Of a stretch of DNA of 64,000 bases, positions 1 through 64,000 are shown piece by piece. A model generated the notes under the pieces. The model saw only the letters and a list, made by a program, of their open reading frames with translations, was not told the origin of the DNA and did not search any database. Source of the stretch: a virus. The stretch covers positions 1 to 64,000 of IMG/VR virus record IMGVR_UViG_3300015371_000004; one strand, 5' to 3'. Within the stretch, counting starts at the first letter, position 1, and each line of letters starts with the position of its first letter. The position numbers and the translations under genes were made by a program.

Positions 1-3000
1 GCTGACCGTTGGGGGCGTCGTGTCGCCACCTCCGCCGCCTCCGGCCTTGGCAAAGACCGTGATTACTCCCTCGTACGGGATGGTCACGCTCACCGGCTGC
101 CCAGCCGTCACGGTCACGTCGGCAGCATTGACGGGGGCGGACGCTCCATTTTTGGGCGTATGGAAGACGCCGTAGGTGCCTGCCGAGAGTCCGCTCACCG
201 TGAACGTTGTGGCCGAGTCCACTTTGACAGCGACCACCTGCTTACCGTCTGCGTTGCGGAAAGCCAGCGGGTCGAGGCCCGCCCCTCCCTGCGCGGCGAT
301 CCGCACCGCGCCCGCTCGAACATACTTGGTGTACTGGCGCACGAGGGGCGCGTTGGGGCAGAGCGCGGCGGCCCCGTTGAGCCACGCGGCAATCGGCCCC
401 CACGCGCACGAGGCGCCCGCGACCGGCGGCCCCATGTGCCACGAGCTGGCGCGCGCGGCCGTGAGGTCGTCGATGAGCATCAGGTAGTTCGCTCCGTCCG
501 ACGTCTGGCCCGATCCCCAATACTCTCCTTGGCTGGTGCGCTTGTTCATCGAGGCGGTCTTGCTGCCGATCGCCTGAAGGTCCGCCAGTGTGCCACCGTA
601 CCGGTGGTACACGAATTCATCTGGCAGAACGCCGCCTGAAGCCGAGGCCATCGCATCCCAACACGCCGGACCATTCGACGGATTGGCCGTAGACGGCGCG
701 AGGAAGGCCGGGGTGAATCCGGCCGCCGCAAGCCGCGACTTTGCCGCCGCAAGCGCTGGGCCGAGCTGCTGGCAGGTCCACGACGTATTCTCGGGCTCGT
801 TCAGGATCTCGACGGCGTCCGGCACGAACCCATACTTCGATTGCATGTGCTGGAAGACCGCGAGCCAAAACTCCCCGTACTCGGCCGGGCTGTCGCGATG
901 TTCAAATGCGGAGTCGCCGTGGTCGACGTACTCCGCGTTGACGTAGAACGTCTCGCCCTTGGCGGCGGCCTTCGCGCGCATCGGCACGACGAGCTTGTCG
1001 ATCTCGATGTCGAGGTTGGACCAGTTGAATCCGGCTGCGTTGATCACGTTCGGGTCAGCGTTGTCATTGACGATCGTGTAGCCCTTGCCCGTCGATCCCT
1101 CGATGCCCGCCTGCACAGAGAGGCGGGCCCGGTTGAAGCCGAGGTCGGTCACGCTCAGGTTCAGCATCGCGTCGACCTGCGCCGACGTCAGGCCGGAATA
1201 GTCCGTCGTGCTGGCCAGCACGGCCACTTCCCACTGGCCCGCGGCCTGCAGCGTCTGGCCCGCGTTGACCGTGACGCTTGCCTGCGTGGGCGGCGGAGTC
1301 ACGCTGGAGACCTTGTCCGAGAACTTCGCGCGCGTGGTGGCATTGGCCGGGGCCGTCAGCGTGTTGAAGACTTCGACGTCGTCCGACGGGACACCCTGAT
1401 AGTCCTCAACGATCACGCGCACGGGGCCCGAGGTCGGCAGCAAGGCTCCGGTGAACGCCTCATGGACCCCAGACTGCGCGCAGTGAATGTTCCGCTGCGA
1501 CCGCACCGTGATCGACGGGATCATGACGTCCGTCGAGGTGTTGCCCGCCTGCATGTATTCGAGGTCTGTCCCGTTGTTGCAGAACGAGGAGTCCCGCACG
1601 ATGTGTTCGCGCGGCGTCGTCTCGGTGCCGGGGAACGGGTCAGCGATGGCCCACGGCCACCGCATCCCCACCCGCATGTTCTGCACGTTCGCGTTCTCGA
1701 CGATGATCCCCATCTGTGAGTAATCGCCGAAGTTGAAGCAGGTCGAGTAGTCCTCGGACGGCGGCATGCTCTGCGGGTCGTTTCGGCAGACCCACTTCCG
1801 GTACACGATGTCCTTCTGCGCGTAGTTATAGGTACCGAGCCACACGTTCGCGGCCAAGAACCCATCGAAGACGCCGGGCCCGGTGTCCCAGCCGACCTCA
1901 CCCATGCGCGAGCCCCAGCACTCGTTCCGTGCGAACTCTTTGATCGGGGTCGTGCGGTTGCTGAAATACATGAAGCAGGAGATCAGGCTGCCGACCACAG
2001 CGTTATCGCGCCAGTAGTCGTTGGTCGTGTCCCCCCAGAGGCCCACGCCCGCCGTCCCGCGGCAGATTGGAGGGCTGTCAAAGCTCCGGCAGCGATCCCC
2101 TCGGTTGCCATCCCCTCGCGTGTTGATCACGAGCAGACGACTGAAGACGTTGTCTGCCGTCATCATCTCCGTGCCCACACCCCATCCGTTGTTGTCGACG
2201 AAAATGTCGTCGTCGATCAGGTTGCCGTTCGTCTCATGGATCGAGCACCCCCACTTGGGAGAGCTGTTGACAAAATTCCCGACGAACTCGATATGGCCGG
2301 TGCCCTTGTGGATGTGGCAGGCATACTTGCCCGGCATCTCGGTGGAGCTGGCATCGTTCGGCGTCCGCCCCAAGTTCAGGAAGGCCGTGCCGAATACCCG
2401 CCCAGTGGCCGCGCCCGTGAAGACCGTATGGCCACGCGTCCCGTTCGGATTCTCCGACTCGATGATGATTGACCGCGTGACATAGCCAATCCACGGGTAC
2501 GCCTTTACGGTGCCGTCAAAATTGCGTGCGCCGCGGTGCTCGATCGTCAGCGGCGGCGTGAACGTGATGGACGTCGGTGTCAATGAGGCGATGGCCACGT
2601 ACTGCGTCACGCGTGGCGCGTTCTCATCCACCCAGAGATGCCGCTCGTCTCCGAAGACCACCTGTCCTCCGACCGCCATCCCAGCCGTGGACGTGACCTG
2701 CACCGTGGTGGCGCCCGCCAGCGCGTCAGCCGTCAGCCGCACCCGCGTCGCCGTCGTCTCGCCTTCCAGCCCGATACTGCCCATCACGACGAGGCCCGTG
2801 CTCCACTGGTCCACGTCGACCGGCGGCACGTCACGGACCACCCAGCGAATATTGCGACCGGGTGTCGTCCCGGTTTCCAGTCGGCCTCCGGGGAGGACCT
2901 CGATGGAGATCGCGCGCAGCTGCAGGCCATCGGCGAACCGCAACGTGCCGGACACCTGAATGCAGTCCTTCGTGACCGTTCCGCTGAGCGTGACAATCTG

Positions 3001-3126
3001 CCCAGCGGGGACGTTGTCAGGCGAGGTCGGACAGAAAAACGAGATGTTGTTCGGGAGCTGGGGCGTCCACGCCAGAAACGTGACCGGCGAGAGCGCAAAA
3101 AGGAGCGTGAGGAGTACGCGACGCAT
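1..3126 (-). CDS. G8 domain / beta-helix / glycoside hydrolase fusion (C-terminus cut by window edge)
   Basis: 1042 codons are open from an ATG at 3126 to the left edge with no stop. A signal-like hydrophobic start (MRRVLLTLLFALSPVTFLAW) precedes a glycine-patterned G8-like domain (about residues 35-95). A right-handed beta-helix-like region with a CHIHKG motif follows (about 170-430), in the order seen in CEMIP/TMEM2-type proteins. The C-terminal part (about 650-900) looks like a clan-A TIM barrel: N-E-P with acid/base candidate E777 and nucleophile candidate E868 in QGEYWG. A small beta domain and a Gly-rich linker come last. Likely role: polysaccharide depolymerase on the virion or secreted. 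The G8 and hydrolase calls are by eye; the substrate is unknown. Confidence 0.7.
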   Translation of the reverse strand, partial: MRRVLLTLLFALSPVTFLAWTPQLPNNISFFCPTSPDNVPAGQIVTLSGTVTKDCIQVSGTLRFADGLQLRAISIEVLPGGRLETGTTPGRNIRWVVRDVPPVDVDQWSTGLVVMGSIGLEGETTATRVRLTADALAGATTVQVTSTAGMAVGGQVVFGDERHLWVDENAPRVTQYVAIASLTPTSITFTPPLTIEHRGARNFDGTVKAYPWIGYVTRSIIIESENPNGTRGHTVFTGAATGRVFGTAFLNLGRTPNDASSTEMPGKYACHIHKGTGHIEFVGNFVNSSPKWGCSIHETNGNLIDDDIFVDNNGWGVGTEMMTADNVFSRLLVINTRGDGNRGDRCRSFDSPPICRGTAGVGLWGDTTNDYWRDNAVVGSLISCFMYFSNRTTPIKEFARNECWGSRMGEVGWDTGPGVFDGFLAANVWLGTYNYAQKDIVYRKWVCRNDPQSMPPSEDYSTCFNFGDYSQMGIIVENANVQNMRVGMRWPWAIADPFPGTETTPREHIVRDSSFCNNGTDLEYMQAGNTSTDVMIPSITVRSQRNIHCAQSGVHEAFTGALLPTSGPVRVIVEDYQGVPSDDVEVFNTLTAPANATTRAKFSDKVSSVTPPPTQASVTVNAGQTLQAAGQWEVAVLASTTDYSGLTSAQVDAMLNLSVTDLGFNRARLSVQAGIEGSTGKGYTIVNDNADPNVINAAGFNWSNLDIEIDKLVVPMRAKAAAKGETFYVNAEYVDHGDSAFEHRDSPAEYGEFWLAVFQHMQSKYGFVPDAVEILNEPENTSWTCQQLGPALAAAKSRLAAAGFTPAFLAPSTANPSNGPACWDAMASASGGVLPDEFVYHRYGGTLADLQAIGSKTASMNKRTSQGEYWGSGQTSDGANYLMLIDDLTAARASSWHMGPPVAGASCAWGPIAAWLNGAAALCPNAPLVRQYTKYVRAGAVRIAAQGGAGLDPLAFRNADGKQVVAVKVDSATTFTVSGLSAGTYGVFHTPKNGASAPVNAADVTVTAGQPVSVTIPYEGVITVFAKAGGGGGGDTTPPTVS

Positions 3127-3177
3127 GGTGAGTCTCCTGCGACGCGCACCGACGGGCGAATCGCGCGTCGCGAAATT

Positions 3178-3453
3178 CTACGGCGAGAGGCCGACCGAGC
3201 GCAGGAAGCGCTCCCGAGCCTCAATCTTTTCCATGGTCTTTTCCCATGGCGTGCACGTCCCTTTGTCCGCGCACGGCCCGCAGATCAGCTGGCCACAACA
3301 GCCGCACCAGCCTCCGCAAGCGGAGGCTGGTGCGTTGGGTTTCACGAAGACCACAAACTGGCAGTGATGGCACGTAAACGTGTCGCACTCGGCTTGGAGC
3401 CCTTGCGGTGCATCCGGATCATGGATGACCGCGTACCCCTGCGGCTTCCGCAC
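3178..3453 (-). CDS. small zinc-binding phage protein
   Basis: 91 aa from a GTG; no ATG fits. It carries paired cysteines (CHHC, then CGGWCGCCG and CGPC) that look like a treble-clef or zinc-ribbon fold, followed by a helical C-terminus. The run 'HDPDAPQGLQ...DTFTCHHC...VFVKP' is a pattern I recall in conserved phage proteins of unknown role. It lies 9 bp after the gene above it, in the tail/late part of the genome. Confidence 0.7.
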   Translation of the reverse strand: MRKPQGYAVIHDPDAPQGLQAECDTFTCHHCQFVVFVKPNAPASACGGWCGCCGQLICGPCADKGTCTPWEKTMEKIEARERFLRSVGLSP

Positions 3454-3462
3454 GGCCGTCTG

Positions 3463-3969
3463 TTACGCGCAATCGACGTGCATCGTGCCCGAGAAGTCGG
3501 TCGTGGTCGCCGACTGCACGACGCCGGTAATGCCGTTGTTCGTGGTCGCTGGCCACACCAGCTCGCCACCGGGCGCCGCCACCCACCGATAGGTCGCGCG
3601 CATGTTGAGCGAGAGCCGCATCAGCAGCACGCCGAACGTCGGGTCCGCGGTGTAGGTGTCCGACGCGTCAAAAACCGACGCGGCTTCCGCCGGATCCAGC
3701 GGCGACGGGGTGACCGCCGCAGCGGTGCCTGCGGTAGAGCTGCGAATCAGTTCGTGGTCGAAGACGTTGTCGGCCGGGGTCGTGATCGACCCGACCATGT
3801 AGTCATAGACACGGCCGCGCTGCGCCGTCGTGCCGTCGGCCCGGGCGTTCACGATGGACCGCACCGAGGCCGTGCCCTTGTTGCCGGGAACGGAGTACCG
3901 CGCCAGCTGACGCGTCAGATTGTTGGCCACCAGAGCAGCGAATCTGGCGATGTGACCAATGTGCACCAT
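3463..3969 (-). CDS. putative virion-associated protein
   Basis: 168 aa. ATG at 3969 is chosen because GGAGG lies about 9 nt upstream; a longer frame upstream lacks a ribosome site. The protein is mixed alpha/beta with the segments VFDHELIRSS and TFGVLLMRLSLNMRATYRW. I recall similar sequences among phage structural neighbourhoods, but no function is established. No catalytic motif is visible. Confidence 0.65.
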   Translation of the reverse strand: MVHIGHIARFAALVANNLTRQLARYSVPGNKGTASVRSIVNARADGTTAQRGRVYDYMVGSITTPADNVFDHELIRSSTAGTAAAVTPSPLDPAEAASVFDASDTYTADPTFGVLLMRLSLNMRATYRWVAAPGGELVWPATTNNGITGVVQSATTTDFSGTMHVDCA

Positions 3970-4029
3970 GTCGTTTGACCTCCAGCCGCCGTAGGGCGAG
4001 CTACGCCTAAGCTGGAGCACAAACGCAGG

Positions 4030-4191
4030 TTAGCGCAGTGTCAAAGAAATAACAGGGGGCGGGATGTAGCCGGTGCGCCCGACGTCGGCCCGCGCCGCAC
4101 TTTCCAGCACGAAGTTCATGTGCGCGAGGACGATCGGGAGCGGGTACGTCGTCATGAGGGTCCGTAGCTCTCGGAGCAGGTTCTCGTTCAT
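4030..4191 (-). CDS. small hypothetical protein
   Basis: 53 aa with an amphipathic helical N-terminus (MNENLLRELRTLMTTYPLPI) and a short hydrophobic tail. It sits between two larger same-strand genes with little spacing, and its codon usage matches theirs. No function recognised. Confidence 0.55.
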   Translation of the reverse strand: MNENLLRELRTLMTTYPLPIVLAHMNFVLESAARADVGRTGYIPPPVISLTLR

Positions 4192-4202
4192 TTCCGTAGG
4201 TC

Positions 4203-5540
4203 CTATTTGCGCATCACGAGGATATTGCCGCCCTTGCCGTCCCCGGTGTAGCCGCCCTGCTCGACGACGTGGTAGCCGAGGCGAGGTTCGAGCGTCCAGT
4301 CGGGCCCGATGTCGATCGGGCCACCCACCATGGTCCCGTCCGGCATCTTCATCCAGTAGTTCCGGCCCGCGCCGCGGGGGTCCTCGTACTGCACCTGCGC
4401 GTCGATGTACCGGTCCCAATGGACGATCGGGCACTCGCCGTCGATCTGGGGGTAGATCCGCGTGTGCCCTTGGCCGGGGACCTCACCGTACTGCGGGGGG
4501 TCGTCCGGGCTCAGGACCGCCGCACGCCTGAACGCCCCATCGGCCGCGGCGTTCAGCACGATGAGCGGCGAGTTCCAGATGACGCTCACGGCTTCGAGGC
4601 AGTCGTAGCCCGGCTCACCGGGCTTCGGCCAGACGCAGTTCTGTAGGTCGGTCTGGTGGTGAGACGCCGACGGCAGCGACTTGAACCCACCGTGGACGAT
4701 CAAGCCCATCCCGAGGTTCAGGCAGTGAAACGCGCAGTCGGCCCACTGACGTGGGGTCGTCCCCTCGGCAATCCGGGTCGGCTCGCCCGGCATGGCGGGA
4801 CGGTGCGCGGCTGGGAAGGGGGTCAGTCCGCCCTTCTGCGTCTCGTAGGAGAGCTTCGCGGACTCCCACGGCCACTCAGGATTGTCCCGTGACGGATGGA
4901 ACGTCGCCCAGTCCATCCACGTGCCGACTTCCTCCGGATTTGGGCTCGACGGCGATCCGGTATCCCACGTCGCGCGCGTCATCATCAAACGAGCAAAATC
5001 GGCCGACGAGAATCGGCTGGTCAGCGAGCCGTTGCCGGTGTTGTCTCCATCAAGCGTTTCATTCTCGATCTCACCGAAGACGTTACCAGCATCGTCGGCG
5101 ACCTCGGTCAGCAGGCGAACATGCTCGTCCTGCTCTCCGTGCGACAAGCAGTTCGGGCCGCCGGACCGCTGATTGCAGAAGTAGACCGAGAAATAGTAGT
5201 AGCTGAACTTGTCGCGCAGCCGAATGCAGAGCTGGTGGACCGCGTCGTACCCGCGCTGGCGGTAGCAGTTCCAGCCGGTGTTGTCCCACATCCCGGTGAA
5301 GTCGCGATTGCAGTTGAACCTCATGGCTGCCGCGGGGCCAATGAAGTCGTCCACGCGGCCCCACTCGCCCTTAAAGGCCAGCTCCGCAAGGCGAAACCCC
5401 GTGTGGCCCTTGATCTTCTGGATGGCACCGTCCGGCGTGACAAAGTTGAGATTCGACCGTCGGAGGCGTCCGGGCCACGGGCCACCCCCGCCGCCTCCAC
5501 CGCCGGACCCGCCCATCAGGCGGGCTTGCAGAAAGGTCAT
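4203..5540 (-). CDS. putative glycosidase-like TIM-barrel tail protein
   Basis: 445 aa. A poly-Gly linker (residues 10-19) follows a short N-terminal stub, as in phage proteins that hang an enzyme on the tail. The body has the alternating strand/helix rhythm of a (beta/alpha)8 barrel. FGEIENETLD could be the acid/base region of a cellulase-like clan-A hydrolase, but I cannot assign the nucleophile. It starts 2 bp after the stop of the 630-aa gene, so the two are co-translated. It fits with the left-edge gene as a set of surface polysaccharide-acting proteins. Fold and activity are inferred. Confidence 0.55.
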   Translation of the reverse strand: MTFLQARLMGGSGGGGGGGGPWPGRLRRSNLNFVTPDGAIQKIKGHTGFRLAELAFKGEWGRVDDFIGPAAAMRFNCNRDFTGMWDNTGWNCYRQRGYDAVHQLCIRLRDKFSYYYFSVYFCNQRSGGPNCLSHGEQDEHVRLLTEVADDAGNVFGEIENETLDGDNTGNGSLTSRFSSADFARLMMTRATWDTGSPSSPNPEEVGTWMDWATFHPSRDNPEWPWESAKLSYETQKGGLTPFPAAHRPAMPGEPTRIAEGTTPRQWADCAFHCLNLGMGLIVHGGFKSLPSASHHQTDLQNCVWPKPGEPGYDCLEAVSVIWNSPLIVLNAAADGAFRRAAVLSPDDPPQYGEVPGQGHTRIYPQIDGECPIVHWDRYIDAQVQYEDPRGAGRNYWMKMPDGTMVGGPIDIGPDWTLEPRLGYHVVEQGGYTGDGKGGNILVMRK

Positions 5541-5542
5541 GG

Positions 5543-7435
5543 CTACTTCTTTACGAAAACGAAGATGTTCTTGATGGAGCCGTCATCGAACCGGTTGAAG
5601 ACCAGTACCGGTTGCCACGTCGCGGGCTGCTCGGCAAAGAAAAACTGCTCCCACCGGTCGTTGGTCCCCGCTGGCCGCGTGCCCAGCGTCGCGCCCGAAC
5701 CCTCTTGCTCGCTGAGGACCACATTGGCCTCGACAAACAGGATCGTCCGCGACCCATTGGCGTTTTGGGCCGACGCTTCCACCTCTTCGTACCCGCCCTG
5801 CGGCGGCGGGTCGATGTGCTTGGAGTAGACCTCGGTCTTTTTCTTCGGGTCGACGCCAAGGAAGTCCCCCTCCAGCACACGATGCTGCGGCCCCAGCTCC
5901 CGGAGAAATCCGCGAACGGTTCCGTTACTCATGAGTCGAGCCCTTTCAGAAGGTTGCGGCGTGGGCGTGCCGCCATTTCCGCCTCCACCACCATTCCCGC
6001 CGCCCTCCGCGATGAAGATGGGCAGCCCCGTGGACGCCGACGCGAAGGCAGTATACGCCTGATTCCAGCTCGGCATTTTCGCCAGCCCGCTCCGCATGGC
6101 GTCAAAGGCCAGCATCCCGTTGGTCAGCCGGATCAGCTCGTCGTAGACCGGCCAGTACGGCTTGAGCTGCTCTTCGGTGAACGCAAAGGGCGGGTTCCCG
6201 GGGAACCATTTGGCGACGATGATCTTCTGTCGGTCCTTGAGCCGGTCAATGGCCGCGCGCATCCGTGCCCGGAACGTCTCAGGCAGTTCGTTGAACTTTG
6301 GGTAGGCCTGAATGAGGGGCACGTCGCCCCGGCCGTCGTGGTTCTCGCCATTCTTTTCGTCGTAGAGAAACCACGGTCGTGGACCGGTCAGTGGGAACGT
6401 CGAGTGGGCGGTATCGTGCCACGTGCCCATGAGCTTGTCGGCTGGGACGTTCAGCGCACCGAGTCCGGCGATGACCGGACGCTTCACCTTCATCAGGTTG
6501 TAGTCGCTGGCCGCGTAGCCGGGGTAGGGCCCGAAGAGCACCTCGCAGTTTCCGGCAAACTCTCCGTACTGGTACTGCGTGCTGGAGGCGTAGATCGGCC
6601 CGATCGCCTTCACGCCGAGTGGGGCGATCAAGGTGGTCAGATCGATTTTGTCTTCAGGGTTCAGGTCCCAGTCCGCGCTGGCCCAGACCGCTGCCAGCTC
6701 ACTCTGATCGTTCGACCATGTGACCCGAACGAAACCGTTGCCAAGGAGCCCGCAGTCCGGGACGACGAGGCCGGTCGGGCTGAAGTCCTTGGCGACAAGC
6801 CAGCCCTCGGTCTCGTCGTGCCAGCGGAGGGTGAGGTACCCGCTCGACCGTTCAAGGAGCAGCGCGCGCCCCGCCACGTCGAGGGGGACCGCGTAGTCCA
6901 CGTAGGTGGGCCGGGGAGCTATGGGGACGGCGCCCCCGCCGTACGGGCGCCGCAGGTGCCAACCTTCGGCCACCGTTTGATGGAGCAGCCAGCCCTGCCG
7001 AAAGCGGACGTTCCGGAGAGCAATTGCGTCGGTCCCCAGCGAGGACGTCGGGATGGTGAGCGCGCTGGTCCCGCTCAGGAGGATGATGTCGCTGCCCGTG
7101 GAGTACCGGGTTAGCGCGGCAATGCCGGTCGTCGGATCCACGTCGGCTGGAACGAGATCCGGCTCGCGCCAGCCGGTGTTCGAGTAGCCGACCCCCTTGA
7201 AGAAGGCGAACCAGCGCCCGGCGTTGCCTCTCAGCCAGTTGGCGCCGTCAGCCGACTCTTGGATCCACGGGCCGTTTGGGCGATGGAAGCTCCAGAGGGT
7301 CGCGCCCCATTGGGCGACGACTGTCTGATCATCCTTCCAGCCAAAGGCAGAGCCCCCGGCGCCCCCGACCGTGGGCAGCACTTTCCCGTTGACGTGGTAG
7401 TTACCGACGGCGTCGCCAAGGGCGTTGAGCCACAC
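5543..7435 (-). CDS. putative receptor-binding / beta-propeller-like tail protein
   Basis: 630 aa from GTG at 7435; the in-frame codon five bases upstream is a stop, so this start is near forced. The first 250 residues are Trp/Gly-rich repeats (WFAFFKGVG, WLLHQTVAEGW, LRWHDETEGW) typical of beta-propellers. The middle (about 260-480) looks like an enzyme-type alpha/beta domain with GTWHDTAHS and LYDEKNGENHDGRGD. A Gly-rich linker near 485-500 leads to a beta-rich C-terminal domain. Its place with other large surface proteins suggests host-surface recognition. No family is assigned with certainty. Confidence 0.55.
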   Translation of the reverse strand: MWLNALGDAVGNYHVNGKVLPTVGGAGGSAFGWKDDQTVVAQWGATLWSFHRPNGPWIQESADGANWLRGNAGRWFAFFKGVGYSNTGWREPDLVPADVDPTTGIAALTRYSTGSDIILLSGTSALTIPTSSLGTDAIALRNVRFRQGWLLHQTVAEGWHLRRPYGGGAVPIAPRPTYVDYAVPLDVAGRALLLERSSGYLTLRWHDETEGWLVAKDFSPTGLVVPDCGLLGNGFVRVTWSNDQSELAAVWASADWDLNPEDKIDLTTLIAPLGVKAIGPIYASSTQYQYGEFAGNCEVLFGPYPGYAASDYNLMKVKRPVIAGLGALNVPADKLMGTWHDTAHSTFPLTGPRPWFLYDEKNGENHDGRGDVPLIQAYPKFNELPETFRARMRAAIDRLKDRQKIIVAKWFPGNPPFAFTEEQLKPYWPVYDELIRLTNGMLAFDAMRSGLAKMPSWNQAYTAFASASTGLPIFIAEGGGNGGGGGNGGTPTPQPSERARLMSNGTVRGFLRELGPQHRVLEGDFLGVDPKKKTEVYSKHIDPPPQGGYEEVEASAQNANGSRTILFVEANVVLSEQEGSGATLGTRPAGTNDRWEQFFFAEQPATWQPVLVFNRFDDGSIKNIFVFVKK

Positions 7436-7463
7436 GGGGGCTCATGATACACCCGGGCCGGGC

Positions 7464-7820
7464 TTACTCCTGCTCCTGCCGCGCCTCGGCGGGGGACCAC
7501 AGCGTGCAACCGAATGCATGATCGGTCGCAATCGACCAATTGCCGCGCCGTGGGAACTCGTCATGTCCACAAACTCCGACGATTCCAGATTGTTCTTTTG
7601 ACCACCAGCGGCACGTCCCACACGTCCCTCCTCCTGCTGAGGGCGGCGAGGGAGAGGCTGATTGCGATAGAGCCCATTCAGCTCCAGCGAGCCACATCGC
7701 AGCGGCTTGACGTATCGCGCCGACCTCGTAATGTGTCGGTTGGTCATTCGGGCCATAAAGCGGCGTGATGTATTGACGAGCGAACTGCTGGGCGTACTCG
7801 CGCAATTCCTCAGCGGTCAT
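7464..7820 (-). CDS. small zinc-binding protein, early-type
   Basis: 118 aa. Start at ATG 7820 with AAGGAG seven bases upstream; an open frame to 7937 has no ribosome site. The N-terminal half is helical (TAEELREYAQQFARQY). The C-terminal half has CGTC-RWW, then CGHDE and FGC, a possible zinc site. First gene of a run of small genes with 4-bp overlaps. Function unknown. Confidence 0.7.
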   Translation of the reverse strand: MTAEELREYAQQFARQYITPLYGPNDQPTHYEVGAIRQAAAMWLAGAEWALSQSASPSPPSAGGGTCGTCRWWSKEQSGIVGVCGHDEFPRRGNWSIATDHAFGCTLWSPAEARQEQE

Positions 7821-8317
7821 TTCTGCTCCTTGTCGGCTGTGGACTGGGCGCGCAGGGCTGAGAGGACGCGCCGCGCATCGAGACACAGCCTGCATTCGCA
7901 GAGCGTGCTCATGCCCTCGGCATCGGCATTCGCGCAATGATTGTCAAGGTAACGGCCGAGCAACTTCTCCAGCGCGATCAGGTCTGGCCGCTCCTCCGGT
8001 GCCATCATTTGTCCGACATCGGCAATATGGTCGGACGTTTTACGCTTTTCTCCGTCTTTTCCGTCTTGATACTCGATGGTTACGTGAACGACCGTTGCGC
8101 CGGGTAATTTCGCGGCCCGATGGACGATGCACTGAGCGCACAGTACACAGCCGTGTCCACCGGTAGGACTGATGGCGTTCCACTGCTCATCAGGCAGAAC
8201 AACATCCAACGGAAAACTCCGATAGGGCAGACCGCAATCGTAACAGCGGAGTAATTCAAAGTCGGGCCGCTCCTCCGGTGCCGAGAGAATCCGACCCGGC
8301 TCATCACCGGAAGGCAT
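7817..8317 (-). CDS. Cys-rich hypothetical protein with repeated APEERPD motif
   Basis: 166 aa (start at 8317, chosen to limit overlap with the gene upstream; the site is weak). It has CYDC and CVLCAQC pairs (likely zinc) and later CECRLC. The motif APEERPD occurs twice, encoded by near-identical DNA at 7985-8003 and 8264-8282. The gene overlaps the next one by the usual 4 bp. No family recognised. Confidence 0.6.
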   Translation of the reverse strand: MPSGDEPGRILSAPEERPDFELLRCYDCGLPYRSFPLDVVLPDEQWNAISPTGGHGCVLCAQCIVHRAAKLPGATVVHVTIEYQDGKDGEKRKTSDHIADVGQMMAPEERPDLIALEKLLGRYLDNHCANADAEGMSTLCECRLCLDARRVLSALRAQSTADKEQK

Positions 8318-8894
8318 CTGGATCGCAGTTCCCTGCGGCTTGACCCCATTGAAGTGGATCGGGGCTAGCAACTCCCGCCAGTTGATGATCGGATTCTTTC
8401 GACATCGGCCGCTCCTCCTGTGGGCGCTGCCCAATCAGATCAACTTGCGGTTCGTCAGGCGCGTTCGTAACCCGAGCTACCCATTCTTGACCGAGCGTGA
8501 AATCCTGTGGGCGTTGCCGCTCGAATCCGCTCATCAAGTTGAGCACCCATCGGTATGTCGTAGTTTCGCTGCCGCGTCCTTCGGTCACGTAGCGCGTGAG
8601 TTCCGCTCTCAACAAATTCCACGACTCCTGTGGGCGCTGCCGGAGGGCGGCGAGAACAGCCTGAAGATTGTCCCGCCACTTCGCCAGATATTCCTTAAGC
8701 GATCCTTCCGGCGATCCTGCCCATGCGGCGTGTAATTCCACGCGCATCGTTTCGACCGACGCGACAACTGCCTCGCTCGCCTTTCGACAACGCGGATCGA
8801 CCCACCAGTTCAAGCACGCCTGCGGATCAGGGCAATCGGCGCACACGTTGAACCGCTCGGCCAGCGTCTCCGGGTTGACCTTCGCGTCAGTCAT
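8304..8894 (-). CDS. hypothetical protein with RQRPQE repeats
   Basis: 196 aa. The N-terminal part has a CADCPDPQAC-x-NWW...C cysteine cluster, the middle is helical, and the C-terminal half contains three copies of QRPQ[ED]. The copies are encoded by a 16-17-nt DNA repeat at 8415-8431, 8503-8518 and 8625-8641, all in the same frame. The start overlaps the small gene upstream by 8 bp. Function unknown. Confidence 0.6.
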   Translation of the reverse strand: MTDAKVNPETLAERFNVCADCPDPQACLNWWVDPRCRKASEAVVASVETMRVELHAAWAGSPEGSLKEYLAKWRDNLQAVLAALRQRPQESWNLLRAELTRYVTEGRGSETTTYRWVLNLMSGFERQRPQDFTLGQEWVARVTNAPDEPQVDLIGQRPQEERPMSKESDHQLAGVASPDPLQWGQAAGNCDPDAFR

Positions 8895-9060
8895 GGTTCA
8901 GTCCCCACATTACGCGCCACCATAACCAGTCGATTTGTTTGCAGTAAAACCGCGCTGGAATCGTCAGACACTCGCGATAGAAGCGATAACGCGGGACAAT
9001 CGCGCCAGTCCAAAAGGTGAACGTCTTAAGACGTGGAGCCCGCTCGTCTCTCGCCGTCAT
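8887..9060 (-). CDS. 57-aa hypothetical protein
   Basis: 57 codons from ATG 9060 to TGA 8887-8889. The sequence is aromatic-rich (FTFWTGAIVPRYRFYREC, QIDWLWWRVMW), perhaps a membrane-surface peptide. It shares its start (MTARD) and upstream DNA with the next gene, and overlaps both neighbours by 4-8 bp. Confidence 0.55.
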   Translation of the reverse strand: MTARDERAPRLKTFTFWTGAIVPRYRFYRECLTIPARFYCKQIDWLWWRVMWGLNHD

Positions 9061-9242
9061 GGCATGTCACTCCGGTTGTAATGCGACTGCGCCATCTGAT
9101 CGAGCAGCTTGGTCAGTGCGCGCTGATCGGATTCTGTCTCGTCCTCGCGCCGTTCCGTTTCCACAAATCCGCTCTCAAGCGCACGCGCCAGTAGAGTGTA
9201 AGCCAGCGCGTGAGCACGGCGGCGTCTGTCTCTCGCCGTCAT
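9057..9242 (-). CDS. 61-aa helical hypothetical protein
   Basis: ATG at 9242, four-base overlap with the gene upstream. Almost wholly helical and charged (ARALESGFVETERREDETES). The 18-nt stretch around the start (9228-9245) is repeated at 9046-9063, so the two small genes share a duplicated start region. No function recognised. Confidence 0.55.
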   Translation of the reverse strand: MTARDRRRRAHALAYTLLARALESGFVETERREDETESDQRALTKLLDQMAQSHYNRSDMP

Positions 9243-9562
9243 GGCGTCCTCCCGATTAGCTTTTCCAGCAGCGCAGCGAACTTCAGCGGATACGGACCAT
9301 GCTGATCGAGCCAATCGCGCAGGGCAATTAATCCGTCCACCTCATCTGTCAGCGCCTTCTCGCGCTCGGCGGCTTGGCGGAGCATGGCGGCTGCGACTTG
9401 ATAATCCTGAACCTTATCGAGCCAATCGGCACGCGCCGTAATTTGCTCAGCCGTGTAGCGGGGCGCGGTCATCGCCTTGAGGTCCAGCGCGGCGTGTTCG
9501 CCAATCGCCGTCACCTTGCCGTCTTCATCAATCTCGATGATGTTTTCGTTGTGTTCGCTCAT
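9239..9562 (-). CDS. hypothetical protein, helical
   Basis: 107 aa. A short beta start (NIIEIDEDGKVTAIG) is followed by a long helical region (residues 35-100) with heptad-like spacing, probably a coiled coil. ATGA-type 4-bp overlaps on both sides place it in the small-gene operon. No function recognised. Confidence 0.6.
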   Translation of the reverse strand: MSEHNENIIEIDEDGKVTAIGEHAALDLKAMTAPRYTAEQITARADWLDKVQDYQVAAAMLRQAAEREKALTDEVDGLIALRDWLDQHGPYPLKFAALLEKLIGRTP

Positions 9563-9765
9563 CGCGTCTCGTCCTTCGTCTGGGGTGAGGCCGAACGCTT
9601 ACCTTTCATTCGTGCCGAGCGATCAAGTCGAATCCGGCGCTCGGTCACTTCACGGTTCAGCACGCGCAACACCTTATCGAATGCCCTGAGAATAGTGGCG
9701 TGACACTCGGCTTCCGCACGAGCGATGCGGCGTTGAGCGCCGCGGACATAATCACGATCACGCAT
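9559..9765 (-). CDS. small basic helical protein
   Basis: 68 aa. ATG at 9765 is preferred over 9810 because GAGAGGAG lies about 8 nt upstream. The protein is Arg-rich and helical throughout (RGAQRRIARAEAECHATILRAF), perhaps nucleic-acid binding or a small assembly factor. No family recognised. Confidence 0.55.
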   Translation of the reverse strand: MRDRDYVRGAQRRIARAEAECHATILRAFDKVLRVLNREVTERRIRLDRSARMKGKRSASPQTKDETR

Positions 9766-9806
9766 CGCTACGTCTCCTCTCGCTCGCCCGCAGTGAGGCC
9801 ATTCCG

Positions 9807-11570
9807 TCATCTGGTCACCGTAAAGACCGTCGACTTCGGGACCTTGAGAGGCTTGTCGGCGGGCCCTTTGACAAAGGGCAGAATGTAGATCAGCCGGTGC
9901 TCAGCCACCCCCGGATAGTACTGGTTCCGCCAGTGCCCGTTCACCACCCACCGGCAGGACCATTCGATCGGGTCGACCCCCGCCGGAGCCGGACCCCGAG
10001 GGCCACTCTGGACATCGAGCCGCCGGAGCTGGATCACCTTGACGTCGCCGGGCGGCGTCTGGAGCTTGTGCTCCCGGGTCAGCTGCTTCCGGCGGTGCCG
10101 CTCGACGTGGCCGTCACTGAACGACAGCACCCGCTGCTGCACCCACGTGCAGGCTGCCAGAAAGAACAGCGAGAACGACCGGATGGACGCCAGCGTTTCT
10201 GACAGGTCGGCCTTCTGGGTCAACGAGCCCTTTGCCGCGTTCGCATGGTATTCCTTTTCGCTCCGGGCCAGCGCGTCGGCGACGGTTTCGCCCGTGAACC
10301 AGCACCAGATCTGGACGGGCGTCGGCGCGTAGTCAATGAAGCCCTTCTCCGGGTAGCGCGCCATGACGAAGAGGCTGATCAGTAGGCGCTCTCTCGCCAC
10401 ATGATCGTCCATCACCGGGCGGGTCCCCGTTCCCCAGCTCCAGAGCAGGGCGCAGACCTCGTCGTTCTGCCACGTGGTCTTGACCGGAAGCGGGCCGGGG
10501 AAGTACCACCAGCCGGTGTGCCCGGGCGTCACCGATCGATTGAGGATCGACCCGAGTGGCAACGACTTGGCCGCCATCTGACAGGCGACCAGCGGTTCTT
10601 TGCCCCAGCTGTAGCACTCGGCCCGGCGCAGGATCCGCTGATCCTCCTCCGCAAAGTACTGGGCTTCGAAAGGCGAGGCGCCCGCCCCCTGCTGGTAGAT
10701 GCCCACCCCAATCTCTCCAAACCGGCGGGCGGCCCGGAACTGCATCTCCAAGGCCTCCATCCATGGCCGCTGCTTATCGAAGACCGGAGGATGCTGGTAG
10801 AGGCCGACGGGGGTCGGCTCGCCCCGGGCGGCAAGAATCTGCTTGAGGTGGAGGTCCGTTGCGACTTGGCGCAGGCCCAGCGTCAGGACCGTGTCCACCG
10901 AGTCGTCGTCAACCACCACCCGGGGCTGTCCCGGAATCGCGTTCAGGAGCGCCGTGCTCACGACGCCGACATCGCGTGGCCGCTTGGCATCCGCAGGCGC
11001 GGCCATCCACGCCATCCACTCCTTCAGCTGATCCAAGGTCAGGCCCGCACGCTTGGCCAGCTGGACCAGCCGGGAGGCCGTCATGTCGGCGCGCTTCTCG
11101 GTATCCTCCCCGGGCTCGAAGGGCGGCCCGAAGACATGCAGGCGGAACCGCTCGATCGCCGCATCGACGTCAGCCTTGGTCGAGTCGGACTGCTGCGGCC
11201 AGCGCCGGTCTCGAAAGTGCATCAGCTCGCGCTGCAGGTCGTCGGCCGTCGGGACCGCCGGGCGGTACGCGGCGGGCATGGCGGCGATCAGGCTTCGGGT
11301 TGTCTCTCCCAGCTGGTCCTGCCGCTCGGGCAGGGGCGGCCCTTCCATGAAGCGGTTCCAGTCGTCAAAGTCCTGCTCGGAGAGCTGGGCCTCGTAGGCC
11401 AGCGCCACGATCCGCGCCGGATGATCGTCATTCGCGTAGTCCAACAGCGCCTTGATCGCGCGCATGACCGTCAGCTGCTGCTCGGTCAGGTCGCGCTTGC
11501 GCTTCAGCTCCTGCAGCTCGTGTTGCAGACGCTTCAGCTTCCGGCGCGTGATCTGCTTCAGGGTTGACAT
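9807..11570 (-). CDS. large hypothetical protein with C-terminal HWRNQ-type domain
   Basis: 587 aa from ATG 11570 (a GTG 42 bases upstream is possible). The N-terminus is a basic coiled coil (residues 1-50), followed by a long helical body. The C-terminal 70 residues have the pattern W-V-V-x-GHWRNQ...R-x-I-Y-I-L-P-x-V-KGP. I recall 'GHWRNQ ... KGP' tails in conserved phage and actinobacterial proteins of unknown function and, less surely, in AcrVA2-like relatives. It is by far the largest gene in the early-type block. No enzymatic motif seen. Confidence 0.6.
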   Translation of the reverse strand: MSTLKQITRRKLKRLQHELQELKRKRDLTEQQLTVMRAIKALLDYANDDHPARIVALAYEAQLSEQDFDDWNRFMEGPPLPERQDQLGETTRSLIAAMPAAYRPAVPTADDLQRELMHFRDRRWPQQSDSTKADVDAAIERFRLHVFGPPFEPGEDTEKRADMTASRLVQLAKRAGLTLDQLKEWMAWMAAPADAKRPRDVGVVSTALLNAIPGQPRVVVDDDSVDTVLTLGLRQVATDLHLKQILAARGEPTPVGLYQHPPVFDKQRPWMEALEMQFRAARRFGEIGVGIYQQGAGASPFEAQYFAEEDQRILRRAECYSWGKEPLVACQMAAKSLPLGSILNRSVTPGHTGWWYFPGPLPVKTTWQNDEVCALLWSWGTGTRPVMDDHVARERLLISLFVMARYPEKGFIDYAPTPVQIWCWFTGETVADALARSEKEYHANAAKGSLTQKADLSETLASIRSFSLFFLAACTWVQQRVLSFSDGHVERHRRKQLTREHKLQTPPGDVKVIQLRRLDVQSGPRGPAPAGVDPIEWSCRWVVNGHWRNQYYPGVAEHRLIYILPFVKGPADKPLKVPKSTVFTVTR

Positions 11571-11764
11571 CGATGCAGGTCGTCCACGTCGAGCGATTCC
11601 GTTGGCCGCCACGACCCATCTCGGCCAGTCTTGAGGACTACGGCGTCCCGATCAAACTTCCGGCGCGCGCCGGTGGTCACCTCGGTCACCCAAACCACGT
11701 TGCGCCGACAGGCCGTGCATCGGGCCAGCTGCCGAGTATCCGGGTAGGTATCAATCAGGTCCAT
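11558..11764 (-). CDS. small zinc-ribbon-like protein
   Basis: 68 aa with CTAC near residue 17 and a single late Cys/His (HRC). It overlaps the 587-aa gene start by 13 bp and the metallopeptidase-like gene end by 14 bp, indicating translational coupling. Function unknown. Confidence 0.55.
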   Translation of the reverse strand: MDLIDTYPDTRQLARCTACRRNVVWVTEVTTGARRKFDRDAVVLKTGRDGSWRPTESLDVDDLHRCQP

Positions 11765-12317
11765 CGGTCGCTCGTTCGGGTAATACCCCGGGCCGGGCGG
11801 CGGCCTGCCGCTCGTAGCGGCGGACCTTGGTGGCCCACTTCTTCCGGAACGTCTGGGCCCGCTTCAGCCGGGTGTCGGCCTTGCGGAGCATGGTGACGGC
11901 GTGCTCGTGACGCCGCTCGACGAGGACCGCCTTCGGGGTGACGGCCTTGACCTTCCGCTCGACGACGAGCGCCGGGTCCTTGGCCCACGCGTAGCGCGGG
12001 TGGACGTCACCGGAGAAGTTCATGTAGTAGCCGGGCATCTGCCGGTGGTGCATCCCGCGGTTGTGCGCGAACTCGTGGCAGGCGGTCAGCACGAACTGGT
12101 AGACGTTGAACGCCACCGACGGCACCGTGATCTGGCTCCAGCGACCGCCATAGGTGCCCAGCCCGCCGCACCAGTCGGCGCTTCGGCTGCGGCGGCTGTA
12201 CTTGATCTCGACCACGAGGCGCTTGCGCTTCGGCGGGTCCAGCTCCATCTCGGCGCAGCGCTGGAGCAGGGGTCGAATCTGATCGGTCCGCCAATGGGTG
12301 TAGTTCCGGATTTTCAC
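11751..12317 (-). CDS. metzincin-motif putative zinc metallopeptidase
   Basis: 188 aa with the run ACHEFAHNRGMHH, which fits HExxHxxGxxH: two helix histidines, the catalytic Glu, then a Gly turn and third His. It lacks a signal peptide, so it would act inside the infected cell. After the motif comes a basic, helical C-terminal third. It sits among small zinc-binding genes in the early-type operon and overlaps its neighbours by 4 and 14 bp. Substrate unknown; an anti-host or SprT-like role is only a guess. Confidence 0.65.
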   Translation of the reverse strand: MKIRNYTHWRTDQIRPLLQRCAEMELDPPKRKRLVVEIKYSRRSRSADWCGGLGTYGGRWSQITVPSVAFNVYQFVLTACHEFAHNRGMHHRQMPGYYMNFSGDVHPRYAWAKDPALVVERKVKAVTPKAVLVERRHEHAVTMLRKADTRLKRAQTFRKKWATKVRRYERQAAARPGVLPERATDGPD

Positions 12318-12502
12318 GCGCCCTCCAAGACCGTCAGTCGAATGTCGCTGATCTCGGCCAAGGGAAACGCCGTGCCGTCCACGACGATCGCTTCGCGCGG
12401 GCGCAGCTCGCCGTTGAAGATGTAGTCCTGCGTCGTGATCGACCGCACCGGATGGAAATACTTGACTCCGTGGTACTCGAAGCTCAGCTCCAGCGTTTTC
12501 AT
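12314..12502 (-). CDS. small beta-rich hypothetical protein
   Basis: 62 aa from ATG 12502. Strand-rich (KTLELSFEYHGVKYFHPV, REAIVVDGTAFPL), probably a small SH3-like or OB-like barrel. ATGA overlaps at both ends. No family recognised. Confidence 0.6.
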   Translation of the reverse strand: MKTLELSFEYHGVKYFHPVRSITTQDYIFNGELRPREAIVVDGTAFPLAEISDIRLTVLEGA

Positions 12503-12744
12503 AGCACTGCTCCTCGTTTGTGGCCCAGATGGGTCTTCCCGCAGAACCCGCAGCGGAACGGCCCCATCTGGCTCCGTCGATGCTTCTCGCTGCCGTGGCC
12601 TCTGACCTTCTTCAGGTGTGCGCGCGCGTCGTCCTTGGACGCGTAAGCCGTCTTCCCCGTCGGGCAGCGGTCCTCGGGCAGAGCCAGCTTGCGGATCTCG
12701 CGCTCGCCTTTGGCGCCGAGCACGTCCTTGAGGGAGAAGGTCAC
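12499..12744 (-). CDS. zinc-ribbon protein
   Basis: 81 aa from GTG 12744, which overlaps the upstream stop by 4 bp (GTGA). The C-terminal half has CPTGKTAYASKDDARAHL, then FRCGFCGKTHLGH, a zinc-ribbon layout (C ... C-x2-C ... H) that I recall in many phage and actinobacterial small proteins. Role unknown, probably nucleic-acid or ribosome related. Confidence 0.65.
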   Translation of the reverse strand: MTFSLKDVLGAKGEREIRKLALPEDRCPTGKTAYASKDDARAHLKKVRGHGSEKHRRSQMGPFRCGFCGKTHLGHKRGAVL

Positions 12745-13025
12745 CGGCTCGCCCCAATCAGGCCGCGCTTCGCGAGCTTCCGGAGCGGCGGCAGGCCTTT
12801 GGCCTTCCGGGCCTCCGCCTTGGCCTTCTCGCGCTCCTTCCGCTTGCTCTCGATCGTCACCTCGCACGCCAGCTGGTAGGCGCGCTCGATGGTGACGGTG
12901 TGCGTCCTGCGGGTGCCGTGCGCCCGGAAGCCAAGGGTCCGGTTGGGGAGCATCGAGACGACGATCCCCTTCCGCTCGATGCCGTCCACTTTGCGGTGGA
13001 CGGGCTTCGTCAGTTTGGTGGCCAT
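12741..13025 (-). CDS. small basic hypothetical protein
   Basis: 94 aa from ATG 13025. The N-terminal beta part (GIVVSMLPNRTLGFRAHG) is followed by a strongly basic helix (residues 60-90, Lys/Arg-rich). This suggests a nucleic-acid-binding protein. One-base overlap with the upstream zinc protein. Confidence 0.6.
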   Translation of the reverse strand: MATKLTKPVHRKVDGIERKGIVVSMLPNRTLGFRAHGTRRTHTVTIERAYQLACEVTIESKRKEREKAKAEARKAKGLPPLRKLAKRGLIGASR

Positions 13026-13237
13026 TACAGCTCCTCCACGTAATCGCAATGCGGGCAGCTGATCGACACGTCGTAGACCCCGCCGCTCGGACAGCTCCTG
13101 AGGTGCAGGGTCTCCGGCTTCTCCGGGTAGCCGTTGTAGGCCAGCTCGAAGGACTTCCGGCACTGCGGGCAGACCATGTCGCGGAGCCGCTGGGGCTCGC
13201 AGGAGGATCTTCGAAGGAACACGGCTCCGGGTATCAT
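13025..13237 (-). CDS. two-CxxC zinc protein
   Basis: 70 aa; the ATG at 13237 overlaps the upstream stop (TGATG), favouring translational coupling over an internal ATG at 13177. CPQC and CPHC pairs are about 40 residues apart and would make one zinc ribbon. Function unknown. Confidence 0.6.
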   Translation of the reverse strand: MIPGAVFLRRSSCEPQRLRDMVCPQCRKSFELAYNGYPEKPETLHLRSCPSGGVYDVSISCPHCDYVEEL

Positions 13238-13512
13238 CACTTCACCAGCTTGAAGGCGATCCGGGCCATCAGGCCCACCGGCGCCTCCCGAAACTTTGCT
13301 TGATTCTCCGGCTTCAGCGCGTCGTAGACGGCGACGATCGCCGAGGCCGAGAAGAGGTCGACCATCACGCCGTCGACTTTGGCGTACTGGCGCCGCTCGA
13401 CGATCTGGCGGACGGCCGCGATCCGGTCGAGGCCCGTCGCCGGGTTGGTGACCACGGTGCCTGCCTTGCGCACCCGGGTCGGCTCACGTAATTTCTTCGC
13501 GACGTTCGACAC
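13237..13512 (-). CDS. hypothetical protein
   Basis: 91 aa from GTG with AGGAGG about 8 nt upstream (unusually good for a GTG start). The N-terminus is basic; the body is helical (FSASAIVAVYDALKPENQAKF) with a conserved-looking 'VDGVMVDLFSA' run. The layout resembles small phage accessory proteins. No function assigned. Confidence 0.6.
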   Translation of the reverse strand: MSNVAKKLREPTRVRKAGTVVTNPATGLDRIAAVRQIVERRQYAKVDGVMVDLFSASAIVAVYDALKPENQAKFREAPVGLMARIAFKLVK

Positions 13513-13525
13513 TTTTCGCCCTCCT

Positions 13526-13690
13526 CTAGGTAGTAATACCCCAAATCTGCAAGGCCTCCCGATACGACCGCAGCGGGGTCAGGCCGTCGTGCGATCGGAA
13601 CCGCCAGTACCAGCGCCGGAAGCGCTTCGAGCTGCGCTTGAGATCCCGGGCCAGCTCGACACGTATTGCCAGTCGGTTCGCCATGGTCAT
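13526..13690 (-). CDS. 54-aa basic hypothetical protein
   Basis: ATG 13690, overlapping the stop upstream by 4 bp. Highly basic and aromatic (RSSKRFRRWYWRFRSHDG). No family recognised. Confidence 0.5.
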   Translation of the reverse strand: MTMANRLAIRVELARDLKRSSKRFRRWYWRFRSHDGLTPLRSYREALQIWGITT

Positions 13691-13887
13691 CGCTCCTCGA
13701 TCCAGTAGAACCCCACCGCCCGGCGCTCCCATGCGCTGGGGATCTGTGCGAGGCACGCGGCCAGCGTCCGGAACCCGGACCAGTCGCCGAACTGGCAGAC
13801 GATCACGAAGTTGGATCGGTCCGGCGATCCGGCAGGCTCGCCCACCTTCCGCCACGCGCCCTCGATGAATTCGTAGATCACTCGCAT
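13687..13887 (-). CDS. 66-aa hypothetical protein
   Basis: ATG 13887 with GGAGG at about 9 nt. Small alpha/beta protein (MRVIYEFIEGAWRKVGEP; VIVCQFGDW). No function recognised. Confidence 0.55.
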   Translation of the reverse strand: MRVIYEFIEGAWRKVGEPAGSPDRSNFVIVCQFGDWSGFRTLAACLAQIPSAWERRAVGFYWIEER

Positions 13888-13899
13888 GTCACGCCTCCT

Positions 13900-14103
13900 T
13901 CACAGCTTGTCGGCCACGTCCGAGCGGAGCGTGGTGCAGGACTCCGCATGGTCTTCGGCGTCGGCCTTGTTCAACGTCTCCCCACACGAGGGGCACTCCC
14001 AGCGATTCCCGATCGCGGGGTCATTGTTGTAGTGACGCAGGGCCGTAAGAGCCGCGCGCTTGACCTCCCCACGAAACCCGTCGTTCGGACCGTTGTAGGG
14101 CAT
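13900..14103 (-). CDS. zinc-finger-like 67-aa protein
   Basis: CPSC near residue 37, then H-x3-C (HAESC) near residue 52 gives a C-x2-C ... H-x3-C finger. Short leader, likely part of the operon driven by the minus-strand promoter at 14.5 kb. Confidence 0.6.
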   Translation of the reverse strand: MPYNGPNDGFRGEVKRAALTALRHYNNDPAIGNRWECPSCGETLNKADAEDHAESCTTLRSDVADKL

Positions 14104-14104
14104 G

Positions 14105-14476
14105 TCAGTCCAACCTCGATCCGGCGTAGGCCTTGAGACCAGCCTCTCTCAGCACCTCGGCGAACGCGTTGGCGTAGGCCTCCTTGCGCGCCACCGATTG
14201 ATTGAACTCGCTCACCCAGATTTGGGTGCCGCCGCCATAAGCGGGGCTGCCCAGACCGGCTTTCTTCAGGTAGTTGGCGAACGGGCTGTTGCCCGGCCTG
14301 ACGGTCACCCACGCGAACCCACAGGCGCCCTCCGACACGTACCAGCTCCGGCCGCTCCCACCGGTCTCAGACACGACCATCGGGGTCGGCACGCTGGCCC
14401 CGGCCGCCGCCAACCCGGCCGCCCGGGCCTTGGCATACAGCGCCGAAAACTCAGCCATCCTCGAAACCTTACTCAT
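14105..14476 (-). CDS. conserved phage protein, first gene of minus early-type operon
   Basis: 123 aa. ATG 14476 with AAGGAGG at about 9 nt, only 24 nt below the -10 of the minus promoter. The segments CGFAWVTVRP...FANYLKKAG and IWVSEFNQSVARKEAYANAF...LREAGLKAYAGSRLD resemble a conserved protein I recall from unrelated phages and plasmids; no function is known to me. First in the operon, so likely made early and strongly. Confidence 0.65.
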   Translation of the reverse strand: MSKVSRMAEFSALYAKARAAGLAAAGASVPTPMVVSETGGSGRSWYVSEGACGFAWVTVRPGNSPFANYLKKAGLGSPAYGGGTQIWVSEFNQSVARKEAYANAFAEVLREAGLKAYAGSRLD

Positions 14477-14499
14477 GGCCTCAACCTCCTTACACTTAG

Positions 14500-14528
14500 T
14501 TAGACGTATGCAACGTCGAAAAAGTTCC
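14500..14528 (-). promoter_or_regulatory. ECF-type promoter P1
   Basis: Read on the minus strand: GGAACTT (14522-14528), 16-nt spacer, GTCTAA (14500-14505). Matches the sigma-E/AlgU-type layout. Fires toward the gene starting at 14476. Confidence 0.7.
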
Positions 14529-14530
14529 AA

Positions 14531-14544
14531 TTACAGTTTTGTAA
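14531..14544. promoter_or_regulatory. palindromic operator O1 (TTACA-N4-TGTAA)
   Basis: TTACAGTTTTGTAA, perfect 5-bp arms, 2 bp outside the -35 of P1. One of three sites of this type that lie between divergent promoters. Confidence 0.6.
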
Positions 14545-14553
14545 TGGTTCAGA

Positions 14554-14567
14554 TTACAATTCTGTAA
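14554..14567. promoter_or_regulatory. palindromic operator O2 (TTACA-N4-TGTAA)
   Basis: TTACAATTCTGTAA, perfect 5-bp arms, ends 3 bp before the -35 of P2. Centres of O1 and O2 are 23 bp apart, about two helical turns, which would suit cooperative binding. Confidence 0.6.
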
Positions 14568-14570
14568 GAT

Positions 14571-14599
14571 GGAACTTTTTGGCCCTGTCTTACGTCTAA
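14571..14599 (+). promoter_or_regulatory. ECF-type promoter P2
   Basis: GGAACTT (14571-14577), 16-nt spacer, GTCTAA (14594-14599), then the shared AATAGGTG flank. Drives the plus-strand block; start codon 22 nt downstream. Confidence 0.7.
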
Positions 14600-14620
14600 A
14601 TAGGTGCAAGGAGAATGGCG

Positions 14621-14926
14621 ATGGCAAGAGTCAGCCGGTTCCAAAAGTCACGGTTTGGGCATACCACCCCCACCTACCGCTGCCGCGTCTGTAAGCGCCT
14701 GACTCGAAACACGGGTGACGAAGGCGGCGTGACGCTGTGCCTGCACTGCTGGGAGCTGGCGGGCATCGAGAACACCATCAGCGACAACGGACTGGAGCTG
14801 GCCCGCGAATGGGGCTACGTCGAGACGGCCACCCGGCTGCTGAAAGAGCTGCGCGCCAAGGGCATCGACGTCGACACCGTGTGGGCGTCCCTGGTCGCTG
14901 AGCTGACACCCAAGGAGGCTGTATGA
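14621..14926 (+). CDS. two-CxxC zinc protein, first plus-strand early gene
   Basis: 101 aa. ATG 14621 is preferred over ATG 14615 because AAGGAG (14608-14613) is correctly spaced only for the former. YRCRVCKRLTR-x-TG and LCLHCWELAG-x-EN form a CxxC/CxxC zinc site, a pattern I recall in small proteins of many phages and plasmids. It lies directly behind promoter P2. Confidence 0.7.
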   Translation: MARVSRFQKSRFGHTTPTYRCRVCKRLTRNTGDEGGVTLCLHCWELAGIENTISDNGLELAREWGYVETATRLLKELRAKGIDVDTVWASLVAELTPKEAV

Positions 14927-15093
14927 CCGTTGTGAGAAGCAAGGCGCCGGGCACCCTCGGCAAGCGCGTGTTCTACCGCACCGTCGATACCACGACCCTG
15001 AAGGGGCTCCGGCTGGCTGAGCGGCTGCACACGAACGGCTGGAAGGTCGCGTGGAGCAGCTTCTGGACCGTCCGATTCTGGCGGTTCGCGTAG
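14923..15093 (+). CDS. 56-aa hypothetical protein
   Basis: ATG overlaps the stop upstream (ATGA); ends at TAG 15091-15093, abutting promoter P3. LRLAERLHTNGWKVAWSSFWTVRFWRF gives a helix then two short strands. No family recognised. Confidence 0.6.
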   Translation: MTVVRSKAPGTLGKRVFYRTVDTTTLKGLRLAERLHTNGWKVAWSSFWTVRFWRFA

Positions 15094-15122
15094 GGAACTT
15101 TTTGGACGTGAGATACGTCTAA
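15094..15122 (+). promoter_or_regulatory. ECF-type promoter P3
   Basis: GGAACTT (15094-15100), 16-nt spacer, GTCTAA (15117-15122), AATAAGTGG flank. No palindromic operator nearby, unlike P1/P2. Starts immediately after the upstream stop. Confidence 0.68.
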
Positions 15123-15138
15123 ATAAGTGGAGGGAGTC

Positions 15139-15783
15139 GTGACTGAGCTGCGAAAGGTGACCGGAAAGGCCCTGAAGGAGGCCATGCCCGCGTGGGCCAA
15201 GGCCCCGATGCTGGCCGAGTACGAGATCGACAAGTGCGACGGCATGACCGACTACTACGCGACGGCGACCACCCGGAGAGTCTTCCTCGGCTGGTCGAGT
15301 CACACGCGGGACCTCTTCCCTGAAATGCGGAAGGCGGCCCTGAAGTTCGCCGAGACCGCCTCGCTGGCCACGGCCCCCAAGAGCGCTGAGCACAAGGAGA
15401 AGTACTCCATGGGCGCCGGGTATTACCTCAAGGCCGAGGGCACCTACAGCACGGGCTGGTCGGTCAGCAAGGGCTACACCGGGATGCTCTACGACGAGAC
15501 GGAGTTCGAAGTGCCCGACGGCGTGACCCTGAACACGGGGGCGACCGCAGTGACGGTCCACGACGGCGCCGTGACGGCCGGTTCCGGGGGCGTGACGATG
15601 ACCCTGAACGCCGTGAAGGCGGGCGTCGAGCTGCGGTTCCCGAGTAAGCCGTCGGAGGCCGTGCGAACGACCCTGAAGGCGAACGGCTGGCGGTGGTCGA
15701 GGTTTTCGAGCTGCTGGTACAAGCGGGACACGCCGGAGGCGAGAGCGTTCGCCGCGGCGATCGTGGGAGAGGAGGCAGCGTAA
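15139..15783 (+). CDS. hypothetical protein with polyvalent-type C-terminal domain
   Basis: 214 aa from GTG 15139 (GGAGGGAG about 4 nt upstream); a GTG at 15127 would sit inside the ribosome site. The last 50 residues (VELRFPSKPSEAVRTTLKAN, then GWRWSRFSSCWYKRDTPEA) match a short domain I recall at the ends of phage and plasmid polyvalent proteins, where it is thought to bind nucleic acid or partners. The middle is a beta-rich stretch with many Thr/Gly/Val. Role unknown. Confidence 0.6.
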   Translation: MTELRKVTGKALKEAMPAWAKAPMLAEYEIDKCDGMTDYYATATTRRVFLGWSSHTRDLFPEMRKAALKFAETASLATAPKSAEHKEKYSMGAGYYLKAEGTYSTGWSVSKGYTGMLYDETEFEVPDGVTLNTGATAVTVHDGAVTAGSGGVTMTLNAVKAGVELRFPSKPSEAVRTTLKANGWRWSRFSSCWYKRDTPEARAFAAAIVGEEAA

Positions 15784-15998
15784 TGACTCGCTACGGAGCA
15801 CTACTCAGATTCAGGCCGGGGATCAGCCGAGCACAGGCGGTCGACGCGCTCCGCAAGCTGAACGGCCTTGTCGAGCTGGGCGGATCCTACCAGTCCCCGC
15901 CGGGCAGCACGCCCCGCTGGGTCGAGAACAATGACGCGAGCCAGCTGCTGCAGACCTACAACGACGAGCACGGCGGACCCGTTTGGTACATCCCCTGA
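15783..15998 (+). CDS. 71-aa hypothetical protein
   Basis: ATG overlaps the TAA upstream by one base (TAATG). Small alpha/beta fold (YGALLRFRPGISRAQAVDAL; GGPVWYIP). No function recognised. Confidence 0.6.
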   Translation: MTRYGALLRFRPGISRAQAVDALRKLNGLVELGGSYQSPPGSTPRWVENNDASQLLQTYNDEHGGPVWYIP

Positions 15999-16008
15999 AG
16001 GAGGGGCC

Positions 16009-16524
16009 ATGAGCGAGACACCGTTGGAACTGGGATTACTCGTGACGGAGCGGCAGGACGGGGACTACAAGCACATCGTGGCCCACCCGGTCACGGTCAA
16101 TGACGCGAACGAGATTCGGAATGCCAGCACCTTCAAGGGGCGGATGATCAAAGACCTGCAGGTCTACTCGCAGGCGGGGATCGCCGAGACCAGACCCTAC
16201 GGGTTCGCGGTCGAGTTCAAACCCCACAACGTGGACCTGACCGCGGCGAAGGCCATGGTCAAGACGCTGGCCTCCGTCGAGCGCGGCCTTGCCAAGCTGG
16301 ACGTCAAGTGGGGCTACGTGAACGGCTACGGCGAGTACGTCGCCCGGGTAGGCGAGGTCCTCGGCGCCACGAAGATCCTGTTCTACAGAGACCCCAGCAA
16401 CAGCAAGCACGGCTGGTCCTACGCCGACTGCGAGTTTCTGATCCTCCCGCTCGGCTCGGGCCGGAATCACATCGACTGGTTGATCGAGCAGTGGGCCAAG
16501 GCCCGCACAGGAGCCACCGTATGA
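16009..16524 (+). CDS. hypothetical protein, plus-strand operon
   Basis: 171 aa; AAGGAGG about 6 nt upstream of the ATG. Alpha/beta protein with GYVNGYGEYVARVGEVLG and ADCEFLILPLGSGRNHIDWL. No catalytic signature. ATGA overlap with the next gene. Confidence 0.6.
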   Translation: MSETPLELGLLVTERQDGDYKHIVAHPVTVNDANEIRNASTFKGRMIKDLQVYSQAGIAETRPYGFAVEFKPHNVDLTAAKAMVKTLASVERGLAKLDVKWGYVNGYGEYVARVGEVLGATKILFYRDPSNSKHGWSYADCEFLILPLGSGRNHIDWLIEQWAKARTGATV

Positions 16525-16976
16525 AGACCCTCTTCACCGCATCGCAATTCACCCCGACCGCCTACGACTCGGCCGAGCAGAAGGCGAAGTTCGCCACGCA
16601 GTTCGTGCGCTTCGTCGAAGCCGACTTCAAGCGGACCCTCTTCCCGAAGTGGTTCTACAAGGCGCTCTCGTGCACCTTCGGGCACATTGCCCACTACGAC
16701 CAGAACGGGTTCTATCACACGTGGTTCCGGGACACCCGGGCCAAGCTGGCCTTCCTTGACCGGACGCTGGAGTTTCCGCGCTACGGAGACCCGAAGTTCA
16801 CCTACTCCGACGTCGAGACCGTACTGGCCCGGTGGGTGGCGGAGTCCAAAAAGGCCGACTACTACCGCGGCCGACTGGCGTCGGAAACCGAGGCGGCTGA
16901 GCGCGCCGAGCTGGCGCGGCTGACGTTCAAGTACCAGAACCCGGACGGCACGACCAAGCCGGTGGGGTCCGTATGA
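16521..16976 (+). CDS. hypothetical protein, plus-strand operon
   Basis: 151 aa. Aromatic-rich N-terminal half (FPKWFYKALSCTFGHIAHYD), helical C-terminal half with many Ala/Glu/Arg. ATGA overlaps both sides. No family recognised. Confidence 0.6.
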   Translation: MKTLFTASQFTPTAYDSAEQKAKFATQFVRFVEADFKRTLFPKWFYKALSCTFGHIAHYDQNGFYHTWFRDTRAKLAFLDRTLEFPRYGDPKFTYSDVETVLARWVAESKKADYYRGRLASETEAAERAELARLTFKYQNPDGTTKPVGSV

Positions 16977-17221
16977 AGATCAAAGTGGTCGTCGTCAAGA
17001 ACCGCTTCGAGGCTGGCGCCTTTCCCGTCTTCGAGTCAACGCCGCTGGAGGTGAGCCTGTTCGACCAGACCGCCTTCAATGTCCTCGGCCAGCTGGCTGT
17101 GCAGATGGCCGAGGCTCTGTTCGAACAGGAAGGCCCGCTCGGACCGGGACTTGCCGCCCGCGTCTCCGAGATCAACGATCGGGGCCGCGAGATCCGGACG
17201 CTCGTGGAGTACCAGTCATGA
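16973..17221 (+). CDS. 82-aa hypothetical protein
   Basis: Starts with a beta strand (MKIKVVVVKNRF) and continues as an amphipathic helix (VLGQLAVQMAEALFEQEG). Its ending, E-I-N-D-R-G-R-E-I, resembles the end of the next gene (E-I-I-E-L-D-A-M-G-R-E-G), so the two may be diverged copies. Confidence 0.6.
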   Translation: MKIKVVVVKNRFEAGAFPVFESTPLEVSLFDQTAFNVLGQLAVQMAEALFEQEGPLGPGLAARVSEINDRGREIRTLVEYQS

Positions 17222-17454
17222 CCCGCGTCCGCGTAAAGATCCTCGCCCAAGACGGGTTTGGGCCTGTCACCACCCTCTACAAGACCGACCTGACCCTCTA
17301 CGATCGCCGGGACGCGCCCGCCCTGCTCTTTGTGGCCGAGGCCTTCCGGGACCTGCACCGGGCCACATGGGAAGGCCCGCCCCCAGACATGGTCGCGGAG
17401 ATCATTGAGCTGGACGCCATGGGCCGAGAGGGCGCCATGCTGGCGTCGAGCTGA
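17218..17454 (+). CDS. 78-aa hypothetical protein, possible paralogue of upstream gene
   Basis: Same layout as the 82-aa protein: beta strand (TRVRVKILAQDGFG), TLYKTDLTLYD, helix, acidic end. ATGA overlap. Function unknown. Confidence 0.6.
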   Translation: MTRVRVKILAQDGFGPVTTLYKTDLTLYDRRDAPALLFVAEAFRDLHRATWEGPPPDMVAEIIELDAMGREGAMLASS

Positions 17455-17471
17455 GTGGGGTATAACCAACT

Positions 17472-17647
17472 GTGTTTGGCTTCCGCGAGCGCGTGTTCAG
17501 TGACGTCGAGCCCCTGTCTCGGAAGGCGTGGCTCTTCTGGTATCGGAGCGACCATCATGTGCTGCTGCTGGACGCGTATACCGGATCTGGGTCATCCGGT
17601 CGACCAATCACGTCTTCCGGGGCGTGACGATCTTGGAGCGGGTCTGA
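17472..17647 (+). pseudogene. small gene apparently split by a -1 frameshift
   Basis: From GTG 17472 the frame reads as a plausible protein (FRERVFSDVEPLSRKAW, then LFWYRSDHHVLLLDAY) and then degenerates to a stop at 17625-17627. From about 17579 the -1 frame reads well (YRIWVIRSTNHVFRGVTILE) and stops at 17645-17647, one base before the next gene's ATG. A single missing base near 17577-17582, a sequencing error, or recoding would each explain this. No clear slippery heptamer is visible. Confidence 0.4.
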
Positions 17648-17911
17648 ATGGCGTGCCTCTACGAGTACGAGATTCTCTTCGACCTCATCAACGAGAACAC
17701 CAAGGAGCGGTCTACCCTGACGCGGCGCGAGTGGGCCTACAACGTGATGGACGCGGCCACGCAGGGGATCCTGAACGCGCAGCGGGCGGCAGGGTCCTCG
17801 TCGGTGGAGGTCAAGATCGCCCACATCGGGCCCCCGCAGGACCTCATCAACCAGTACGCCAAGGTTGTCCAGTCAGAGATCGAGAACATGCTGGCCCGGA
17901 TCAAGAGCTGA
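17648..17911 (+). CDS. 87-aa hypothetical protein, last of plus block
   Basis: ATG directly follows a TGA. Helical, with YEYEILFDLINENTKE and LINQYAKVVQSEIENMLARI. Its end overlaps the convergent minus gene by 11 bp, marking the end of the plus-strand operon. Confidence 0.6.
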   Translation: MACLYEYEILFDLINENTKERSTLTRREWAYNVMDAATQGILNAQRAAGSSSVEVKIAHIGPPQDLINQYAKVVQSEIENMLARIKS

Positions 17912-18317
17912 GCAGATCGTCCAAGGCGCCGGTCTTCGCGTACGCGGGTGTCGGTGTGGGCGCCGGGTCTTCGTTGCCCTCGTCTGGAGGCACGGGCGCC
18001 GGAGAGGGTTCGAGATAGACAACCTGACCATCATGGACAACCACAGGGGCCCGGGCCTTGCCCAAGAGCCCGCCGTACGTCACGAGAACCGGCGGGCCTT
18101 CTGCCTCCATGGTGAGACCCTGCCCAGACGGAAAGTAGAGGGACGGCCGAGCTTCGTACCGAAGAAAGACCCCCGGCCCAAGAGGGAACACCATCAATGG
18201 CCCGAGGTGCGCGTGCGGCTCCGTGCGCGTGAAGGACACCCGCGAGGGCTCCAGAGACGTCGACCGCAGCTCGATCCATTGCAGCTGGAAGGGCTCGTGG
18301 AACCGGAGCACTTCCAT
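17901..18317 (-). CDS. beta-rich hypothetical protein with Pro-rich tail
   Basis: 138 aa. A beta-sandwich-like first 95 residues (FQLQWIELRSTSLEPSRVSF) is followed by a Pro/Asp-rich linker. Follows the tagged metallopeptidase-like gene with a 1-base overlap. Function unknown. Confidence 0.55.
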   Translation of the reverse strand: MEVLRFHEPFQLQWIELRSTSLEPSRVSFTRTEPHAHLGPLMVFPLGPGVFLRYEARPSLYFPSGQGLTMEAEGPPVLVTYGGLLGKARAPVVVHDGQVVYLEPSPAPVPPDEGNEDPAPTPTPAYAKTGALDDLLSS

Positions 18318-19321
18318 CAGAACCCCAGCCCCGGGCCGCCAGCCGTTGGGTACGGCGGATAGCGCTTGGGTACGCCAAACGGGTCGCGCACCTTCTTGAC
18401 CTTGGCCGTCCCGCGCTTTCTAAGGACGGCCCCGTAGTTTCGAAGTGCTTTCATGGCCCGCGCCGTGAACTTGAGCGCGCGCCGCTTATCGGCGGCAGCG
18501 ATGTGCGGACCGCTCCCTTGTGCCCCCTGAACCCACGGGTGATTACCACGGCGGCTGGTCTCCTGCCTGAGCATGATCTCAGCGCGCTCTTCTTGGTCCC
18601 AAAGCGACCCGGTCTGCAGGAACTCCTTCTTGATGGACTCTCTCCGGAAGGCCGCATAGGCATGACTCAGAAGCCCCTTGCGCATGAACTTCTCTTCGAC
18701 CTGATGGTTCGGGGAGTTCTCGATCGCATGCTGCCATGCGACGATCTCGCTGGCCAGCTCTGAGGGCGTGCTGACGGCGCCGCGGTTGAAGTCCCGGCGC
18801 ATGAGGTGCCCGACCTCGTGGCGGAAGACCGCCTGCACGTCGCCCGCGCTCGCCGGGTCCTTGAGGTCTTCCGGGGTCATCTCCTTGCGCACCTGCTTGG
18901 TGTTCCAGAAGCCGCTGGTCTTCTCGTAGGAGGTCCGCATGGGATCGTACTCGCCGCCGCGTGTCGAGATGTAGACACGGCCCTTTCCCGTGTATGAGAG
19001 GCCCGTCTTGGCGTCCCAGTACTGCTTCTCGCCGTGCTCCGCATGGCTGAGCGCGAGCGGGTCCTGCCGGTAGCCCAACGTGTCGACGACCGGTTCGGGC
19101 TGCTGGCTGTGGAAGACCTCGATCCCCTGCTGGCGGGCCTTGAGGACGTCGGCCTTCAGGTACTCTGGGATCCGGGCGCTGCCCTGCGAGCGTGGGTAGT
19201 GCCGGAGCGAGGGCGCGTCCTGCGAGCAGAACTGGCCGCCATCAGGAGACCCGGCCGGAGCGTGGCAGGGGTTGAACTCCCGGAAGTACGAATCGTTGTT
19301 GCTGGCGGGGATCAGCCGCAC
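18317..19321 (-). CDS. tagged putative zinc metallopeptidase
   Basis: 334 aa. Residues 17-32 carry the recurring tag N-P-C-H-A-P-A-G-S-P-D-G-G-Q-F-C (DNA 19226-19273). HEVGH at 168-172 in a helical context is a gluzincin-type HExxH; E in SELASEIVAW about 20 residues on could be the third ligand. The C-terminal third is strongly basic. No signal peptide. Part of a pair of tagged genes next to the lysis block. An injected protease is an inference from the tag and the motif. Confidence 0.65.
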   Translation of the reverse strand: MRLIPASNNDSYFREFNPCHAPAGSPDGGQFCSQDAPSLRHYPRSQGSARIPEYLKADVLKARQQGIEVFHSQQPEPVVDTLGYRQDPLALSHAEHGEKQYWDAKTGLSYTGKGRVYISTRGGEYDPMRTSYEKTSGFWNTKQVRKEMTPEDLKDPASAGDVQAVFRHEVGHLMRRDFNRGAVSTPSELASEIVAWQHAIENSPNHQVEEKFMRKGLLSHAYAAFRRESIKKEFLQTGSLWDQEERAEIMLRQETSRRGNHPWVQGAQGSGPHIAAADKRRALKFTARAMKALRNYGAVLRKRGTAKVKKVRDPFGVPKRYPPYPTAGGPGLGF

Positions 19322-19327
19322 GGGCTT

Positions 19328-20074
19328 CTACGGGAACGAGGTCGAGACCGATCGAACGACCCGGCCGGATGGATAGCTGCGCGGTTCCCCACGATACCAC
19401 GCCGTTACCGTTTTCCCCTTCAGCCGTCGGTTCAGCTCGGACTTCACGCCTTTGGCCACCGGGCCGCGCCATGAATGGGCGTTGCCAAGAAAGTACGCGA
19501 CGATCGACTCGCCGCTGTCGGCCCCGTAGTTGTCGCTGATCTTGTCCAGCGACCCCAGCGCGTCAAGATACGGCTTGGCCGCGAAGTTCACTTTCTTCCA
19601 GTCCCGGCGAACAATGGACGCGATCGACGAGAGGCTCTTGTCTTGGATCCCCTGAAGGGCGGCCGGAGCGGCCTTGTCTGCTGCCAAATCGCGGGCCGCC
19701 TTGCGCTGCTGCCGGGCACGATTGATCAGCCCCTGTGCCTCCGCACGATGAGCGGCCGTTGACTGAGTGGGCCCGCTACTTCCGGTCGGCGCTTTCGGAA
19801 TGGCTGAGTAGCCCGGCGGCGCGTTGACTGGAGTAGACGGTCCGCTGCTCCCGGTCGCGGGGCTGCCCCGGCCGAAGTCGACGATGGACTCCGACCCACG
19901 CGGGCCGACCCCCGTGGTGCCCGATCCCCGGGGCCCGCCTTCCTTGCCACAAAACTGCCCACCCTCCGGGGACCCACCCGGCTTGTGGCAGTCGTTCATC
20001 TCCTGAAAGTAGTTCAGGAGCCGCGCGCGGTTGCGCGTATCGTCGCTGTTACTCCGCGGGACGAGCGTGGTCAT
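19328..20074 (-). CDS. tagged hypothetical phage protein with conserved helical domain
   Basis: 248 aa. The tag is at residues 27-42 (N-D-C-H-K-P-G-G-S-P-E-G-G-Q-F-C; DNA 19949-19996), then a Gly/Ser/Pro-rich linker (45-105). A helical domain (about 150-230) includes DWKKVNFAAKPYLDAL, then DSGESIVAYFLGNAHSWRG and VKSELNRRLKG. I recall this domain at the ends of other phage proteins, function unknown. It sits between the lipoprotein-side genes and the tagged metallopeptidase. Confidence 0.6.
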   Translation of the reverse strand: MTTLVPRSNSDDTRNRARLLNYFQEMNDCHKPGGSPEGGQFCGKEGGPRGSGTTGVGPRGSESIVDFGRGSPATGSSGPSTPVNAPPGYSAIPKAPTGSSGPTQSTAAHRAEAQGLINRARQQRKAARDLAADKAAPAALQGIQDKSLSSIASIVRRDWKKVNFAAKPYLDALGSLDKISDNYGADSGESIVAYFLGNAHSWRGPVAKGVKSELNRRLKGKTVTAWYRGEPRSYPSGRVVRSVSTSFP

Positions 20075-20077
20075 GGC

Positions 20078-20317
20078 CTACCCTCCCGGGTTCGTTCCGG
20101 CCTGCGAGGCAATGGCGCGAGACAGCGCCTCCCGGACCGTCGCGTTGGCCAGCACCCGTTCGAGAATCTGGTCGCGCTGCTCCGGCGTCAGCTCAACGTG
20201 GGCACCAATCAGCGCTTTGATGCCCCGGACCGCGTCAAACCCGAGCCCAATGAGGATACGGGTAAGGGAGCTGTAGTCGAGCACGAGCTGCTCGATCTTC
20301 TTGGGGTCCAGCGGCAT
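20078..20317 (-). CDS. 79-aa helical hypothetical protein
   Basis: ATG 20317 with GAGGAGGAG about 7 nt upstream. Wholly helical (KKIEQLVLDYSSLTRILIGL...). Overlaps the end of the lipoprotein gene by 83 bp in another frame, which is unusual; both frames have coding character. Confidence 0.6.
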   Translation of the reverse strand: MPLDPKKIEQLVLDYSSLTRILIGLGFDAVRGIKALIGAHVELTPEQRDQILERVLANATVREALSRAIASQAGTNPGG

Positions 20318-20828
20318 GGGTCTCTCCTCCTCGAATCGTGTCGATGATCTTCTGAATTTCGGCGATCGTGGTGTTGCCGAGCGAGAGCAGGTCCCGCTGC
20401 CCATCGGAGACCGCTAAGGTCCCGATGATCGCAACGACGGCCTGCGCTTGGCTCAAGAGGGCGTTCAGCTCAGGCGGCGCCGGTTGGCCTGCGGTCCACG
20501 CCTTGATGAGGATGGCGGCCTTCTTCTGAATCGCGAACGCGTCGGCGATCTTCGCGCTGAATTCCTTGTGCTTGTCGGTCGTGAGCTTGGTGGCGTCCGA
20601 GAGCGGACCCGCGCACGGCGTCGTCGGCGGCCAGCTGGTCGCGATAGGCGTCCCAGCCGCAACAATTTTGTTGTACTGGGCCTCGTTGCAGATCCGCAGT
20701 TCAGTGTCCTGCAAGGTCGTGAGGCGCTTGTCGACAAAGTCGATGGAGAGGATCGCGCGGTCCTTTGGTGGCAGATGCGTTCCACACGACACGAGCAGGA
20801 GAATCAGAGTCAGGCTGAGACGCTTCAT
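20235..20828 (-). CDS. putative phage lipoprotein
   Basis: 197 aa from ATG 20828. Lys/Arg start, hydrophobic core LTLILLLVSC with a lipobox Cys at about residue 15, then a helical periplasmic domain. A lipoprotein beside holin and lysins suggests an outer-membrane (o-spanin-like) or superinfection role, but it is longer than usual o-spanins and has no inner-membrane spanin partner that I can identify. Its C-terminal 27 codons overlap the next gene. Confidence 0.55.
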   Translation of the reverse strand: MKRLSLTLILLLVSCGTHLPPKDRAILSIDFVDKRLTTLQDTELRICNEAQYNKIVAAGTPIATSWPPTTPCAGPLSDATKLTTDKHKEFSAKIADAFAIQKKAAILIKAWTAGQPAPPELNALLSQAQAVVAIIGTLAVSDGQRDLLSLGNTTIAEIQKIIDTIRGGETHAAGPQEDRAARARLQLPYPYPHWARV

Positions 20829-20838
20829 GGGCACCCTC

Positions 20839-21171
20839 TCAAGGTATCCGAATCGGAGCCACATTATGGACCGGACACGCACAGACGTCGATCACATACG
20901 GTAGCACGTGGTCCTTCGACAACCAGATTTCGAGCGTGAACCGGCCCGGAGGAATGTTGAAGAGATAGTACATCCCGTCCCCGCCCGTATACGTCGGGCT
21001 CGACGGCCCGTACTGGGGGTGGTTGAGCCGGACCATAATGCCCTGCGCCGGGTACTGCTGCCCGTTTGGCGCTACCCGGAAGAGCAAGCCGCGCACGGTG
21101 GCCCCGCCACGCGCCTCAGTCGAGACCACGAGGGCGGCGAGGACGAGCGCGATGAGGAGCGCGCGCTTCAA
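20839..21171 (-). CDS. secreted carboxypeptidase-regulatory-like beta protein
   Basis: 110 aa. Signal peptide MKRALLIALVLAALVVSTEA with cleavage expected near residue 20. The rest reads as a transthyretin/CNA-B-like beta-sandwich (VRGLLFRVAPNGQQYPAQGI, then GMYYLFNIPPGRFTLEIW). Probably exported to the periplasm. Role unknown. Confidence 0.6.
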   Translation of the reverse strand: MKRALLIALVLAALVVSTEARGGATVRGLLFRVAPNGQQYPAQGIMVRLNHPQYGPSSPTYTGGDGMYYLFNIPPGRFTLEIWLSKDHVLPYVIDVCACPVHNVAPIRIP

Positions 21172-21809
21172 CTGCCTCCCCCAGCCGCTGCGGTTGCCGT
21201 TGGGGCCGCGGCCGTTGCCGCCGGTACGGCCACCGCGACTTCTGCCCGAGTCGGCACGTACGCCGTCCCCTGATGCAGCGAGGTCATCGTGATGGGCTGC
21301 TTAATGATAATCCGTCTGGCCGCGTGGTCATACTCGGCCACGATGGGCGTCGATCCGTACGACCGATCGGGCCCGAGGGGGACCGTCATCCCCCGGTAGT
21401 CCCGCAGGTCGAGCTGCAGATCAGGGAACTGCAGGCGACCGTCGGCCTCGGTGACCGGGATCTCCCAGCTGAACATCCCCTGATTGAGCACGCTGAGCCG
21501 GGGTGGAATCACCCGGACGTAGATGTCGTTGATATTGGGCTCGGGATCCGACGCGGGCTTCTGGAAGGCCAGCGCACCGGTCACCGTCCACGTGTGAAAG
21601 TGGGCATACTCGGCGGGCCGGTAGTGAAACATCGTCACCATGACGACGAGGTAGCCCGCAAACGCGCCTCCAAACTTGAACGAGTTCCCCTGCCACGTCC
21701 CGCTGGCGTCGCCGGTCGACGGCAGGTACTTGAAGAGCAGAAACGCCGGGACAATCGGCAAGAGCACCGCCGACCAGTTGAAGATGAGGGCGAGGATAGT
21801 CTCGTTCAC
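21168..21809 (-). CDS. membrane-anchored protein with beta-rich domain
   Basis: 213 aa from GTG 21809 (GTGA overlap with the holin stop). Two N-terminal membrane segments (about residues 5-25 and 41-60) are followed by an exposed domain with IYVRVIPPRLSVLNQGMFSW and an Ala/Pro-rich tail. It may be a lysis accessory or an envelope-modifying protein. No family recognised. Confidence 0.5.
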   Translation of the reverse strand: MNETILALIFNWSAVLLPIVPAFLLFKYLPSTGDASGTWQGNSFKFGGAFAGYLVVMVTMFHYRPAEYAHFHTWTVTGALAFQKPASDPEPNINDIYVRVIPPRLSVLNQGMFSWEIPVTEADGRLQFPDLQLDLRDYRGMTVPLGPDRSYGSTPIVAEYDHAARRIIIKQPITMTSLHQGTAYVPTRAEVAVAVPAATAAAPTATAAAGGGS

Positions 21810-22111
21810 GGGGTCAGGAGCGGAAGCGTCGTGTTGGGCGTGGCGACCGGCGGCGCTTTCCCAGCCGCCACCTGCGCCTTCACGTCCGTGATCGTCGTCG
21901 GCTCGCTGGCGGCGGCCGTCAGCAGGTTCAGCCGGTCCTTGTACTTGACCCAGAGCTGCAGCAGGAACGAGGCAATCAGGCCCGCCACCCCGACGATCAG
22001 GAGTTCGTTCTGTTCCGGAGACGCGATGCCCTTGCTGACGAGCCACGCCGAGACGCCCGTCAGGGCATGGCGGAGCAGCCCGGTCAGATAGGACTTGAGC
22101 AGATCAGACAT
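21806..22111 (-). CDS. putative holin
   Basis: 101 aa. Short amphipathic N-terminus (MSDLLKSYLTGLLRHALTGV), two hydrophobic helices (about 15-28 and 38-55), then a charged, Ala/Pro-rich tail. Size, topology and position directly after the endolysin fit a class II holin. The pattern LLRHALTG is one I recall in other phage holins. Confidence 0.6.
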   Translation of the reverse strand: MSDLLKSYLTGLLRHALTGVSAWLVSKGIASPEQNELLIVGVAGLIASFLLQLWVKYKDRLNLLTAAASEPTTITDVKAQVAAGKAPPVATPNTTLPLLTP

Positions 22112-22126
22112 AAGACCTCGGGGGTT

Positions 22127-22687
22127 TTAGGGGTTGACGAGCCTCACCCTTGTGGCCTGCACAAGTCGAGCGGCCGTCTCGGCCACCTCCCGGCACTTCT
22201 GCCACGGAAACTGCCGGTCGTACCCAGACGGGTCGATCTTCCTCCCCGGGGCCACGTGCTCATGGCCGACCACCCGGTCGCCGTCGATCCTGTAGGTCCA
22301 CACGAGGCTTTCCACGAGGGCGTACAAACTGGCCAGCTGGCGGTCGGTGTACCCACTATCGTGGGTCGCAACCAGCTCGACGCCCAGCGAGAACTCGTCC
22401 ACGTGCGGCTCCTTCGTGGGGTCCCCATCGCGTGCCTTGGGCTTCATGGCCGACCGGCCTGCGTGCCACGCGACGTTGTCGTCGTGGACGATCTGGGCGA
22501 CCCGTCCGTCCCGCCCAACCAAGTAGTGCACCGAGTAATGCGAGGCAGGCTGGAGCATCCAGCGGAGCGCCGTCTCGAAGTACATCGACCCGGTGTAGTG
22601 GAGCACCAGCGCCGAGATCGGCTTCTTCCGCGGGCCGAAGTTCGGGCTCGGGTAGAACTCGTACGGCGGTCGACTCAGGTCGGTCAC
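22127..22687 (-). CDS. endolysin, N-acetylmuramoyl-L-alanine amidase
   Basis: 186 aa. Amidase_2/PGRP fold: LVLHYTGS with zinc ligand H30, SVHYLVGRDG, VAWHAGRS, SLGVELV, and GHEHVAPGRKIDP giving the second and third ligands (H142 or H144 and D152). Hydrolyses the amide bond between muramic acid and the peptide. No signal peptide, so release depends on the adjacent holin. A second lysin candidate lies immediately upstream. Confidence 0.88.
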   Translation of the reverse strand: MTDLSRPPYEFYPSPNFGPRKKPISALVLHYTGSMYFETALRWMLQPASHYSVHYLVGRDGRVAQIVHDDNVAWHAGRSAMKPKARDGDPTKEPHVDEFSLGVELVATHDSGYTDRQLASLYALVESLVWTYRIDGDRVVGHEHVAPGRKIDPSGYDRQFPWQKCREVAETAARLVQATRVRLVNP

Positions 22688-22689
22688 AT

Positions 22690-23139
22690 CTAGGACAGCC
22701 TGCGCACGCCGAGAACATCGCTCACCGGAAAACTGGACAGGGTCACCGCGTCTCCCTGATTGCCCCCAACGGCCAGTACCCGGTCTCGCTGCGCATTGAA
22801 CCCGGCGAAAAACGCGACGTGGCCCTGCGCATCCAAGACCTCGGGGCCGGGCTGATTCCCTCCGCCGCGTTTGAACACGACGACGTCGAACCCGATTTCG
22901 GCCTCTCCCAGATCAATCGGCTTCCCGATGCCCAGCCACGACCGCGCCGACAGAGACTTCGAGCGCGGCAGCCGCCAGAGCCATGCGATCCAGTTCACGA
23001 ACGCGGAGCACCATGGGACCTCGTCGTGCCCCGGCCACGTCTGGTCCAGCCGCAGCATCGCCATGACGATCGGATTGTCAGCGAGGCCCGGCGCCTCCTT
23101 CACGCCAATGAACCGTTGGGCCTGATCGAAGGGCGTCAT
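22690..23139 (-). CDS. CHAP/TIGR02594-like peptidoglycan hydrolase
   Basis: 149 aa. PWCSAFVNW supplies the catalytic Cys (C44) and GHVAFF the His (H107); VLAVGGNQGDAV is typical of the same family. Likely a cysteine peptidase/amidase acting on peptidoglycan peptides. Placed 2 bp from the amidase, so the phage has two lysins of different chemistry. Confidence 0.75.
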   Translation of the reverse strand: MTPFDQAQRFIGVKEAPGLADNPIVMAMLRLDQTWPGHDEVPWCSAFVNWIAWLWRLPRSKSLSARSWLGIGKPIDLGEAEIGFDVVVFKRGGGNQPGPEVLDAQGHVAFFAGFNAQRDRVLAVGGNQGDAVTLSSFPVSDVLGVRRLS

Positions 23140-23540
23140 TTGTGGCGCCGTCTCTTCCGAATCTCGTCCGTCCGCAGATTCGCGGCTCTCGCCCCCTTAA
23201 TCTGGCCTTGCGCCAGCCCTTCGGCGTGCGCGACGAGACGCGCATTTCTGACCATCTCGTCCAAGCGCGAATTGACCGACAAATGGGTCTCCTGCGCTTT
23301 CAGGTAGGCCAAGACCGAAGTCAGGGTTGTCCCCGTAAATCCCACAACGAAGATCAGGGGCAGCGCGTTGCCCCCGTCAGGGTTGGCCATCAGCACCCCC
23401 GCAATGGCCAGCAGACCCGCCGCGATCGTCGTAACCACGGCGACGAGGTACGTCTTGGCCATGGACTGCAGTGGTGCAGGCCGCTGTAGGGGGATCAGGA
23501 TCCCGGGAAGGCGTACGTCTTCCTCAGGTGAAAGCGGCAT
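23136..23540 (-). CDS. membrane protein, lysis block
   Basis: 134 aa from ATG 23540. Two membrane segments (about residues 27-47 and 53-73), then a basic cytoplasmic tail rich in Arg/Lys. ATGA overlap with the CHAP-like gene. May be an additional holin or pinholin; not assigned. Confidence 0.5.
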   Translation of the reverse strand: MPLSPEEDVRLPGILIPLQRPAPLQSMAKTYLVAVVTTIAAGLLAIAGVLMANPDGGNALPLIFVVGFTGTTLTSVLAYLKAQETHLSVNSRLDEMVRNARLVAHAEGLAQGQIKGARAANLRTDEIRKRRRHK

Positions 23541-23886
23541 CGTCTTCCTCCTGCTTTTTCTTGGCCACTTGGAGGTCAGCATGAAACCGGTCGGTGAACA
23601 TCTTGAAGACTTTCCAATCGCCGATGATCGCAATAGCCAGCACCAGCAGGTACCGCAACAGGATGTTCTCAAAGCTGGTCAGCGAGAAGGCCACCACACA
23701 GAACAAAATCGCGCACAGCCCGGCCGACTGCCTGAATTTCGATTTCCATGCCGCGGCCAGCTCATCGTCGAGCACGCCGAGCTGGCGGGCCTCCTTCCAG
23801 TCCAGCCACAGGCGGACCAGATACGCGAGCGCGCCGAGCGCGCCGGGCCCGGCCACTAAAAACAAGCTCCACCTAGCTGCGCTCAC
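23524..23886 (-). CDS. membrane protein, lysis block
   Basis: 120 aa from GTG 23886 with AGGAG 5 nt upstream. Three hydrophobic stretches (SLFLVAGPGALGALAYLV, LCAILFCVVAFSL and LLRYLLVLAIAIIG) and a charged acidic tail. Function unknown. Confidence 0.5.
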   Translation of the reverse strand: MSAARWSLFLVAGPGALGALAYLVRLWLDWKEARQLGVLDDELAAAWKSKFRQSAGLCAILFCVVAFSLTSFENILLRYLLVLAIAIIGDWKVFKMFTDRFHADLQVAKKKQEEDDAAFT

Positions 23887-24109
23887 GGTGTCTCCTGAAG
23901 GCGGCATCGGCCACCCTAGACGCGACTTCGAACTCGTCAATGTAGCGCTGGCGGGCCATCTCAGACCGCTCCCGTTCCCGCGCTTCCCGGGCTGTTCCGG
24001 CTCGCTGCTTCCTCAGCTCCGCCTGCGCGCTGGCCGTTTTCTCCTCGTAGACGCGCACCGGTCCACTGATCTGCCGGTCTCTAGTGAAAATACGGTCCCA
24101 GAAGCTCAC
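23873..24109 (-). CDS. 78-aa charged coiled-coil protein
   Basis: Amphipathic N-terminus (MSFWDRIFTRD) and long Arg/Glu helix (AELRKQRAGTAREARERER). No membrane segment. Overlaps neighbours by 4 and 14 bp. Confidence 0.5.
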   Translation of the reverse strand: MSFWDRIFTRDRQISGPVRVYEEKTASAQAELRKQRAGTAREARERERSEMARQRYIDEFEVASRVADAAFRRHRERS

Positions 24110-24390
24110 GGTCCGACCTTTTTCGCCACCTCGACGACCCCTTCAACAGCCGTCTTCATCCCGGTCACGAGGTTCATGTAGGCCGACTTCCACGCCAGCT
24201 TGTCCGCGCGCTCCTCTTCGATCTGCTCGACCCGGACCTCGTCGAGTTTGGCCGCCGCGTCCACGATGGCCTTGATCTCACGGTCCACTTGGGTCCGCCA
24301 GAGGAGGAGGCCCTTGGAACTCAGGAAGACGGCCAACAGCAGCAGCGTGGTGACTGTGCCGCCCGCTGCAAGGAAGTCCGTCCAGTTCAT
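24106..24390 (-). CDS. membrane-anchored helical protein
   Basis: 94 aa. One N-terminal membrane helix (GTVTTLLLLAVFLSSKGLLL) followed by a charged coiled coil. This anchor-plus-coil layout recalls an i-spanin, though the coil is short and its pairing with the lipoprotein 3 kb away is untested. Confidence 0.45.
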   Translation of the reverse strand: MNWTDFLAAGGTVTTLLLLAVFLSSKGLLLWRTQVDREIKAIVDAAAKLDEVRVEQIEEERADKLAWKSAYMNLVTGMKTAVEGVVEVAKKVGP

Positions 24391-24509
24391 TTCGGTTTCT
24401 TTCTGTTCCTATAGTCGCGCCACAAGTTGAACGCGATGTACCCGACTCCAAGAGCGGTCCAGAACGAGTAGTACTTCCAGTCTTTGATAATCGGGCCAAG
24501 GTCCTCCAT
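24387..24509 (-). CDS. 40-aa single-pass membrane peptide
   Basis: Begins at ATG 24509, which overlaps the tail-fibre stop, and ends with a 4-bp overlap to the next gene. MEDLGPIIKDWKYYSFWTAL, then GVGYIAFNLW, then a basic end (RNRKKPK): one membrane segment with positive-inside character. Confidence 0.5.
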   Translation of the reverse strand: MEDLGPIIKDWKYYSFWTALGVGYIAFNLWRDYRNRKKPK

Positions 24510-25477
24510 CAGTTCACCCGCCATGCGATGACGTAGCTGTTCGTGTTCAGCGTCGTCGATCCGCTCGCGTTATTCTGCGCCCACCGGAGTTTCACGTTCC
24601 CGGCGTTCGTACTGTTCACGATCAGCACGTGCATCTGAATCGACGTGCCCACCGTGTCGTCAATGCCGAACGATCCGATGCCGGTATCGGTGATGTCCGT
24701 GGTGGAGAACATCGAGACCGTCGTGGGGATAGAGGTCAGACCAGTCTGATGGCCCGACATCTGCTGCGTCCCAGCCGCGCTCGTCGGCGCATTGACCGTG
24801 ACCTTGATGTCGCCTGCCTCGGTTCCGGATGAGACGGCCAAGTAGAAATCAAAGGCCCACGTCTCGCTGGCCCCGATCGCTATCGTCAGGTGGTCATCGT
24901 CTTGCAGCGCCGAACTCGCTGAGACCGTTTCGGTGGCGGTCTTGCGCGCGAACTTCACATCGAGCAGATTCGTGAAGCTCGCGGTGCTGATCATGTCGAC
25001 GGTTGCGCCGTTCTGGCGGCACTTGAACTTCGTCGTGGACGAGTTGTACCAGCAGTCTCCGTTGGAGAGCGACGAGGGGTCGCCCGCCTGCGAGCCAAAG
25101 TTCAGACCCGCATTCGTGCCGTCCGGATTGAACGTCTGCCGCACCCCATCGGGAAAGGCGATGACATTCGAGTCGTCAATCGTGATACCGCTCTGCTGGA
25201 TACCCTTTGTGCCGCCATCGCCGCGGACGATCGCGTTGTCGGCAATGTTCGCGGCTGCCGTCACGTCACCACTTCCCGCCCCGGTAATCGGGCCGGTCCA
25301 CGTATTCACCGTTCCGCAGAAATAAAATCCGGCCGACGCCCCGGTCTTAACGTAGACACCCCCAACATTGCAGTTTGTGGGGAGCGTACCGCTAGAGGAG
25401 ATGATCGTCGATTGGTACACGCTCCAGATTCCAACAAAGGCCAGAGCAAAATTAAGAGGAAGAAGAAGTTTCTTCAT
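24509..25477 (-). CDS. tail fibre-like protein with N-terminal hydrophobic leader
   Basis: 322 aa. Leader MKKLLLPLNFALAFVGIW, then fibre-type beta repeats (AAANIADNAIVRGDGGTKGI; GIGSFGIDDTVGTS), many Thr/Ser/Asn and few charges. Follows the baseplate hub/fibre gene with ATGA overlap. A signal-like leader on a fibre is odd; it might be the coat-anchoring segment. Probably binds the host surface. Confidence 0.55.
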   Translation of the reverse strand: MKKLLLPLNFALAFVGIWSVYQSTIISSSGTLPTNCNVGGVYVKTGASAGFYFCGTVNTWTGPITGAGSGDVTAAANIADNAIVRGDGGTKGIQQSGITIDDSNVIAFPDGVRQTFNPDGTNAGLNFGSQAGDPSSLSNGDCWYNSSTTKFKCRQNGATVDMISTASFTNLLDVKFARKTATETVSASSALQDDDHLTIAIGASETWAFDFYLAVSSGTEAGDIKVTVNAPTSAAGTQQMSGHQTGLTSIPTTVSMFSTTDITDTGIGSFGIDDTVGTSIQMHVLIVNSTNAGNVKLRWAQNNASGSTTLNTNSYVIAWRVN

Positions 25478-28400
25478 ACAGGTCCAAAGGTGGTAAGCGT
25501 GTGCGTCACCCCGTTATAGCGATACTTGATACTAATCGTCGCATTCGGCGTCACCCCAGATCGAACCGTCCACCACGTGTCTTCAGACGGCGCCCCCGGG
25601 TCCGCGGTCAGCCCAACGAATGGAGGCGTACCCCCCGTTCCGGCTGCACCAAGAATTATTCCACCCGTATCCGGCGGTGTCCCGTCAGCTTGTGGCGGTT
25701 CAGTTCCCCAGTGCGGATTGCCGCTGATGTCCGGCCAGAGGTACCAGAACTTTCCAACCCCCAAACCCGAGCCCACGGCGCTCCGGTCTTGCAGACCAAG
25801 GTAGCCGGGGGCGCCGCTCGGGCCGTCAGTGTTCCGGTAAATATGAAGACCTGCGCCACGCCCGCTGCTCCCGTATCCGTACGAATAGATTTCTGCGTAG
25901 CCACCTTCTCCGGCGAGCCACCCACTAGGCGCGTGCACCGCGATGTCGAAGCCGACGCCCTTGGCGTATGTAATCGCGCTGCCCGGCACTTCATCCGTTT
26001 CCTGCTCGAAGCCCATCCCGATAAAGGAGGAGCCGGTCAGTGGGGATGGGCCGCCCTGATGCCAGATGTACCCGGGGCTTGGAGCACCGGCCAGATAGGT
26101 GCCGCCCGATAGCTCGCCGCCAAAATAGATATTGTTTGAGTTTCCCCCGATGTCCATCGCGATCGGGCCGTAGTTCGTCGCGAACGGATTGACGAGCTTG
26201 AGCAACGAGTACGACTGGATGTGGGTCAGTTCGAGCTGACCCTTGACCGTGTCCCACGTAAACTGGCTGTCACCGTCGAAGAAGCCGCTCGGGTTATGGA
26301 ACTGAACGGCCTTGACCGGCCCGCCCGGGACCACCGTGGTTCCGCTACCACCAAAGGACCCTGATCCGGTTGACGACAGGATGTGCCAGCTGTCCCCATG
26401 GATGACCGCATCAAAGCGCTGCAGCAGCACGCTGGCCATGGGGTTGAGCGTGATGTTGGCGTGCCCGTCGATATTGCCCGAGAACGGCTGAACGGTGACG
26501 ACACCTGCGGAGACGTTCTTGATAAAGAAGAGGCGGCCTCTCGACGTGAGAGGGAAGACCCGCAGGTTCGAGGGCGCAATCGCCGCGGTATCTGGCAGAT
26601 TGATCGTCCCGGTGCCCGCGTCGACAAAGAACGTCAGGAACTCGAACGAATTGCTGATCGCCGTCGTGTTGATGGTGTAGGGCAGCGATGTGACGCGCGA
26701 GTAGAGCCCGACGAGGCCGTCGAGCAGGGTCAGCCCGCTTATTTTATTGAAACTCTCACCTACCAGACCGGGGAGAAGAGTAATGCCTGCCGGTTCATAG
26801 TTGAGGTCCCATGTTGCTTGTGGAGTCGGGCCGGTGTCCCCCGGCGTGCCGTTCTTTCCCTTCCCCGTGAATCGGAGTCCGCCGGGTATGTCGGAGTGGC
26901 TCCCGATACCCGTACCCGCCGTGAAAAATATATCGGCGGGCGCATTCATCAAGATGCTTCCCAAGGAGCCCGTGATCCCGGTGCGCGAGCCATCTGTAGG
27001 AATAGCACCGGTGATGTTTTCGCCGAAAAGGTCGAAGGAGAAATCGAGCCCCCCGATCATCCCCATTTCGAGACGATTGGGGTCGGTCAGCCCTTTGAAG
27101 CTGCTTGGGCCAATGGAGTCCCGCGTGTACGGAAGGCCATTGTGGAGGATGGGCCCCGCGTTTCCGGCCACGAAGACCCAACCGCTCGTCTTCACCTCCC
27201 CAAGAAACGCATCAGGCTCGGACCAGAACAGCGGGCCGTAGAGAATGTGGTACGCGCCCCCACAGATACCGTTGTTCTCGTACTGCGCCGAGTACTGAGG
27301 CGGCGCCGGGCAGCACGGACATCCAGACGCGCCCCCAGCCGCGAGTGGGGTCGACCCGACGTTCGTCGTGGGGGACCCACGGAAGAGCAGGCCCTCCACC
27401 AGCGTAATAATGCGCTGAACGTCGTAGCCTTGGCTGTTGTCGGCCGTGACCGTCGTTTCGATGTTGACAACGGTGAAGACGCCGTTCAGACCCCGGATCG
27501 GGATGTTGATCGTCTGGTGCATCCCAATGCGCAGCCCGAGCTGTTTCGTGCGGTAGCGGACGCGCTTCGGGTTGGTGGCCGCTTGGTACTGCGCCAAGTA
27601 GTTATTGGCGAGCGTCTGCGCCGTCGCCAGATCGTAAGTGGTGTCGGCCGTGATGCGGACCGCACGCACGCCGCGAATCGCGATGTCGGCCGCGTCCTCC
27701 GCGATGACCGTGAACGGAACCTGATACTGGTAGGGGACATGGATCAGCACGCCCGAGCCCACAGGCCCCAGCGTCCGCGTGATCGTGTGGGTGGCGTCGT
27801 CGTAATGCCAGATCACACCCCCGGCCGTCGGTGCGCCGATCGACTCGCTGATCCCGCCGACGACCACGTACCCGTAGCCCACCGCGCCGCCGGTCGGGAC
27901 CCCATTCACCGACCCCGGCAGCCACCCGGCGATCGGGAAGTCCAGCGTCCACAGGTTGGTCGTGCCATCGCCGATGAAATTCTGATTGGGATGCTCGATG
28001 AGCTTCGGCGTGCCCCCTGCGACGAGCACCACCCGGTTGGGCCGCGCCGCGCCGCCGGGACGCCAGACTTGGATGTCCCCTTCAACAAAGCCGTCGCCCA
28101 TCGCGATGTTAAAGGGCGATGGGTTCGCGCCCGGCGGATACATCCGCAAGACCTTGTTGTAGTCGATCTCCCAGATCCACTGGGCCTCAGCCGCGAGCAC
28201 ATTCAGGAGGTCAAGGGCTGTGCGATTGTCGCCGATGAATCCCTTGATGGTCGGGCCGGTCGCCTGCGCCGGATCCAAGGTGACCCCGTTCCCGATGAAC
28301 GGCACCAGCTGCTGCAGCATCGCCTTGAGCGATTGCTCCGGGAAGGTCGCGTCGACATTGGCGAGGGCGGCATACGTCGAGAAATCAGTCGCGTCGATCG

Positions 28401-28659
28401 CAGTCTTGATAGGGACGTTGCCGATGTCGCCGAGGCCCGTCTCGTACGGCTCCACGATCAGGCCCCCGAAGATCCGGACGCCGTTCTCGGTTGCGATCAC
28501 TTCAGCGTCAGCCGGAGGGCGGTACGTCCCATCCTCCGACCGGATGGTCCCGGTCAGCTTCGCTGTGCCATTCAGCGATTCGACAATGCTGAAGCTGCCC
28601 TCGTCGAAGTAGACCGGGACCCCAGAGACCGCCGCGGTGTAGACCGGGCGGCTAGGCAT
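25474..28659 (-). CDS. baseplate hub / tail-associated fibre fusion
   Basis: 1061 aa from ATG 28659. The first about 420 residues read as a gp27/Tal-like hub (VPVYFDEGSFSIVESLNG, RIFGGLIVEPYE, then a long beta/alpha part). From about residue 530 on there are fibre-type repeats (e.g. AVQFHNPSGFFDGDSQFTWD) and a collagen-like Gly/Pro content. Likely joins the tail tip to the adhesion apparatus. It sits next to a glycosyltransferase and before the fibre protein. Confidence 0.65.
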   Translation of the reverse strand: MPSRPVYTAAVSGVPVYFDEGSFSIVESLNGTAKLTGTIRSEDGTYRPPADAEVIATENGVRIFGGLIVEPYETGLGDIGNVPIKTAIDATDFSTYAALANVDATFPEQSLKAMLQQLVPFIGNGVTLDPAQATGPTIKGFIGDNRTALDLLNVLAAEAQWIWEIDYNKVLRMYPPGANPSPFNIAMGDGFVEGDIQVWRPGGAARPNRVVLVAGGTPKLIEHPNQNFIGDGTTNLWTLDFPIAGWLPGSVNGVPTGGAVGYGYVVVGGISESIGAPTAGGVIWHYDDATHTITRTLGPVGSGVLIHVPYQYQVPFTVIAEDAADIAIRGVRAVRITADTTYDLATAQTLANNYLAQYQAATNPKRVRYRTKQLGLRIGMHQTINIPIRGLNGVFTVVNIETTVTADNSQGYDVQRIITLVEGLLFRGSPTTNVGSTPLAAGGASGCPCCPAPPQYSAQYENNGICGGAYHILYGPLFWSEPDAFLGEVKTSGWVFVAGNAGPILHNGLPYTRDSIGPSSFKGLTDPNRLEMGMIGGLDFSFDLFGENITGAIPTDGSRTGITGSLGSILMNAPADIFFTAGTGIGSHSDIPGGLRFTGKGKNGTPGDTGPTPQATWDLNYEPAGITLLPGLVGESFNKISGLTLLDGLVGLYSRVTSLPYTINTTAISNSFEFLTFFVDAGTGTINLPDTAAIAPSNLRVFPLTSRGRLFFIKNVSAGVVTVQPFSGNIDGHANITLNPMASVLLQRFDAVIHGDSWHILSSTGSGSFGGSGTTVVPGGPVKAVQFHNPSGFFDGDSQFTWDTVKGQLELTHIQSYSLLKLVNPFATNYGPIAMDIGGNSNNIYFGGELSGGTYLAGAPSPGYIWHQGGPSPLTGSSFIGMGFEQETDEVPGSAITYAKGVGFDIAVHAPSGWLAGEGGYAEIYSYGYGSSGRGAGLHIYRNTDGPSGAPGYLGLQDRSAVGSGLGVGKFWYLWPDISGNPHWGTEPPQADGTPPDTGGIILGAAGTGGTPPFVGLTADPGAPSEDTWWTVRSGVTPNATISIKYRYNGVTHTLTTFGPV

Positions 28660-29731
28660 AGGCAGGCTCCGCAACGAGTTGATGCAAGGCCTTGACCCAG
28701 ACCTGCCCGTGGGCCGGGCCCCAATGTCGCCAGACGTACGCCTTGGCCGCCGCGCCCATCGCGCGCCGCCGGTGGGCATCGGTCACGAGGGACGTCAGCG
28801 CCGCATACCACTCGGCGCCGGTTCGACAGAGCAGCCCGGTCTCCCCATGCGTGATGACCCGGTAGGGCTCGCACGCCGAAGCAATAGTCGGGACGCCCAG
28901 CGCCGAGTATTCGAGATACTTCAGCGGGCTCTTGCTGCGGTTGAATGCCGTGTTGAGGAGCGGCGCCAGCCCGATGTCGAAGTCGAGATACTTGAGGGTG
29001 CGCGGGTACTGCGCAAACTCGACTCCGGCCATGATCTGAACCCGGGATGGCGACAGGGGCTTGAGCAGCTGCGGGATACACCCAAAAAAGCGCAGCACCA
29101 CCTGCGGCTGCTGCTTCAGCAGCTCAAGGATCGCGGGGACGGCCACACAGAAGTCACTTTCATGCGTCGGCGATCCCTGCCAGCCGATCACCACCTGCCC
29201 GGGCTCGCGCGCGGCCGTGGTCGTGACCGCCCGCTGCACGTCCTCGCCCCACAGCTCGTGACGCAGATGGTTGGGAGCCACGATGACCCGGCCCGGGTCG
29301 ACGGCCGCGTGCTCCACCACGCAGGCCTTCAGGGTCTCGGTCGACACGAGAATCAGGTCGCTCGCTTGGATCAGCCGGGTGGAGCGCCGCTTCGTCTCGG
29401 TCTGCCCCCACACCGAAAACGCCGGATTAGCGTAGGCAATATTGAAGAGGTCGTCGTCCACTTCGTACACGGTCTTGACGCCGTGGTGCCGACAGGCCGC
29501 CATCCAGAGTTCCGCGACTGGCAGCGCTGGGCGCTGAAACACGACCGCCTTGTAGGTTGGCAGCTGGCTCATCAGCTGCCGGTGGGCTTCGGGATGGTCG
29601 ACCACCAACTGCTGGAGCAGGAAGGTCAGGTCATAGCCCGCATTCTTGAGCGCAAACGAGGGCGTGTACATCCGGTAGGCCCCACACCCCGACACATCGG
29701 CCGCAAAGAGAAGCAGACGTCCCCGCGTCAC
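28652..29731 (-). CDS. GT4-type glycosyltransferase in the tail cluster
   Basis: 359 aa. GT-B fold: N-terminal Rossmann half, EVDDDLFNI, then a C-terminal half with VIGWQGSPTHESDF, DIGLAPLLNTAFNRSKSPLK, LEYSALGVPTIAS and HGETGLL. These are family-4 sugar-nucleotide binding features (EPYRVITHGETG region as the E-x7-E area). No membrane segment. Overlaps the tape measure by 4 bp and the hub by 8 bp. A second paralogue lies at 46.2-47.3 kb. Glycosylation of virion proteins is the likely role; substrate unknown. Confidence 0.8.
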   Translation of the reverse strand: MTRGRLLLFAADVSGCGAYRMYTPSFALKNAGYDLTFLLQQLVVDHPEAHRQLMSQLPTYKAVVFQRPALPVAELWMAACRHHGVKTVYEVDDDLFNIAYANPAFSVWGQTETKRRSTRLIQASDLILVSTETLKACVVEHAAVDPGRVIVAPNHLRHELWGEDVQRAVTTTAAREPGQVVIGWQGSPTHESDFCVAVPAILELLKQQPQVVLRFFGCIPQLLKPLSPSRVQIMAGVEFAQYPRTLKYLDFDIGLAPLLNTAFNRSKSPLKYLEYSALGVPTIASACEPYRVITHGETGLLCRTGAEWYAALTSLVTDAHRRRAMGAAAKAYVWRHWGPAHGQVWVKALHQLVAEPAYA

Positions 29732-32700
29732 GGGGTGATGCTCTGCTGATGGGCGACGTTGGCCTGATAGGTGGTGACCGCGCTGCCGATCGCCTTCCCG
29801 TCGAGCGACATTTTGGTCTCCGCAGGCAGGACTTCCACCTGTACAACCGGGGTCGGCACCGCCGGGACGTCCGGCCGGGGCAGGTCCGGCTGCCGGGCAA
29901 TGTCGTCGAGCGACTTCTGAATCGCCGCGGTGTCGATCGTGACCTGCCGCTCGATCGCCGCGCGCGACGCCGCATTCTCGATGGCGTGGAAGTCCGAGAT
30001 CGCCAGATCCCGGAGGGCCCGGAACTCCTGCTGCGCCTCGATGGTCCGGTTAATGAGCTGCTTCATACCGGTCGGCGAACTGCCCTCGGCCGCGCGAGTC
30101 GCCGCACCTTCGGCCTTCCGTCCCGCTTCGACCGCTGTCTCGCCCATCTCGAAGAAGGCGCGATCCGCCTCCTCCGTCCTCCGTTTGAGCGCTAGTACGG
30201 CCTGCTCGGCTTCGCTCAGGCCGCCCTTGACCTTCGGCATCCCCATGTTCGGGTCGTTGTTGGCGTCCGACGCGGCCTTCCGGGCGTTCTGGTAGGCCTC
30301 CGGGAGCTTGGCGCCAATCGCGTCAGCGATCGCCAACAGCACATCGAGAATCTGGTGGTTGACGTCCTGCATGTGGTCGCCGACGACACCCTGCTCGATG
30401 CCCATGTTGATGAGGTTCTGGGTCGCCTCGTCGGTCGCGAACCCGAACTTCTTCTGGGCCTCGTAGAGGGCCTGCAGCGTCGGCTGCATGAGCATGAGGA
30501 TCTGGTCTGAGGCGACCCCGCGCTCTTCGAGCGTCTTGAACAGATCGCTCGCGCTTTGCCCCATGGCCTGAAACAGCTCTTGGGTGATCCCGCCGCTCTG
30601 CGAGAGACCCTGCAGGACGGCCACAATGCCTGACAGGGACGTCGCGATGTCCTCGTTGTCCTTGATGGTCTGCCGGAACTGGAGGAGCTTCTGGAAAGCC
30701 CCGTCGGCCTCCAGCCCCAAGACCTGCTGGGCCTCGGCCAGCCCATCGAGCGCTGGGGCAATCGCGTTGATCGCCTGCACGATGTCGCCCGTATCGGCCA
30801 AGACGCCAGCAAAGACGGTGACCGCGACCGTCCCCATACGCGTGAAGGCCGCCTGTGCGTTGTCGAGGGCCTTGGCGACCTCATCGAAGGTCTTGCCCGA
30901 GAGCCATGTCATCAGGCCCGGGGCGCCTTCCGGCTCTGTCTGATACTTCTTGAACTGGTCGACCAAGAATTGGGTCTGGGTCCCCTTGAAGCCACCCTCT
31001 TGGGCCGCCTTGAACCCAGCCGCCAAGGCATCGGCCTCTTCCTTGCCCATCCCCTTGAGGATGTCGGCGAACGACCGGTCCAGTCCCAGCTGGAACCCCT
31101 TGACCATGGTCTGCAGGCCGCCAGCGGCCGTCGCCAGCCCGGCCAGCCGCTTCTCCTGCTCTTCAAGGAGGGTGTTCAGGATCTTGGCTTGCTCGTTGAC
31201 CTCCTTGAGGTCGCCCGCGTCGACCGCCAGCTGGAGCTTGGCCATGGACAGGCCGACCAGATCCATCTGCTTCCGGAGGGAGTCCGCAGAGCCTGCCGCC
31301 TTGACCAGCTCGTCAAAGGCCTTGGTCGACTCGATCTGGCCGACGAGCTTGGTGGCATCGGCCATCCACTGCTTGTTGGCCTCGATGTCGTGCTTGCCGA
31401 TGACGTTCTGCGCGCGGGACTGCAGCTCCCGAATCTTGTCCGCGAATTTCGCAGGGGCATCTGACAACAGGGCGTCGGTCATGTCATCGAGGCCCTTGAA
31501 GCCGAGGGCCTCGATAAACGCCTGACGGTTGTTCTTGGTGACGTTGGTCCGCGCGCGGACGATCCCCGTGACGCCGCCCGCAATCGCCCCCGCCGCGATC
31601 CCCAGCGGGTTCCCACCCGTGAGCGCCGCCCCGGCCAAGGCGCCCGAGCCTACCCCGAACGCGGTGGCGCCTGCGCCGCGGCCAAAGAACTTCTCGCCCA
31701 GCCGTTCGAGGGCGTAGCCCGCCCCGGCCCCGAGCCCGACGCCAATGATGTTGGTGAGCGCCGCCTGCGAGATCCCGCCAGCCGCCCCACCAGCCGCGCT
31801 TCCACCTCCGGCGCCGAACATCCCCGCGAAGCCGCCGCCCGCATTGATGGTCGAGAGCGGCAGCCCGCCCGGTCCCCGGCCTCCCCCGGTGATGGCACCC
31901 ACCAGCGACTGGAGGAGGCCTCCGAACCCTCCCCCCTTCCCGCCGCCCATGACCATCTGGGCGAAGCCCTCGATCCAGCGCTTGACGATCGAATCGACGA
32001 TCGAGAAGAAGGCCTGCTGCAGGCTCTTGACGATGTCGAGGAGCGCCTCCTTCCACGACTTGGCGTGGACGATAATTGCGGCGAAGGCCTGCGAGATCGA
32101 GCTGACAATGCTGGCGTAGATCGTGATGATGGCCTGATTGAGCAGCGAGGCCTCCCGCAGGATCTGGGCGTTGGTCTGCTTGTTGGCCTCCACGACCTTG
32201 GCCTGTGTCGCCCGGATTTGGGTGACCTCGTCCTGACGCATGGCGGCGCGGCGAGCGGCATCATCGTTGGCCGCGTCCTCAATCGCGCGGAAGGCGTCTA
32301 CGGCGTCGACATAGATCCCCTGCAGCTCGTTGGCGATTTCCGTGCGCTGGCCGCGGACGGCTTCCTCCAGCTCGCCGATCGACTTCCCGCGGGTCGCCTC
32401 GATCGCCCGCTGAATCTTCTCGATGGCCGTCATCTCGGTCGCCGCGATGTTGATGCGGACGAGCGAGCGCTCCTTGGCTTCGGCCAGCTCGCGCTCAGCG
32501 GCGCGCGTCCGATCGAAGATGGCGCGGTACTCGGCGGCCGTCTGATCTTCGAGGGCCTGCGCCTGCTTGTCGAGCGAGCGGATCAGGTCCTCGTAGTACC
32601 GATTGTTCTGGGTAATTTTCTGGGACGTTTCGTCCTTCTTGGCGGTCACCGTCCGGTCGTAGAGATCGCGCTCAATCCCGTAGAGCTGGTCGGACAGGTT

Positions 32701-35421
32701 GCGCTGCTCGTCGATGAGCGCACGGTTGGACGCCTCGGTCATCTTCAGCAGGTCGTCTTGGAGCTTGGAGACCCCCTCGGACGCCAAGACTTCGAAGGCC
32801 GCCGCCAGCTCCTTGGCCTTGTCCCGCCACTTGTCGAGCGTCTCGGCCAGCTGGATCCGCCGCAGGTCTTCGAGCTGGTCGAGCAGATCCTTGTACTGCT
32901 TCTTCTGCTCGGCCGTCAGGGTGTTCATCTTTTCGAGGGTTTCCCGCGCCCTGAGCAGGCGACCCGCGTAATCCTCCGATCCCGTCGCGACGTCCTTGAA
33001 GGCGATCTGCAGGCCGCGGAGCTGAGCGGCCAACGACTTCGAATCTCCAGCCACGCTCTCGGCGGTTGACTCCGTGACCTTCCGGAGACGCTCCTGCTCC
33101 TGCGTGACCTTCTTGGTGTGGGCCTCCCACGCGTTCTCCACCTCGGCCAAGAGCGACTTGATCTTGTCGGGGGCCATCGCGTTCAGCACGTTTTCGTCGT
33201 AGGACTTCTTCGCGATCTGGAACGCTTCCTTGAGCGTTGTCCCCAGCGCGCTGTACTTCCGCCGGGCCTCGTCAAGGTCAGCAGAGACGAACGACCGGTC
33301 CCGGGCTTTCCGGGCCTCGTCGTCCGTCGCAATGGTCAGGTCTTCAACGGTCTGCTTGAGCTGGCGAACTTTGGATTCGGCCTGCAGCCACTGGGCCCCG
33401 GTTTGGCCGAGCACCTTCTCTTGGGCTTTCAAGGCCCCGCTCACGTCCTCGACCGCGTCCGTCGAGGCGACCCATGCGTCGATGGAGTCCTTGCGGCGCG
33501 CCGTCAGCTGCTTGTCGGCCTCGACCGCCGCCCGCAGCGTGTTCACCCGACCCTCTTCCGCCTTCTGCGCCGCTTCGACGGCCTGCAGGGTCGCTTCGGC
33601 CTCGGTCAGTTCGACTTGCTTGTTCGCGAGGATCTGACGCAGCGCCTCCTTCCGTTTCTCGATGTTGGCGTCAATGATGGCGTTCAGGGCCTTGAGATCG
33701 ACGCCCTCTGCTCGGATGGCGCTGGCCACCGCGGGGGCGATTTTGACCAGCTCCTCCGCCGACCGGAACAGGCGGCCATGGGCGCTGGTGTTCCCGTCGA
33801 TCACGACCGAGAAGCGATCCAGCTCGGCGCTGGTCAGGTGAGTTTTATCCGCAAGGGCCAGCAGCTCTTTCTGGTACTTCGTCGCCGACTCCGCCGCTTC
33901 GTTGACTTTCTTCCGCTGATTCTCCAGCGCGATAATTGATGCCTGCGCGTCGGCGGCCTGCTCGTCCAGCGACACGCCCGCGTCCTCGACCGTCCCGCTG
34001 TAATAGACCCAAATGGCTGCTGCGGCGGCCAAGGCCAGCCCGATAGCCCCAAGGGCAACGTTCAACCCGCCGAAGGCCGCGATGGCAGCCCTGACAATGT
34101 TCGTCCCGGCCGCCATCTCGGCAAAGAAGACCGCGAATGCCCCTCGCAGCTTGATCACCAGATCGATGGTCTGCAGGAACTTCGCGCCTGCAAGGGCCGC
34201 CGAGAACGCGGCCATAACCGTCGTGGCCACCGCTATGGCCGTCACGAAAGCCTGTACGTTGGGCGGCAGATCGATCCAGAACTTCAGGAAGGCCGTGCCG
34301 GTCTGGACCACGAGGAGCATGGTCGGGAGGAGCGCCTTGCCGAGCTTCTCCTCGGCCGTCTCGACGAAGCGGGCAAACGAGCCCATCTGCTTGCCTGCGG
34401 TCTCCATGGCTGACTCGTAGGCGCCGGTGACCTTCTCGGCCTCTTGCAGGATTTTGTTGACGAAGGCCTGCCGCTTTTCGAGGGCGTCCAGCTGCTGCCA
34501 CGTCTTGCCGACGGTCTCGGCGTACTCCTGATAAATCTGCCTGAGGCCCGTGACGATCCCGACCTGCCGGAGGAGCAGCGGCTGCTGGACCTGAATCGCC
34601 GCGGTCAGCCGCTGGAACGTCTGGGACGAATTCTCCCCGGCGACCACGGCCAAGTCTTGGGCCGCGCGCGCGATCTTGGCCGCATCGGCCACGTTCAGGT
34701 TGGCCTGCGCAAAGGCCAGTACCGATTGCCGGGCTTCAATCGACGTGATGCCCAGCTTCTCGATCGCCTTGGCCTGCGCCTCCATTTCCAGCGAACTGGT
34801 CCGGCCATTCTGCCCCAAGGTCTTGATGACCACGTCAAGCGTCTGAATCCGGGCCGCCAGCGACCCGGAGTGCTCCAGCAGCGCCAAGAGCCCCACCGAG
34901 AGGGCGCTGAAGACGACCGACACGGCCAGCGCGGACGTCCGGAGAGATTCCATCGTGCTGACCGTCTGGCCCCCGGTCTGGTTCAGGAGCCCGTAGGCGG
35001 TGTTCAGCGACTGCACCTGAGCGGCCTGCTCCTTGGTGACAACCGTCCCGGCCTTCATCGAGTTGTTGAGGTTGGTGAGCTGCTGCCCGGTGATGGTCGC
35101 GCCGCCCACGAGCGCGTTGGTATGGACGACGAGCTGTTTGAAGGCGTCCGACTGGAGCTGCGTGATGGTCGTGCCGACCTTCATCTGGTCGGCGAGGATC
35201 GACCAGCCCTGCGCGCTCTTGGCGACAAACTCGGCGGCCTGTCGCGACTGCTGGGTGAGGGCTGTGAGGGCGTCGACTTGCTGCTTGGCGGCCGGGGCCG
35301 TCCCGGCCATCTTCTGACTGGCCTGCTGAGACTTGCTGGCCAGATCGGTCAGCGCGTCGCCAAAGTTCTTGACGACGAGGGAGCCTTGATCGTCAACGTC
35401 GATGACCGCGAGGATCGCCAC
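29728..35421 (-). CDS. tape-measure protein
   Basis: 1897 aa, almost wholly helical with long charged coiled coils (about 580-1130) and hydrophobic segments (LLALLEHSGSL near 180; FVTAIAVATTVMAAFSAALA near 400; ITIYASIVSSISQAFAAI near 1110). Gly/Ala-rich stretches around 1150-1270 resemble those of other tape measures. At about 0.15 nm per residue it predicts a tail near 280 nm. Located directly after the frameshifted chaperones, as usual. Confidence 0.9.
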   Translation of the reverse strand: MAILAVIDVDDQGSLVVKNFGDALTDLASKSQQASQKMAGTAPAAKQQVDALTALTQQSRQAAEFVAKSAQGWSILADQMKVGTTITQLQSDAFKQLVVHTNALVGGATITGQQLTNLNNSMKAGTVVTKEQAAQVQSLNTAYGLLNQTGGQTVSTMESLRTSALAVSVVFSALSVGLLALLEHSGSLAARIQTLDVVIKTLGQNGRTSSLEMEAQAKAIEKLGITSIEARQSVLAFAQANLNVADAAKIARAAQDLAVVAGENSSQTFQRLTAAIQVQQPLLLRQVGIVTGLRQIYQEYAETVGKTWQQLDALEKRQAFVNKILQEAEKVTGAYESAMETAGKQMGSFARFVETAEEKLGKALLPTMLLVVQTGTAFLKFWIDLPPNVQAFVTAIAVATTVMAAFSAALAGAKFLQTIDLVIKLRGAFAVFFAEMAAGTNIVRAAIAAFGGLNVALGAIGLALAAAAAIWVYYSGTVEDAGVSLDEQAADAQASIIALENQRKKVNEAAESATKYQKELLALADKTHLTSAELDRFSVVIDGNTSAHGRLFRSAEELVKIAPAVASAIRAEGVDLKALNAIIDANIEKRKEALRQILANKQVELTEAEATLQAVEAAQKAEEGRVNTLRAAVEADKQLTARRKDSIDAWVASTDAVEDVSGALKAQEKVLGQTGAQWLQAESKVRQLKQTVEDLTIATDDEARKARDRSFVSADLDEARRKYSALGTTLKEAFQIAKKSYDENVLNAMAPDKIKSLLAEVENAWEAHTKKVTQEQERLRKVTESTAESVAGDSKSLAAQLRGLQIAFKDVATGSEDYAGRLLRARETLEKMNTLTAEQKKQYKDLLDQLEDLRRIQLAETLDKWRDKAKELAAAFEVLASEGVSKLQDDLLKMTEASNRALIDEQRNLSDQLYGIERDLYDRTVTAKKDETSQKITQNNRYYEDLIRSLDKQAQALEDQTAAEYRAIFDRTRAAERELAEAKERSLVRINIAATEMTAIEKIQRAIEATRGKSIGELEEAVRGQRTEIANELQGIYVDAVDAFRAIEDAANDDAARRAAMRQDEVTQIRATQAKVVEANKQTNAQILREASLLNQAIITIYASIVSSISQAFAAIIVHAKSWKEALLDIVKSLQQAFFSIVDSIVKRWIEGFAQMVMGGGKGGGFGGLLQSLVGAITGGGRGPGGLPLSTINAGGGFAGMFGAGGGSAAGGAAGGISQAALTNIIGVGLGAGAGYALERLGEKFFGRGAGATAFGVGSGALAGAALTGGNPLGIAAGAIAGGVTGIVRARTNVTKNNRQAFIEALGFKGLDDMTDALLSDAPAKFADKIRELQSRAQNVIGKHDIEANKQWMADATKLVGQIESTKAFDELVKAAGSADSLRKQMDLVGLSMAKLQLAVDAGDLKEVNEQAKILNTLLEEQEKRLAGLATAAGGLQTMVKGFQLGLDRSFADILKGMGKEEADALAAGFKAAQEGGFKGTQTQFLVDQFKKYQTEPEGAPGLMTWLSGKTFDEVAKALDNAQAAFTRMGTVAVTVFAGVLADTGDIVQAINAIAPALDGLAEAQQVLGLEADGAFQKLLQFRQTIKDNEDIATSLSGIVAVLQGLSQSGGITQELFQAMGQSASDLFKTLEERGVASDQILMLMQPTLQALYEAQKKFGFATDEATQNLINMGIEQGVVGDHMQDVNHQILDVLLAIADAIGAKLPEAYQNARKAASDANNDPNMGMPKVKGGLSEAEQAVLALKRRTEEADRAFFEMGETAVEAGRKAEGAATRAAEGSSPTGMKQLINRTIEAQQEFRALRDLAISDFHAIENAASRAAIERQVTIDTAAIQKSLDDIARQPDLPRPDVPAVPTPVVQVEVLPAETKMSLDGKAIGSAVTTYQANVAHQQSITP

Positions 35422-35434
35422 GTGTCGTCGTCCC

Positions 35435-36405
35435 TCACTTCAGAGGCCGCGTCTGCTGGAAGATCGTCCCGCCCGGGGGCGGCGCCTTCGTCTGCTTGCG
35501 CACCTCTTTGAGCGCTGCCGTCGTCTCCGGCTTTTCCTTCTGCGGCATGGACGCGAGCCGGACGCGGTCCTTGGCCTCGAACACCAGCCGCTCGATCCGC
35601 TGCTTCTCGCCCGTCAGCGCAATGAGCGACGTCCACGTCTCCGGGTCCAGCTCATTCATCTGGAACCGGCAGCCGGACGCCCGGAGCGAATCGAGCCGGA
35701 AGATCCGCCGGAGCCATGGCAGAAACTCCGGCGGGAGGTCCGGCTCGGCCGGAGTCACAAACTTCGGGCACCCCGCCTCGTCGCTGCACGGCATGTCCTT
35801 CTTCCCCACCTTCTCGTGCAGCGTGCAGAACCCCGACTTCGGGCACCCCGCGTCGTACCGGAACGCGGCGTACAGGTACGCCCGGATTACTGCACGGATG
35901 GACCAGCCTTGGGCTTGCTCGCGTCGTCGGCGCTTGGCGGCAGCCCCCGAGGCCCCGCCTGCGATTTTGGGTCCTCAGTCTTCTCGTCGTCCTCATCGTC
36001 GAAGGACGACGCGCCCCAGACCTGCCCGACCAGCTCCTGCATGGCCTTCTGCTTGGTCAGGACGTCGACATAGGCCGTGGCCTTCTGGGCGTCCAGCTCG
36101 TCGAGCACCCGCGTGCCGTAGGGCACGTCGTAGGCGCGCACGACCAGCTGGTCGTAGAGCGTCTTGGCCGCGATGACCTGATTGCTCTTGACCGTCGCGT
36201 CCTTGTTGCGGAACTTCACGCTGGTGGCCGTGTTCTCGTAGGCCTGCATCTCGTACTCGTTGGGCATGCGCTGGAACACGTGCACGGAGCGCTTGTACTG
36301 GCCGCGGTGCTTGTGGGTGACGACCGAGTAGACCTCCGTCCCGGTCGGCTTGACGTCTTCGTCGATCTGGGCGTAGTCCTGCGGGGTGAGCTTCAATCCA
36401 GCCAT
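35435..36405 (-). CDS. tail assembly chaperone GT-type frameshift product
   Basis: A canonical slippery heptamer C CCA AAA (forward TTTTGGG at 35965-35971) lies in the zero frame of the 172-aa gene. A -1 slip there joins 147 residues to 176 residues in the open -1 frame, giving 323 aa. The -1 frame is open only from just upstream of the slip site (a TGA precedes it). The T-type part contains paired cysteines (DAGCPKSGFC, CSDEAGCPKF), possibly a zinc site. Position just before the tape measure matches lambda G/GT. Coordinates span both parts. Confidence 0.75.
35887..36405 (-). CDS. tail assembly chaperone, G-type (unshifted product)
   Basis: 172 aa from ATG 36405 with CAGGAGG about 5 nt upstream. 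Alpha/beta N-terminal part, then an acidic patch (SSFDDEDDEKTED) and the slip site 25 codons before the stop. It should bind and hold the tape measure during tail assembly. Follows the tail tube gene, with a strong stem-loop between them. Confidence 0.75.
   Translation of the reverse strand: MAGLKLTPQDYAQIDEDVKPTGTEVYSVVTHKHRGQYKRSVHVFQRMPNEYEMQAYENTATSVKFRNKDATVKSNQVIAAKTLYDQLVVRAYDVPYGTRVLDELDAQKATAYVDVLTKQKAMQELVGQVWGASSFDDEDDEKTEDPKSQAGPRGLPPSADDASKPKAGPSVQ
35965..35971 (-). promoter_or_regulatory. -1 programmed frameshift site (CCCAAAA)
   Basis: Zero-frame reading is CCA AAA; after a -1 slip it is CCC AAA, keeping pairing in the codon first and second positions (X XXY YYZ). The GC-rich stretch just after it could pause the ribosome. 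Confidence 0.7.
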
Positions 36406-36425
36406 GGGAACCTCCTGCGTCGGGT

Positions 36426-36459
36426 GACCCGGCCGCCGATGGCGGGCGGCGGCCGGGTC
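36426..36459 (-). terminator. stem-loop after tail tube gene
   Basis: Perfect 12-bp arms (GACCCGGCCGCC / GGCGGCCGGGTC) around a 10-nt loop. No clear U run follows on the minus strand, so it may be an attenuator or mRNA-stabilising stem rather than a strong terminator. Confidence 0.55.
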
Positions 36460-36490
36460 TGAGGGTGAACCGAGAAAACGAACCAGAGAC

Positions 36491-37549
36491 TTACGGCGAC
36501 AAGTAACTCGATGTCGTGTTGATAACCGTGGCCTCCCACGGATTGTCGAGCCCGGCGTCATACATCACGACGGTCGAGACCGCGTAGGTGATGACGTCCC
36601 CGTTGGTGTTGACCGGGGCCGCCCGGTAGCGCAGCCGCGGAATGTTGATGATGAGCTTGTGGCTCTGGCCACCGCCGATCGTGTCACCGGTGATGGTCAT
36701 CAGCGCCTTCAGGTCAGACTGATTCTCCAGACGGGTCTGGACCTGCGTGCCGACCTTGGCGCGGAAGACGATCTCCAAGAGGACGGCGCGGCGGGTGAAC
36801 TCCAGCTTGTTGCGGATCTGGCCCGAGTGCGGATCGCCCGAGACCTGATAGCCCGAGCCGGGGCAGTAGCCGCCGACCTCGTCGTAGGCCATCTCGGACC
36901 GCCACCGGAAGCTGTCCACGTCGCAGGACTCGTCGAGCAGCGACGCGCTCGGCCCATGCTCGAAGAGCAGGCTGGCATGCCGGAGCAGCGCGCCTTCGGT
37001 GGCCGTCGGGAAGGTGAACCCGCTGACGCTGATCTTCTTGCCCGAGCCAATGAGATCAAGTGCAAGCCGGATCCAGTCGTTCAGCTGCCCGGTGATCTCG
37101 ATCGCCATGACCTGCATGCTCGGCCATTCGCGAATGTCGCCGGGGTGGATCCGCTCCATGATCGTGGTGACCGGCTGCTGGCGGCCGGAGCCGTAGTAGC
37201 CGACGCCCGTCGGATCCTGATACTCGAACACGTGCTGGAAGGCACCGGAGCCGAGCGATGTCGTGGTGACCTTGCCGCAGTGGAAGGCAAAGCCCCAGCC
37301 GAGCATCTTGGTCGTGGCCTGAAAGGTGCGACGCATCCGCACGTCCCACGAGAGGACCTCGTTGCGGGTCGCGAACTCGTGGCCCTTACCGTACTGGGCC
37401 GCGTTGTCGGACATATTCGGGACCAGATCCGAGAAGTCCGCGCCCTCGAAGGGGTGCGACTCGATCAGGTCGCCGGTGACGTTCGGGGTGGCGTAGGCCG
37501 ACTGCCGCTTGTTCGTGTATGCCCAATGCAGGCCAACTACTGATTCCAC
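36491..37549 (-). CDS. major tail (tube) protein
   Basis: 352 aa. Mostly beta with an N-terminal strand pair and long connecting loops; no enzyme motif. Size, place between the tail terminator-type genes and the chaperones, and the strong stem-loop downstream fit the abundant tail tube subunit. Sequence alone does not give a family hit by eye. Confidence 0.65.
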   Translation of the reverse strand: MESVVGLHWAYTNKRQSAYATPNVTGDLIESHPFEGADFSDLVPNMSDNAAQYGKGHEFATRNEVLSWDVRMRRTFQATTKMLGWGFAFHCGKVTTTSLGSGAFQHVFEYQDPTGVGYYGSGRQQPVTTIMERIHPGDIREWPSMQVMAIEITGQLNDWIRLALDLIGSGKKISVSGFTFPTATEGALLRHASLLFEHGPSASLLDESCDVDSFRWRSEMAYDEVGGYCPGSGYQVSGDPHSGQIRNKLEFTRRAVLLEIVFRAKVGTQVQTRLENQSDLKALMTITGDTIGGGQSHKLIINIPRLRYRAAPVNTNGDVITYAVSTVVMYDAGLDNPWEATVINTTSSYLSP

Positions 37550-37559
37550 GGTCAGCTCC

Positions 37560-38069
37560 TCACGGTATCAACGGCCAGCAAAACGGCTTCGTCCGCGGCG
37601 TGTAGGGCATTCGGCAGCGGTGCACGAATGTCTTGCCCGCCGATTCGAAGCCCGGCGCCGCCAGAAGGTCGAACGCCACGTCGCCCCCGACCTCCTCGTA
37701 CGTCTGGTCCATGAAGCTCAGCCCCAACCGGTTGCCCCGCAGGGTGTCCTTGACGTCCTGCACGAGCTGGAAGACGCCCTTCGTCGGATCAGACGCCTCG
37801 CCCCAGAGGGACAGGTCTTCATCAGTCACCTTGCACAAGAGGAAGAGGTCGAAGCGATAAATCCGTTGGAAATAGCGGGGGCCGATCGTGCGCTCGGTCC
37901 ATGGGATGCCCGTCGGGGCAATCCGGATCCCGTAGGTAGTGATCGCCGGAAGCCATTCGGTCTTCCACTGACCCTTGGTGATGCTGATGCCCGTGTAAGA
38001 CGGTGCAACGAGAGACGTTAGGGTCAGGATGACCGCGTCGGCGATGTCTTTGAGTTCGTGGTTGGCCAC
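37560..38069 (-). CDS. tail terminator / tail completion protein
   Basis: 169 aa. Alpha/beta protein: N-terminal helix (IADAVILTLTSLV), strands (YFQRIYRFDLFLLCKV) and a C-terminal part ending MPYTPRTKPFCWP. Located between the tail tube and the head-side genes, where tail terminators lie. Function inferred from position. Confidence 0.55.
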   Translation of the reverse strand: MANHELKDIADAVILTLTSLVAPSYTGISITKGQWKTEWLPAITTYGIRIAPTGIPWTERTIGPRYFQRIYRFDLFLLCKVTDEDLSLWGEASDPTKGVFQLVQDVKDTLRGNRLGLSFMDQTYEEVGGDVAFDLLAAPGFESAGKTFVHRCRMPYTPRTKPFCWPLIP

Positions 38070-38099
38070 CTACCCGATGGCCGGAGGACTAACCGAGGG

Positions 38100-38621
38100 T
38101 CAGCGGCCTCTTCGGAAGAGCTGATACGGGCCCGTCGGCGGCTTCAGAAATTGCACGGCAAAGACATGGATGGTGTTACCCGTCAGCGTCAGCGACTCGT
38201 TCGACCGATCGATAAAATTGATCAGCCCGTCGGCGTTTGCTCCGTTCTTGCCCGCCAGCGATCGACCCTCCGGGCCCCCCAACCGGTAGATCGTCTCCCT
38301 CCCGGCCGGGACCTTGATCCCCGCCTCGGCCACCATTCGTTCGAGGTGAGCGCTTTGCTCAGGCCCGCCGTCTGGCCTGAACGCATCAATGGCCGACAGG
38401 GGGATGGAGCCGACATGGTCGGCCGTGAACGCTCCGCCCTCCGGGAAGCTGTACCAGTTGGCCTGCCAGTTCCCGTGCTTCGTCCCGGTCTGGACCCCCA
38501 CGGCCGGACCGTTCTCACGCCCACAGAACTGGCCCCCGTCAGGGCGGCCCGCGGGCTGGTGGCAGTCGTTGGACTCCCGAAAACCTCCGGACGAGGGCTG
38601 AAGACGCCAGTCGAGGCTCAT
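38100..38621 (-). CDS. tagged hypothetical protein A
   Basis: 173 aa. Starts MSLDWRLQPSSGGFRES and bears the tag at residues 18-33 (N-D-C-H-Q-P-A-G-R-P-D-G-G-Q-F-C; DNA 38523-38570). The body (about 45-170) contains WYSFPEGGAFTADHVGSIPL and FIDRSNESLTLTGN, reminiscent of a small enzyme or toxin fold, not identified. Shares its N-terminal 30 residues with the tagged protein at 39.1-40.2 kb, so the two probably arose by duplication. Confidence 0.55.
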   Translation of the reverse strand: MSLDWRLQPSSGGFRESNDCHQPAGRPDGGQFCGRENGPAVGVQTGTKHGNWQANWYSFPEGGAFTADHVGSIPLSAIDAFRPDGGPEQSAHLERMVAEAGIKVPAGRETIYRLGGPEGRSLAGKNGANADGLINFIDRSNESLTLTGNTIHVFAVQFLKPPTGPYQLFRRGR

Positions 38622-39049
38622 TGGGCCGTCGTCAGGGCGCCGAACTTGATGTGCGTCTCGCGCCCGCAGAACTTGTTGGTCTGGTCGTAGAGGTCCTGCT
38701 GATTGATGACCTCAGTCACCGTCCGGCCGACCCCGGTAATCGTGTGGACCACCTTGTCGAAGAGCTGGGTGATCCGGATCTCGATGTCGTAGACCCGCTC
38801 GACGTCGTAGGAGTACGTCCGGATGGAGACGACCGGCTCGGTCACCCCGTTCACCTCCCGGCCCATCGACATCTGCGCCCACGAGAGGTACGCCGGGAAG
38901 CCGATCGGCGTCTCGGCCGGGGCGTCGTAGTAGTGGTAGACCCGCGGATCGGATGGGCCGCCGCCGGTCAGCGTCTTGATGGTCGTGTCCCCTGCCAGCG
39001 TGGTCTGCAGGTAATCGGTAATCTTGTCCGAGAGGACCGCGAGTGGCAT
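38618..39049 (-). CDS. tail terminator-like protein
   Basis: 143 aa from ATG 39049. Alpha/beta: helix (LAVLSDKITDYLQTTL), strands (YSYDVERVYDIEIRITQLF) and a second helix. This resembles lambda gpU-type terminators in order of elements. ATGA overlap with the tagged gene. Confidence 0.5.
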   Translation of the reverse strand: MPLAVLSDKITDYLQTTLAGDTTIKTLTGGGPSDPRVYHYYDAPAETPIGFPAYLSWAQMSMGREVNGVTEPVVSIRTYSYDVERVYDIEIRITQLFDKVVHTITGVGRTVTEVINQQDLYDQTNKFCGRETHIKFGALTTAQ

Positions 39050-39053
39050 AGGG

Positions 39054-40223
39054 TCAGAATTCCCCCTTCGACCGATACGCGGGCGCCTGATCGACCCAGA
39101 GCACCTGCTTCTTCGAGTAGTGCTTGACCCGCCCAAAGACCGTCTTGATCCCCGCATCGGCCAAGGCCCTCTGGTACTTGCCCAACGCGTAGAGCCTAGA
39201 GCCCCCCTGAAACGACCCGACATGGTCGATGTAGATCCGCTGCGGATTTCCGGGGGTACTGAAGTCAGTGCGCGTGTTCACCACGTAGCCGTGGGCACTC
39301 GACTCCTCGCTACCGGGCACAGTCAGCCCATGGCGCGCGTGGCGTCCGGCCGTATGCCCCGCCGCTTGGAGCGCCTGACTGACACGACTGAACGTGCTCT
39401 CACCACCCCCAAAGAGCTTCTCGGCACGCGTCCCCAGCTCGACCGCCATCTGCTGGTCAGTCAATCCGTGCTTCGGTCCCACCCAGAAGGTGTCACCCGA
39501 CACGTCTTGCCGGGTGTACACCGAGCGGCCGAGCTTCACTGTAGCCCCAAGCGGGGCATGGGCGGCCAGCCACGCCCCGGCTCGTCGATGCTGGGCCTCG
39601 GTGGCCGTCTGTGCGTACGCAAAGCTCTTGGCGATGCTCTGCACCGTGCTGCAGAACTGTCCACCGTCCGGTGACCCACCCGGCTTGTGGCAGTCATTCG
39701 ACTCCCGTTGCGCCTTCTTCCACCGCACGCCGACATAGTGCCTGCCCATCGCTGACTGGACGTACGGCTGGCCATCCCGGTCCACTTTGACCACTCCGCG
39801 TGTACCAGTCTCCGTGTCGAAGACGACGTCCCCCTTGGCGAGGCCATGCTTCTGCTTGAGCTGCGCGGCGAGCTTGGGCGCCACCGCAGCAGTCGCGGCA
39901 GCCTTGGCTACCCTCCGCTCGGCCTGCTGTCGCTTTCGCCCCGCCCCCAATACTTCCAGCTGAAAGGCGGCACTCGGGATTCCCGGGCCCTTGCGTTGAT
40001 TGGACCAAAACGCATCGACATCCTGCTCCAGCCGCCGCTGCCCATGCTTCTCAGCGTAGGCGGCCACCTCTGTCGCGTAGGCCGGGTGTCGCGCAAGAAA
40101 TTCTTGGGTGCCCACGTGAGCTGTGGAGCAAAACTGCCCACCGTCGGGTGATCCACCCGGCTTATGACAGTCGTTGGCCTCCCGGAAGCCGCCCGACGAG
40201 GGTTGGAGGCGCCAGTCGAGCAT
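39054..40223 (-). CDS. doubly tagged hypothetical protein B
   Basis: 389 aa from ATG 40223. First tag at residues 17-32 (DNA 40128-40175), then a helical coil domain. A second, almost identical tag starts at residue 176 (DNA 39651-39698), followed by a second domain (VGSFQGGSRLYALGKYQRAL; LWVDQAPAYRSKGEF). The inner repeat suggests two once-separate tagged proteins fused, or a two-cargo effector. Sits among connector and terminator genes. Confidence 0.55.
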   Translation of the reverse strand: MLDWRLQPSSGGFREANDCHKPGGSPDGGQFCSTAHVGTQEFLARHPAYATEVAAYAEKHGQRRLEQDVDAFWSNQRKGPGIPSAAFQLEVLGAGRKRQQAERRVAKAAATAAVAPKLAAQLKQKHGLAKGDVVFDTETGTRGVVKVDRDGQPYVQSAMGRHYVGVRWKKAQRESNDCHKPGGSPDGGQFCSTVQSIAKSFAYAQTATEAQHRRAGAWLAAHAPLGATVKLGRSVYTRQDVSGDTFWVGPKHGLTDQQMAVELGTRAEKLFGGGESTFSRVSQALQAAGHTAGRHARHGLTVPGSEESSAHGYVVNTRTDFSTPGNPQRIYIDHVGSFQGGSRLYALGKYQRALADAGIKTVFGRVKHYSKKQVLWVDQAPAYRSKGEF

Positions 40224-40345
40224 CAGGCGCCTCCCCACGTTGCTGACTTTTTCCGGTTGTCCGTCATCCAGAGCGGCTTCTGGTGTGCCGCGGCTCGGGC
40301 CGGGTTTTTTCGGCGCCACTCCCGCTGGTACTCCGCAGTCGTCAC
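40223..40345 (-). CDS. 40-aa basic peptide
   Basis: GTG 40345 overlaps the connector stop (GTGA) and its TGA overlaps the next ATG. TTAEYQREWRRKNPARAAAH then a short basic end; recalls the start of phage HNH-type proteins, but no HNH motif follows. Confidence 0.45.
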   Translation of the reverse strand: MTTAEYQREWRRKNPARAAAHQKPLWMTDNRKKSATWGGA

Positions 40346-40758
40346 GCTCCACCTAAAGACAGTCGGCCGGAGTATGAGGCATCTTCCAGCGCGCTATCTA
40401 TGCCTTCAGCTAGTTTTTCGTATAAATCTGGAAGGTATTTGTAAAAAGTGCCCCAGAAGTACGGGTACGGGCGGCTTCTGCCGGGCACGCCCTCCTCCAC
40501 TGCCGCGGCGTAGGGCGCCAAGGCGTAGACGTGCAGCTCGATGTGCCCATTGCCCGGGACTTCGATGTGGTAGCCGATGCTCCGCTCCAGCCTCCCCGTC
40601 CGGTTGATGAACGAGTGCTGGGTGATCATCTCCTGCGTGGCCGTCGACCCGAACCATTCGAGGACGGTCGTGATGTTGAGCAGGAACTGCTGCGCCAACC
40701 CACCCACCCGCGTGATGAGGTCGTCGAGCCCTTCCATCCGGAGGCGCGGGACGATCAC
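40342..40758 (-). CDS. minor head-tail connector, HK97 gp10-like
   Basis: 138 aa. LLNITTVLEWFGSTATQEMI, FINRTGRLERSIGY, VYALAPYAAAVEEG: the 'TG.L..SI ... Y..ape.G' pattern of HK97 gp10-type completion proteins. Located between head-tail adaptor and tail genes, as expected. Confidence 0.7.
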   Translation of the reverse strand: MIVPRLRMEGLDDLITRVGGLAQQFLLNITTVLEWFGSTATQEMITQHSFINRTGRLERSIGYHIEVPGNGHIELHVYALAPYAAAVEEGVPGRSRPYPYFWGTFYKYLPDLYEKLAEGIDSALEDASYSGRLSLGGA

Positions 40759-41153
40759 GGCACCACCGGCGCCGTCTGGCGATACTCGTCGAGCCGCAGC
40801 TCGACGAAGTAGCCGTGATGGTTCAGGACGTTCGTCACCTGAAACGTCTGCCCGTCGATGTCCACGAAGTCACCCTGCAGGACGCCCCGGTTGCCCACGA
40901 CAATGAGGGTGGGCGAGGTCCGCTCCGTCTGCCCGCCGCCGTAGAGCTGGACCACGCCCCCAGCCGGGATGAAGAGCAGCTCCCCCTCGTAGATCACGGT
41001 CCGAGGCCCCGAGCCGAACTGCTTCTGGCCCTTGTTCCCGTAGACGTACGTCTCCCGGTAGATCCGGAGGAAGCGCGCCGGGAAGGACCGGGTCAGCTGC
41101 TGGATTTCCCGCTGCACGATGGTGCCGCGGGGGCGCCGGAGTCCGGTCCTCAT
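40755..41153 (-). CDS. head-tail adaptor/stopper protein
   Basis: 132 aa. Helical N-terminus then a beta-barrel (GELLFIPAGGVVQLYGGG; RGVLQGDFVDIDGQTFQVT). The YxxEL-FIP region and beta content fit head-closure proteins. ATGA overlaps. Confidence 0.6.
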   Translation of the reverse strand: MRTGLRRPRGTIVQREIQQLTRSFPARFLRIYRETYVYGNKGQKQFGSGPRTVIYEGELLFIPAGGVVQLYGGGQTERTSPTLIVVGNRGVLQGDFVDIDGQTFQVTNVLNHHGYFVELRLDEYRQTAPVVP

Positions 41154-41791
41154 CGGCCTTGATAGTTGATCATCCGGTAGGCGGTCATGGCGAGGGCAGG
41201 CGATTCCTGCCCGAGGGCCGTTTCGAGAAAGACCTTGAGCTTCGTCTGCGCCTTCTCGAAAGCAAGCCGGGCCATCTCCCGCCAGTTCGGGTGCGAGCGG
41301 TACTGGTGCGCCTCGTAACCGCCCGCGGTGACCACGATCTCCTCGGCCTCGATCGCCGCCATCATCATGTAGGCATGGTAGGCCGCGAAGTCGAGGGCCA
41401 CCGGGCGCAGCCCCACTGGGCTCACGAGGGGGACCGTTTCGAAACTCAGCGTCTGGCAGCCTTGGATCACCGCCTCATCGAGCTGCTCATCGCTGAACCA
41501 TTGGTAGCCGAAGGACGCCAAGAGGGCGCCGGAGGGCGGCGGCGCGGTGACCAAGCTGACCACGCCCGTGTCCACTTCGAAGTTGTCGATGTCGCCGTCC
41601 TGAATGATGGCCCCGTCGAGGTAGAGCGTCAGAGAGCCTTCGAGGATGCGCGTGCGGCCAAGAGAAAAGTCTTTGGTATGCCCGTCCGGGACAGGATAGA
41701 TCGGGACCTTGAATTCGAACTTGTCCCCGTCGTTATCCGCGAGCAGTGTCCGGAGAGACTTGCGCGCGGCACTCGACTCCCACTCGGCCAT
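41150..41791 (-). CDS. head-tail connector protein
   Basis: 213 aa. Beta-rich N-terminal half (TRILEGSLTLYLDGAIIQDG) and helical C-terminal half (AYHAYMMMAAIEAEEIVV), typical of gp6-like adaptors. The ATG at 41791 lies inside the preceding gene by 59 bp, so the true start may be further in. Confidence 0.55.
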   Translation of the reverse strand: MAEWESSAARKSLRTLLADNDGDKFEFKVPIYPVPDGHTKDFSLGRTRILEGSLTLYLDGAIIQDGDIDNFEVDTGVVSLVTAPPPSGALLASFGYQWFSDEQLDEAVIQGCQTLSFETVPLVSPVGLRPVALDFAAYHAYMMMAAIEAEEIVVTAGGYEAHQYRSHPNWREMARLAFEKAQTKLKVFLETALGQESPALAMTAYRMINYQGR

Positions 41792-42341
41792 CGGGATAGC
41801 GCTCCTGTAGTTCGCGGAGAATGACGGTCCGCTCGGCGCGGATCTTCCAGACCTTGGCCATGCCGCGCCAGACCTTGTTCAGCTCCCGGCTGATCTGGTC
41901 CACCCGGCGCGCGGCCTCCTGATCGACCCAGCGGACGATCTCCGGATCCTGCAGGAACGTGTGCGTCTTGGCGGCGGCCTCGGCCGCCTTCCGCTTCTGG
42001 TAGGCCTTGAGCCCGGCCTTGGTGACCTCCGTCTCGGCCTTCAGGCGCTCGACGAACTGGTCGAGCGACAGGTCGTCGGCCAGATAGACCGGCACGTAGA
42101 CGATCCCCTTCGCGAGGCACCACTGGCGCTTCTCGTCGATGTAGAAGCGCTCGTCACGCGGGTCCGGCTCGAAGTCGACCGCTACCTGCGGGCTGACCGC
42201 CATGTAGTAGCGGGAGATCCGGACCGGGTCCTTGACGAGATTGCCGTGGATGGCAATCCGTAGGTCCTCGGGGTACCACGGCGCGAGGTACTGCACCGAG
42301 CCCACGCCCTGCGAAATGAGGTCGACCTTCTGCTCTGCCAT
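41733..42341 (-). CDS. hypothetical head-region protein
   Basis: 202 aa. Beta-rich first half (VSPQVAVDFEPDPRDERFYI) and helical second half. Overlaps the connector gene by 59 bp in another frame. Follows the capsid gene; may be a head-completion protein. No family recognised. Confidence 0.5.
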   Translation of the reverse strand: MAEQKVDLISQGVGSVQYLAPWYPEDLRIAIHGNLVKDPVRISRYYMAVSPQVAVDFEPDPRDERFYIDEKRQWCLAKGIVYVPVYLADDLSLDQFVERLKAETEVTKAGLKAYQKRKAAEAAAKTHTFLQDPEIVRWVDQEAARRVDQISRELNKVWRGMAKVWKIRAERTVILRELQERYPDGRVGVECRAQVSPDTARG

Positions 42342-42366
42342 GGTTCCCTACCCCTTGAAACACGAA

Positions 42367-42401
42367 CGCCCGCTGGGGTCACACGATACCACCAGCGGGC
42401 G
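42367..42401 (-). terminator. stem-loop after capsid gene
   Basis: Perfect 10-bp arms (CGCCCGCTGG / CCAGCGGGCG) around a 15-nt loop, in the gap after the capsid stop. No U run; probably an attenuator or stabiliser. Confidence 0.55.
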
Positions 42402-42419
42402 CGTGCCGAATCAGGAGCC

Positions 42420-43469
42420 TTACGTGAGGACCGTGCCGTCGTTGCCGAGGTACGCGAACCGCGGCTCGACCCAGTCGGCCTCCCACCGTTCGCGCGCGCG
42501 GAAGGCGTAGACCTCCATGATGAAGGAATTGCCGCTGCGCGGATCCTCCTGCACGATCTCCAGATTGTCGCGCCGCTGGAACACGAAGCCGCGCTTGGGG
42601 TCGCCGATGAGCCACGCCTTGGCGGGGATGAACGGCGACACGAACACGGTGTAGCGCCCGTAGAGCGGGTTGATCTGGCCCGAGAACGTGCCGGTCGAGG
42701 TGATCGGCATGATGGTCGAGTTCATGAGCCGGAGCGCGGTGAACTCGTCCTCCGGGCTCACCAAGAGCTGTGTCGGGACGTGCAGGAACTTGCGGCCGGT
42801 CGGGTCGACGATCCGGCGCGCGTTGGTGTGCGCCGATTCGAGGGATGTCGCGCTGAGCACCGAGTAGGCCGCGGGCCGATTGCCGTAGAGCGTGCTGAAC
42901 ACGACGCCCGTGCCCGCGGTGCCCGTGTAGGTGGAGGGGCCGACTTTGACACCTTCCTCCGTTCGGGTCAGGCCAAGCAGGCGGGACAGCACGTAGATTT
43001 CTTGGAAGATCCGGAAGCCTTCGCCGAGGTCCGCCGAGCGGCTGCGAATCTGGCCGGTCTGATCGTCGTCGAACAGCTCGCGCTCGAAGGTGATGAGCTG
43101 GCCGTACTTGTAGTTCAGGATTTCGCGCTCGAAGCCCTTGAACGCGCTGTCCTGAAACTTTTCACCGTTGTCGACCTGCTTGGGCAGCGTCGGCCGGTAC
43201 AGCCCGCCGTAGATTTCGCTCCGGCGACTCGACCGCACCTCGGTGACGAAGTGCGGGAAGATGACCGGCAGGTCCCGGAAGACGACGTTGGCGAACTCCT
43301 GCACGGCCGATCGCAGCAACCATCCGTAGGTCGCTTCGATGTTGGCTTCGTAGAAATTGCCGAGCCGCCCCGCGGCTTCACGCAGCCGGTGGAAGCTGAA
43401 CGAAGGGTCGAGATAGTCGATCCGAGAGGCGACTTCTCGCAATTTGCCGAGCATGCGCTGAGAAAACAT
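42420..43469 (-). CDS. major capsid protein, HK97 fold (Mu gpT-like type)
   Basis: 349 aa. ATG 43469 follows an ACGAACG leader. Helix-rich N-terminus, E-loop-like region (FKGFEREILNYKYGQLITFE), ITSTGTFSGQINPLYGRYTVF and a C-terminal beta domain. Order protease/scaffold, decoration, capsid, connectors supports the call. No cleavage site is obvious. Confidence 0.8.
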   Translation of the reverse strand: MFSQRMLGKLREVASRIDYLDPSFSFHRLREAAGRLGNFYEANIEATYGWLLRSAVQEFANVVFRDLPVIFPHFVTEVRSSRRSEIYGGLYRPTLPKQVDNGEKFQDSAFKGFEREILNYKYGQLITFERELFDDDQTGQIRSRSADLGEGFRIFQEIYVLSRLLGLTRTEEGVKVGPSTYTGTAGTGVVFSTLYGNRPAAYSVLSATSLESAHTNARRIVDPTGRKFLHVPTQLLVSPEDEFTALRLMNSTIMPITSTGTFSGQINPLYGRYTVFVSPFIPAKAWLIGDPKRGFVFQRRDNLEIVQEDPRSGNSFIMEVYAFRARERWEADWVEPRFAYLGNDGTVLT

Positions 43470-43510
43470 CGTTCGTGGCTCCTTGAGCGGTCAAAACCCC
43501 TTCGTCTACG

Positions 43511-43525
43511 CGGCGCGAAGCGCCG
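43511..43525 (-). terminator. small stem-loop after decoration gene
   Basis: CGGCGC-GAA-GCGCCG: 6-bp stem with a GAA loop between the decoration and capsid genes. Confidence 0.4.
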
Positions 43526-43527
43526 TC

Positions 43528-44013
43528 CTAGAAGCTCATCTTCAACGTCGAGACCACCCGCAACCGGACCAGAATCAGGTCGCCGCCGGTAACCGTCTGG
43601 CCGCTCGCCGAGTCGTAGTCGTTCTCGACCGCCACCACGCCCACCTGATTGCCTGCGTTGGCGCCGGTCTTCTTGACATGCTGGACGCTGGTCGTGCCGA
43701 GAGTCAGGATGTCGAGCGGCTTGAGGACCACGGTCTCGTCAATGATCAGCTCGACGAGGCCTTCCTGAATGACGTTGATCCGCCGGACGCGCGTGTCGGA
43801 CGTGAGAACGCCAACCGTATCGATCGGGTTCTTGCCTTCCGACATGCCCAAGAAGGAGCCCGCGGAGGCCGACGTCAGGGGCACCGCAATGCGGGCCGAT
43901 GCGTCCCACGCCAGCAGGTCACCTTGAAAGATGTCCGTGTTGAGGTTGATCGGGACCCGGGACGCCCGGAATTCCTCGATCTTTACGCGATTGATGCTTT
44001 CACGATCGGCCAT
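43528..44013 (-). CDS. head decoration-type protein
   Basis: 161 aa, beta-rich (VPINLNTDIFQGDLLAWDAS; VELIIDETVVLKPLDILTLG; LILVRLRVVSTL). 'FQGDLLAWD...AVPL' then SFLGMSEG matches the capsid-associated DUF2190-like proteins I recall. Between scaffold/protease and capsid. Confidence 0.65.
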   Translation of the reverse strand: MADRESINRVKIEEFRASRVPINLNTDIFQGDLLAWDASARIAVPLTSASAGSFLGMSEGKNPIDTVGVLTSDTRVRRINVIQEGLVELIIDETVVLKPLDILTLGTTSVQHVKKTGANAGNQVGVVAVENDYDSASGQTVTGGDLILVRLRVVSTLKMSF

Positions 44014-44063
44014 GGTATGTCGTCTCCGTCAGATTCTTCGCGTGCCCCTCATGAACGGACGAA

Positions 44064-45659
44064 CTACTTGGTGGTCTGCGCCTGCTTGATCGGCAGCCCC
44101 AGCTCTTCGAGAAAGTCATCCGGGCCCGCTTCCCCGTTGGCAAACGACTCCCGGAAGCGCGACGGCATCCCGTCGACTTCGCCGTCCGAGTCCTCATCGA
44201 ACTCCTCGTCGCGCGACCGCGCGCTCTCGACGAGCGAGCTGTAGAAGCTGGCCGCCTCTTCCATCTCGGCCTTGGTCCGGCACTCGCGCACGAGCTTGGC
44301 GGCGAGCTTGTCCTGCGTGTCCTTGTCGAGCCCCTTGACCTTCTTGACCACGCGGGCCGCGGCGGCCTCACGCGCCTGCTGGTTCATCTTGGCCTTGAGC
44401 TGACGGTTCTCTTCCGTGATGGCTTCGAGGGCTTCCTTCAGCCGTTCGGTCTCGGTCGGCTCGGCCGCGCCCTCGGTCTCGGCGTAGCGCCGGGCCTTCT
44501 GGGTCGTCTGGGTCGACTTCTTCGTCATCGACCCGGCCCCCGCCTTGGCGCCGCCCTTGGCCGCCATGTTTTTCTTGGCCCCTGTGGTGTAGATCGCGTT
44601 CTCACGCGTCTTGTCGGCTTTCTCCTCACCCGGGCGAATCACCTTGGTGCCGCGGTTGAACCGGTCCCGGAGCGACGACACGGCCTCCCGAGTCTCCTCG
44701 GGGTCTTCGGCCTCCTCGTCGTCTTCCTCGTCGGCCTCATCCTCTTCCTCGGCGTCGGCCTCTTCCAGTTCGTCCTCGGCGTCGGCGTCCTCGGCGTCGT
44801 CTTCCTCGGGCTCCGCCGCTTCGCGGGTCTCTTCAGCCTCGTCGTCGGCCGCGGCTTTCTTGGTCGGCTTCTTGGCTTCCTTGACCTTGTCCTTCTTGGT
44901 GGCCTTGGCGTCGGCCTCCTCGCTCATGCACTCTCGGAGCTGCTCGGTAAGCGTCTCGACCTTGGCCGCATCACCGCGCTTGGCGGCCTCCGCGATCTTG
45001 GTCAACAGCTTCTCTTTCTTCCCCATGATGGTCTGCTCCTGTCGAGCTGCTCGGGCCGATTCGAGGAGGTGTTGAAACCCCCCACCTGCGCCAGCCTCGG
45101 TCACGATGTCGGCCGAGGCAATCTTTCGAAAGTTCTGAACCTCGTTGACCTTGCCGCCCGCTTCCGCGATGTCGGCCTCTTGGGTGTCGCCGTGGCCATT
45201 GATCGAGATACCGATCCGGTCCGCCGCGCCCCACTCCTTGAGGTCTTCGATGTTCTGGGCCAGCCACCGCTGCGACCTGAAGACATTCAGGTCGCCGACG
45301 ACTGCGCCCCCTCGCTCTCCCTCACGCACAAACCGAACGTTGGTGTACAGCCCAACCTGATCCCGGATGGTGCGCTCGGGCTGGACGGTCTCATCGATGC
45401 GGGAGGGATGGTCAGCGTACGCCCGGAGCTTCTCGAACTGCCCTTGGTCGACGGCCTCTTTGAGGACATGCGCCGGGTAGTAGTGCCGGTCGGCGGCGTT
45501 TCCCAGACCAGCCTTGATGATGGTGACACCCCGGAAGACACGGCCCCCATCCGCGAGGGGCAGGCTCCGCGCGCGCTCGCTGAACGTCCGGACGAACGTC
45601 GTCAGGTGCGCTTGCTGGCGCCGGGTAATCGGGTACTTTCGTGCGGCGGCCGTGGCCAC
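44064..45659 (-). CDS. prohead protease-scaffold fusion
   Basis: 531 aa from GTG 45659 (an in-frame TGA lies just upstream). Protease-like N-terminal domain with HYYPAHVLKEAV, RAYADHPSRI (H and S candidates), DQVGLYTN and GISINGHG. From about 265-330 comes an extreme Asp/Glu-rich stretch, then a helical scaffold-like C-terminus. This acidic tract and fusion order are typical of U9/S78-type maturation proteins. Should process the head, and possibly the tagged proteins, during assembly. Confidence 0.75.
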   Translation of the reverse strand: MATAAARKYPITRRQQAHLTTFVRTFSERARSLPLADGGRVFRGVTIIKAGLGNAADRHYYPAHVLKEAVDQGQFEKLRAYADHPSRIDETVQPERTIRDQVGLYTNVRFVREGERGGAVVGDLNVFRSQRWLAQNIEDLKEWGAADRIGISINGHGDTQEADIAEAGGKVNEVQNFRKIASADIVTEAGAGGGFQHLLESARAARQEQTIMGKKEKLLTKIAEAAKRGDAAKVETLTEQLRECMSEEADAKATKKDKVKEAKKPTKKAAADDEAEETREAAEPEEDDAEDADAEDELEEADAEEEDEADEEDDEEAEDPEETREAVSSLRDRFNRGTKVIRPGEEKADKTRENAIYTTGAKKNMAAKGGAKAGAGSMTKKSTQTTQKARRYAETEGAAEPTETERLKEALEAITEENRQLKAKMNQQAREAAAARVVKKVKGLDKDTQDKLAAKLVRECRTKAEMEEAASFYSSLVESARSRDEEFDEDSDGEVDGMPSRFRESFANGEAGPDDFLEELGLPIKQAQTTK

Positions 45660-45683
45660 GTACTTGCCACGGGCACAAACGGA

Positions 45684-45908
45684 TCAGCGGCGAGTCAGCG
45701 GCGCGGCGACGACCTCATCCCCATCGAAGTTGGCGATGTAGGGGCGGTGGATCCGTAGCTCTTCGAAGGGGACGCCCCGGCGTCGGCACCACTCGACGCA
45801 GTGATCGGTGAAGGCCAAAAAGAAGGCCGAGAGGTCATGGTTCTTTTCGAGGAGCCTGACCATCTGGCTATTGTTCGTCTCCAGCATCTCGTGGATGTTC
45901 GACGGCAT
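45684..45908 (-). CDS. 74-aa hypothetical protein
   Basis: Helical N-terminal half (MLETNNSQMVRLLEKNHDLS) and a beta end (FEELRIHRPYIANFDG). Between head genes; no function known. Confidence 0.55.
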   Translation of the reverse strand: MPSNIHEMLETNNSQMVRLLEKNHDLSAFFLAFTDHCVEWCRRRGVPFEELRIHRPYIANFDGDEVVAAPLTRR

Positions 45909-45910
45909 AT

Positions 45911-46198
45911 CTATTTGCCCTTAAAGGATTTATCTCCAAGGCTCGACGTACAGACGGCGTACGCATTCACCCCGCGCCCGCTGGCCTTGACCTTGTCGGT
46001 ACACCGCTTCCATTTGTCCGTGTGGATGTCCTTGTGGCCCGCCTTGGTCATAACCTCGCGCGTGAGAGGCCAGTTCGACGGGGTCGTGGCCACCCGAGCC
46101 TGAATCACGCGCACGGGGATCCCCCGCAGGTGGACCGTCTCGCCCGGGGCAAGGTCACGCTCTTCCAGCGAGTCTGACTGAGGAATCGGCCGAATCAT
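45911..46198 (-). CDS. head-associated small protein with conserved C-terminal tail
   Basis: 95 aa from ATG 46198 (MIRPIPQ). The C-terminus WKRCTDKVKASGRGVNAYAV then C-T-S-S-L-G matches a tail I recall at the ends of phage head-morphogenesis proteins (C-x-D-x-V-x-x-x-G ... A-Y-A-x-C-T). Overlaps the GT gene by 44 bp. Confidence 0.6.
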   Translation of the reverse strand: MIRPIPQSDSLEERDLAPGETVHLRGIPVRVIQARVATTPSNWPLTREVMTKAGHKDIHTDKWKRCTDKVKASGRGVNAYAVCTSSLGDKSFKGK

Positions 46199-47315
46199 GC
46201 GGGGTCTCCTTCCCACAGAGTGCCTTGAACGTCTCCACCCACGCCGGGCCTTTGGCCTCCTCGGAGTAGCTCGCCCACACTTCCCGGTTGGCGGCCTCCC
46301 CCACCCGTCTCCGTAGGTCTATATCCTCAACAAGCGCTGAGAGATGCTCCTCCCACTCGGCCTGCGTCTCGGCCAAAAATCCCGTGCGGCCATGGTCAAT
46401 GCTCTTGGCATACGGATAGACCTTCGAGGCCACACAGGGCACGCGAAGTGACGCGTACTCCAGCCACTTGAGGTTCGATTTCGCCGCGTTAAACTGGCAC
46501 GGCGTGAGCGGGGCGATCCCGATGTCGAAGCTCACGAACTTCAGGGTCGCCGGGTACTTCTCGAACTTCACGCCCTTGACCACCTGTCGGCGGTTGGGCG
46601 GCACCGTCTGGCGCACCAGCTCCGGGAGGATCCCGAAAAACCGCAGCATCACCTGCGGGTAGCGCTTGACGATCTCGGCCAGCGCTCCGGCCGCCGCCGA
46701 GAAGTCCGTCTCATGCGTCGTCGACCCCTGCCAGCCGATGACCGTGTGCGGGTAATTGCTGTACGGCGTCACCGGGCAGAGCGCGGCGTCGCCCCAGTAG
46801 TCGGTCCGTAGGTGGTTGGGGCAGATAGAGATCCGGTCCTGCCAGCGCTTCCAGCCCAGATGCGTAGCCACCGCCTGCGCCAACGGTACCGTGGAGGTGG
46901 TCACCCGATCAGCCAGATCAAGCTGGGCCTCCAAGTCGCGCCGGATGTCCCGCCGCTCCCAGAAGCCCTTGGCCGGGTTGGTCCGCGGAATCGCCCACAG
47001 GTCATCGTCGAGATCCACCGTCGTCGGGATCCCCCGGCGCTGGCACTCCCGCATGACGGCTGGAAACGGCCCGCCAATACTGCGCTGGAAGACCATGAGA
47101 TCGTACTCGTAGCCCTCAGGCGAAAGCCCACCGATTCGGTCGGTCGGGTGCCCCTCTCCGGCCGCCGTCAGCGCGCGCATGTAGTGCGCGACCACCTCGC
47201 GCTGGTTGACCATGTCGATGTCGGCCGCCTTCGACTGCTGCACGTACATCGCCGGGAAGTACGAGCGGTACATCCCGACTCCCATGGTGTCGCTGTAGAA
47301 CCACTGCACTTTCAT
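46155..47315 (-). CDS. GT4-type glycosyltransferase in the head cluster
   Basis: 386 aa. Paralogue of the tail-cluster enzyme: LDDDLWAIPRTNPAKGFW, VIGWQGSTTHETDF, FFGILPELVR, SFDIGIAPLTPCQFNAAKSN and LEYASLRVPCVAS with HGRTGFLAE. GT-B fold with the family-4 C-terminal donor site. Placed right after the MuF-like gene. Probably modifies virion proteins; which is unknown. Confidence 0.8.
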   Translation of the reverse strand: MKVQWFYSDTMGVGMYRSYFPAMYVQQSKAADIDMVNQREVVAHYMRALTAAGEGHPTDRIGGLSPEGYEYDLMVFQRSIGGPFPAVMRECQRRGIPTTVDLDDDLWAIPRTNPAKGFWERRDIRRDLEAQLDLADRVTTSTVPLAQAVATHLGWKRWQDRISICPNHLRTDYWGDAALCPVTPYSNYPHTVIGWQGSTTHETDFSAAAGALAEIVKRYPQVMLRFFGILPELVRQTVPPNRRQVVKGVKFEKYPATLKFVSFDIGIAPLTPCQFNAAKSNLKWLEYASLRVPCVASKVYPYAKSIDHGRTGFLAETQAEWEEHLSALVEDIDLRRRVGEAANREVWASYSEEAKGPAWVETFKALCGKETPHDSADSSVRLAGRA

Positions 47316-48187
47316 CCGGTACGCCTCGCCTGAAAGACCGAATACGGCACGTACGTGCGCGCCCGCCCCTGCACCATCGACTGCGGAAGTTTCTCACACC
47401 GGCAGTTCGGATGACTATCGCGAATCGGCTGGTCCGTGGTGACGGTCAGGTGTTTCGGCCAGCAGATCGGGCAGACCTTCTCGTCATCCATGGTCACCCA
47501 GACCTCAGCCTCGTCGAACCGGTTGTAGGCCGCCGCCGCGCCGAGCGCGAGCGCCCAGAACAGCTCATTCGAGCCCAGCCCCGCAAGGCCTGCCTTGACC
47601 GTTGCCGCGATCCCGCCCAGCCGTGACAGCGTCTCTGGAAAAGGCTGCTCGGTGGCCACCGCGTAGCGGAGCGCCCCATTGACCTTCTGCGTGGCCACCC
47701 CGGCCCATGCCCCCACCCGATCCCGATAGTCGAGCCCGTTGATCTGAGCGGCCAAGAGGGCTTCCAGCGCGTCTTCCTCGTCGATCGGCTCCTCATCGAG
47801 GGCCCCATCCACGCCCCCGAGGAAGAGCGCCCACAGCCCCTGCTCGTAGCCTGCCGCATAGGCTCCCGCTAATGTGTCGTCGAACTCCTCCAGCGCGTCA
47901 TCGGCGGCATCCATGATCTCGTCTTGGAACTGCTGGGTGAGCGCGTCCACCGTGCCAAGGCTGGCGGCCTGCACGGTGTTCCATGCCGGGGTCTCTTCGG
48001 GCGACAAGTCCGGGAAAGGCAGGATGAAAAACTGGGCGAAGTAGCGGTCCAGTTCCTTCTGGAACATCTCGAAGGGCCGCTCGAACTCGTCGTCGAGCTT
48101 CGCCTTGAAACTGAACTCGCGCGCCTGAAATTCCCGGCGGCGCTGGAGCAGGATCGTCCGCGCGCTACTCGGTAGGTCTTGGGCCAC
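47312..48187 (-). CDS. MuF/SPP1 gp7-like minor head protein
   Basis: 291 aa (start GTG 48187 uncertain; overlaps portal by 23 bp). Helical body, then VWVTMDDEKVCPICWPKHL and SHPNCRCEKL: the C-x2-C ... H-P-N-C-R-C zinc signature of MuF-type proteins. It should bind the portal and help load cargo or DNA. It lies directly after the portal gene. Confidence 0.75.
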   Translation of the reverse strand: MAQDLPSSARTILLQRRREFQAREFSFKAKLDDEFERPFEMFQKELDRYFAQFFILPFPDLSPEETPAWNTVQAASLGTVDALTQQFQDEIMDAADDALEEFDDTLAGAYAAGYEQGLWALFLGGVDGALDEEPIDEEDALEALLAAQINGLDYRDRVGAWAGVATQKVNGALRYAVATEQPFPETLSRLGGIAATVKAGLAGLGSNELFWALALGAAAAYNRFDEAEVWVTMDDEKVCPICWPKHLTVTTDQPIRDSHPNCRCEKLPQSMVQGRARTYVPYSVFQARRTG

Positions 48188-50231
48188 TGGATTCGAGAAG
48201 GGCCTGCACGCGCGCGATCTCCACGCCCAGCCGTGTGATGTCGCGACCATCGGCGGTCTGGGCCTGCTCGGTCATGAGGCGCGCCAGCTTCTTCCGGCGC
48301 CGTGTTTCGAGCGACCGCGCCCGTGCTTCGACACCCCAGACGGCTGCCGACGCCTTGAGCGGCGCCCCCGCCGACTTCTGGCCCGTGATGCTCGCGCGCT
48401 CGCCCCCACGGGTGAAGCCCCCACGGTTCAGGGTGGCGCGCGTGTTGGCCAGCCCGCGCCCGCTCACCGCCTTGGCGCTGTAGCCCATCTCGGCGCTCGT
48501 CTTGGTGACCTTCCGGGCATCGCTGTTCGTCGCGCCGCCGGGGCCCGCGATGGGCTCGGGCGCCTCCTTCGGCACCGACTGGAAGCCCTGCATCACGAGC
48601 GGATCCTTCCCGCGCTCCTGACGGATCGCCTCCTGCTCCTGCCCGTAGTCATACCCCGTGATCCCGACCTCACGTGAGGCCATGGTGGCCGACCGTTCCT
48701 TGGTGATCCAGTCCTGCGCCTCCATCATCGCCAGATCCTTGAGCTTGGCCGTCCGATCCTCGGCCGCCAGCCCCGGGAAGCTCACTTCGAAGATCGCCTT
48801 GGTCACCGGCAGCTTCTCAGTGTCCACCAGCCGCCGGTAGGTCTTGTGGAGCATCATCTCGATGACCTGCTGGTAGGTCTCGAAGTTCTTGACGTCCGGC
48901 TCGGTCTGGAGCAACGCGCTGGCGCGCGTCGAGGCCGAACTCACCCCCAAAAACTGCTCGGAAATTCCTGCGCCGATCGCGATGACCTTCAGGAGCATAT
49001 CGGCGTCGGTCTTGGCGTCCGACGCATCAGTCGACGCGTTCTTGTACTCGATCGCGATGGCGTCATTGTGGACGGCCACGGCCCCCGGACCCGGCGGCGT
49101 TGCAAACTGCTCGTTGGCCCGATCGACCTCGGACTTGCCCCCTTTGACCGAGACGTCGAGCGCGAACATCGACCGCATCTTGTTCTGCATGATGCGGTCG
49201 TCCATGAACTCCCGGAAGCGCAAGAGCCACCCGAGAATCGCGTACAGCTCCGACCGGCCGCGCTTCTCGCTCGACGACTTGTTCAGGGTGAAGTGGTCGA
49301 CCTCCTCGGCCGGGATATGGCGGATGACCAGAATCGAAGCGGGCACCTGCTCGCCGGGCACGATGATGGGCGACGACGCGACGTACTGCTGGTAGTAATA
49401 CTTCACGTCCTCCAAGTCTTCGAGGTTCGTGACGACGTCCCAGATGGTGCACGGGTCAATCTGCCGCTGGGTCAGCTTCCCCTTCACCACAAAATGCCGG
49501 TTGAACTGCTCTCCGTAGGTCATCAGCTCGCGAAGCCACGTCTTGATCCGGAGCGTCATGTCGTGGCGCAGCCAGAACTCGTCCCATGCCTTCTGATGAG
49601 CCGGGTCCGGCACGTCACAGGTCAGCCCCCGCGAGAGCACGAACTGCGGAACGATGTTGACGATCCGCTTGCCGAGCGGGTTGCGCGTCGCCGCGTCCCA
49701 GCATTTGACGTGCGCCGTCAGGTAATCGTGCAGCGTCTGCTGCTTGGCGTAGGGGCTGTTGAGCGCAGGCAGGACCGAGTCATGGATCGGGAACACCGAC
49801 CGCCGGTTGCCTGCGGCCTCATCCGGGTACAGCCCCGTGTAGAAGTCGTCCGAGGCGCCCGACTCCTTGAGCCGCGGATCGGTCTTGGCTTCCTCCCGCA
49901 GGCTCGCGTTCAGGTCCCGGAGCTTCTGCATCGAGTAGTGCTTGAGGATCCGGTCGCGCACCGGCTTACTCCGCGCGAACTCCCGGAAATTCTTGTAATG
50001 CACCAGCCGCCGGTTTTTGCCCGTGCCTTCGAGGACCTTGGCATTGATCCCCACGACCTTCGTCTGGACGTTCTGCAGCAGCCCTTCCATGACGGCATCA
50101 AAGGCCGGGAGGGCCGAGAGCCGGTTGACCCGGAGCTGCGGATCGGTCTTCTTGGGCTTGGCGTCGTCGTCGACCTCGCGCACGATGCCGAGGGCCGAGG
50201 CGTTCGGGTTCCGAATGGATGATTCAGGCAC
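48165..50231 (-). CDS. portal protein
   Basis: 688 aa from GTG 50231 with AGGAG 6 nt upstream. SPP1/HK97-type portal order: wing/stem helices, LRELMTYGEQFNRHFVVKGK, EQFLGVSSASTRASALLQTE, YQQVIEMMLHKTYRRLVDTE. Long, with an extra 120-residue basic C-terminal tail (GATNSDARKVTKTSAEMGYS). Follows the terminase nuclease. Confidence 0.8.
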   Translation of the reverse strand: MPESSIRNPNASALGIVREVDDDAKPKKTDPQLRVNRLSALPAFDAVMEGLLQNVQTKVVGINAKVLEGTGKNRRLVHYKNFREFARSKPVRDRILKHYSMQKLRDLNASLREEAKTDPRLKESGASDDFYTGLYPDEAAGNRRSVFPIHDSVLPALNSPYAKQQTLHDYLTAHVKCWDAATRNPLGKRIVNIVPQFVLSRGLTCDVPDPAHQKAWDEFWLRHDMTLRIKTWLRELMTYGEQFNRHFVVKGKLTQRQIDPCTIWDVVTNLEDLEDVKYYYQQYVASSPIIVPGEQVPASILVIRHIPAEEVDHFTLNKSSSEKRGRSELYAILGWLLRFREFMDDRIMQNKMRSMFALDVSVKGGKSEVDRANEQFATPPGPGAVAVHNDAIAIEYKNASTDASDAKTDADMLLKVIAIGAGISEQFLGVSSASTRASALLQTEPDVKNFETYQQVIEMMLHKTYRRLVDTEKLPVTKAIFEVSFPGLAAEDRTAKLKDLAMMEAQDWITKERSATMASREVGITGYDYGQEQEAIRQERGKDPLVMQGFQSVPKEAPEPIAGPGGATNSDARKVTKTSAEMGYSAKAVSGRGLANTRATLNRGGFTRGGERASITGQKSAGAPLKASAAVWGVEARARSLETRRRKKLARLMTEQAQTADGRDITRLGVEIARVQALLESSGPRPTE

Positions 50232-50238
50232 AGGTCTC

Positions 50239-51117
50239 CTAGCGCAGACGCCGCTCGCCGTACGGGTCCTTGCGCATGAACGCGGGATTGGCGTGCACGT
50301 AGAGCATGCCCAGCTCTTCAGGGTTGTCGCGCTCCCACAGGAGGCCATTGGCCAGCGAGCCCGCCACCGCGTCGGCCACGTCCTTCCGGCCGGGCTGGCC
50401 ATTTCGGAAGCGCTTCGGATGGTCGTACTTGAGGCCCCGGACCACCTCCAGCTCGCGCATCTGCTCGAAGAAGGGCTCGAACTCGTAGTAGTCGAGCTTC
50501 TCCTCGTTCAGGAGTCCGATGAGGGTGTCGTAGGGCAGGCGGTTCCGGTCGACCGAGATCAGCTCGACCTCATAGCCGTCCTTCTCCAGCTGCTGGCGCG
50601 CTTCTTCGGACTGCCAACCGTCGTAGCTCACGCGGACGATGTTGAAGTCGCGAACCTTATGGAGGTTGTAGACGAAGCGCTGGCGGAGCCCCGCGTAATC
50701 GATCTGCTTGCCGGGCGCGGGCGTGATCTCGACCATGAAATCGACGACCCAGCGGGTGGTCCCGGGCTCCCGGTGAGTCATGGCCACCCCGGTCCGGTCG
50801 TTGTTTTTCGACTGGTCCACGTGGACGAAGTAGCGGCGGCCGGGCACGCCCCGGAAGATCGGGGTGAAGGTTTCCTCGTAGGGGTCCCACGGGCTCTGCC
50901 GGGCCTTGTTGGCGAACCGTTCGAGGATGCCCGGGTCGCGCAGCGCCTTCATGGCGCCCTGCGTCTTGAGCAGGACCGACCCATAGTTCTGCCACGCCAA
51001 GACCTCGTTCTGGCGGAACTGCTCCGCTAGACTCTCGAAGGTGACCTTGGGGTTCAGCTCCCAGCTGGCGGCGATGACCGCGATCCGAGTGCCGTCATGG
51101 GTTCGGTAGACTTCCAA
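50239..51117 (-). CDS. terL: large terminase, nuclease domain only
   Basis: 292 aa from TTG 51117; a stop (TGA) is immediately upstream in frame, so the gene cannot extend. The N-terminal 60 residues keep the end of the terminase hinge (VIAASWELNPKVTFESL). The RNase-H-type nuclease acids are D101 (FVHVDQSK), D166 (VSYDGWQ) and D246/D249 (GRKDVADA). The ATPase half is 4.6 kb away at 55.7-56.6 kb, so this terminase is encoded as two chains. Packages DNA with portal and ATPase. Confidence 0.85.
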   Translation of the reverse strand: MEVYRTHDGTRIAVIAASWELNPKVTFESLAEQFRQNEVLAWQNYGSVLLKTQGAMKALRDPGILERFANKARQSPWDPYEETFTPIFRGVPGRRYFVHVDQSKNNDRTGVAMTHREPGTTRWVVDFMVEITPAPGKQIDYAGLRQRFVYNLHKVRDFNIVRVSYDGWQSEEARQQLEKDGYEVELISVDRNRLPYDTLIGLLNEEKLDYYEFEPFFEQMRELEVVRGLKYDHPKRFRNGQPGRKDVADAVAGSLANGLLWERDNPEELGMLYVHANPAFMRKDPYGERRLR

Positions 51118-51119
51118 TC

Positions 51120-51143
51120 AGACCCTACAACTTTGTAGGGTCT
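51120..51143. promoter_or_regulatory. 24-nt perfect palindrome at start of terminase nuclease gene
   Basis: AGACCCTACAA-CT-TTGTAGGGTCT, 11-bp arms. Its core TACA-N4-TGTA (51126-51137) is the same as the operators at the two promoter hubs. It ends 3 bp upstream of the TTG start codon. It could be an operator or a transcription/translation stop-like structure. Confidence 0.55.
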
Positions 51144-51157
51144 ACAAACCGAAGGGG

Positions 51158-51382
51158 CTATCTGAACCGGCCCGGGAGGGCCAAGCAGCGCTTGCAGGTC
51201 GTTCCGGCGCCCGCTCGCAGCTGCAGGTATGAGCGTTCGGTCCGGCGGCCGACGCAGCGCGGGACGATCTTCCCTTCGACGAACACGCCGTCATGCCGCA
51301 CGTAGTCCGATCGAAGGACGGGCGCCTTCGCGCACCGAGGGCCTTGGGCCTTGTTGAAGCGCTTCTCAGGGTTTGTCGACAA
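51158..51382 (-). CDS. small cysteine protein in island
   Basis: 74 aa from TTG 51382 (an in-frame TGA precedes it; start uncertain). PRCAK, PRCVG and TCKRCLAL give four cysteines, possibly zinc. Basic. Overlaps the DnaJ-type gene by 17 bp. Confidence 0.45.
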   Translation of the reverse strand: MSTNPEKRFNKAQGPRCAKAPVLRSDYVRHDGVFVEGKIVPRCVGRRTERSYLQLRAGAGTTCKRCLALPGRFR

Positions 51383-51839
51383 GGGTCACTCCCTTCTTGA
51401 GGGTCTTCGCGAATTCGACCACCGCAGCCCAGTCGGCCCCAGCGACCGCCTTGACCATCGTCTCGTCCCCGGAGAGGCCCATGCTGGCATAGGCGCCGAA
51501 GGCGCTCTTGATGGGCTTGTTGAACGTCACCATCCAGCTTTCGTAGGGCACCCCATTCGAGGCCCCGTAGCTGCCGGTAAACTCCGCCGTGACCACCGAC
51601 CTCGTGACGCCTTCGACCCTGACCAGCGTGCCGGGGGTCAGGTTCCGGACCATCACCGAGAAGTTGGCCTTGATGAAGGCATCGACGGCCGCCGAGGCCG
51701 CCGCCCCTGCCTTGCTCAGGACCGTCTTCCGGCCCCTGCAGCTGAAGCATGTGGTGCCATACGATTGGCAGTAGGAGTAATGGCCAGAGCCGCCGCACCG
51801 GCCGCAGGTCTTGGATTCGTATCTCAGAGTCGTCGCCAT
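51366..51839 (-). CDS. DnaJ-zinc-finger-like protein
   Basis: 157 aa from ATG 51839. N-terminal CGRCGGSGHYSYC ... CFSCRGR is a CxxCxGxG-type zinc finger of the DnaJ kind. A helical/beta remainder (FTGSYGASNGVPYESWMVTF) follows. First gene behind P4, so its transcript likely reads on into the terminase nuclease gene. Confidence 0.6.
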   Translation of the reverse strand: MATTLRYESKTCGRCGGSGHYSYCQSYGTTCFSCRGRKTVLSKAGAAASAAVDAFIKANFSVMVRNLTPGTLVRVEGVTRSVVTAEFTGSYGASNGVPYESWMVTFNKPIKSAFGAYASMGLSGDETMVKAVAGADWAAVVEFAKTLKKGVTLVDKP

Positions 51840-51856
51840 AACCTCCCCACATCTAT

Positions 51857-51885
51857 TTAGACGTGTAATAGGGCTAAAAGGTTCC
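51857..51885 (-). promoter_or_regulatory. ECF-type promoter P4
   Basis: Minus strand: GGAACCT (51879-51885), 16-nt spacer, GTCTAA (51857-51862). Points toward the DnaJ-like gene and the terminase nuclease. Confidence 0.68.
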
Positions 51886-51890
51886 ACTGA

Positions 51891-51904
51891 TTACAAAAGT
51901 GTAA
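51891..51904. promoter_or_regulatory. palindromic operator O3 (TTACA-N4-TGTAA)
   Basis: TTACAAAAGTGTAA, between the divergent promoters P4 and P5, ending 1 bp before the -35 of P5. Same arms as O1 and O2. Confidence 0.6.
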
Positions 51905-51905
51905 G

Positions 51906-51933
51906 GGAACCTTTTGGCGTAGAATACGTCTAA
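51906..51933 (+). promoter_or_regulatory. ECF-type promoter P5
   Basis: GGAACCT (51906-51912), 15-nt spacer, GTCTAA (51928-51933), AATAAGTGGA flank. Drives a leader with no ordinary gene for 156 nt before P6. Confidence 0.68.
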
Positions 51934-51939
51934 ATAAGT

Positions 51940-52088
51940 GGAAGGGAGGTGAGACGATGAGTTGAGGTTCGGTAAGGCCCGGGGGTCGCCTGCGGGGGCT
52001 CCCGGTGGACTCTCCCCCTGAATCCCCGCCAACTGGCCTTCCTTGAGACAGGCCGCCGAGAACGCCCGGCGGCCCCTGCCGTATCTAG
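51940..52088 (+). ncRNA. untranslated leader or small RNA between P5 and P6
   Basis: After P5 there is a strong ribosome site (GGGAGG) but only a two-codon frame, ATG AGT TGA (51957-51965). The following 120 nt hold G-rich stretches and an 8-bp perfect stem GGCCGCCG / CGGCGGCC (52051-52074). No gene is seen. A structured RNA, attenuator or promoter-only spacer is possible. Confidence 0.4.
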
Positions 52089-52117
52089 GGAACCTTTTTG
52101 CCGTATAATACGTCTAA
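52089..52117 (+). promoter_or_regulatory. ECF-type promoter P6
   Basis: GGAACCT (52089-52095), 16-nt spacer containing TATAAT, GTCTAA (52112-52117). Start codon of the next gene lies 19 nt downstream. The internal TATAAT could also allow sigma-70 use. Confidence 0.65.
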
Positions 52118-52135
52118 ATAGGTGGAGGGTTCCTG

Positions 52136-52495
52136 ATGAAGATGCTGACGAAGGAACTGGCAAGCACGATTCCCCCGCTCTACACCAACGAGAACGTCAC
52201 GGACCCCATGGTGGTCGCCAAGTACTTCACCCCATGGTCGAACTGGACGTGGTACGTCACCGAGGGTGGCGCCCGCGTCGGCGAGAACGAGAACACGGTC
52301 CCGCTGAGCGAGGTCGCGAACCTCGACGCGGCCGACGTGCTCTTCTTCGGCTACGTCGAGGGCCTTGAGAACGAGCTGGGCTACTTCAGCCTGAACGAGC
52401 TGAAGTCGGTGAGAGGCCCGATCGGCCTGAAGATCGAGCGCGACCTCTACTTCACCCCGGCGCCGCTTTCAACTTTCAAGAAGGAGCGCACATGA
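52136..52495 (+). CDS. DUF2958-family protein
   Basis: 119 aa. PPLYTNENVTDPMVVAKYFT, WTWYVTEGG and FGYVEGLENELGYFSLNEL, then RGPIGLKIERDLYF: the whole-length DUF2958 pattern found in phages and plasmids. Function unknown, often early. Directly behind P6. Confidence 0.8.
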   Translation: MKMLTKELASTIPPLYTNENVTDPMVVAKYFTPWSNWTWYVTEGGARVGENENTVPLSEVANLDAADVLFFGYVEGLENELGYFSLNELKSVRGPIGLKIERDLYFTPAPLSTFKKERT

Positions 52496-52626
52496 CCGTC
52501 TACGTCGTCAGCAACGATCTCAACGCGGTCGCGGTGTTCTCGACGTTCGAGGCCGCCTCGCGATACGCAGAGCCCCGCGGGCTGCAAATCACGATCTTCG
52601 AGGTCGACGAGAAGGAGCGCACATGA
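52492..52626 (+). CDS. 44-aa hypothetical protein
   Basis: ATGA overlap with the DUF2958 gene. MTVYVVSNDLNAVAVFSTFE then AASRYAEPRGLQITIFEVDE: small beta-alpha-beta. Its last six codons (KERT-stop with the embedded AAGGAG) copy those of the gene before, which gives each next gene the same ribosome site. Confidence 0.6.
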   Translation: MTVYVVSNDLNAVAVFSTFEAASRYAEPRGLQITIFEVDEKERT

Positions 52627-52832
52627 GAATCTACACGTCAGCCAATGACCCGCTCGACTTCTGCAAGCGCCACACCCCGTCCGAAAAGACCGCGGAGAAG
52701 CGGTACGGCAACGTCGGGGATGGCCCGGATGGCCGCGGCAATTGCTTCGCCTACGACGCCGAGCACCCCGACTATGATGGCGAGCACAAGTGCCGGTCGT
52801 GCGGGCGCGTGCTCGATGAGACTGACAGCTAG
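52623..52832 (+). CDS. 69-aa zinc-type protein
   Basis: Ribosome site AAGGAG is inside the preceding gene. C14, C41 and CRSCGR at the end suggest a zinc site. Last plus-strand gene of this hub; its end overlaps a convergent gene by 4 bp. Confidence 0.6.
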   Translation: MRIYTSANDPLDFCKRHTPSEKTAEKRYGNVGDGPDGRGNCFAYDAEHPDYDGEHKCRSCGRVLDETDS

Positions 52833-52996
52833 TTGTCGGGCGGGAAGTCCGGCGAGACCTTGACCCAGCCCTGCTGACCCAGCTTCTGATCGCGCCACTC
52901 GCGCAGCGTCACCGTCTTGGTCTCACCCGTCTCCGGGTTCTGGGCTTCGTACGACTGTTCTTTCTCGTCGGTCGGTTCCTTCGCAGGATCGGGCAT
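52829..52996 (-). CDS. 55-aa acidic protein
   Basis: ATG 52994-52996 is one base from the zeta-like stop. Charged and Pro-rich (DPAKEPTDEKEQSYEAQNPE), then EWRDQKLGQQGWVKVSPDF. No family recognised; may be a partner or antidote of the zeta-like kinase by position only. Confidence 0.45.
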   Translation of the reverse strand: MPDPAKEPTDEKEQSYEAQNPETGETKTVTLREWRDQKLGQQGWVKVSPDFPPDN

Positions 52997-54111
52997 CAGA
53001 TTCCTCCGCTGGAGAGCATACTGCCCCGGCGCTGAAAACGCCGCTGGAAATTTTCGGCGTAGCGCTGGGCCGCCACGACTTCTCGATACGACCCGGGCTC
53101 GTCCGCCCGCCAGTACACCTCGTCGAGCGCCGTGAACCCCCAGACGTGCGGCGGCGCGACCTCGGTCAGCTTCCCGTGCCGGTTGAGCACGGTCGCCTTG
53201 GCGCCGCGGTTGTCGACGACGACGTACGCGTCGAACAGGTGCTTGACCTTCTCGAACGTCCGCCGCGGGCGCGTCCCGTACTGCTTGTCGTAGTTGGATT
53301 TGATGTAGCCGATCGGCACGTACCGGCCCTTGCCGGTCTCGGCCCGCTGCTTCATGTAGCGCTGGAGCGACCGGGAGACGGACGTGTTGATGTCGACGTC
53401 GGTGAAGCGCGCCTCCACCCGGTAGCCTGCCTGCTTGAGCGACTTGATCCGGCCCATGGCGCCGCCGCCGTAGCGCGCGGTCTCATAGTCGACGCCGCCC
53501 AGATCCTTCATGGTCGAATCGAGCACCATGTTGTACTTGTTCGCCCGGCCGATCTCGATCAGCCGATCGACGATGTCGTTCGACTCGTCGTGGAGGACGC
53601 TGGCGTTGCTGCCCGTCCACTCGGGGAAAAGCGTCTTGATGTCGTCGGAATTGATGGCCAGCTTGTTCGAGTAGTCGAGGCCCGCCGCGGCCGTCGTCTT
53701 CCCCGAGGCCGTCATCCCGGACATCATCACGGCCACCGGATGCTGCTGGGGTTCGAGGGGGTTGGTGCGCGGCTTCCAGCCTGCCTTGGTGACCTCGTGG
53801 GTCAGCACCTTCTGAATGATCTCGTCGTGGAGCTTCTGGCGCTCGGTCGTGTACTCACCGGTCTTCTCGTCGAAGTACTTCGACTTGGTCCCGCGAGGGC
53901 CCCACTCGGCGAGCATCTTCCGGTTGGCCAGCTCGGCCTGCGCGATCTCCTTGGCGTACTTGGTCTCTTCCGGCGTGTCGGCGCTCTTGCGGACCTGCGC
54001 TTCGAGGTCGGTCGCGTGGCCCGGCTCGCAGTCGCCGACGCCTTTGTCGGCAAACTTCCCATCACGTGGATCGTGACAGGGGTTGAATTCGCTGAGGGGA
54101 ACGAGGTGCAT
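52996..54111 (-). CDS. tagged zeta-toxin-like kinase
   Basis: 371 aa. Degenerate tag at 10-20 (N-P-C-H-D-P-R-D-G-K-F; DNA 52-84 of the 54 kb line, 54052-54084). Zeta/PezT P-loop fold: GMTASGKT at 132-139, INSDDIK at 153, LHDES at 173, LDSTMKD near 198. Such kinases phosphorylate UDP-N-acetylglucosamine and poison wall synthesis; here it may be an injected effector or a counter-defence enzyme. Near it is only a 55-aa gene, so the antidote is unclear. Confidence 0.8.
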   Translation of the reverse strand: MHLVPLSEFNPCHDPRDGKFADKGVGDCEPGHATDLEAQVRKSADTPEETKYAKEIAQAELANRKMLAEWGPRGTKSKYFDEKTGEYTTERQKLHDEIIQKVLTHEVTKAGWKPRTNPLEPQQHPVAVMMSGMTASGKTTAAAGLDYSNKLAINSDDIKTLFPEWTGSNASVLHDESNDIVDRLIEIGRANKYNMVLDSTMKDLGGVDYETARYGGGAMGRIKSLKQAGYRVEARFTDVDINTSVSRSLQRYMKQRAETGKGRYVPIGYIKSNYDKQYGTRPRRTFEKVKHLFDAYVVVDNRGAKATVLNRHGKLTEVAPPHVWGFTALDEVYWRADEPGSYREVVAAQRYAENFQRRFQRRGSMLSSGGI

Positions 54112-54115
54112 CTCG

Positions 54116-55180
54116 TCAGGGGTTCCAGCGGAACACGGCCGGATTTTTTCGGAACTCCGCTCGACGGCGCTGCTCTTTCCGCACCTTCGATGGCACCGCA
54201 GCCCACCGCTTGGCCTGCTCAGGCGTATCGAACTTCTTCAGCACACCATCCGCGTCTCTGACCTCCCACGGCCGTCTGGGCACGGGTGCCCACTGCAGCA
54301 TCAGGCCGCCATTGTCTAGGCTGGGCAATCCGTCAAACCGACCAAAGCGCTCACGCGGCAGGTCCGTCCGCTCCGGCTCCTCACGTGGCTGCTTCCGTCG
54401 GCGCCTGAAGTTCTCGCGCGGCAGGTCAGTACGCGCTCCGGGGTCTGGGTTCATCAACGCCCGGGACAAGCGAGCCTTCGGCTGGTCAGGCTTCACGATC
54501 TCCGCCCTCGCATAGTCGCTATCGTTGATCGACGCGAACCTGACGATGAACCCGGGCCGGTCGTACTTGCTGGCCTTCCGAATCGCGACGTCGTGGCCCG
54601 TCTGATTGGCACGTGCACGCGCCGCGGATGCCGCGTCATGGTAGCTGTCGAAATGTTCCCTCCCGGGCTGGTCGCCCCCACCCGTCGAGCAGAACTGCCC
54701 ACCATCCGGCGACCCACCCGGCTTGTGGCAATCGTTGGCCTCGGCTACCTTCGCGGCGCCCGGGGCGACGACGGACATGAACGGATCCTTCTTCACGACG
54801 TCGATCGCCTGCTGCCGGACCTGCGTGAGCGCCGCCAGCCGCACCGACTCCTCGTTCCGGCCATGCATGACCCGGAGCGCCTGCAGCCGGTCCAGCTCCC
54901 GGCGCTGGGTGGCCACGAGGTCGTCCACGTTCATGCGGCCACTCTTGACCAGATCGACGATGTCCCGGACGGCCGAATCAATGGGGCCCGGCTCGCGCCG
55001 TTCGAGGAGGGCCGTCCTCTTCTGGGCCTCCCGGTCCATGGCACAGCGAGCCATCGCCAAGGCGGCCGAGCCCGAGGGCCGCTTCTCCCGGCAGGGGCGG
55101 TCATCGGCCTGCTTCTGCAGCCACGAGTTCGAGGCGGCCGTGTTCGAGCCTTTGAGTGCTGCGACGTGGATGCGGCTCAT
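54116..55180 (-). CDS. tagged hypothetical protein C
   Basis: 354 aa from ATG 55180 (start uncertain). A helical first half (about 60-145, Arg/Glu-rich) precedes an internal tag at 149-164 (N-D-C-H-K-P-G-G-S-P-D-G-G-Q-F-C; DNA 54689-54736). After it comes a domain with EHFDSYHDAASAARARAN and HDVAIRKASKYDRPGFIVRF, then two TDLPRE[NR]F repeats and a basic tail. Probably a modular effector. Confidence 0.55.
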   Translation of the reverse strand: MSRIHVAALKGSNTAASNSWLQKQADDRPCREKRPSGSAALAMARCAMDREAQKRTALLERREPGPIDSAVRDIVDLVKSGRMNVDDLVATQRRELDRLQALRVMHGRNEESVRLAALTQVRQQAIDVVKKDPFMSVVAPGAAKVAEANDCHKPGGSPDGGQFCSTGGGDQPGREHFDSYHDAASAARARANQTGHDVAIRKASKYDRPGFIVRFASINDSDYARAEIVKPDQPKARLSRALMNPDPGARTDLPRENFRRRRKQPREEPERTDLPRERFGRFDGLPSLDNGGLMLQWAPVPRRPWEVRDADGVLKKFDTPEQAKRWAAVPSKVRKEQRRRAEFRKNPAVFRWNP

Positions 55181-55196
55181 GTTTGGTGTATTACCC

Positions 55197-55706
55197 CTAG
55201 TCCGAGGGCCACGGGGCACGCTCAAGTTCGTATTCTTCCCGGTCTCGCTCCAGACGCGACCGATGGATCCCCCGCCGATAGCTGGCTTTCGTCTTCCCGC
55301 TCCAGCGCCGATTCCGGTGTTCCGCGCGCGCCTGTTGGCGGTACTTGTCGAGCAGGTCCTTGCTCATCGGCTTCTCAGGCGTGCCGCGAGCCATCGCGTC
55401 CAGCGCTTCTGGAGACATCCCTTTGAGGGCCCTAATTCCATGCCGCTGAAGCGCGGCCAGCTGGGCCTTCAGGTCCGCGTAGATTTCCTGCTGATTTTGC
55501 TGCTTGCGCGCGGCCTGCCGCGCCATCTTCTCAGCCCTCCGCTGCTGATGGGCAGCGCCGCGCTGCTGGCGCGCCGCGCGCGCCCGGTCCACCGCGCTCA
55601 TCCCGGTCGACGCGCAGAACTGCCCGCCGCCCGGCCCGGACGGATTATGGCAGGGGTTGGCTTCGCTGAACGGACGTCCCTCGCTGGCGGGCCATAGTTC
55701 CCACAT
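55197..55706 (-). CDS. tagged basic coiled-coil protein D
   Basis: 169 aa; ATG 55706 is favoured by GAGAGGG at 7 nt and puts the tag at residue 17 (N-P-C-H-N-P-S-G-P-G-G-G-Q-F-C; DNA 55614-55658), as in other tagged proteins. The rest is a very basic helix (RQQRGAAHQQRRAEKMARQA). A nucleic-acid-binding injected protein is possible. It lies 20 bp from the terminase ATPase gene. Confidence 0.55.
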   Translation of the reverse strand: MWELWPASEGRPFSEANPCHNPSGPGGGQFCASTGMSAVDRARAARQQRGAAHQQRRAEKMARQAARKQQNQQEIYADLKAQLAALQRHGIRALKGMSPEALDAMARGTPEKPMSKDLLDKYRQQARAEHRNRRWSGKTKASYRRGIHRSRLERDREEYELERAPWPSD

Positions 55707-55726
55707 ACTCATCCCTCTCGACAAGC

Positions 55727-56605
55727 TCAGTACGTCTCCCCCGGAGGTGGGGGGTCGAGCGGCCGATGCCGAATTCGCACCCCACGCCGCTTCACGTCGT
55801 CCACCCGCTGGCAGACGAAGTCAGTCGTGTCCCGGATGGTCGAGGTCACGAGGAGCTTGTAGGCCCCCGGAAACCGCGTCGTCAGGGACTTCATCAAGCC
55901 CGTGTGGATCCCCGGCGCCAAGTCCGTCTCGCCCGCCAGCATGAAGGCGGCCTCGTCCATGACCCCCATCATCGTGTGATACCCAAAGACGGCCGTCGAG
56001 ATACTCGACACCGAGAGCCCATAGATCCGCTTGGGGAAGCGGGCCTTGCGCGCCCCCGCCTTGAATCCCCGGCCGACAAACCATGGCGAGTGCTCGACGC
56101 GCGCCTTGAACTCGGTGAAGACGACGTCCGAGGCCTGATCCTTCGAGGACGAAGCGTTCAAGACCGCAATGCGCGAATTCGGGCCCAGCATGTAGAAGAG
56201 GTCCGCCCGCCTGAGGCAGACGAGCTTGTAGATCGTCCGGGCCATGGCGCAGCCCGCGATGAAGCCCTTGCCAGAGCCCGAGCCCGCCAAGATGTCGACC
56301 TCCCGGACCTGCGGCAGGTCGAAGTAGATCATCAGGTCGACCTTGTCCTGATTGACCAGCCCTTTGAGGTTCAGGTACTTGGCGCCGAGCATGAACTCCT
56401 CGACGTCGACCGGGATCTCGTCGTAGATGAGTTCGTAGACGGCTTCGAGGCCGGAGAGGTCCCCGGCCTGCGCGCGCTTGAGCAGCCGGTAGATCGCGGT
56501 GCGATCCGAGGGCGTCAGCCGCCGGATCTCGTCGAAGGCGTCGAAGCGCTCCTCTTCAGTCGCGTCCGGCGGGAGAGTCGGGGTCGGATTGAGGGATCTT
56601 GGCAT
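55727..56605 (-). CDS. terL: large terminase, ATPase domain only
   Basis: 292 aa. Walker A AGSGSGKG (107-114), Walker B GVMDEAAF (214-221) and coupling motif TST (254-256) of TerL ATPases. It ends at residue 292, where other terminases go on into the nuclease. The nuclease half is the gene at 50.2-51.1 kb. Motor of DNA packaging with the portal; preceded by small-terminase candidates. Confidence 0.85.
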   Translation of the reverse strand: MPRSLNPTPTLPPDATEEERFDAFDEIRRLTPSDRTAIYRLLKRAQAGDLSGLEAVYELIYDEIPVDVEEFMLGAKYLNLKGLVNQDKVDLMIYFDLPQVREVDILAGSGSGKGFIAGCAMARTIYKLVCLRRADLFYMLGPNSRIAVLNASSSKDQASDVVFTEFKARVEHSPWFVGRGFKAGARKARFPKRIYGLSVSSISTAVFGYHTMMGVMDEAAFMLAGETDLAPGIHTGLMKSLTTRFPGAYKLLVTSTIRDTTDFVCQRVDDVKRRGVRIRHRPLDPPPPGETY

Positions 56606-57029
56606 CGGCCTGCGTGCGGGTGAACATCTCGATCACAGCCCGGGCACCCTGCACGGAGACCCCGGCTTCCTGCAGCTTCTCGGCCGCCGTCCGCGCGCGC
56701 TCGGCCTCAGCCTGATCCACGTCCTCGTCGAAGTCGACGTTCTTGGCCATGCGCGAGAGGAGCGACATCTCGTTGTAGATTTTCGGGTCGACCTTGCCTT
56801 CGGCCCGCTCTCTGAGCACCATCACGGCCACCCGCCACCGCTGCACGTTGAAGGTCAGCCACGGGATCTTGGCAGGCGCGCCGGTCGTCAAGAGACCGAG
56901 CGCCTTGTCCATCTCGGCTTCGGCCTCCTGCAGCTTGCGCGACCCCTCCTCGTCAGAGGGTGGCGTAAGCGCCGACTCGTTCGCGTGCGGGAGATCCCGC
57001 TCGACGACGGTCGCAATGGACTCGCTCAT
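56556..57029 (-). CDS. putative small terminase or regulator
   Basis: 157 aa. Helical throughout: acidic N-terminus, KIPWLTFNVQRWRVAVMVLR, and a C-terminal helix (DVDQAEAERARTAAEKLQEA). Position immediately upstream of the terminase ATPase suggests the small terminase, but no DNA-binding helix-turn-helix is clear here, unlike its neighbour. Confidence 0.45.
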   Translation of the reverse strand: MSESIATVVERDLPHANESALTPPSDEEGSRKLQEAEAEMDKALGLLTTGAPAKIPWLTFNVQRWRVAVMVLRERAEGKVDPKIYNEMSLLSRMAKNVDFDEDVDQAEAERARTAAEKLQEAGVSVQGARAVIEMFTRTQADAKIPQSDPDSPAGRD

Positions 57030-57588
57030 GTTTGGGTACCGGAACTTCGCACAAAATGGATCGGTGGGTCAACAGCCGCGCCAGCATCTCGGCGTAGCGC
57101 TTGGCGATCCGGCTCTCACTGGCGGCAAAGTACGTGGCGGCCTGCGCCAGATGCTGCCGGACCCGTGGCGACGGCAGCCCGACCCGCTTGGCCGTCTCGG
57201 CCTGCGAGGACGTCTGCGAGAACTCCGCCAGAATCTGGGGCATGTGCTCGGGCGCATCCGGCCAGACCCGGCCCAGATCTCGCCGGACCTCCCAGATCAT
57301 GAGTCTCGGATGGTCAAGGAGAAACGCTAGCCGCTCGCAGGCGCGCTGCATGCGATGGCTGACGGCTTGCTGGGTGAGGTGCAGGGCCTCCCCAATTTGG
57401 TCCTGATTTTTTCCGGCGAAGAAATGCAGCTCGATGACGTCACGCTCGACTGGCGGGATGGTCTTGAGCAGGCGGCGGACTTGGAGGAGGCGCTCCGGGT
57501 TGTGCTCGTCGGCAGGCCGCACAAACTCGATCCATGACCGCAGGTGGAAGGTCTCGGGATCGATGTCGGTGAGGCTCAGCTCGCGCAT
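56953..57588 (-). CDS. sigma region-4-like DNA-binding protein
   Basis: 211 aa from ATG 57588. Residues 43-90 (TIPPVERDVIELHFFAGKNQ, DQIGEALHLTQQAVSHRMQR) match the sigma-70 region-4 helix-turn-helix of ECF type. A second HTH-like segment follows near 118-150 (SQAETAKRVGLPSPRVRQHL). No region 2 is seen, so it may act with a host sigma or as a small terminase. It sits just after the NusG-like operon. A candidate reader of the GGAAC promoters. Confidence 0.6.
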   Translation of the reverse strand: MRELSLTDIDPETFHLRSWIEFVRPADEHNPERLLQVRRLLKTIPPVERDVIELHFFAGKNQDQIGEALHLTQQAVSHRMQRACERLAFLLDHPRLMIWEVRRDLGRVWPDAPEHMPQILAEFSQTSSQAETAKRVGLPSPRVRQHLAQAATYFAASESRIAKRYAEMLARLLTHRSILCEVPVPKHERVHCDRRRAGSPARERVGAYATL

Positions 57589-57592
57589 CGGC

Positions 57593-57787
57593 TCACTGAA
57601 TCGGGAGATGCTGGAGGAGCCACCACCCGTTTTCGGGTAGCTCGGGATGCTGCTTGAGGTGACGCTCAAGAAGATAGAAGCCAAGGTTCTTGGCCGCGCA
57701 GGGCGTTTCCCCTATCGTCTCGAACATCAGCTGCTGTCCCGTCCCCTCCGTGAAGATCGTTTGGTACTTCCGGACCGGTCGACTCAC
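57593..57787 (-). CDS. 64-aa hypothetical protein
   Basis: GTG 57787 overlaps the NusG-like stop by 4 bp. QTIFTEGTGQQLMFETIG, then helix AKNLGFYLLERHLKQHPELP. Between two transcription-type genes; role unknown. Confidence 0.6.
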   Translation of the reverse strand: MSRPVRKYQTIFTEGTGQQLMFETIGETPCAAKNLGFYLLERHLKQHPELPENGWWLLQHLPIQ

Positions 57788-58278
57788 ACCCGCTCCAGCT
57801 CGTACAACGCCGCTCGTACCGAGATGTGCCTAGAGTGTAACCGAATTTGGACATCGGCACGATTTTGCCGTTTGTCGACCCGCTGCACCTTCCCGGTCAT
57901 GCCCGTCCATGCCCCCAAGAGGAGGCGCACTTTCGAGCCCCGCCGGAGGAGCCGCGGACGCACCGACCGCCGGACGTCCTTCATCTGGGTCGGCGACAGC
58001 CGTTCGAAGGCCTGCCCGTCCGAGGTTCGTACAAGTTTGTCCACAAAACGCGACCGCTCGACGCGCTGCACGTGCGCGTCCGGGCTCACCTCAAGGAAGG
58101 CGTAGCCCCCGTAGGCGTGGGCCCATGCGATGGTACCGGTGCAAGTTTCCGCAGGAAAGAAGACGCGAACGCCCGGCAGGTACCGGGCGAAGTCTCTCTG
58201 GATGTCAGCCGTGGGGACGTCGGACACCGTGTCCGCCAGCATTGCAATCACCCACTCGCTGGCCGCACGCTTTGCCAC
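57784..58278 (-). CDS. NusG-like transcription factor
   Basis: 164 aa. NGN-type N-terminal domain (WVIAMLADTVSDVPTADIQR; YLPGVRVFFPAE; YGGYAFLEVSPD) and a C-terminal KOW domain with GSKVRLLLGAWTGMTGKVQR (114-133). Length and order match NusG/RfaH paralogues. It would ride on RNA polymerase and could act as an antiterminator over the long phage operons. Neighbours a sigma-like gene. Confidence 0.7.
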   Translation of the reverse strand: MAKRAASEWVIAMLADTVSDVPTADIQRDFARYLPGVRVFFPAETCTGTIAWAHAYGGYAFLEVSPDAHVQRVERSRFVDKLVRTSDGQAFERLSPTQMKDVRRSVRPRLLRRGSKVRLLLGAWTGMTGKVQRVDKRQNRADVQIRLHSRHISVRAALYELERV

Positions 58279-58305
58279 TCTGAGGCGAGGACTTTACCAC
58301 AACCG

Positions 58306-59028
58306 CTAGTGGGTCCCCTGCACAACATGCCTACTCAGAAGGTCAGTCAGGACGTTCGTCTGCCCGATTTGCAGCAGGGCGCCTGCATCTTTGGCGGGAT
58401 ACACCGGGGCGGATACCACGAACCCCTCGAAGGTTCCCATCTGCTGGAGCTTGAAGGCCGCGGCCCGACCGGGGAGGTCCGTGTCGAGGAGCGCCACCAC
58501 CAGCTTGGCGTACCGACCAAGGAAGCGCCGCATGGGTCCCGCCACATTGGCGGTCAGGTTGGCGATCACGTCCGGCGCGCCCGCCGCGCGCACCCCGAAG
58601 TAGTCGAAGACGCCCTCCACCAAGACGACGCGCTGGCTCAGCCAGACAGCCGGGAGGGCTTCGTGCATGCCGAAGGCCCGCGGGTGGGCGCGGCTGACTT
58701 GGAAATCCGAATAGGCGTTCTGGCCTGCTTCGAGCTGGTCCGGAAGGAGCCTGACCTGAAACCCCGTCACACTGCCCATCGGATCCTTCAAGGGGAAGAC
58801 GAGCCCGCCCCAGACCGGCCAGTGCTTGGTGGCCCACCCCAGAAAGGCCTTCGTGCCCACCGTGATCGGAGACAGGACCCCCACGTCATGGGCGGCAGCC
58901 ACCTCCAGCGGGACCCCGCGCCCTTCGAGATAGGCGCGCGCGGCGCTCGCGTCGGGCGCCGACTGCAGGGCGTCAGAGGACCGTTTGACTAGCTCGCGGG
59001 TCCACGGACTTGAAGACGGTTCCGCCAT
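58306..59028 (-). CDS. TOPRIM-type DNA primase
   Basis: 240 aa. TOPRIM core: VVLVEGVFDYFG (catalytic E), VVALLDTDLPGRAAA (D-x-D) and YPAKDAGALL. An N-terminal DnaG catalytic part (LGWATKHWPVWGGLVFPLKD) is present but the zinc-binding domain is missing. No helicase fused. Makes RNA primers, probably with a host or distant phage helicase. Confidence 0.8.
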   Translation of the reverse strand: MAEPSSSPWTRELVKRSSDALQSAPDASAARAYLEGRGVPLEVAAAHDVGVLSPITVGTKAFLGWATKHWPVWGGLVFPLKDPMGSVTGFQVRLLPDQLEAGQNAYSDFQVSRAHPRAFGMHEALPAVWLSQRVVLVEGVFDYFGVRAAGAPDVIANLTANVAGPMRRFLGRYAKLVVALLDTDLPGRAAAFKLQQMGTFEGFVVSAPVYPAKDAGALLQIGQTNVLTDLLSRHVVQGTH

Positions 59029-59632
59029 GCAGGGACTCCTCGGCTTGGTAGGCCCGGTCAGCGTGGGCCAAAAATTCAGGGAGCTGGGTGACCATCAGGA
59101 TCTGGAGCTTGAGCGACCGGCTCAGATCCTTGAGGAGCGCCCCGACACGGGAGAGGTAGCTGCCGTCCATCGAGACCATCGAGAACGGCTCGTCGAGCAG
59201 GATGAGCGGGGCCAGCCCCATCCGGCTGACCACGACCACCCGGAGAATGAAGGCCACCACAGACGCCGGGCCACCGCCGAAGGCATCGACGATCGGCTCG
59301 TCCACGTCTTCATGCCCGGGGCGATGGTGCACCAGATGCGGCTCCAGCCACGGCTGGCGGAACTTCGTCTGGATGTCGAACCGGAACGTGAGGTCCTGAT
59401 CGGGGAAGACGGTCTTCAGTCCGTAGGTGACCAGCCGCTCGACCTTGCCGACCGACTCGGCGCTCATGGTCTGGAGCAGCTTGTCGAGCGTGGCCTGCGT
59501 GACGGTCAGGAGCGTCGACTCCTGCTCGCCGCGGTCAACTTCGGCGGTGAGGGACGCGACGCGCTGCTGCTGTCCGCCGACGAGGCCGACGAGCCGTTCG
59601 GTTTGCTGGACGAGTTCGGGTAGGGTTTGCAT
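58973..59632 (-). CDS. SbcC/Rad50-like ATPase, C-terminal half
   Basis: 219 aa from ATG 59632. A short coiled coil (1-60), then FGGGPASVVAFILR (signature motif, 118-131) and LILLDEPF (Walker B, 143-150). The H-loop has Gln (VTQLPEF) where Rad50 proteins carry His. It lacks Walker A, which is in the gene at 62.3-63.5 kb. The two must pair to form an ATPase. Overlaps the primase by 56 bp. Confidence 0.75.
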   Translation of the reverse strand: MQTLPELVQQTERLVGLVGGQQQRVASLTAEVDRGEQESTLLTVTQATLDKLLQTMSAESVGKVERLVTYGLKTVFPDQDLTFRFDIQTKFRQPWLEPHLVHHRPGHEDVDEPIVDAFGGGPASVVAFILRVVVVSRMGLAPLILLDEPFSMVSMDGSYLSRVGALLKDLSRSLKLQILMVTQLPEFLAHADRAYQAEESLHGGTVFKSVDPRASQTVL

Positions 59633-59882
59633 CAGGGATGAACCTTGCAAGCGTCACGAGCGCAGTTTTGAAAAGAGGGTCCGTACTCGGCCGCGGATAG
59701 ATATTTTCCGAGAGGTCAATCCGGCCGTTACACCAGAGCACGCGGTAGCGCGTACTTCGGACCTCCAACACAATGCCGCGGCTCTCAAACGGCAGCCATG
59801 GCCACCCGCGTGACACGACGTCCCCAACTTTGATGTGTCGGTCCTCGACCGGCCGCGGATCGCTGGCGGCACTTTTCTTCAT
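59535..59882 (-). CDS. small beta-barrel protein with basic tail
   Basis: 115 aa from ATG 59882. KVGDVVSRGWPWLPFESRGI and VLEVRSTRYRVLWCNGRIDL resemble a KOW/Tudor-type SH3 barrel. The C-terminal 30 residues overlap the SbcC half in another frame and are Arg/Ala-rich. Confidence 0.5.
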   Translation of the reverse strand: MKKSAASDPRPVEDRHIKVGDVVSRGWPWLPFESRGIVLEVRSTRYRVLWCNGRIDLSENIYPRPSTDPLFKTALVTLARFIPDANPTRTRPANRTARRPRRRTAAARRVPHRRS

Positions 59883-60037
59883 GGCTTTTTCTCGGCTAGC
59901 TGCTTCAGCGCCAGATCGCACAGCTCGACGAGGACCTTCAGGTCGACGCCCACCACCGCGCGCGGATGATTGACGACGCACGTCTTCGCGGTCTCGAAGA
60001 TCCGCTTCAGCGCCTCAATGTCCGGCGCGGCAATCAC
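59879..60037 (-). CDS. 52-aa helical protein
   Basis: GTG 60037 overlaps the coiled-coil stop (GTGA); ends in a 4-bp overlap with the next ATG. DIEALKRIFETAKTCVV and LKVLVELCDLALKQLAEKK: two helices. No function known. Confidence 0.5.
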   Translation of the reverse strand: MIAAPDIEALKRIFETAKTCVVNHPRAVVGVDLKVLVELCDLALKQLAEKKP

Positions 60038-60318
60038 GCCAGCGCCTCGTTCGTGATCCGAATGACGTCGCTGCAGCCCGCAATTTCTTTCTTGATCGCG
60101 GCGTGCAGCTCGGCGACCGCCTTGTCCAGCTGGGCTTCAAGCGCCTTCAGCTCGACGTCGGCCTTGTCCGGCTCAACCCCCAGCGCGCGGATCTCCTGCT
60201 CGGTCTGCTCCAGCCGGGTCTTGGCCAGCGCCAGATTGGCCTCGGCCTTCGCGCGCAGCGTCCGCGCCTGACTCTCCAGCTCCCGCAGCTCGACAACTTT
60301 TTTGTAGGTCTGATCCAT
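60034..60318 (-). CDS. 94-aa coiled-coil protein
   Basis: Clear heptads through residues 5-85 (VVELRELESQARTLRAKAEA; ELKALEAQLDKAVAELHAA). Sits between the two SbcC-like halves; could supply part of the missing coiled-coil arm, but this is only suggested by position. Confidence 0.6.
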   Translation of the reverse strand: MDQTYKKVVELRELESQARTLRAKAEANLALAKTRLEQTEQEIRALGVEPDKADVELKALEAQLDKAVAELHAAIKKEIAGCSDVIRITNEALA

Positions 60319-60341
60319 GGCGTCTCAGTGATACCCCAACC

Positions 60342-61100
60342 TCACAGCGACACAGGCCCGCCGCCCGCCGGGACCTCCGGCAACATGGCCTGCTTGTTCC
60401 GGATCGAGACCCGGTAGGCCTCGCACTGCAGCGTGAACGGGCAGTACCGGCAATGGCTCCCGACCTTCGGAGACGTCAGGCCCGCCTTGAAGTCGAGCAT
60501 CGTGCGATCGAGTGAGCGATCGAACGCCACGCGCTGGGCGGGCGTGAACCGGATCCACGTGACCGTGCCCTTGCGGAAGCGCCACTGGCCCAAGTACGAA
60601 GGCTGATACGGCGTTCGCTCCAGCGCCGAGGCGTAGAACCAGAGCTGCTCCCGGTCGCCCTTGCCGGACTTACCATCGAGGAGTCGGTACCGGTTGTCGA
60701 GCCCCTTGACGAGCCAGTCCAGCCGTCCCTCGATCGACACGTCATGGAAGACCCGGCTGACTTGATACTCGACGAGTGCCGGGCCGACCAGCTGCTCCCG
60801 GCGCGCCGTCTCGACAATTTCAGGAATGAGATCGGTGACGACAACCACCTGACTCATGAGGTCGTTGGGCGTCTCCAGCGCGGCTCGCTGGAGCGCTGCG
60901 TACATTTTGGCGGTCGGGTTCGGTGTTTCCCACAGCCGCTCAGTGTAGAACCGCTCCATGATCTTGTGCAGAAGCCGCCCACGCTCGCGGCCCTCGGACT
61001 GCACCTGCGGGATCTGCTCGGTCCGCCCCTCCCGCCGCCACGCCTGCTGCTGCGGGCAGCGCCGGAACGACGCGAACTCCGACCAGCCGACGCGTCTCAT
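60342..61100 (-). CDS. Cas4/RecB-like nuclease with iron-sulphur cysteines
   Basis: 252 aa. PD-(D/E)XK core: GRLLHKIMERF, IEGRLDWLVKG and YRLLDGKSGKG, then QLWFYA. Four Cys as in Cas4/AddB: C15 (FRRCPQQ) and three in CRYCPFTLQC near the end. A 5'-3' or 3'-5' DNA exonuclease with an Fe-S clasp. Next to SbcD, so part of the recombination set. Confidence 0.75.
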   Translation of the reverse strand: MRRVGWSEFASFRRCPQQQAWRREGRTEQIPQVQSEGRERGRLLHKIMERFYTERLWETPNPTAKMYAALQRAALETPNDLMSQVVVVTDLIPEIVETARREQLVGPALVEYQVSRVFHDVSIEGRLDWLVKGLDNRYRLLDGKSGKGDREQLWFYASALERTPYQPSYLGQWRFRKGTVTWIRFTPAQRVAFDRSLDRTMLDFKAGLTSPKVGSHCRYCPFTLQCEAYRVSIRNKQAMLPEVPAGGGPVSL

Positions 61101-61291
61101 TCCACTCCTCGACGCTTCAGCTCCTCGGTGATGATCTGGATCCGGGTCTCGCAGAACTCCACGTTCTCCGCGCGCGGGTCCGCGTCGCGGTCCAGCTTGA
61201 ACGCCTCCCGCAGCTGCACGAGCCGATCATCAGGCCAGATCGGCGACCGGTAGAAGGCGCGCGCGTCGTCGTGGCTGCTCCGTGTTTTCAC
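61097..61291 (-). CDS. 64-aa hypothetical protein
   Basis: Helical, with AFYRSPIWPDDRLVQLREAF and FCETRIQIITEELKRRG. ATGA overlaps with SbcD-like and Cas4-like genes. Function unknown. Confidence 0.55.
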   Translation of the reverse strand: MKTRSSHDDARAFYRSPIWPDDRLVQLREAFKLDRDADPRAENVEFCETRIQIITEELKRRGVE

Positions 61292-62295
61292 GCCACCGCC
61301 TCCTCCGCCGCCGTCAGGTACTGCTGGACCCGCGCGCGCACATCGTCTTCCACGTCGAGCGCCGCGACCCGCTCCGAGAGGGACTGCGTCGACACCAGCG
61401 ACAGAAAGTCGTCGGCGATCTGCTGCCCCAGCCCGGCCTCGAACTGCGCGGCTACAGTCTTCTCGTACGCGTAGCGTTTTAGATCAAAAATTTTCTCGGC
61501 CGGTTCGACCTTGAGCTTGACAAGGTGTCCCTTGAACTCAAACGTCAACCCGTCCTCGCCCTGCGGGCCCATATACTCTGTGATACCCGCATAGATCGTT
61601 CGCTGCAGCTCCTCCCCCGCCAACGACCCACGCCCAAGCGCGCCGAAGTTCAGGAAGAGCTTGGACCCCACGCGCTGCGTGGCGACGGCCGAATGATCGT
61701 GGCCGAAGTGGTAGACCTGAAACGGATAGGCCGCCAGCGCTTCATAAGAGAGCACAGTCTGCCCAAAGAACTGCCCGCCGGTCTTCGACGCAAACGCGTG
61801 CGCGAGCACGATGGCAGGCTGGAACGTGCTGACCGTCTTGGCCACCGCCGCCCACTTGGCCGGGTCCTTCGCGTCCGGCCATGGGATCCCTACGATCTGG
61901 ACCGGCATAAGCGCAATGCCCTCTAGCCTGACGTCCGTCGGCACGTGGTAGGGCTGGTAGGACACGTCGATCAGCGCGCCCGTCTCGAAGAGCACCCCGA
62001 GGGGCGTCGTGCTGAGCGAGTCGAGCCGGTTGTAGCGCTCGTCGTGATTGCCGGGAATTGCCAGCACCGGGACGCCCACCGTCTTCAGCCACGCGGCCAG
62101 TCGCGCGACGATCGCGTAGGACGTGTTCACCGAATTGAACAGATCCCCGGCCACCGCGATGACGTTGACCTTCTCCAGCTGCGCAATCTCGGCGACCTGA
62201 TCGAGCTTGCGGAACATCGTGTCCGGCCAGCTGTCGAGTCGGCTCGACGGGGTCAGATGCCAAAGATGCCAGTCGTTCGTGTGGAGACACTTCAT
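61288..62295 (-). CDS. SbcD/Mre11-like nuclease
   Basis: 335 aa. Calcineurin-like phosphoesterase motifs: DWH (D8, H10), VAGDLF (D51), GNHDE (83-86), VLAHAFA and GHDHSA near the end of the core. About 100 residues follow for binding the coiled coil. With the split SbcC-like ATPase it should open blocked or hairpin DNA ends in recombination-dependent replication, like T4 gp47. Confidence 0.85.
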   Translation of the reverse strand: MKCLHTNDWHLWHLTPSSRLDSWPDTMFRKLDQVAEIAQLEKVNVIAVAGDLFNSVNTSYAIVARLAAWLKTVGVPVLAIPGNHDERYNRLDSLSTTPLGVLFETGALIDVSYQPYHVPTDVRLEGIALMPVQIVGIPWPDAKDPAKWAAVAKTVSTFQPAIVLAHAFASKTGGQFFGQTVLSYEALAAYPFQVYHFGHDHSAVATQRVGSKLFLNFGALGRGSLAGEELQRTIYAGITEYMGPQGEDGLTFEFKGHLVKLKVEPAEKIFDLKRYAYEKTVAAQFEAGLGQQIADDFLSLVSTQSLSERVAALDVEDDVRARVQQYLTAAEEAVA

Positions 62296-63494
62296 CCGAG
62301 GAGCGCCTCCAAGTCTTCGTCGATCTGGCCCTGCCCCAACGGGACCCGCTGGCCACAGACCGGGCAGATTTTCAGGTCATGCAGGGCAGTCGCCACCGCT
62401 CCCTCCGCCTGCTCAACGTCCTGACTCGACGCCCCGAAGGCCGCCTCTGCCATGCGCAGCGAGGCCAGCGCGTTCGCGAGCTGGTTCACCAGCGCGCGCA
62501 AGGCCGTCGCCGTGTCCATCGCTTTCGAGTACCCGAGCTGTGGACTTTCCGGAGGCGGGTGAAGGCCTTTGACCACCCAGAGCTTGCGGAGGCGCGCCGC
62601 CAGATCGGCCACGCGCCAGTGACGCTCTTGCAGGACTTCGATGCCCGACGGCTCCCGGGCCGGAGGCAGCTCGACCATGACCCCCTTCTGGAGAGCTGCA
62701 CGCTTGGGGATCAGGTTGGCCAGACGCTGGCCGATGTTCGCCTGCGCTTCAATCGGCCCAAGGTCGACGGCTGTGGGGAGGTCGGCAGCCACCGCGGCCT
62801 GCAGCATCCGGCGCCGTGCCAGCGCCGCAGTCAGGCGGGAGACCCGGTCACGCAGGGCATCAACCCGCACACTCTCCAGCTTCAACCGCTCGACCGCCTC
62901 CACGAGCTTCGCGACCGGCGGCTCGATCGTCTCCACAATCGCCTGTGCCTTGGTCAGGTCTGCCCGCCTCAGCCCCAGCAGCTGGCGCGCCGACCTAAGA
63001 TCCTTGGCGCACGCCGCGCTCGCCCGAAGCAGAATGTCCAGCCGGGACGCCCGCGTGAGGATCTCGCTGACCGTGCTCCCCGGCAGCTGCAGCATGAAGA
63101 TCGGATCCAGCTGGCCCCCGACCTGCGGGCGGATCGACTCCTTGTCATCGAGCTTCAGATCCCGGTAGCCCGCGTCGACCAGTGGCTGTGGCGCGTAGCG
63201 GTTCACGTTGGTGAAGGGCTCACCGTTCACCGAGAACTCGTTCACGCTCTTGCCCTTCTCCCAGACCACATGAAGCGGCGGCCCGTCCTTGGCCGGAACG
63301 TCCGTCAGCTCGACGCGCGTCTTTGACTCGCCCTTGCGGACGAAGCCTGCGCCCGGCCGATTGAAGAGGGCCCCGGTCACCGCCCGGATCAGCGCGCTCT
63401 TGCCGAGGTTCGAGCGGCCGACGATCACCGTCAGCCCCTCAGCTTCCACCTCGGCTGATTCGAGCGACTGGAAATTTTTAACGGAGATTTTCAT
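62292..63494 (-). CDS. SbcC/Rad50-like ATPase, N-terminal half with zinc hook
   Basis: 400 aa. Walker A GRSNLGKS (26-33), ATPase sheet, Q-loop region VGGQLDPIFML, then a helical coiled coil (about 165-370). The zinc hook CPVC (C377, C380) is 20 residues from the C-terminus, so the chain stops right at the apex where normal Rad50 turns back. The returning arm and Walker B are in the gene at 59.0-59.6 kb. Partner of the adjacent SbcD-like gene (4-bp overlap). Confidence 0.8.
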   Translation of the reverse strand: MKISVKNFQSLESAEVEAEGLTVIVGRSNLGKSALIRAVTGALFNRPGAGFVRKGESKTRVELTDVPAKDGPPLHVVWEKGKSVNEFSVNGEPFTNVNRYAPQPLVDAGYRDLKLDDKESIRPQVGGQLDPIFMLQLPGSTVSEILTRASRLDILLRASAACAKDLRSARQLLGLRRADLTKAQAIVETIEPPVAKLVEAVERLKLESVRVDALRDRVSRLTAALARRRMLQAAVAADLPTAVDLGPIEAQANIGQRLANLIPKRAALQKGVMVELPPAREPSGIEVLQERHWRVADLAARLRKLWVVKGLHPPPESPQLGYSKAMDTATALRALVNQLANALASLRMAEAAFGASSQDVEQAEGAVATALHDLKICPVCGQRVPLGQGQIDEDLEALLG

Positions 63495-63721
63495 GTGGCC
63501 ACGCCACGCGGGTCCGTGTAGATCAGCTCGACCTTCTCGACATGTGAGTACTTGATCTCATGGTGGTCTGCGGCTGCCAAGCCCAGCTCACGCACCTGCG
63601 AGACGGAGTCATCGAGGGCAAATTCCTTCTGATAGACGAAGGAGACCACGTGCTGCCACCGAACCCCCAACGGCGACACCTCGACTCGTGCGCCGTAGAT
63701 CGTTACGCGCCACTGAGCCAT
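63491..63721 (-). CDS. 76-aa beta-rich protein
   Basis: ATG 63721. Strands WRVTIYGARVEVSPLGVRWQ and VEKVELIYTDPRGVAT. Overlaps the RecA-like stop by 19 bp. Function unknown. Confidence 0.55.
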   Translation of the reverse strand: MAQWRVTIYGARVEVSPLGVRWQHVVSFVYQKEFALDDSVSQVRELGLAAADHHEIKYSHVEKVELIYTDPRGVAT

Positions 63722-64000
63722 TTGAGGATCCCCGCGTCGATGAGCTTCTGCTTGATCGCCTGCATGAAGGGCGGCGTGTTTAGCGCATGGTCGTAGAGCG
63801 CCGAGTCGCCCTGCCACTTCCCGCTCTGCCCGCCCCCGTCGTCGAAGACGAACCACGCGGCCTTCTGCTCAATGACCCCGGCCGCCTTGGCCGCATCGAG
63901 CAGCGTCTGGATGTTGTCGATCCCGTACACCTGCCGCTCTTCATCGAAGCGGATCGTGAACTCCACCTTACGGAAGGCAGGCATCACCTTGGACTTGGCG
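63703..64000 (-). CDS. RecA-like recombinase, C-terminal fragment
   Basis: 98 residues to the right edge, no start in frame needed. AKSKVMPAFRKVEFTIRF followed by GVIEQKAAWFVFDDGGG and a helical tail matches the end of RecA's core (KNK-APPF...EF ... I-E-K-x-GAWY) and the start of its C-terminal domain. N-terminal Walker motifs lie outside the window. Confidence 0.7.
   Translation of the reverse strand, partial: AKSKVMPAFRKVEFTIRFDEERQVYGIDNIQTLLDAAKAAGVIEQKAAWFVFDDGGGQSGKWQGDSALYDHALNTPPFMQAIKQKLIDAGILKWLSGA

What the first reader, a model, noticed from the sequence alone, without database searches (positions are those of the whole stretch)
1..3126. G8 + beta-helix + clan-A hydrolase fusion in a phage
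The domain order resembles vertebrate CEMIP/TMEM2-type proteins (G8 then beta-helix) with an added hydrolase bearing N-E-P (E777) and Q-G-E-Y (E868). With a signal-like leader this may be a secreted or virion depolymerase. I know of few phage G8 proteins.
Basis: partly seen in the sequence, partly recalled or inferred. Interest (0 to 1): 0.6.

Follow-up and report, generated by a model that had tools for sequence, protein, structure and literature searches.

The report
Phage CEMIP-like beta-helix fused to GH30
A bacterial virus carries a large, apparently exported protein that joins a sugar-binding fold related to human hyaluronan-degrading proteins (CEMIP/TMEM2) to a second sugar-cutting enzyme (GH30 type); related proteins occur in about twenty other viral contigs and are probably used to cut the slime or capsule around host bacteria.

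Summary
The ORF is on the minus strand (3126 to 1) of a complete or nearly complete phage record of 115,949 bp. It runs off the record start and continues in frame at the record's other end, giving about 1,419 aa: hydrophobic leader, G8 plus CEMIP-type right-handed beta-helix, GH30-like barrel plus beta-sandwich, Gly linker, Ig-like repeats. G8/CEMIP membership is firm by homology: bacterial G8 proteins, 21 further viral contigs (E to 1e-39), and human TMEM2 (8C6I) by profile (5.5e-15). The hydrolase is GH30-like: Pfam, HHalign with shuffles, and Foldseek on a weak model all point there, and E777 sits in the conserved NEP motif; E868 is the only nearby nucleophile candidate, register uncertain. 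Every other G8 protein examined lacks the GH30 module. The gene lies in a cassette syntenic with another viral contig, downstream of a head protein there. Best reading: an exported or virion-borne depolymerase for host surface polysaccharide; activity is untested. R218, G232, H233, Y268, H271, H273, H297 and E320 are shared from phage to TMEM2: a testable candidate active site for a family whose catalysis is disputed. Phage G8 proteins are not rare, but PHROGs has no model for them.

The parts
1..3126 (-). G8/CEMIP beta-helix + GH30-like fusion gene, 1042 aa in the window; continues at the other end of the record (L004 16949-15816, minus) to about 1419 aa
3134..3138 (-). AGGAG ribosome-binding site before ATG 3126
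   Evidence: read from sequence
3070..3126 (-). signal-like leader MRRVLLTLLFALSPVTFLA (residues 1-19)
   Evidence: sequence; similar leaders in L112, L117-L121, L124, L128, L132; no signal-peptide predictor was available
2863..3012 (-). G8 domain (residues 39-88 matched), the first rungs of the beta-helix
   Evidence: Pfam PF10162 15.9 bits, below cut-off; homology to proteins with full G8 matches
1327..2859 (-). CEMIP/TMEM2-type right-handed parallel beta-helix (residues about 90-600)
   Evidence: AF2 model with pLDDT mostly 80-97 over residues 40-520
2167..2475 (-). conserved core R218, G232-H233, Y268-x2-H271-x-H273, H297, E320: candidate active site
   Evidence: invariant in 7 viral and at least 97% (36-37 of 37) of bacterial G8 proteins, and in TMEM2
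37..1290 (-). GH30-like (beta/alpha)8 barrel plus beta-sandwich (residues about 613-1030)
796..798 (-). E777, acid/base candidate in N-E-P at the end of beta4
   Evidence: aligned with the acid/base of four GH30 proteins; beta4 ends at domain residue 169, just before E777 = domain residue 171
523..525 (-). E868, nucleophile candidate near beta7
   Evidence: only Glu near the GH30 T-E position; alignment register uncertain by about 3 residues
154..312 (-). Glyco_hydro_30C beta-sandwich match
   Evidence: PF17189
25..42 (-). poly-Gly linker, followed by the start of the first Ig-like (Big_7) repeat at 1-24
   Evidence: sequence; Big_7 on the joined C-terminus
3178..3453 (-). 91-aa Cys-rich upstream gene, syntenic with L132 5214-5594
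   Evidence: E 6e-16
3463..4020 (-). 185-aa upstream gene, syntenic with L132 4593-5042
   Evidence: 44% identity, E 6e-38

Best explanation
It is a phage-encoded surface-polysaccharide depolymerase with two sugar-acting modules on one chain. The G8/CEMIP-type beta-helix binds, and probably cleaves, an acidic or complex exopolysaccharide of the host along a groove lined by H233, H271, H273, H297 and E320. The GH30-like module (E777 acid/base, E868 candidate nucleophile) hydrolyses a beta-glycosidic bond by the retaining clan-A mechanism. The Gly-rich linker and Ig-like repeats space the enzymes and attach them to a sugar or a surface. The leader would send it through Sec; it then acts outside the cell after export or lysis, or as part of the virion. 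Shown here: domain homology, motif conservation, genomic setting. Inferred: catalysis by either module, substrate, location.
For: Homology of the beta-helix to bacterial G8 proteins (5e-14), to viral ones (down to 3e-39) and, through the family profile, to TMEM2 (5.5e-15). The core polar residues are intact in the phage protein. The GH30 call comes from several methods: PF17189, PDB phmmer top hit 1nof (0.03), HHalign against four GH30 proteins (48.2 bits; best of 200 shuffles 28.0; reversed 14.2; beta-helix control 15.4), and Foldseek, where the only 3 hits under 1e-3 among 350,542 chains are all GH30. Conserved GH30 positions N776-E777, H841-x-Y843 and W896 agree with the subsite residues described in PMC13431644. 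Five of five plasmid-borne bacterial G8 genes sit beside glycosyltransferase, sulfotransferase or O-antigen ligase genes. Viral relatives sit near head, adaptor, scaffold or tail genes, and the gene block is syntenic with L132.
Against: No activity data. The hydrolase model has low confidence (pLDDT 43), so E777 and E868 could not be placed in space. The beta7 register is uncertain. TMEM2's own hyaluronidase activity is disputed (PMC10206443 against PMC10474455), so the beta-helix may only bind. GT neighbours by strict phmmer were found in only 24 of 80 genome loci (a lower bound). The best fold matches of the model are tailspike depolymerases with low TM-scores, which support only the general fold.
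Confidence: 0.7

Rival explanations
1. It is a virion receptor-binding protein: the beta-helix and Ig repeats bind host polysaccharide and only the GH30 module, or neither module, is catalytic.
For: Some TMEM2 work finds no catalysis (PMC10206443). Ig-like domains and parallel beta-helices are common in phage fibres. The gene sits in a structural cassette.
Against: The polar core H233/H271/H273/H297/E320 is invariant across highly divergent phage, bacterial and human members, which is more than a scaffold would need. A hydrophobic leader is unusual for a tail fibre.
Confidence: 0.2
2. It is a soluble enzyme exported during infection and not part of the particle; it clears matrix around the lysed cell so that progeny can spread.
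For: Signal-like leader with a good RBS here and on most viral relatives; no recognised particle-binding or trimerisation domain.
Against: The gene sits among structural genes; a Sec leader alone would leave it in the periplasm of a Gram-negative host until lysis.
Confidence: 0.35
3. It is a host (bacterial) gene joined to the phage by assembly error, not a phage gene.
For: Many relatives with the same G8 + beta-helix architecture are bacterial.
Against: Same strand, GC (0.650 against 0.644) and GC3 pattern as the phage genes; three-gene block syntenic with another viral contig; 21 viral contigs carry relatives.
Confidence: 0.03

Closest known systems
Vertebrate TMEM2 / CEMIP (G8 + CEMIP beta-helix, Pfam PF10162 + PF24606; PDB 8C6I)
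   Same: G8 as the first rungs of a right-handed beta-helix; conserved R218, GH, YxxHxH, H, E core
   Different: No lectin-like (GG) insertions recognised; microbial-only R231, R254, W292; fused to GH30 and Ig repeats; the host is a bacterium and hyaluronan is not implied
Bacterial G8 proteins of Rhodobacterales and cyanobacteria (e.g. WP_198319968, WP_260008602)
   Same: G8 + CEMIP beta-helix; EPS gene neighbourhoods for the plasmid-borne ones
   Different: C-termini of those scanned are RTX, LamG or cadherin-like, one with PA14; none of the fetched ones has the GH30 module
G8 proteins of other viral contigs (L010, L011/L012, L101-L104, L112, L118-L133)
   Same: Same beta-helix, often a leader, phage structural setting where tested
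   Different: No GH30 module in any
GH30 enzymes, group of XynA/XynC (1nof, 3kl0) and AcXbh30A (7n6o)
   Same: NEP acid/base, HxY, beta8 Trp, C-terminal beta-sandwich, similar domain order
   Different: Very divergent; no subfamily can be assigned; sits in the middle of a phage beta-helix protein
Phage beta-helix tailspike depolymerases (Klebsiella K1 lyase 7w1c, LKA1 gp49 4ru4)
   Same: Right-handed beta-helix acting on bacterial polysaccharide; top fold matches
   Different: No sequence relation found; from general knowledge these are homotrimers with particle-binding heads, and lack G8, a leader or a GH30 module

Membership tests
G8 / CEMIP beta-helix (PF10162, PF24606) | Match to the Pfam models above the curated cut-off in this protein | tested here: not met
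   G8 15.9 against 22.9 bits, CEMIP_beta-hel not listed. Viral relatives do pass, so I call it a divergent member by homology, not by the Pfam cut-off
G8 / CEMIP beta-helix (PF10162, PF24606) | Significant homology to accepted members over G8 and helix | tested here: met
   5e-14 to bacterial G8 proteins; 3e-39 to L101, which passes both Pfam cut-offs
G8 / CEMIP beta-helix (PF10162, PF24606) | Conserved polar core shared with TMEM2 | tested here: met
   R218, G232, H233, Y268, H271, H273, H297, E320
G8 / CEMIP beta-helix (PF10162, PF24606) | Right-handed parallel beta-helix fold | tested here: met
   AF2 model with pLDDT mostly 80-97 over residues 40-520, beta-helix top matches
G8 / CEMIP beta-helix (PF10162, PF24606) | Hyaluronan degradation | not testable with these tools
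   Disputed even for TMEM2 (PMC10206443, PMC10474455)
Glycoside hydrolase family 30 | Sequence-profile similarity to GH30 | tested here: met
   HHalign 48.2 bits, shuffles at most 28.0; PF17189 22.1 against 22 bits in the record-only search but 16.4 in the single-protein scan
Glycoside hydrolase family 30 | Acid/base Glu in N-E-P after beta4 | tested here: met
   N776-E777-P778 aligned in all five
Glycoside hydrolase family 30 | Nucleophile Glu after beta7 | tested here: inconclusive
   E868 is 91 residues on and nearby, but the register is uncertain
Glycoside hydrolase family 30 | (beta/alpha)8 barrel with appended beta-sandwich | tested here: inconclusive
   Low-confidence model, yet only GH30 among Foldseek hits under 1e-3
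Phage tailspike | N-terminal particle-binding domain and trimerisation domain | tested here: not met
   No such family match in Pfam or PHROGs; a leader is present instead
Phage tailspike | Presence in the virion | not testable with these tools
   Needs mass spectrometry

The most novel reading that the evidence does not exclude
Phages have a widespread, so far unnamed family of exported CEMIP-type beta-helix depolymerases that share one active site (H233, H271, H273, H297, E320) with human CEMIP/TMEM2. This member has in addition become a bifunctional enzyme by gaining a GH30 module.
Probability: 0.45. Interest if true: 0.75.

Novelty: new variant of a known kind. Interest (0 to 1): 0.55.

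Why it matters
Phage depolymerases are sought as tools against capsules and biofilms, and PHROGs has no model for this class. The class links phage enzymes to the human CEMIP/TMEM2 family, whose active site is described as an open question (PMC10206443). The residues kept from phage to human are a short list to mutate, and the smaller phage proteins may be easier to study than the vertebrate ones. The G8 + GH30 fusion is an architecture not seen in any other G8 protein examined here.

Tried and rejected
Single-sequence scans of viral contigs with exact 8-mers found nothing; alignment-based patterns were needed. tblastn with the whole protein or the hydrolase against annotated phages found nothing, nor did the hydrolase against plasmids. 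Hydrolase hits in 399 genomes were mostly chance (L094, L096), but L095 is by its sequence a real GH30. The tree of the beta-helix has very long phage branches and does not show their origin. The Foldseek matches of the two-domain model have low TM-scores and were used only for the general fold. GH30 matches in phage records are mostly short or unannotated records. A hit in Curvibacter phage PCA1 (UZZ64504.1) is a relative of the G8/first rungs only (HHalign 3.6e-14) and lacks the HxH core. L101's contig shows no phage hallmark tested here and may be bacterial. No RNA family or tRNA in the window. An alignment of the hydrolase with four GH30 proteins was too divergent to search viral contigs with.

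Full report
What is there. The finding is a minus-strand gene whose reading frame covers window 3126 to 1. The window begins at base 1 of the virus record, so the gene is cut. Joining the far end of the record (L004) to the window start keeps the frame open for 377 more residues, to a stop, with the same codon-position GC. The record therefore looks circular. There is no shared terminal repeat, and the split Ig repeat (DTTPPTVS | GVQFKLDG) is shorter than a usual Big_7 domain, so some tens of codons may be missing. The start codon has a good ribosome-binding site.

It is a phage. Portal, head protease, major-head-like protein, terminase-like protein, DnaB, PolA, helicase and endolysin families are present, but its portal is far from described phages.

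G8 and beta-helix. Pfam alone is sub-threshold. tblastn against plasmids finds proteins annotated G8 (5e-14), which pass the G8 and CEMIP_beta-hel cut-offs. An alignment of these found 80 loci in genomes, mainly Rhodobacterales and cyanobacteria, and viral contigs. Rescans with viral members widened the viral set to 21 distinct IMG/VR contigs, some of them near-identical pairs. The tested viral proteins pass the CEMIP_beta-hel cut-off. The window protein matches them at 1e-16 to 3e-39. A profile of 40 members finds TMEM2 8C6I in the PDB at 5.5e-15, with no other credible hit. AlphaFold gives a mostly confident helix for residues 40-520.

Conserved core. Aligning 7 viral and 37 bacterial proteins with the TMEM2 segment leaves R218, G232, H233, Y268, H271, H273, H297 and E320 shared by all groups (G232 in 97% of the bacterial ones); R231, R254 and W292 are invariant only in the microbial ones. 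The TMEM2 structure paper calls the active site an open question and finds no activity (PMC10206443), while PMC10474455 reports intrinsic activity.

Hydrolase. Independent lines agree on GH30: the GH30 C-terminal Pfam domain, 1nof as best PDB sequence hit, a real GH30 among genome hits, HHalign against four GH30 proteins well outside 200 shuffles and three control proteins, and Foldseek of a weak single-sequence model whose only hits under 1e-3 are GH30. N776-E777, H841-x-Y843 and W896 align with GH30 subsite residues (compare PMC13431644). E868 is the probable nucleophile but its register is not secure. No G8 protein in the fetched bacterial or viral loci has this module.

Setting. The bacterial G8 genes on plasmids lie beside glycosyltransferase, sulfotransferase and O-antigen ligase genes; in genome loci, strict matches to those neighbours occur in 24 of 80. 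Viral relatives lie near adaptor, scaffold, head, portal or tail-lysozyme genes. In L132 the block [185-aa gene][91-aa Cys-rich gene][G8 gene] has the same order as in the window, about 3.5 kb after a major-head-like gene, and a repeat protein related to the one downstream in this record follows. L132's G8 protein starts MRRVLIGVFVALFGASLSA, much like the window's MRRVLLTLLFALSPVTFLA, and lacks the GH30 part. So the window gene is best read as a phage-cassette G8 gene that gained GH30 and Ig modules.

Function. Putting these together, a depolymerase of the host's surface polysaccharide is most likely (0.7). Whether it sits on the particle or is secreted is open; the leader, shared by most viral relatives (judged by hydropathy only), favours export, and the cassette favours the particle. 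The closest named systems are CEMIP/TMEM2 (membership by homology), GH30 (membership likely, nucleophile inconclusive) and tailspike depolymerases (works like, not a member).

Noticed in passing
window 4203-5540 and 5543-7435 (minus): Two proteins just upstream with Gly-rich linkers and motifs that look by eye like TIM-barrel glycosidases (e.g. GEIENE, RIAEG); no Pfam, NCBIfam or PDB match.
   Followed up: partly
window 28652-29731 and 46155-47315 (minus): Two glycosyltransferases of the same family (phrog_7162) inside the structural gene region.
   Followed up: no
window 3303-3334: 14-bp inverted repeat inside the 91-aa Cys-rich gene.
   Followed up: no
L004 10881-13427 (minus); L132 9824-10429 and 11639-12280: Phage protein built of W-x-YPD repeats, 848 aa here and shorter in L132; no PHROGs or Pfam match.
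   Followed up: partly
window 24509-25477 (minus): Tail-fibre-like 322-aa protein that also starts with a signal-like leader (MKKLLLPLNFALAFVGIWSV).
   Followed up: no
window 20235-24390 (minus): Probable lysis region: amidase/endolysin 22127-22687, a lipoprotein-like leader at 20235-20882 and a small membrane protein at 24106-24390; hints at a Gram-negative host.
   Followed up: partly
ends of record G000 (window 1; L004 16949): The record ends join in frame without a terminal repeat; likely circular with a possible short gap.
   Followed up: partly
L105 305-3250 (Curvibacter phage PCA1, UZZ64504.1): A cultured phage has a G8-like start on a 981-aa protein next to its tail fibre gene; this phage infects only sessile cells (PMC9763317).
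   Followed up: partly
L101 5755-7521: G8 protein on a contig classed as viral whose N-terminus (FEQLERRQCLS) looks planctomycete-like and that has no phage hallmark found here; may be bacterial.
   Followed up: partly
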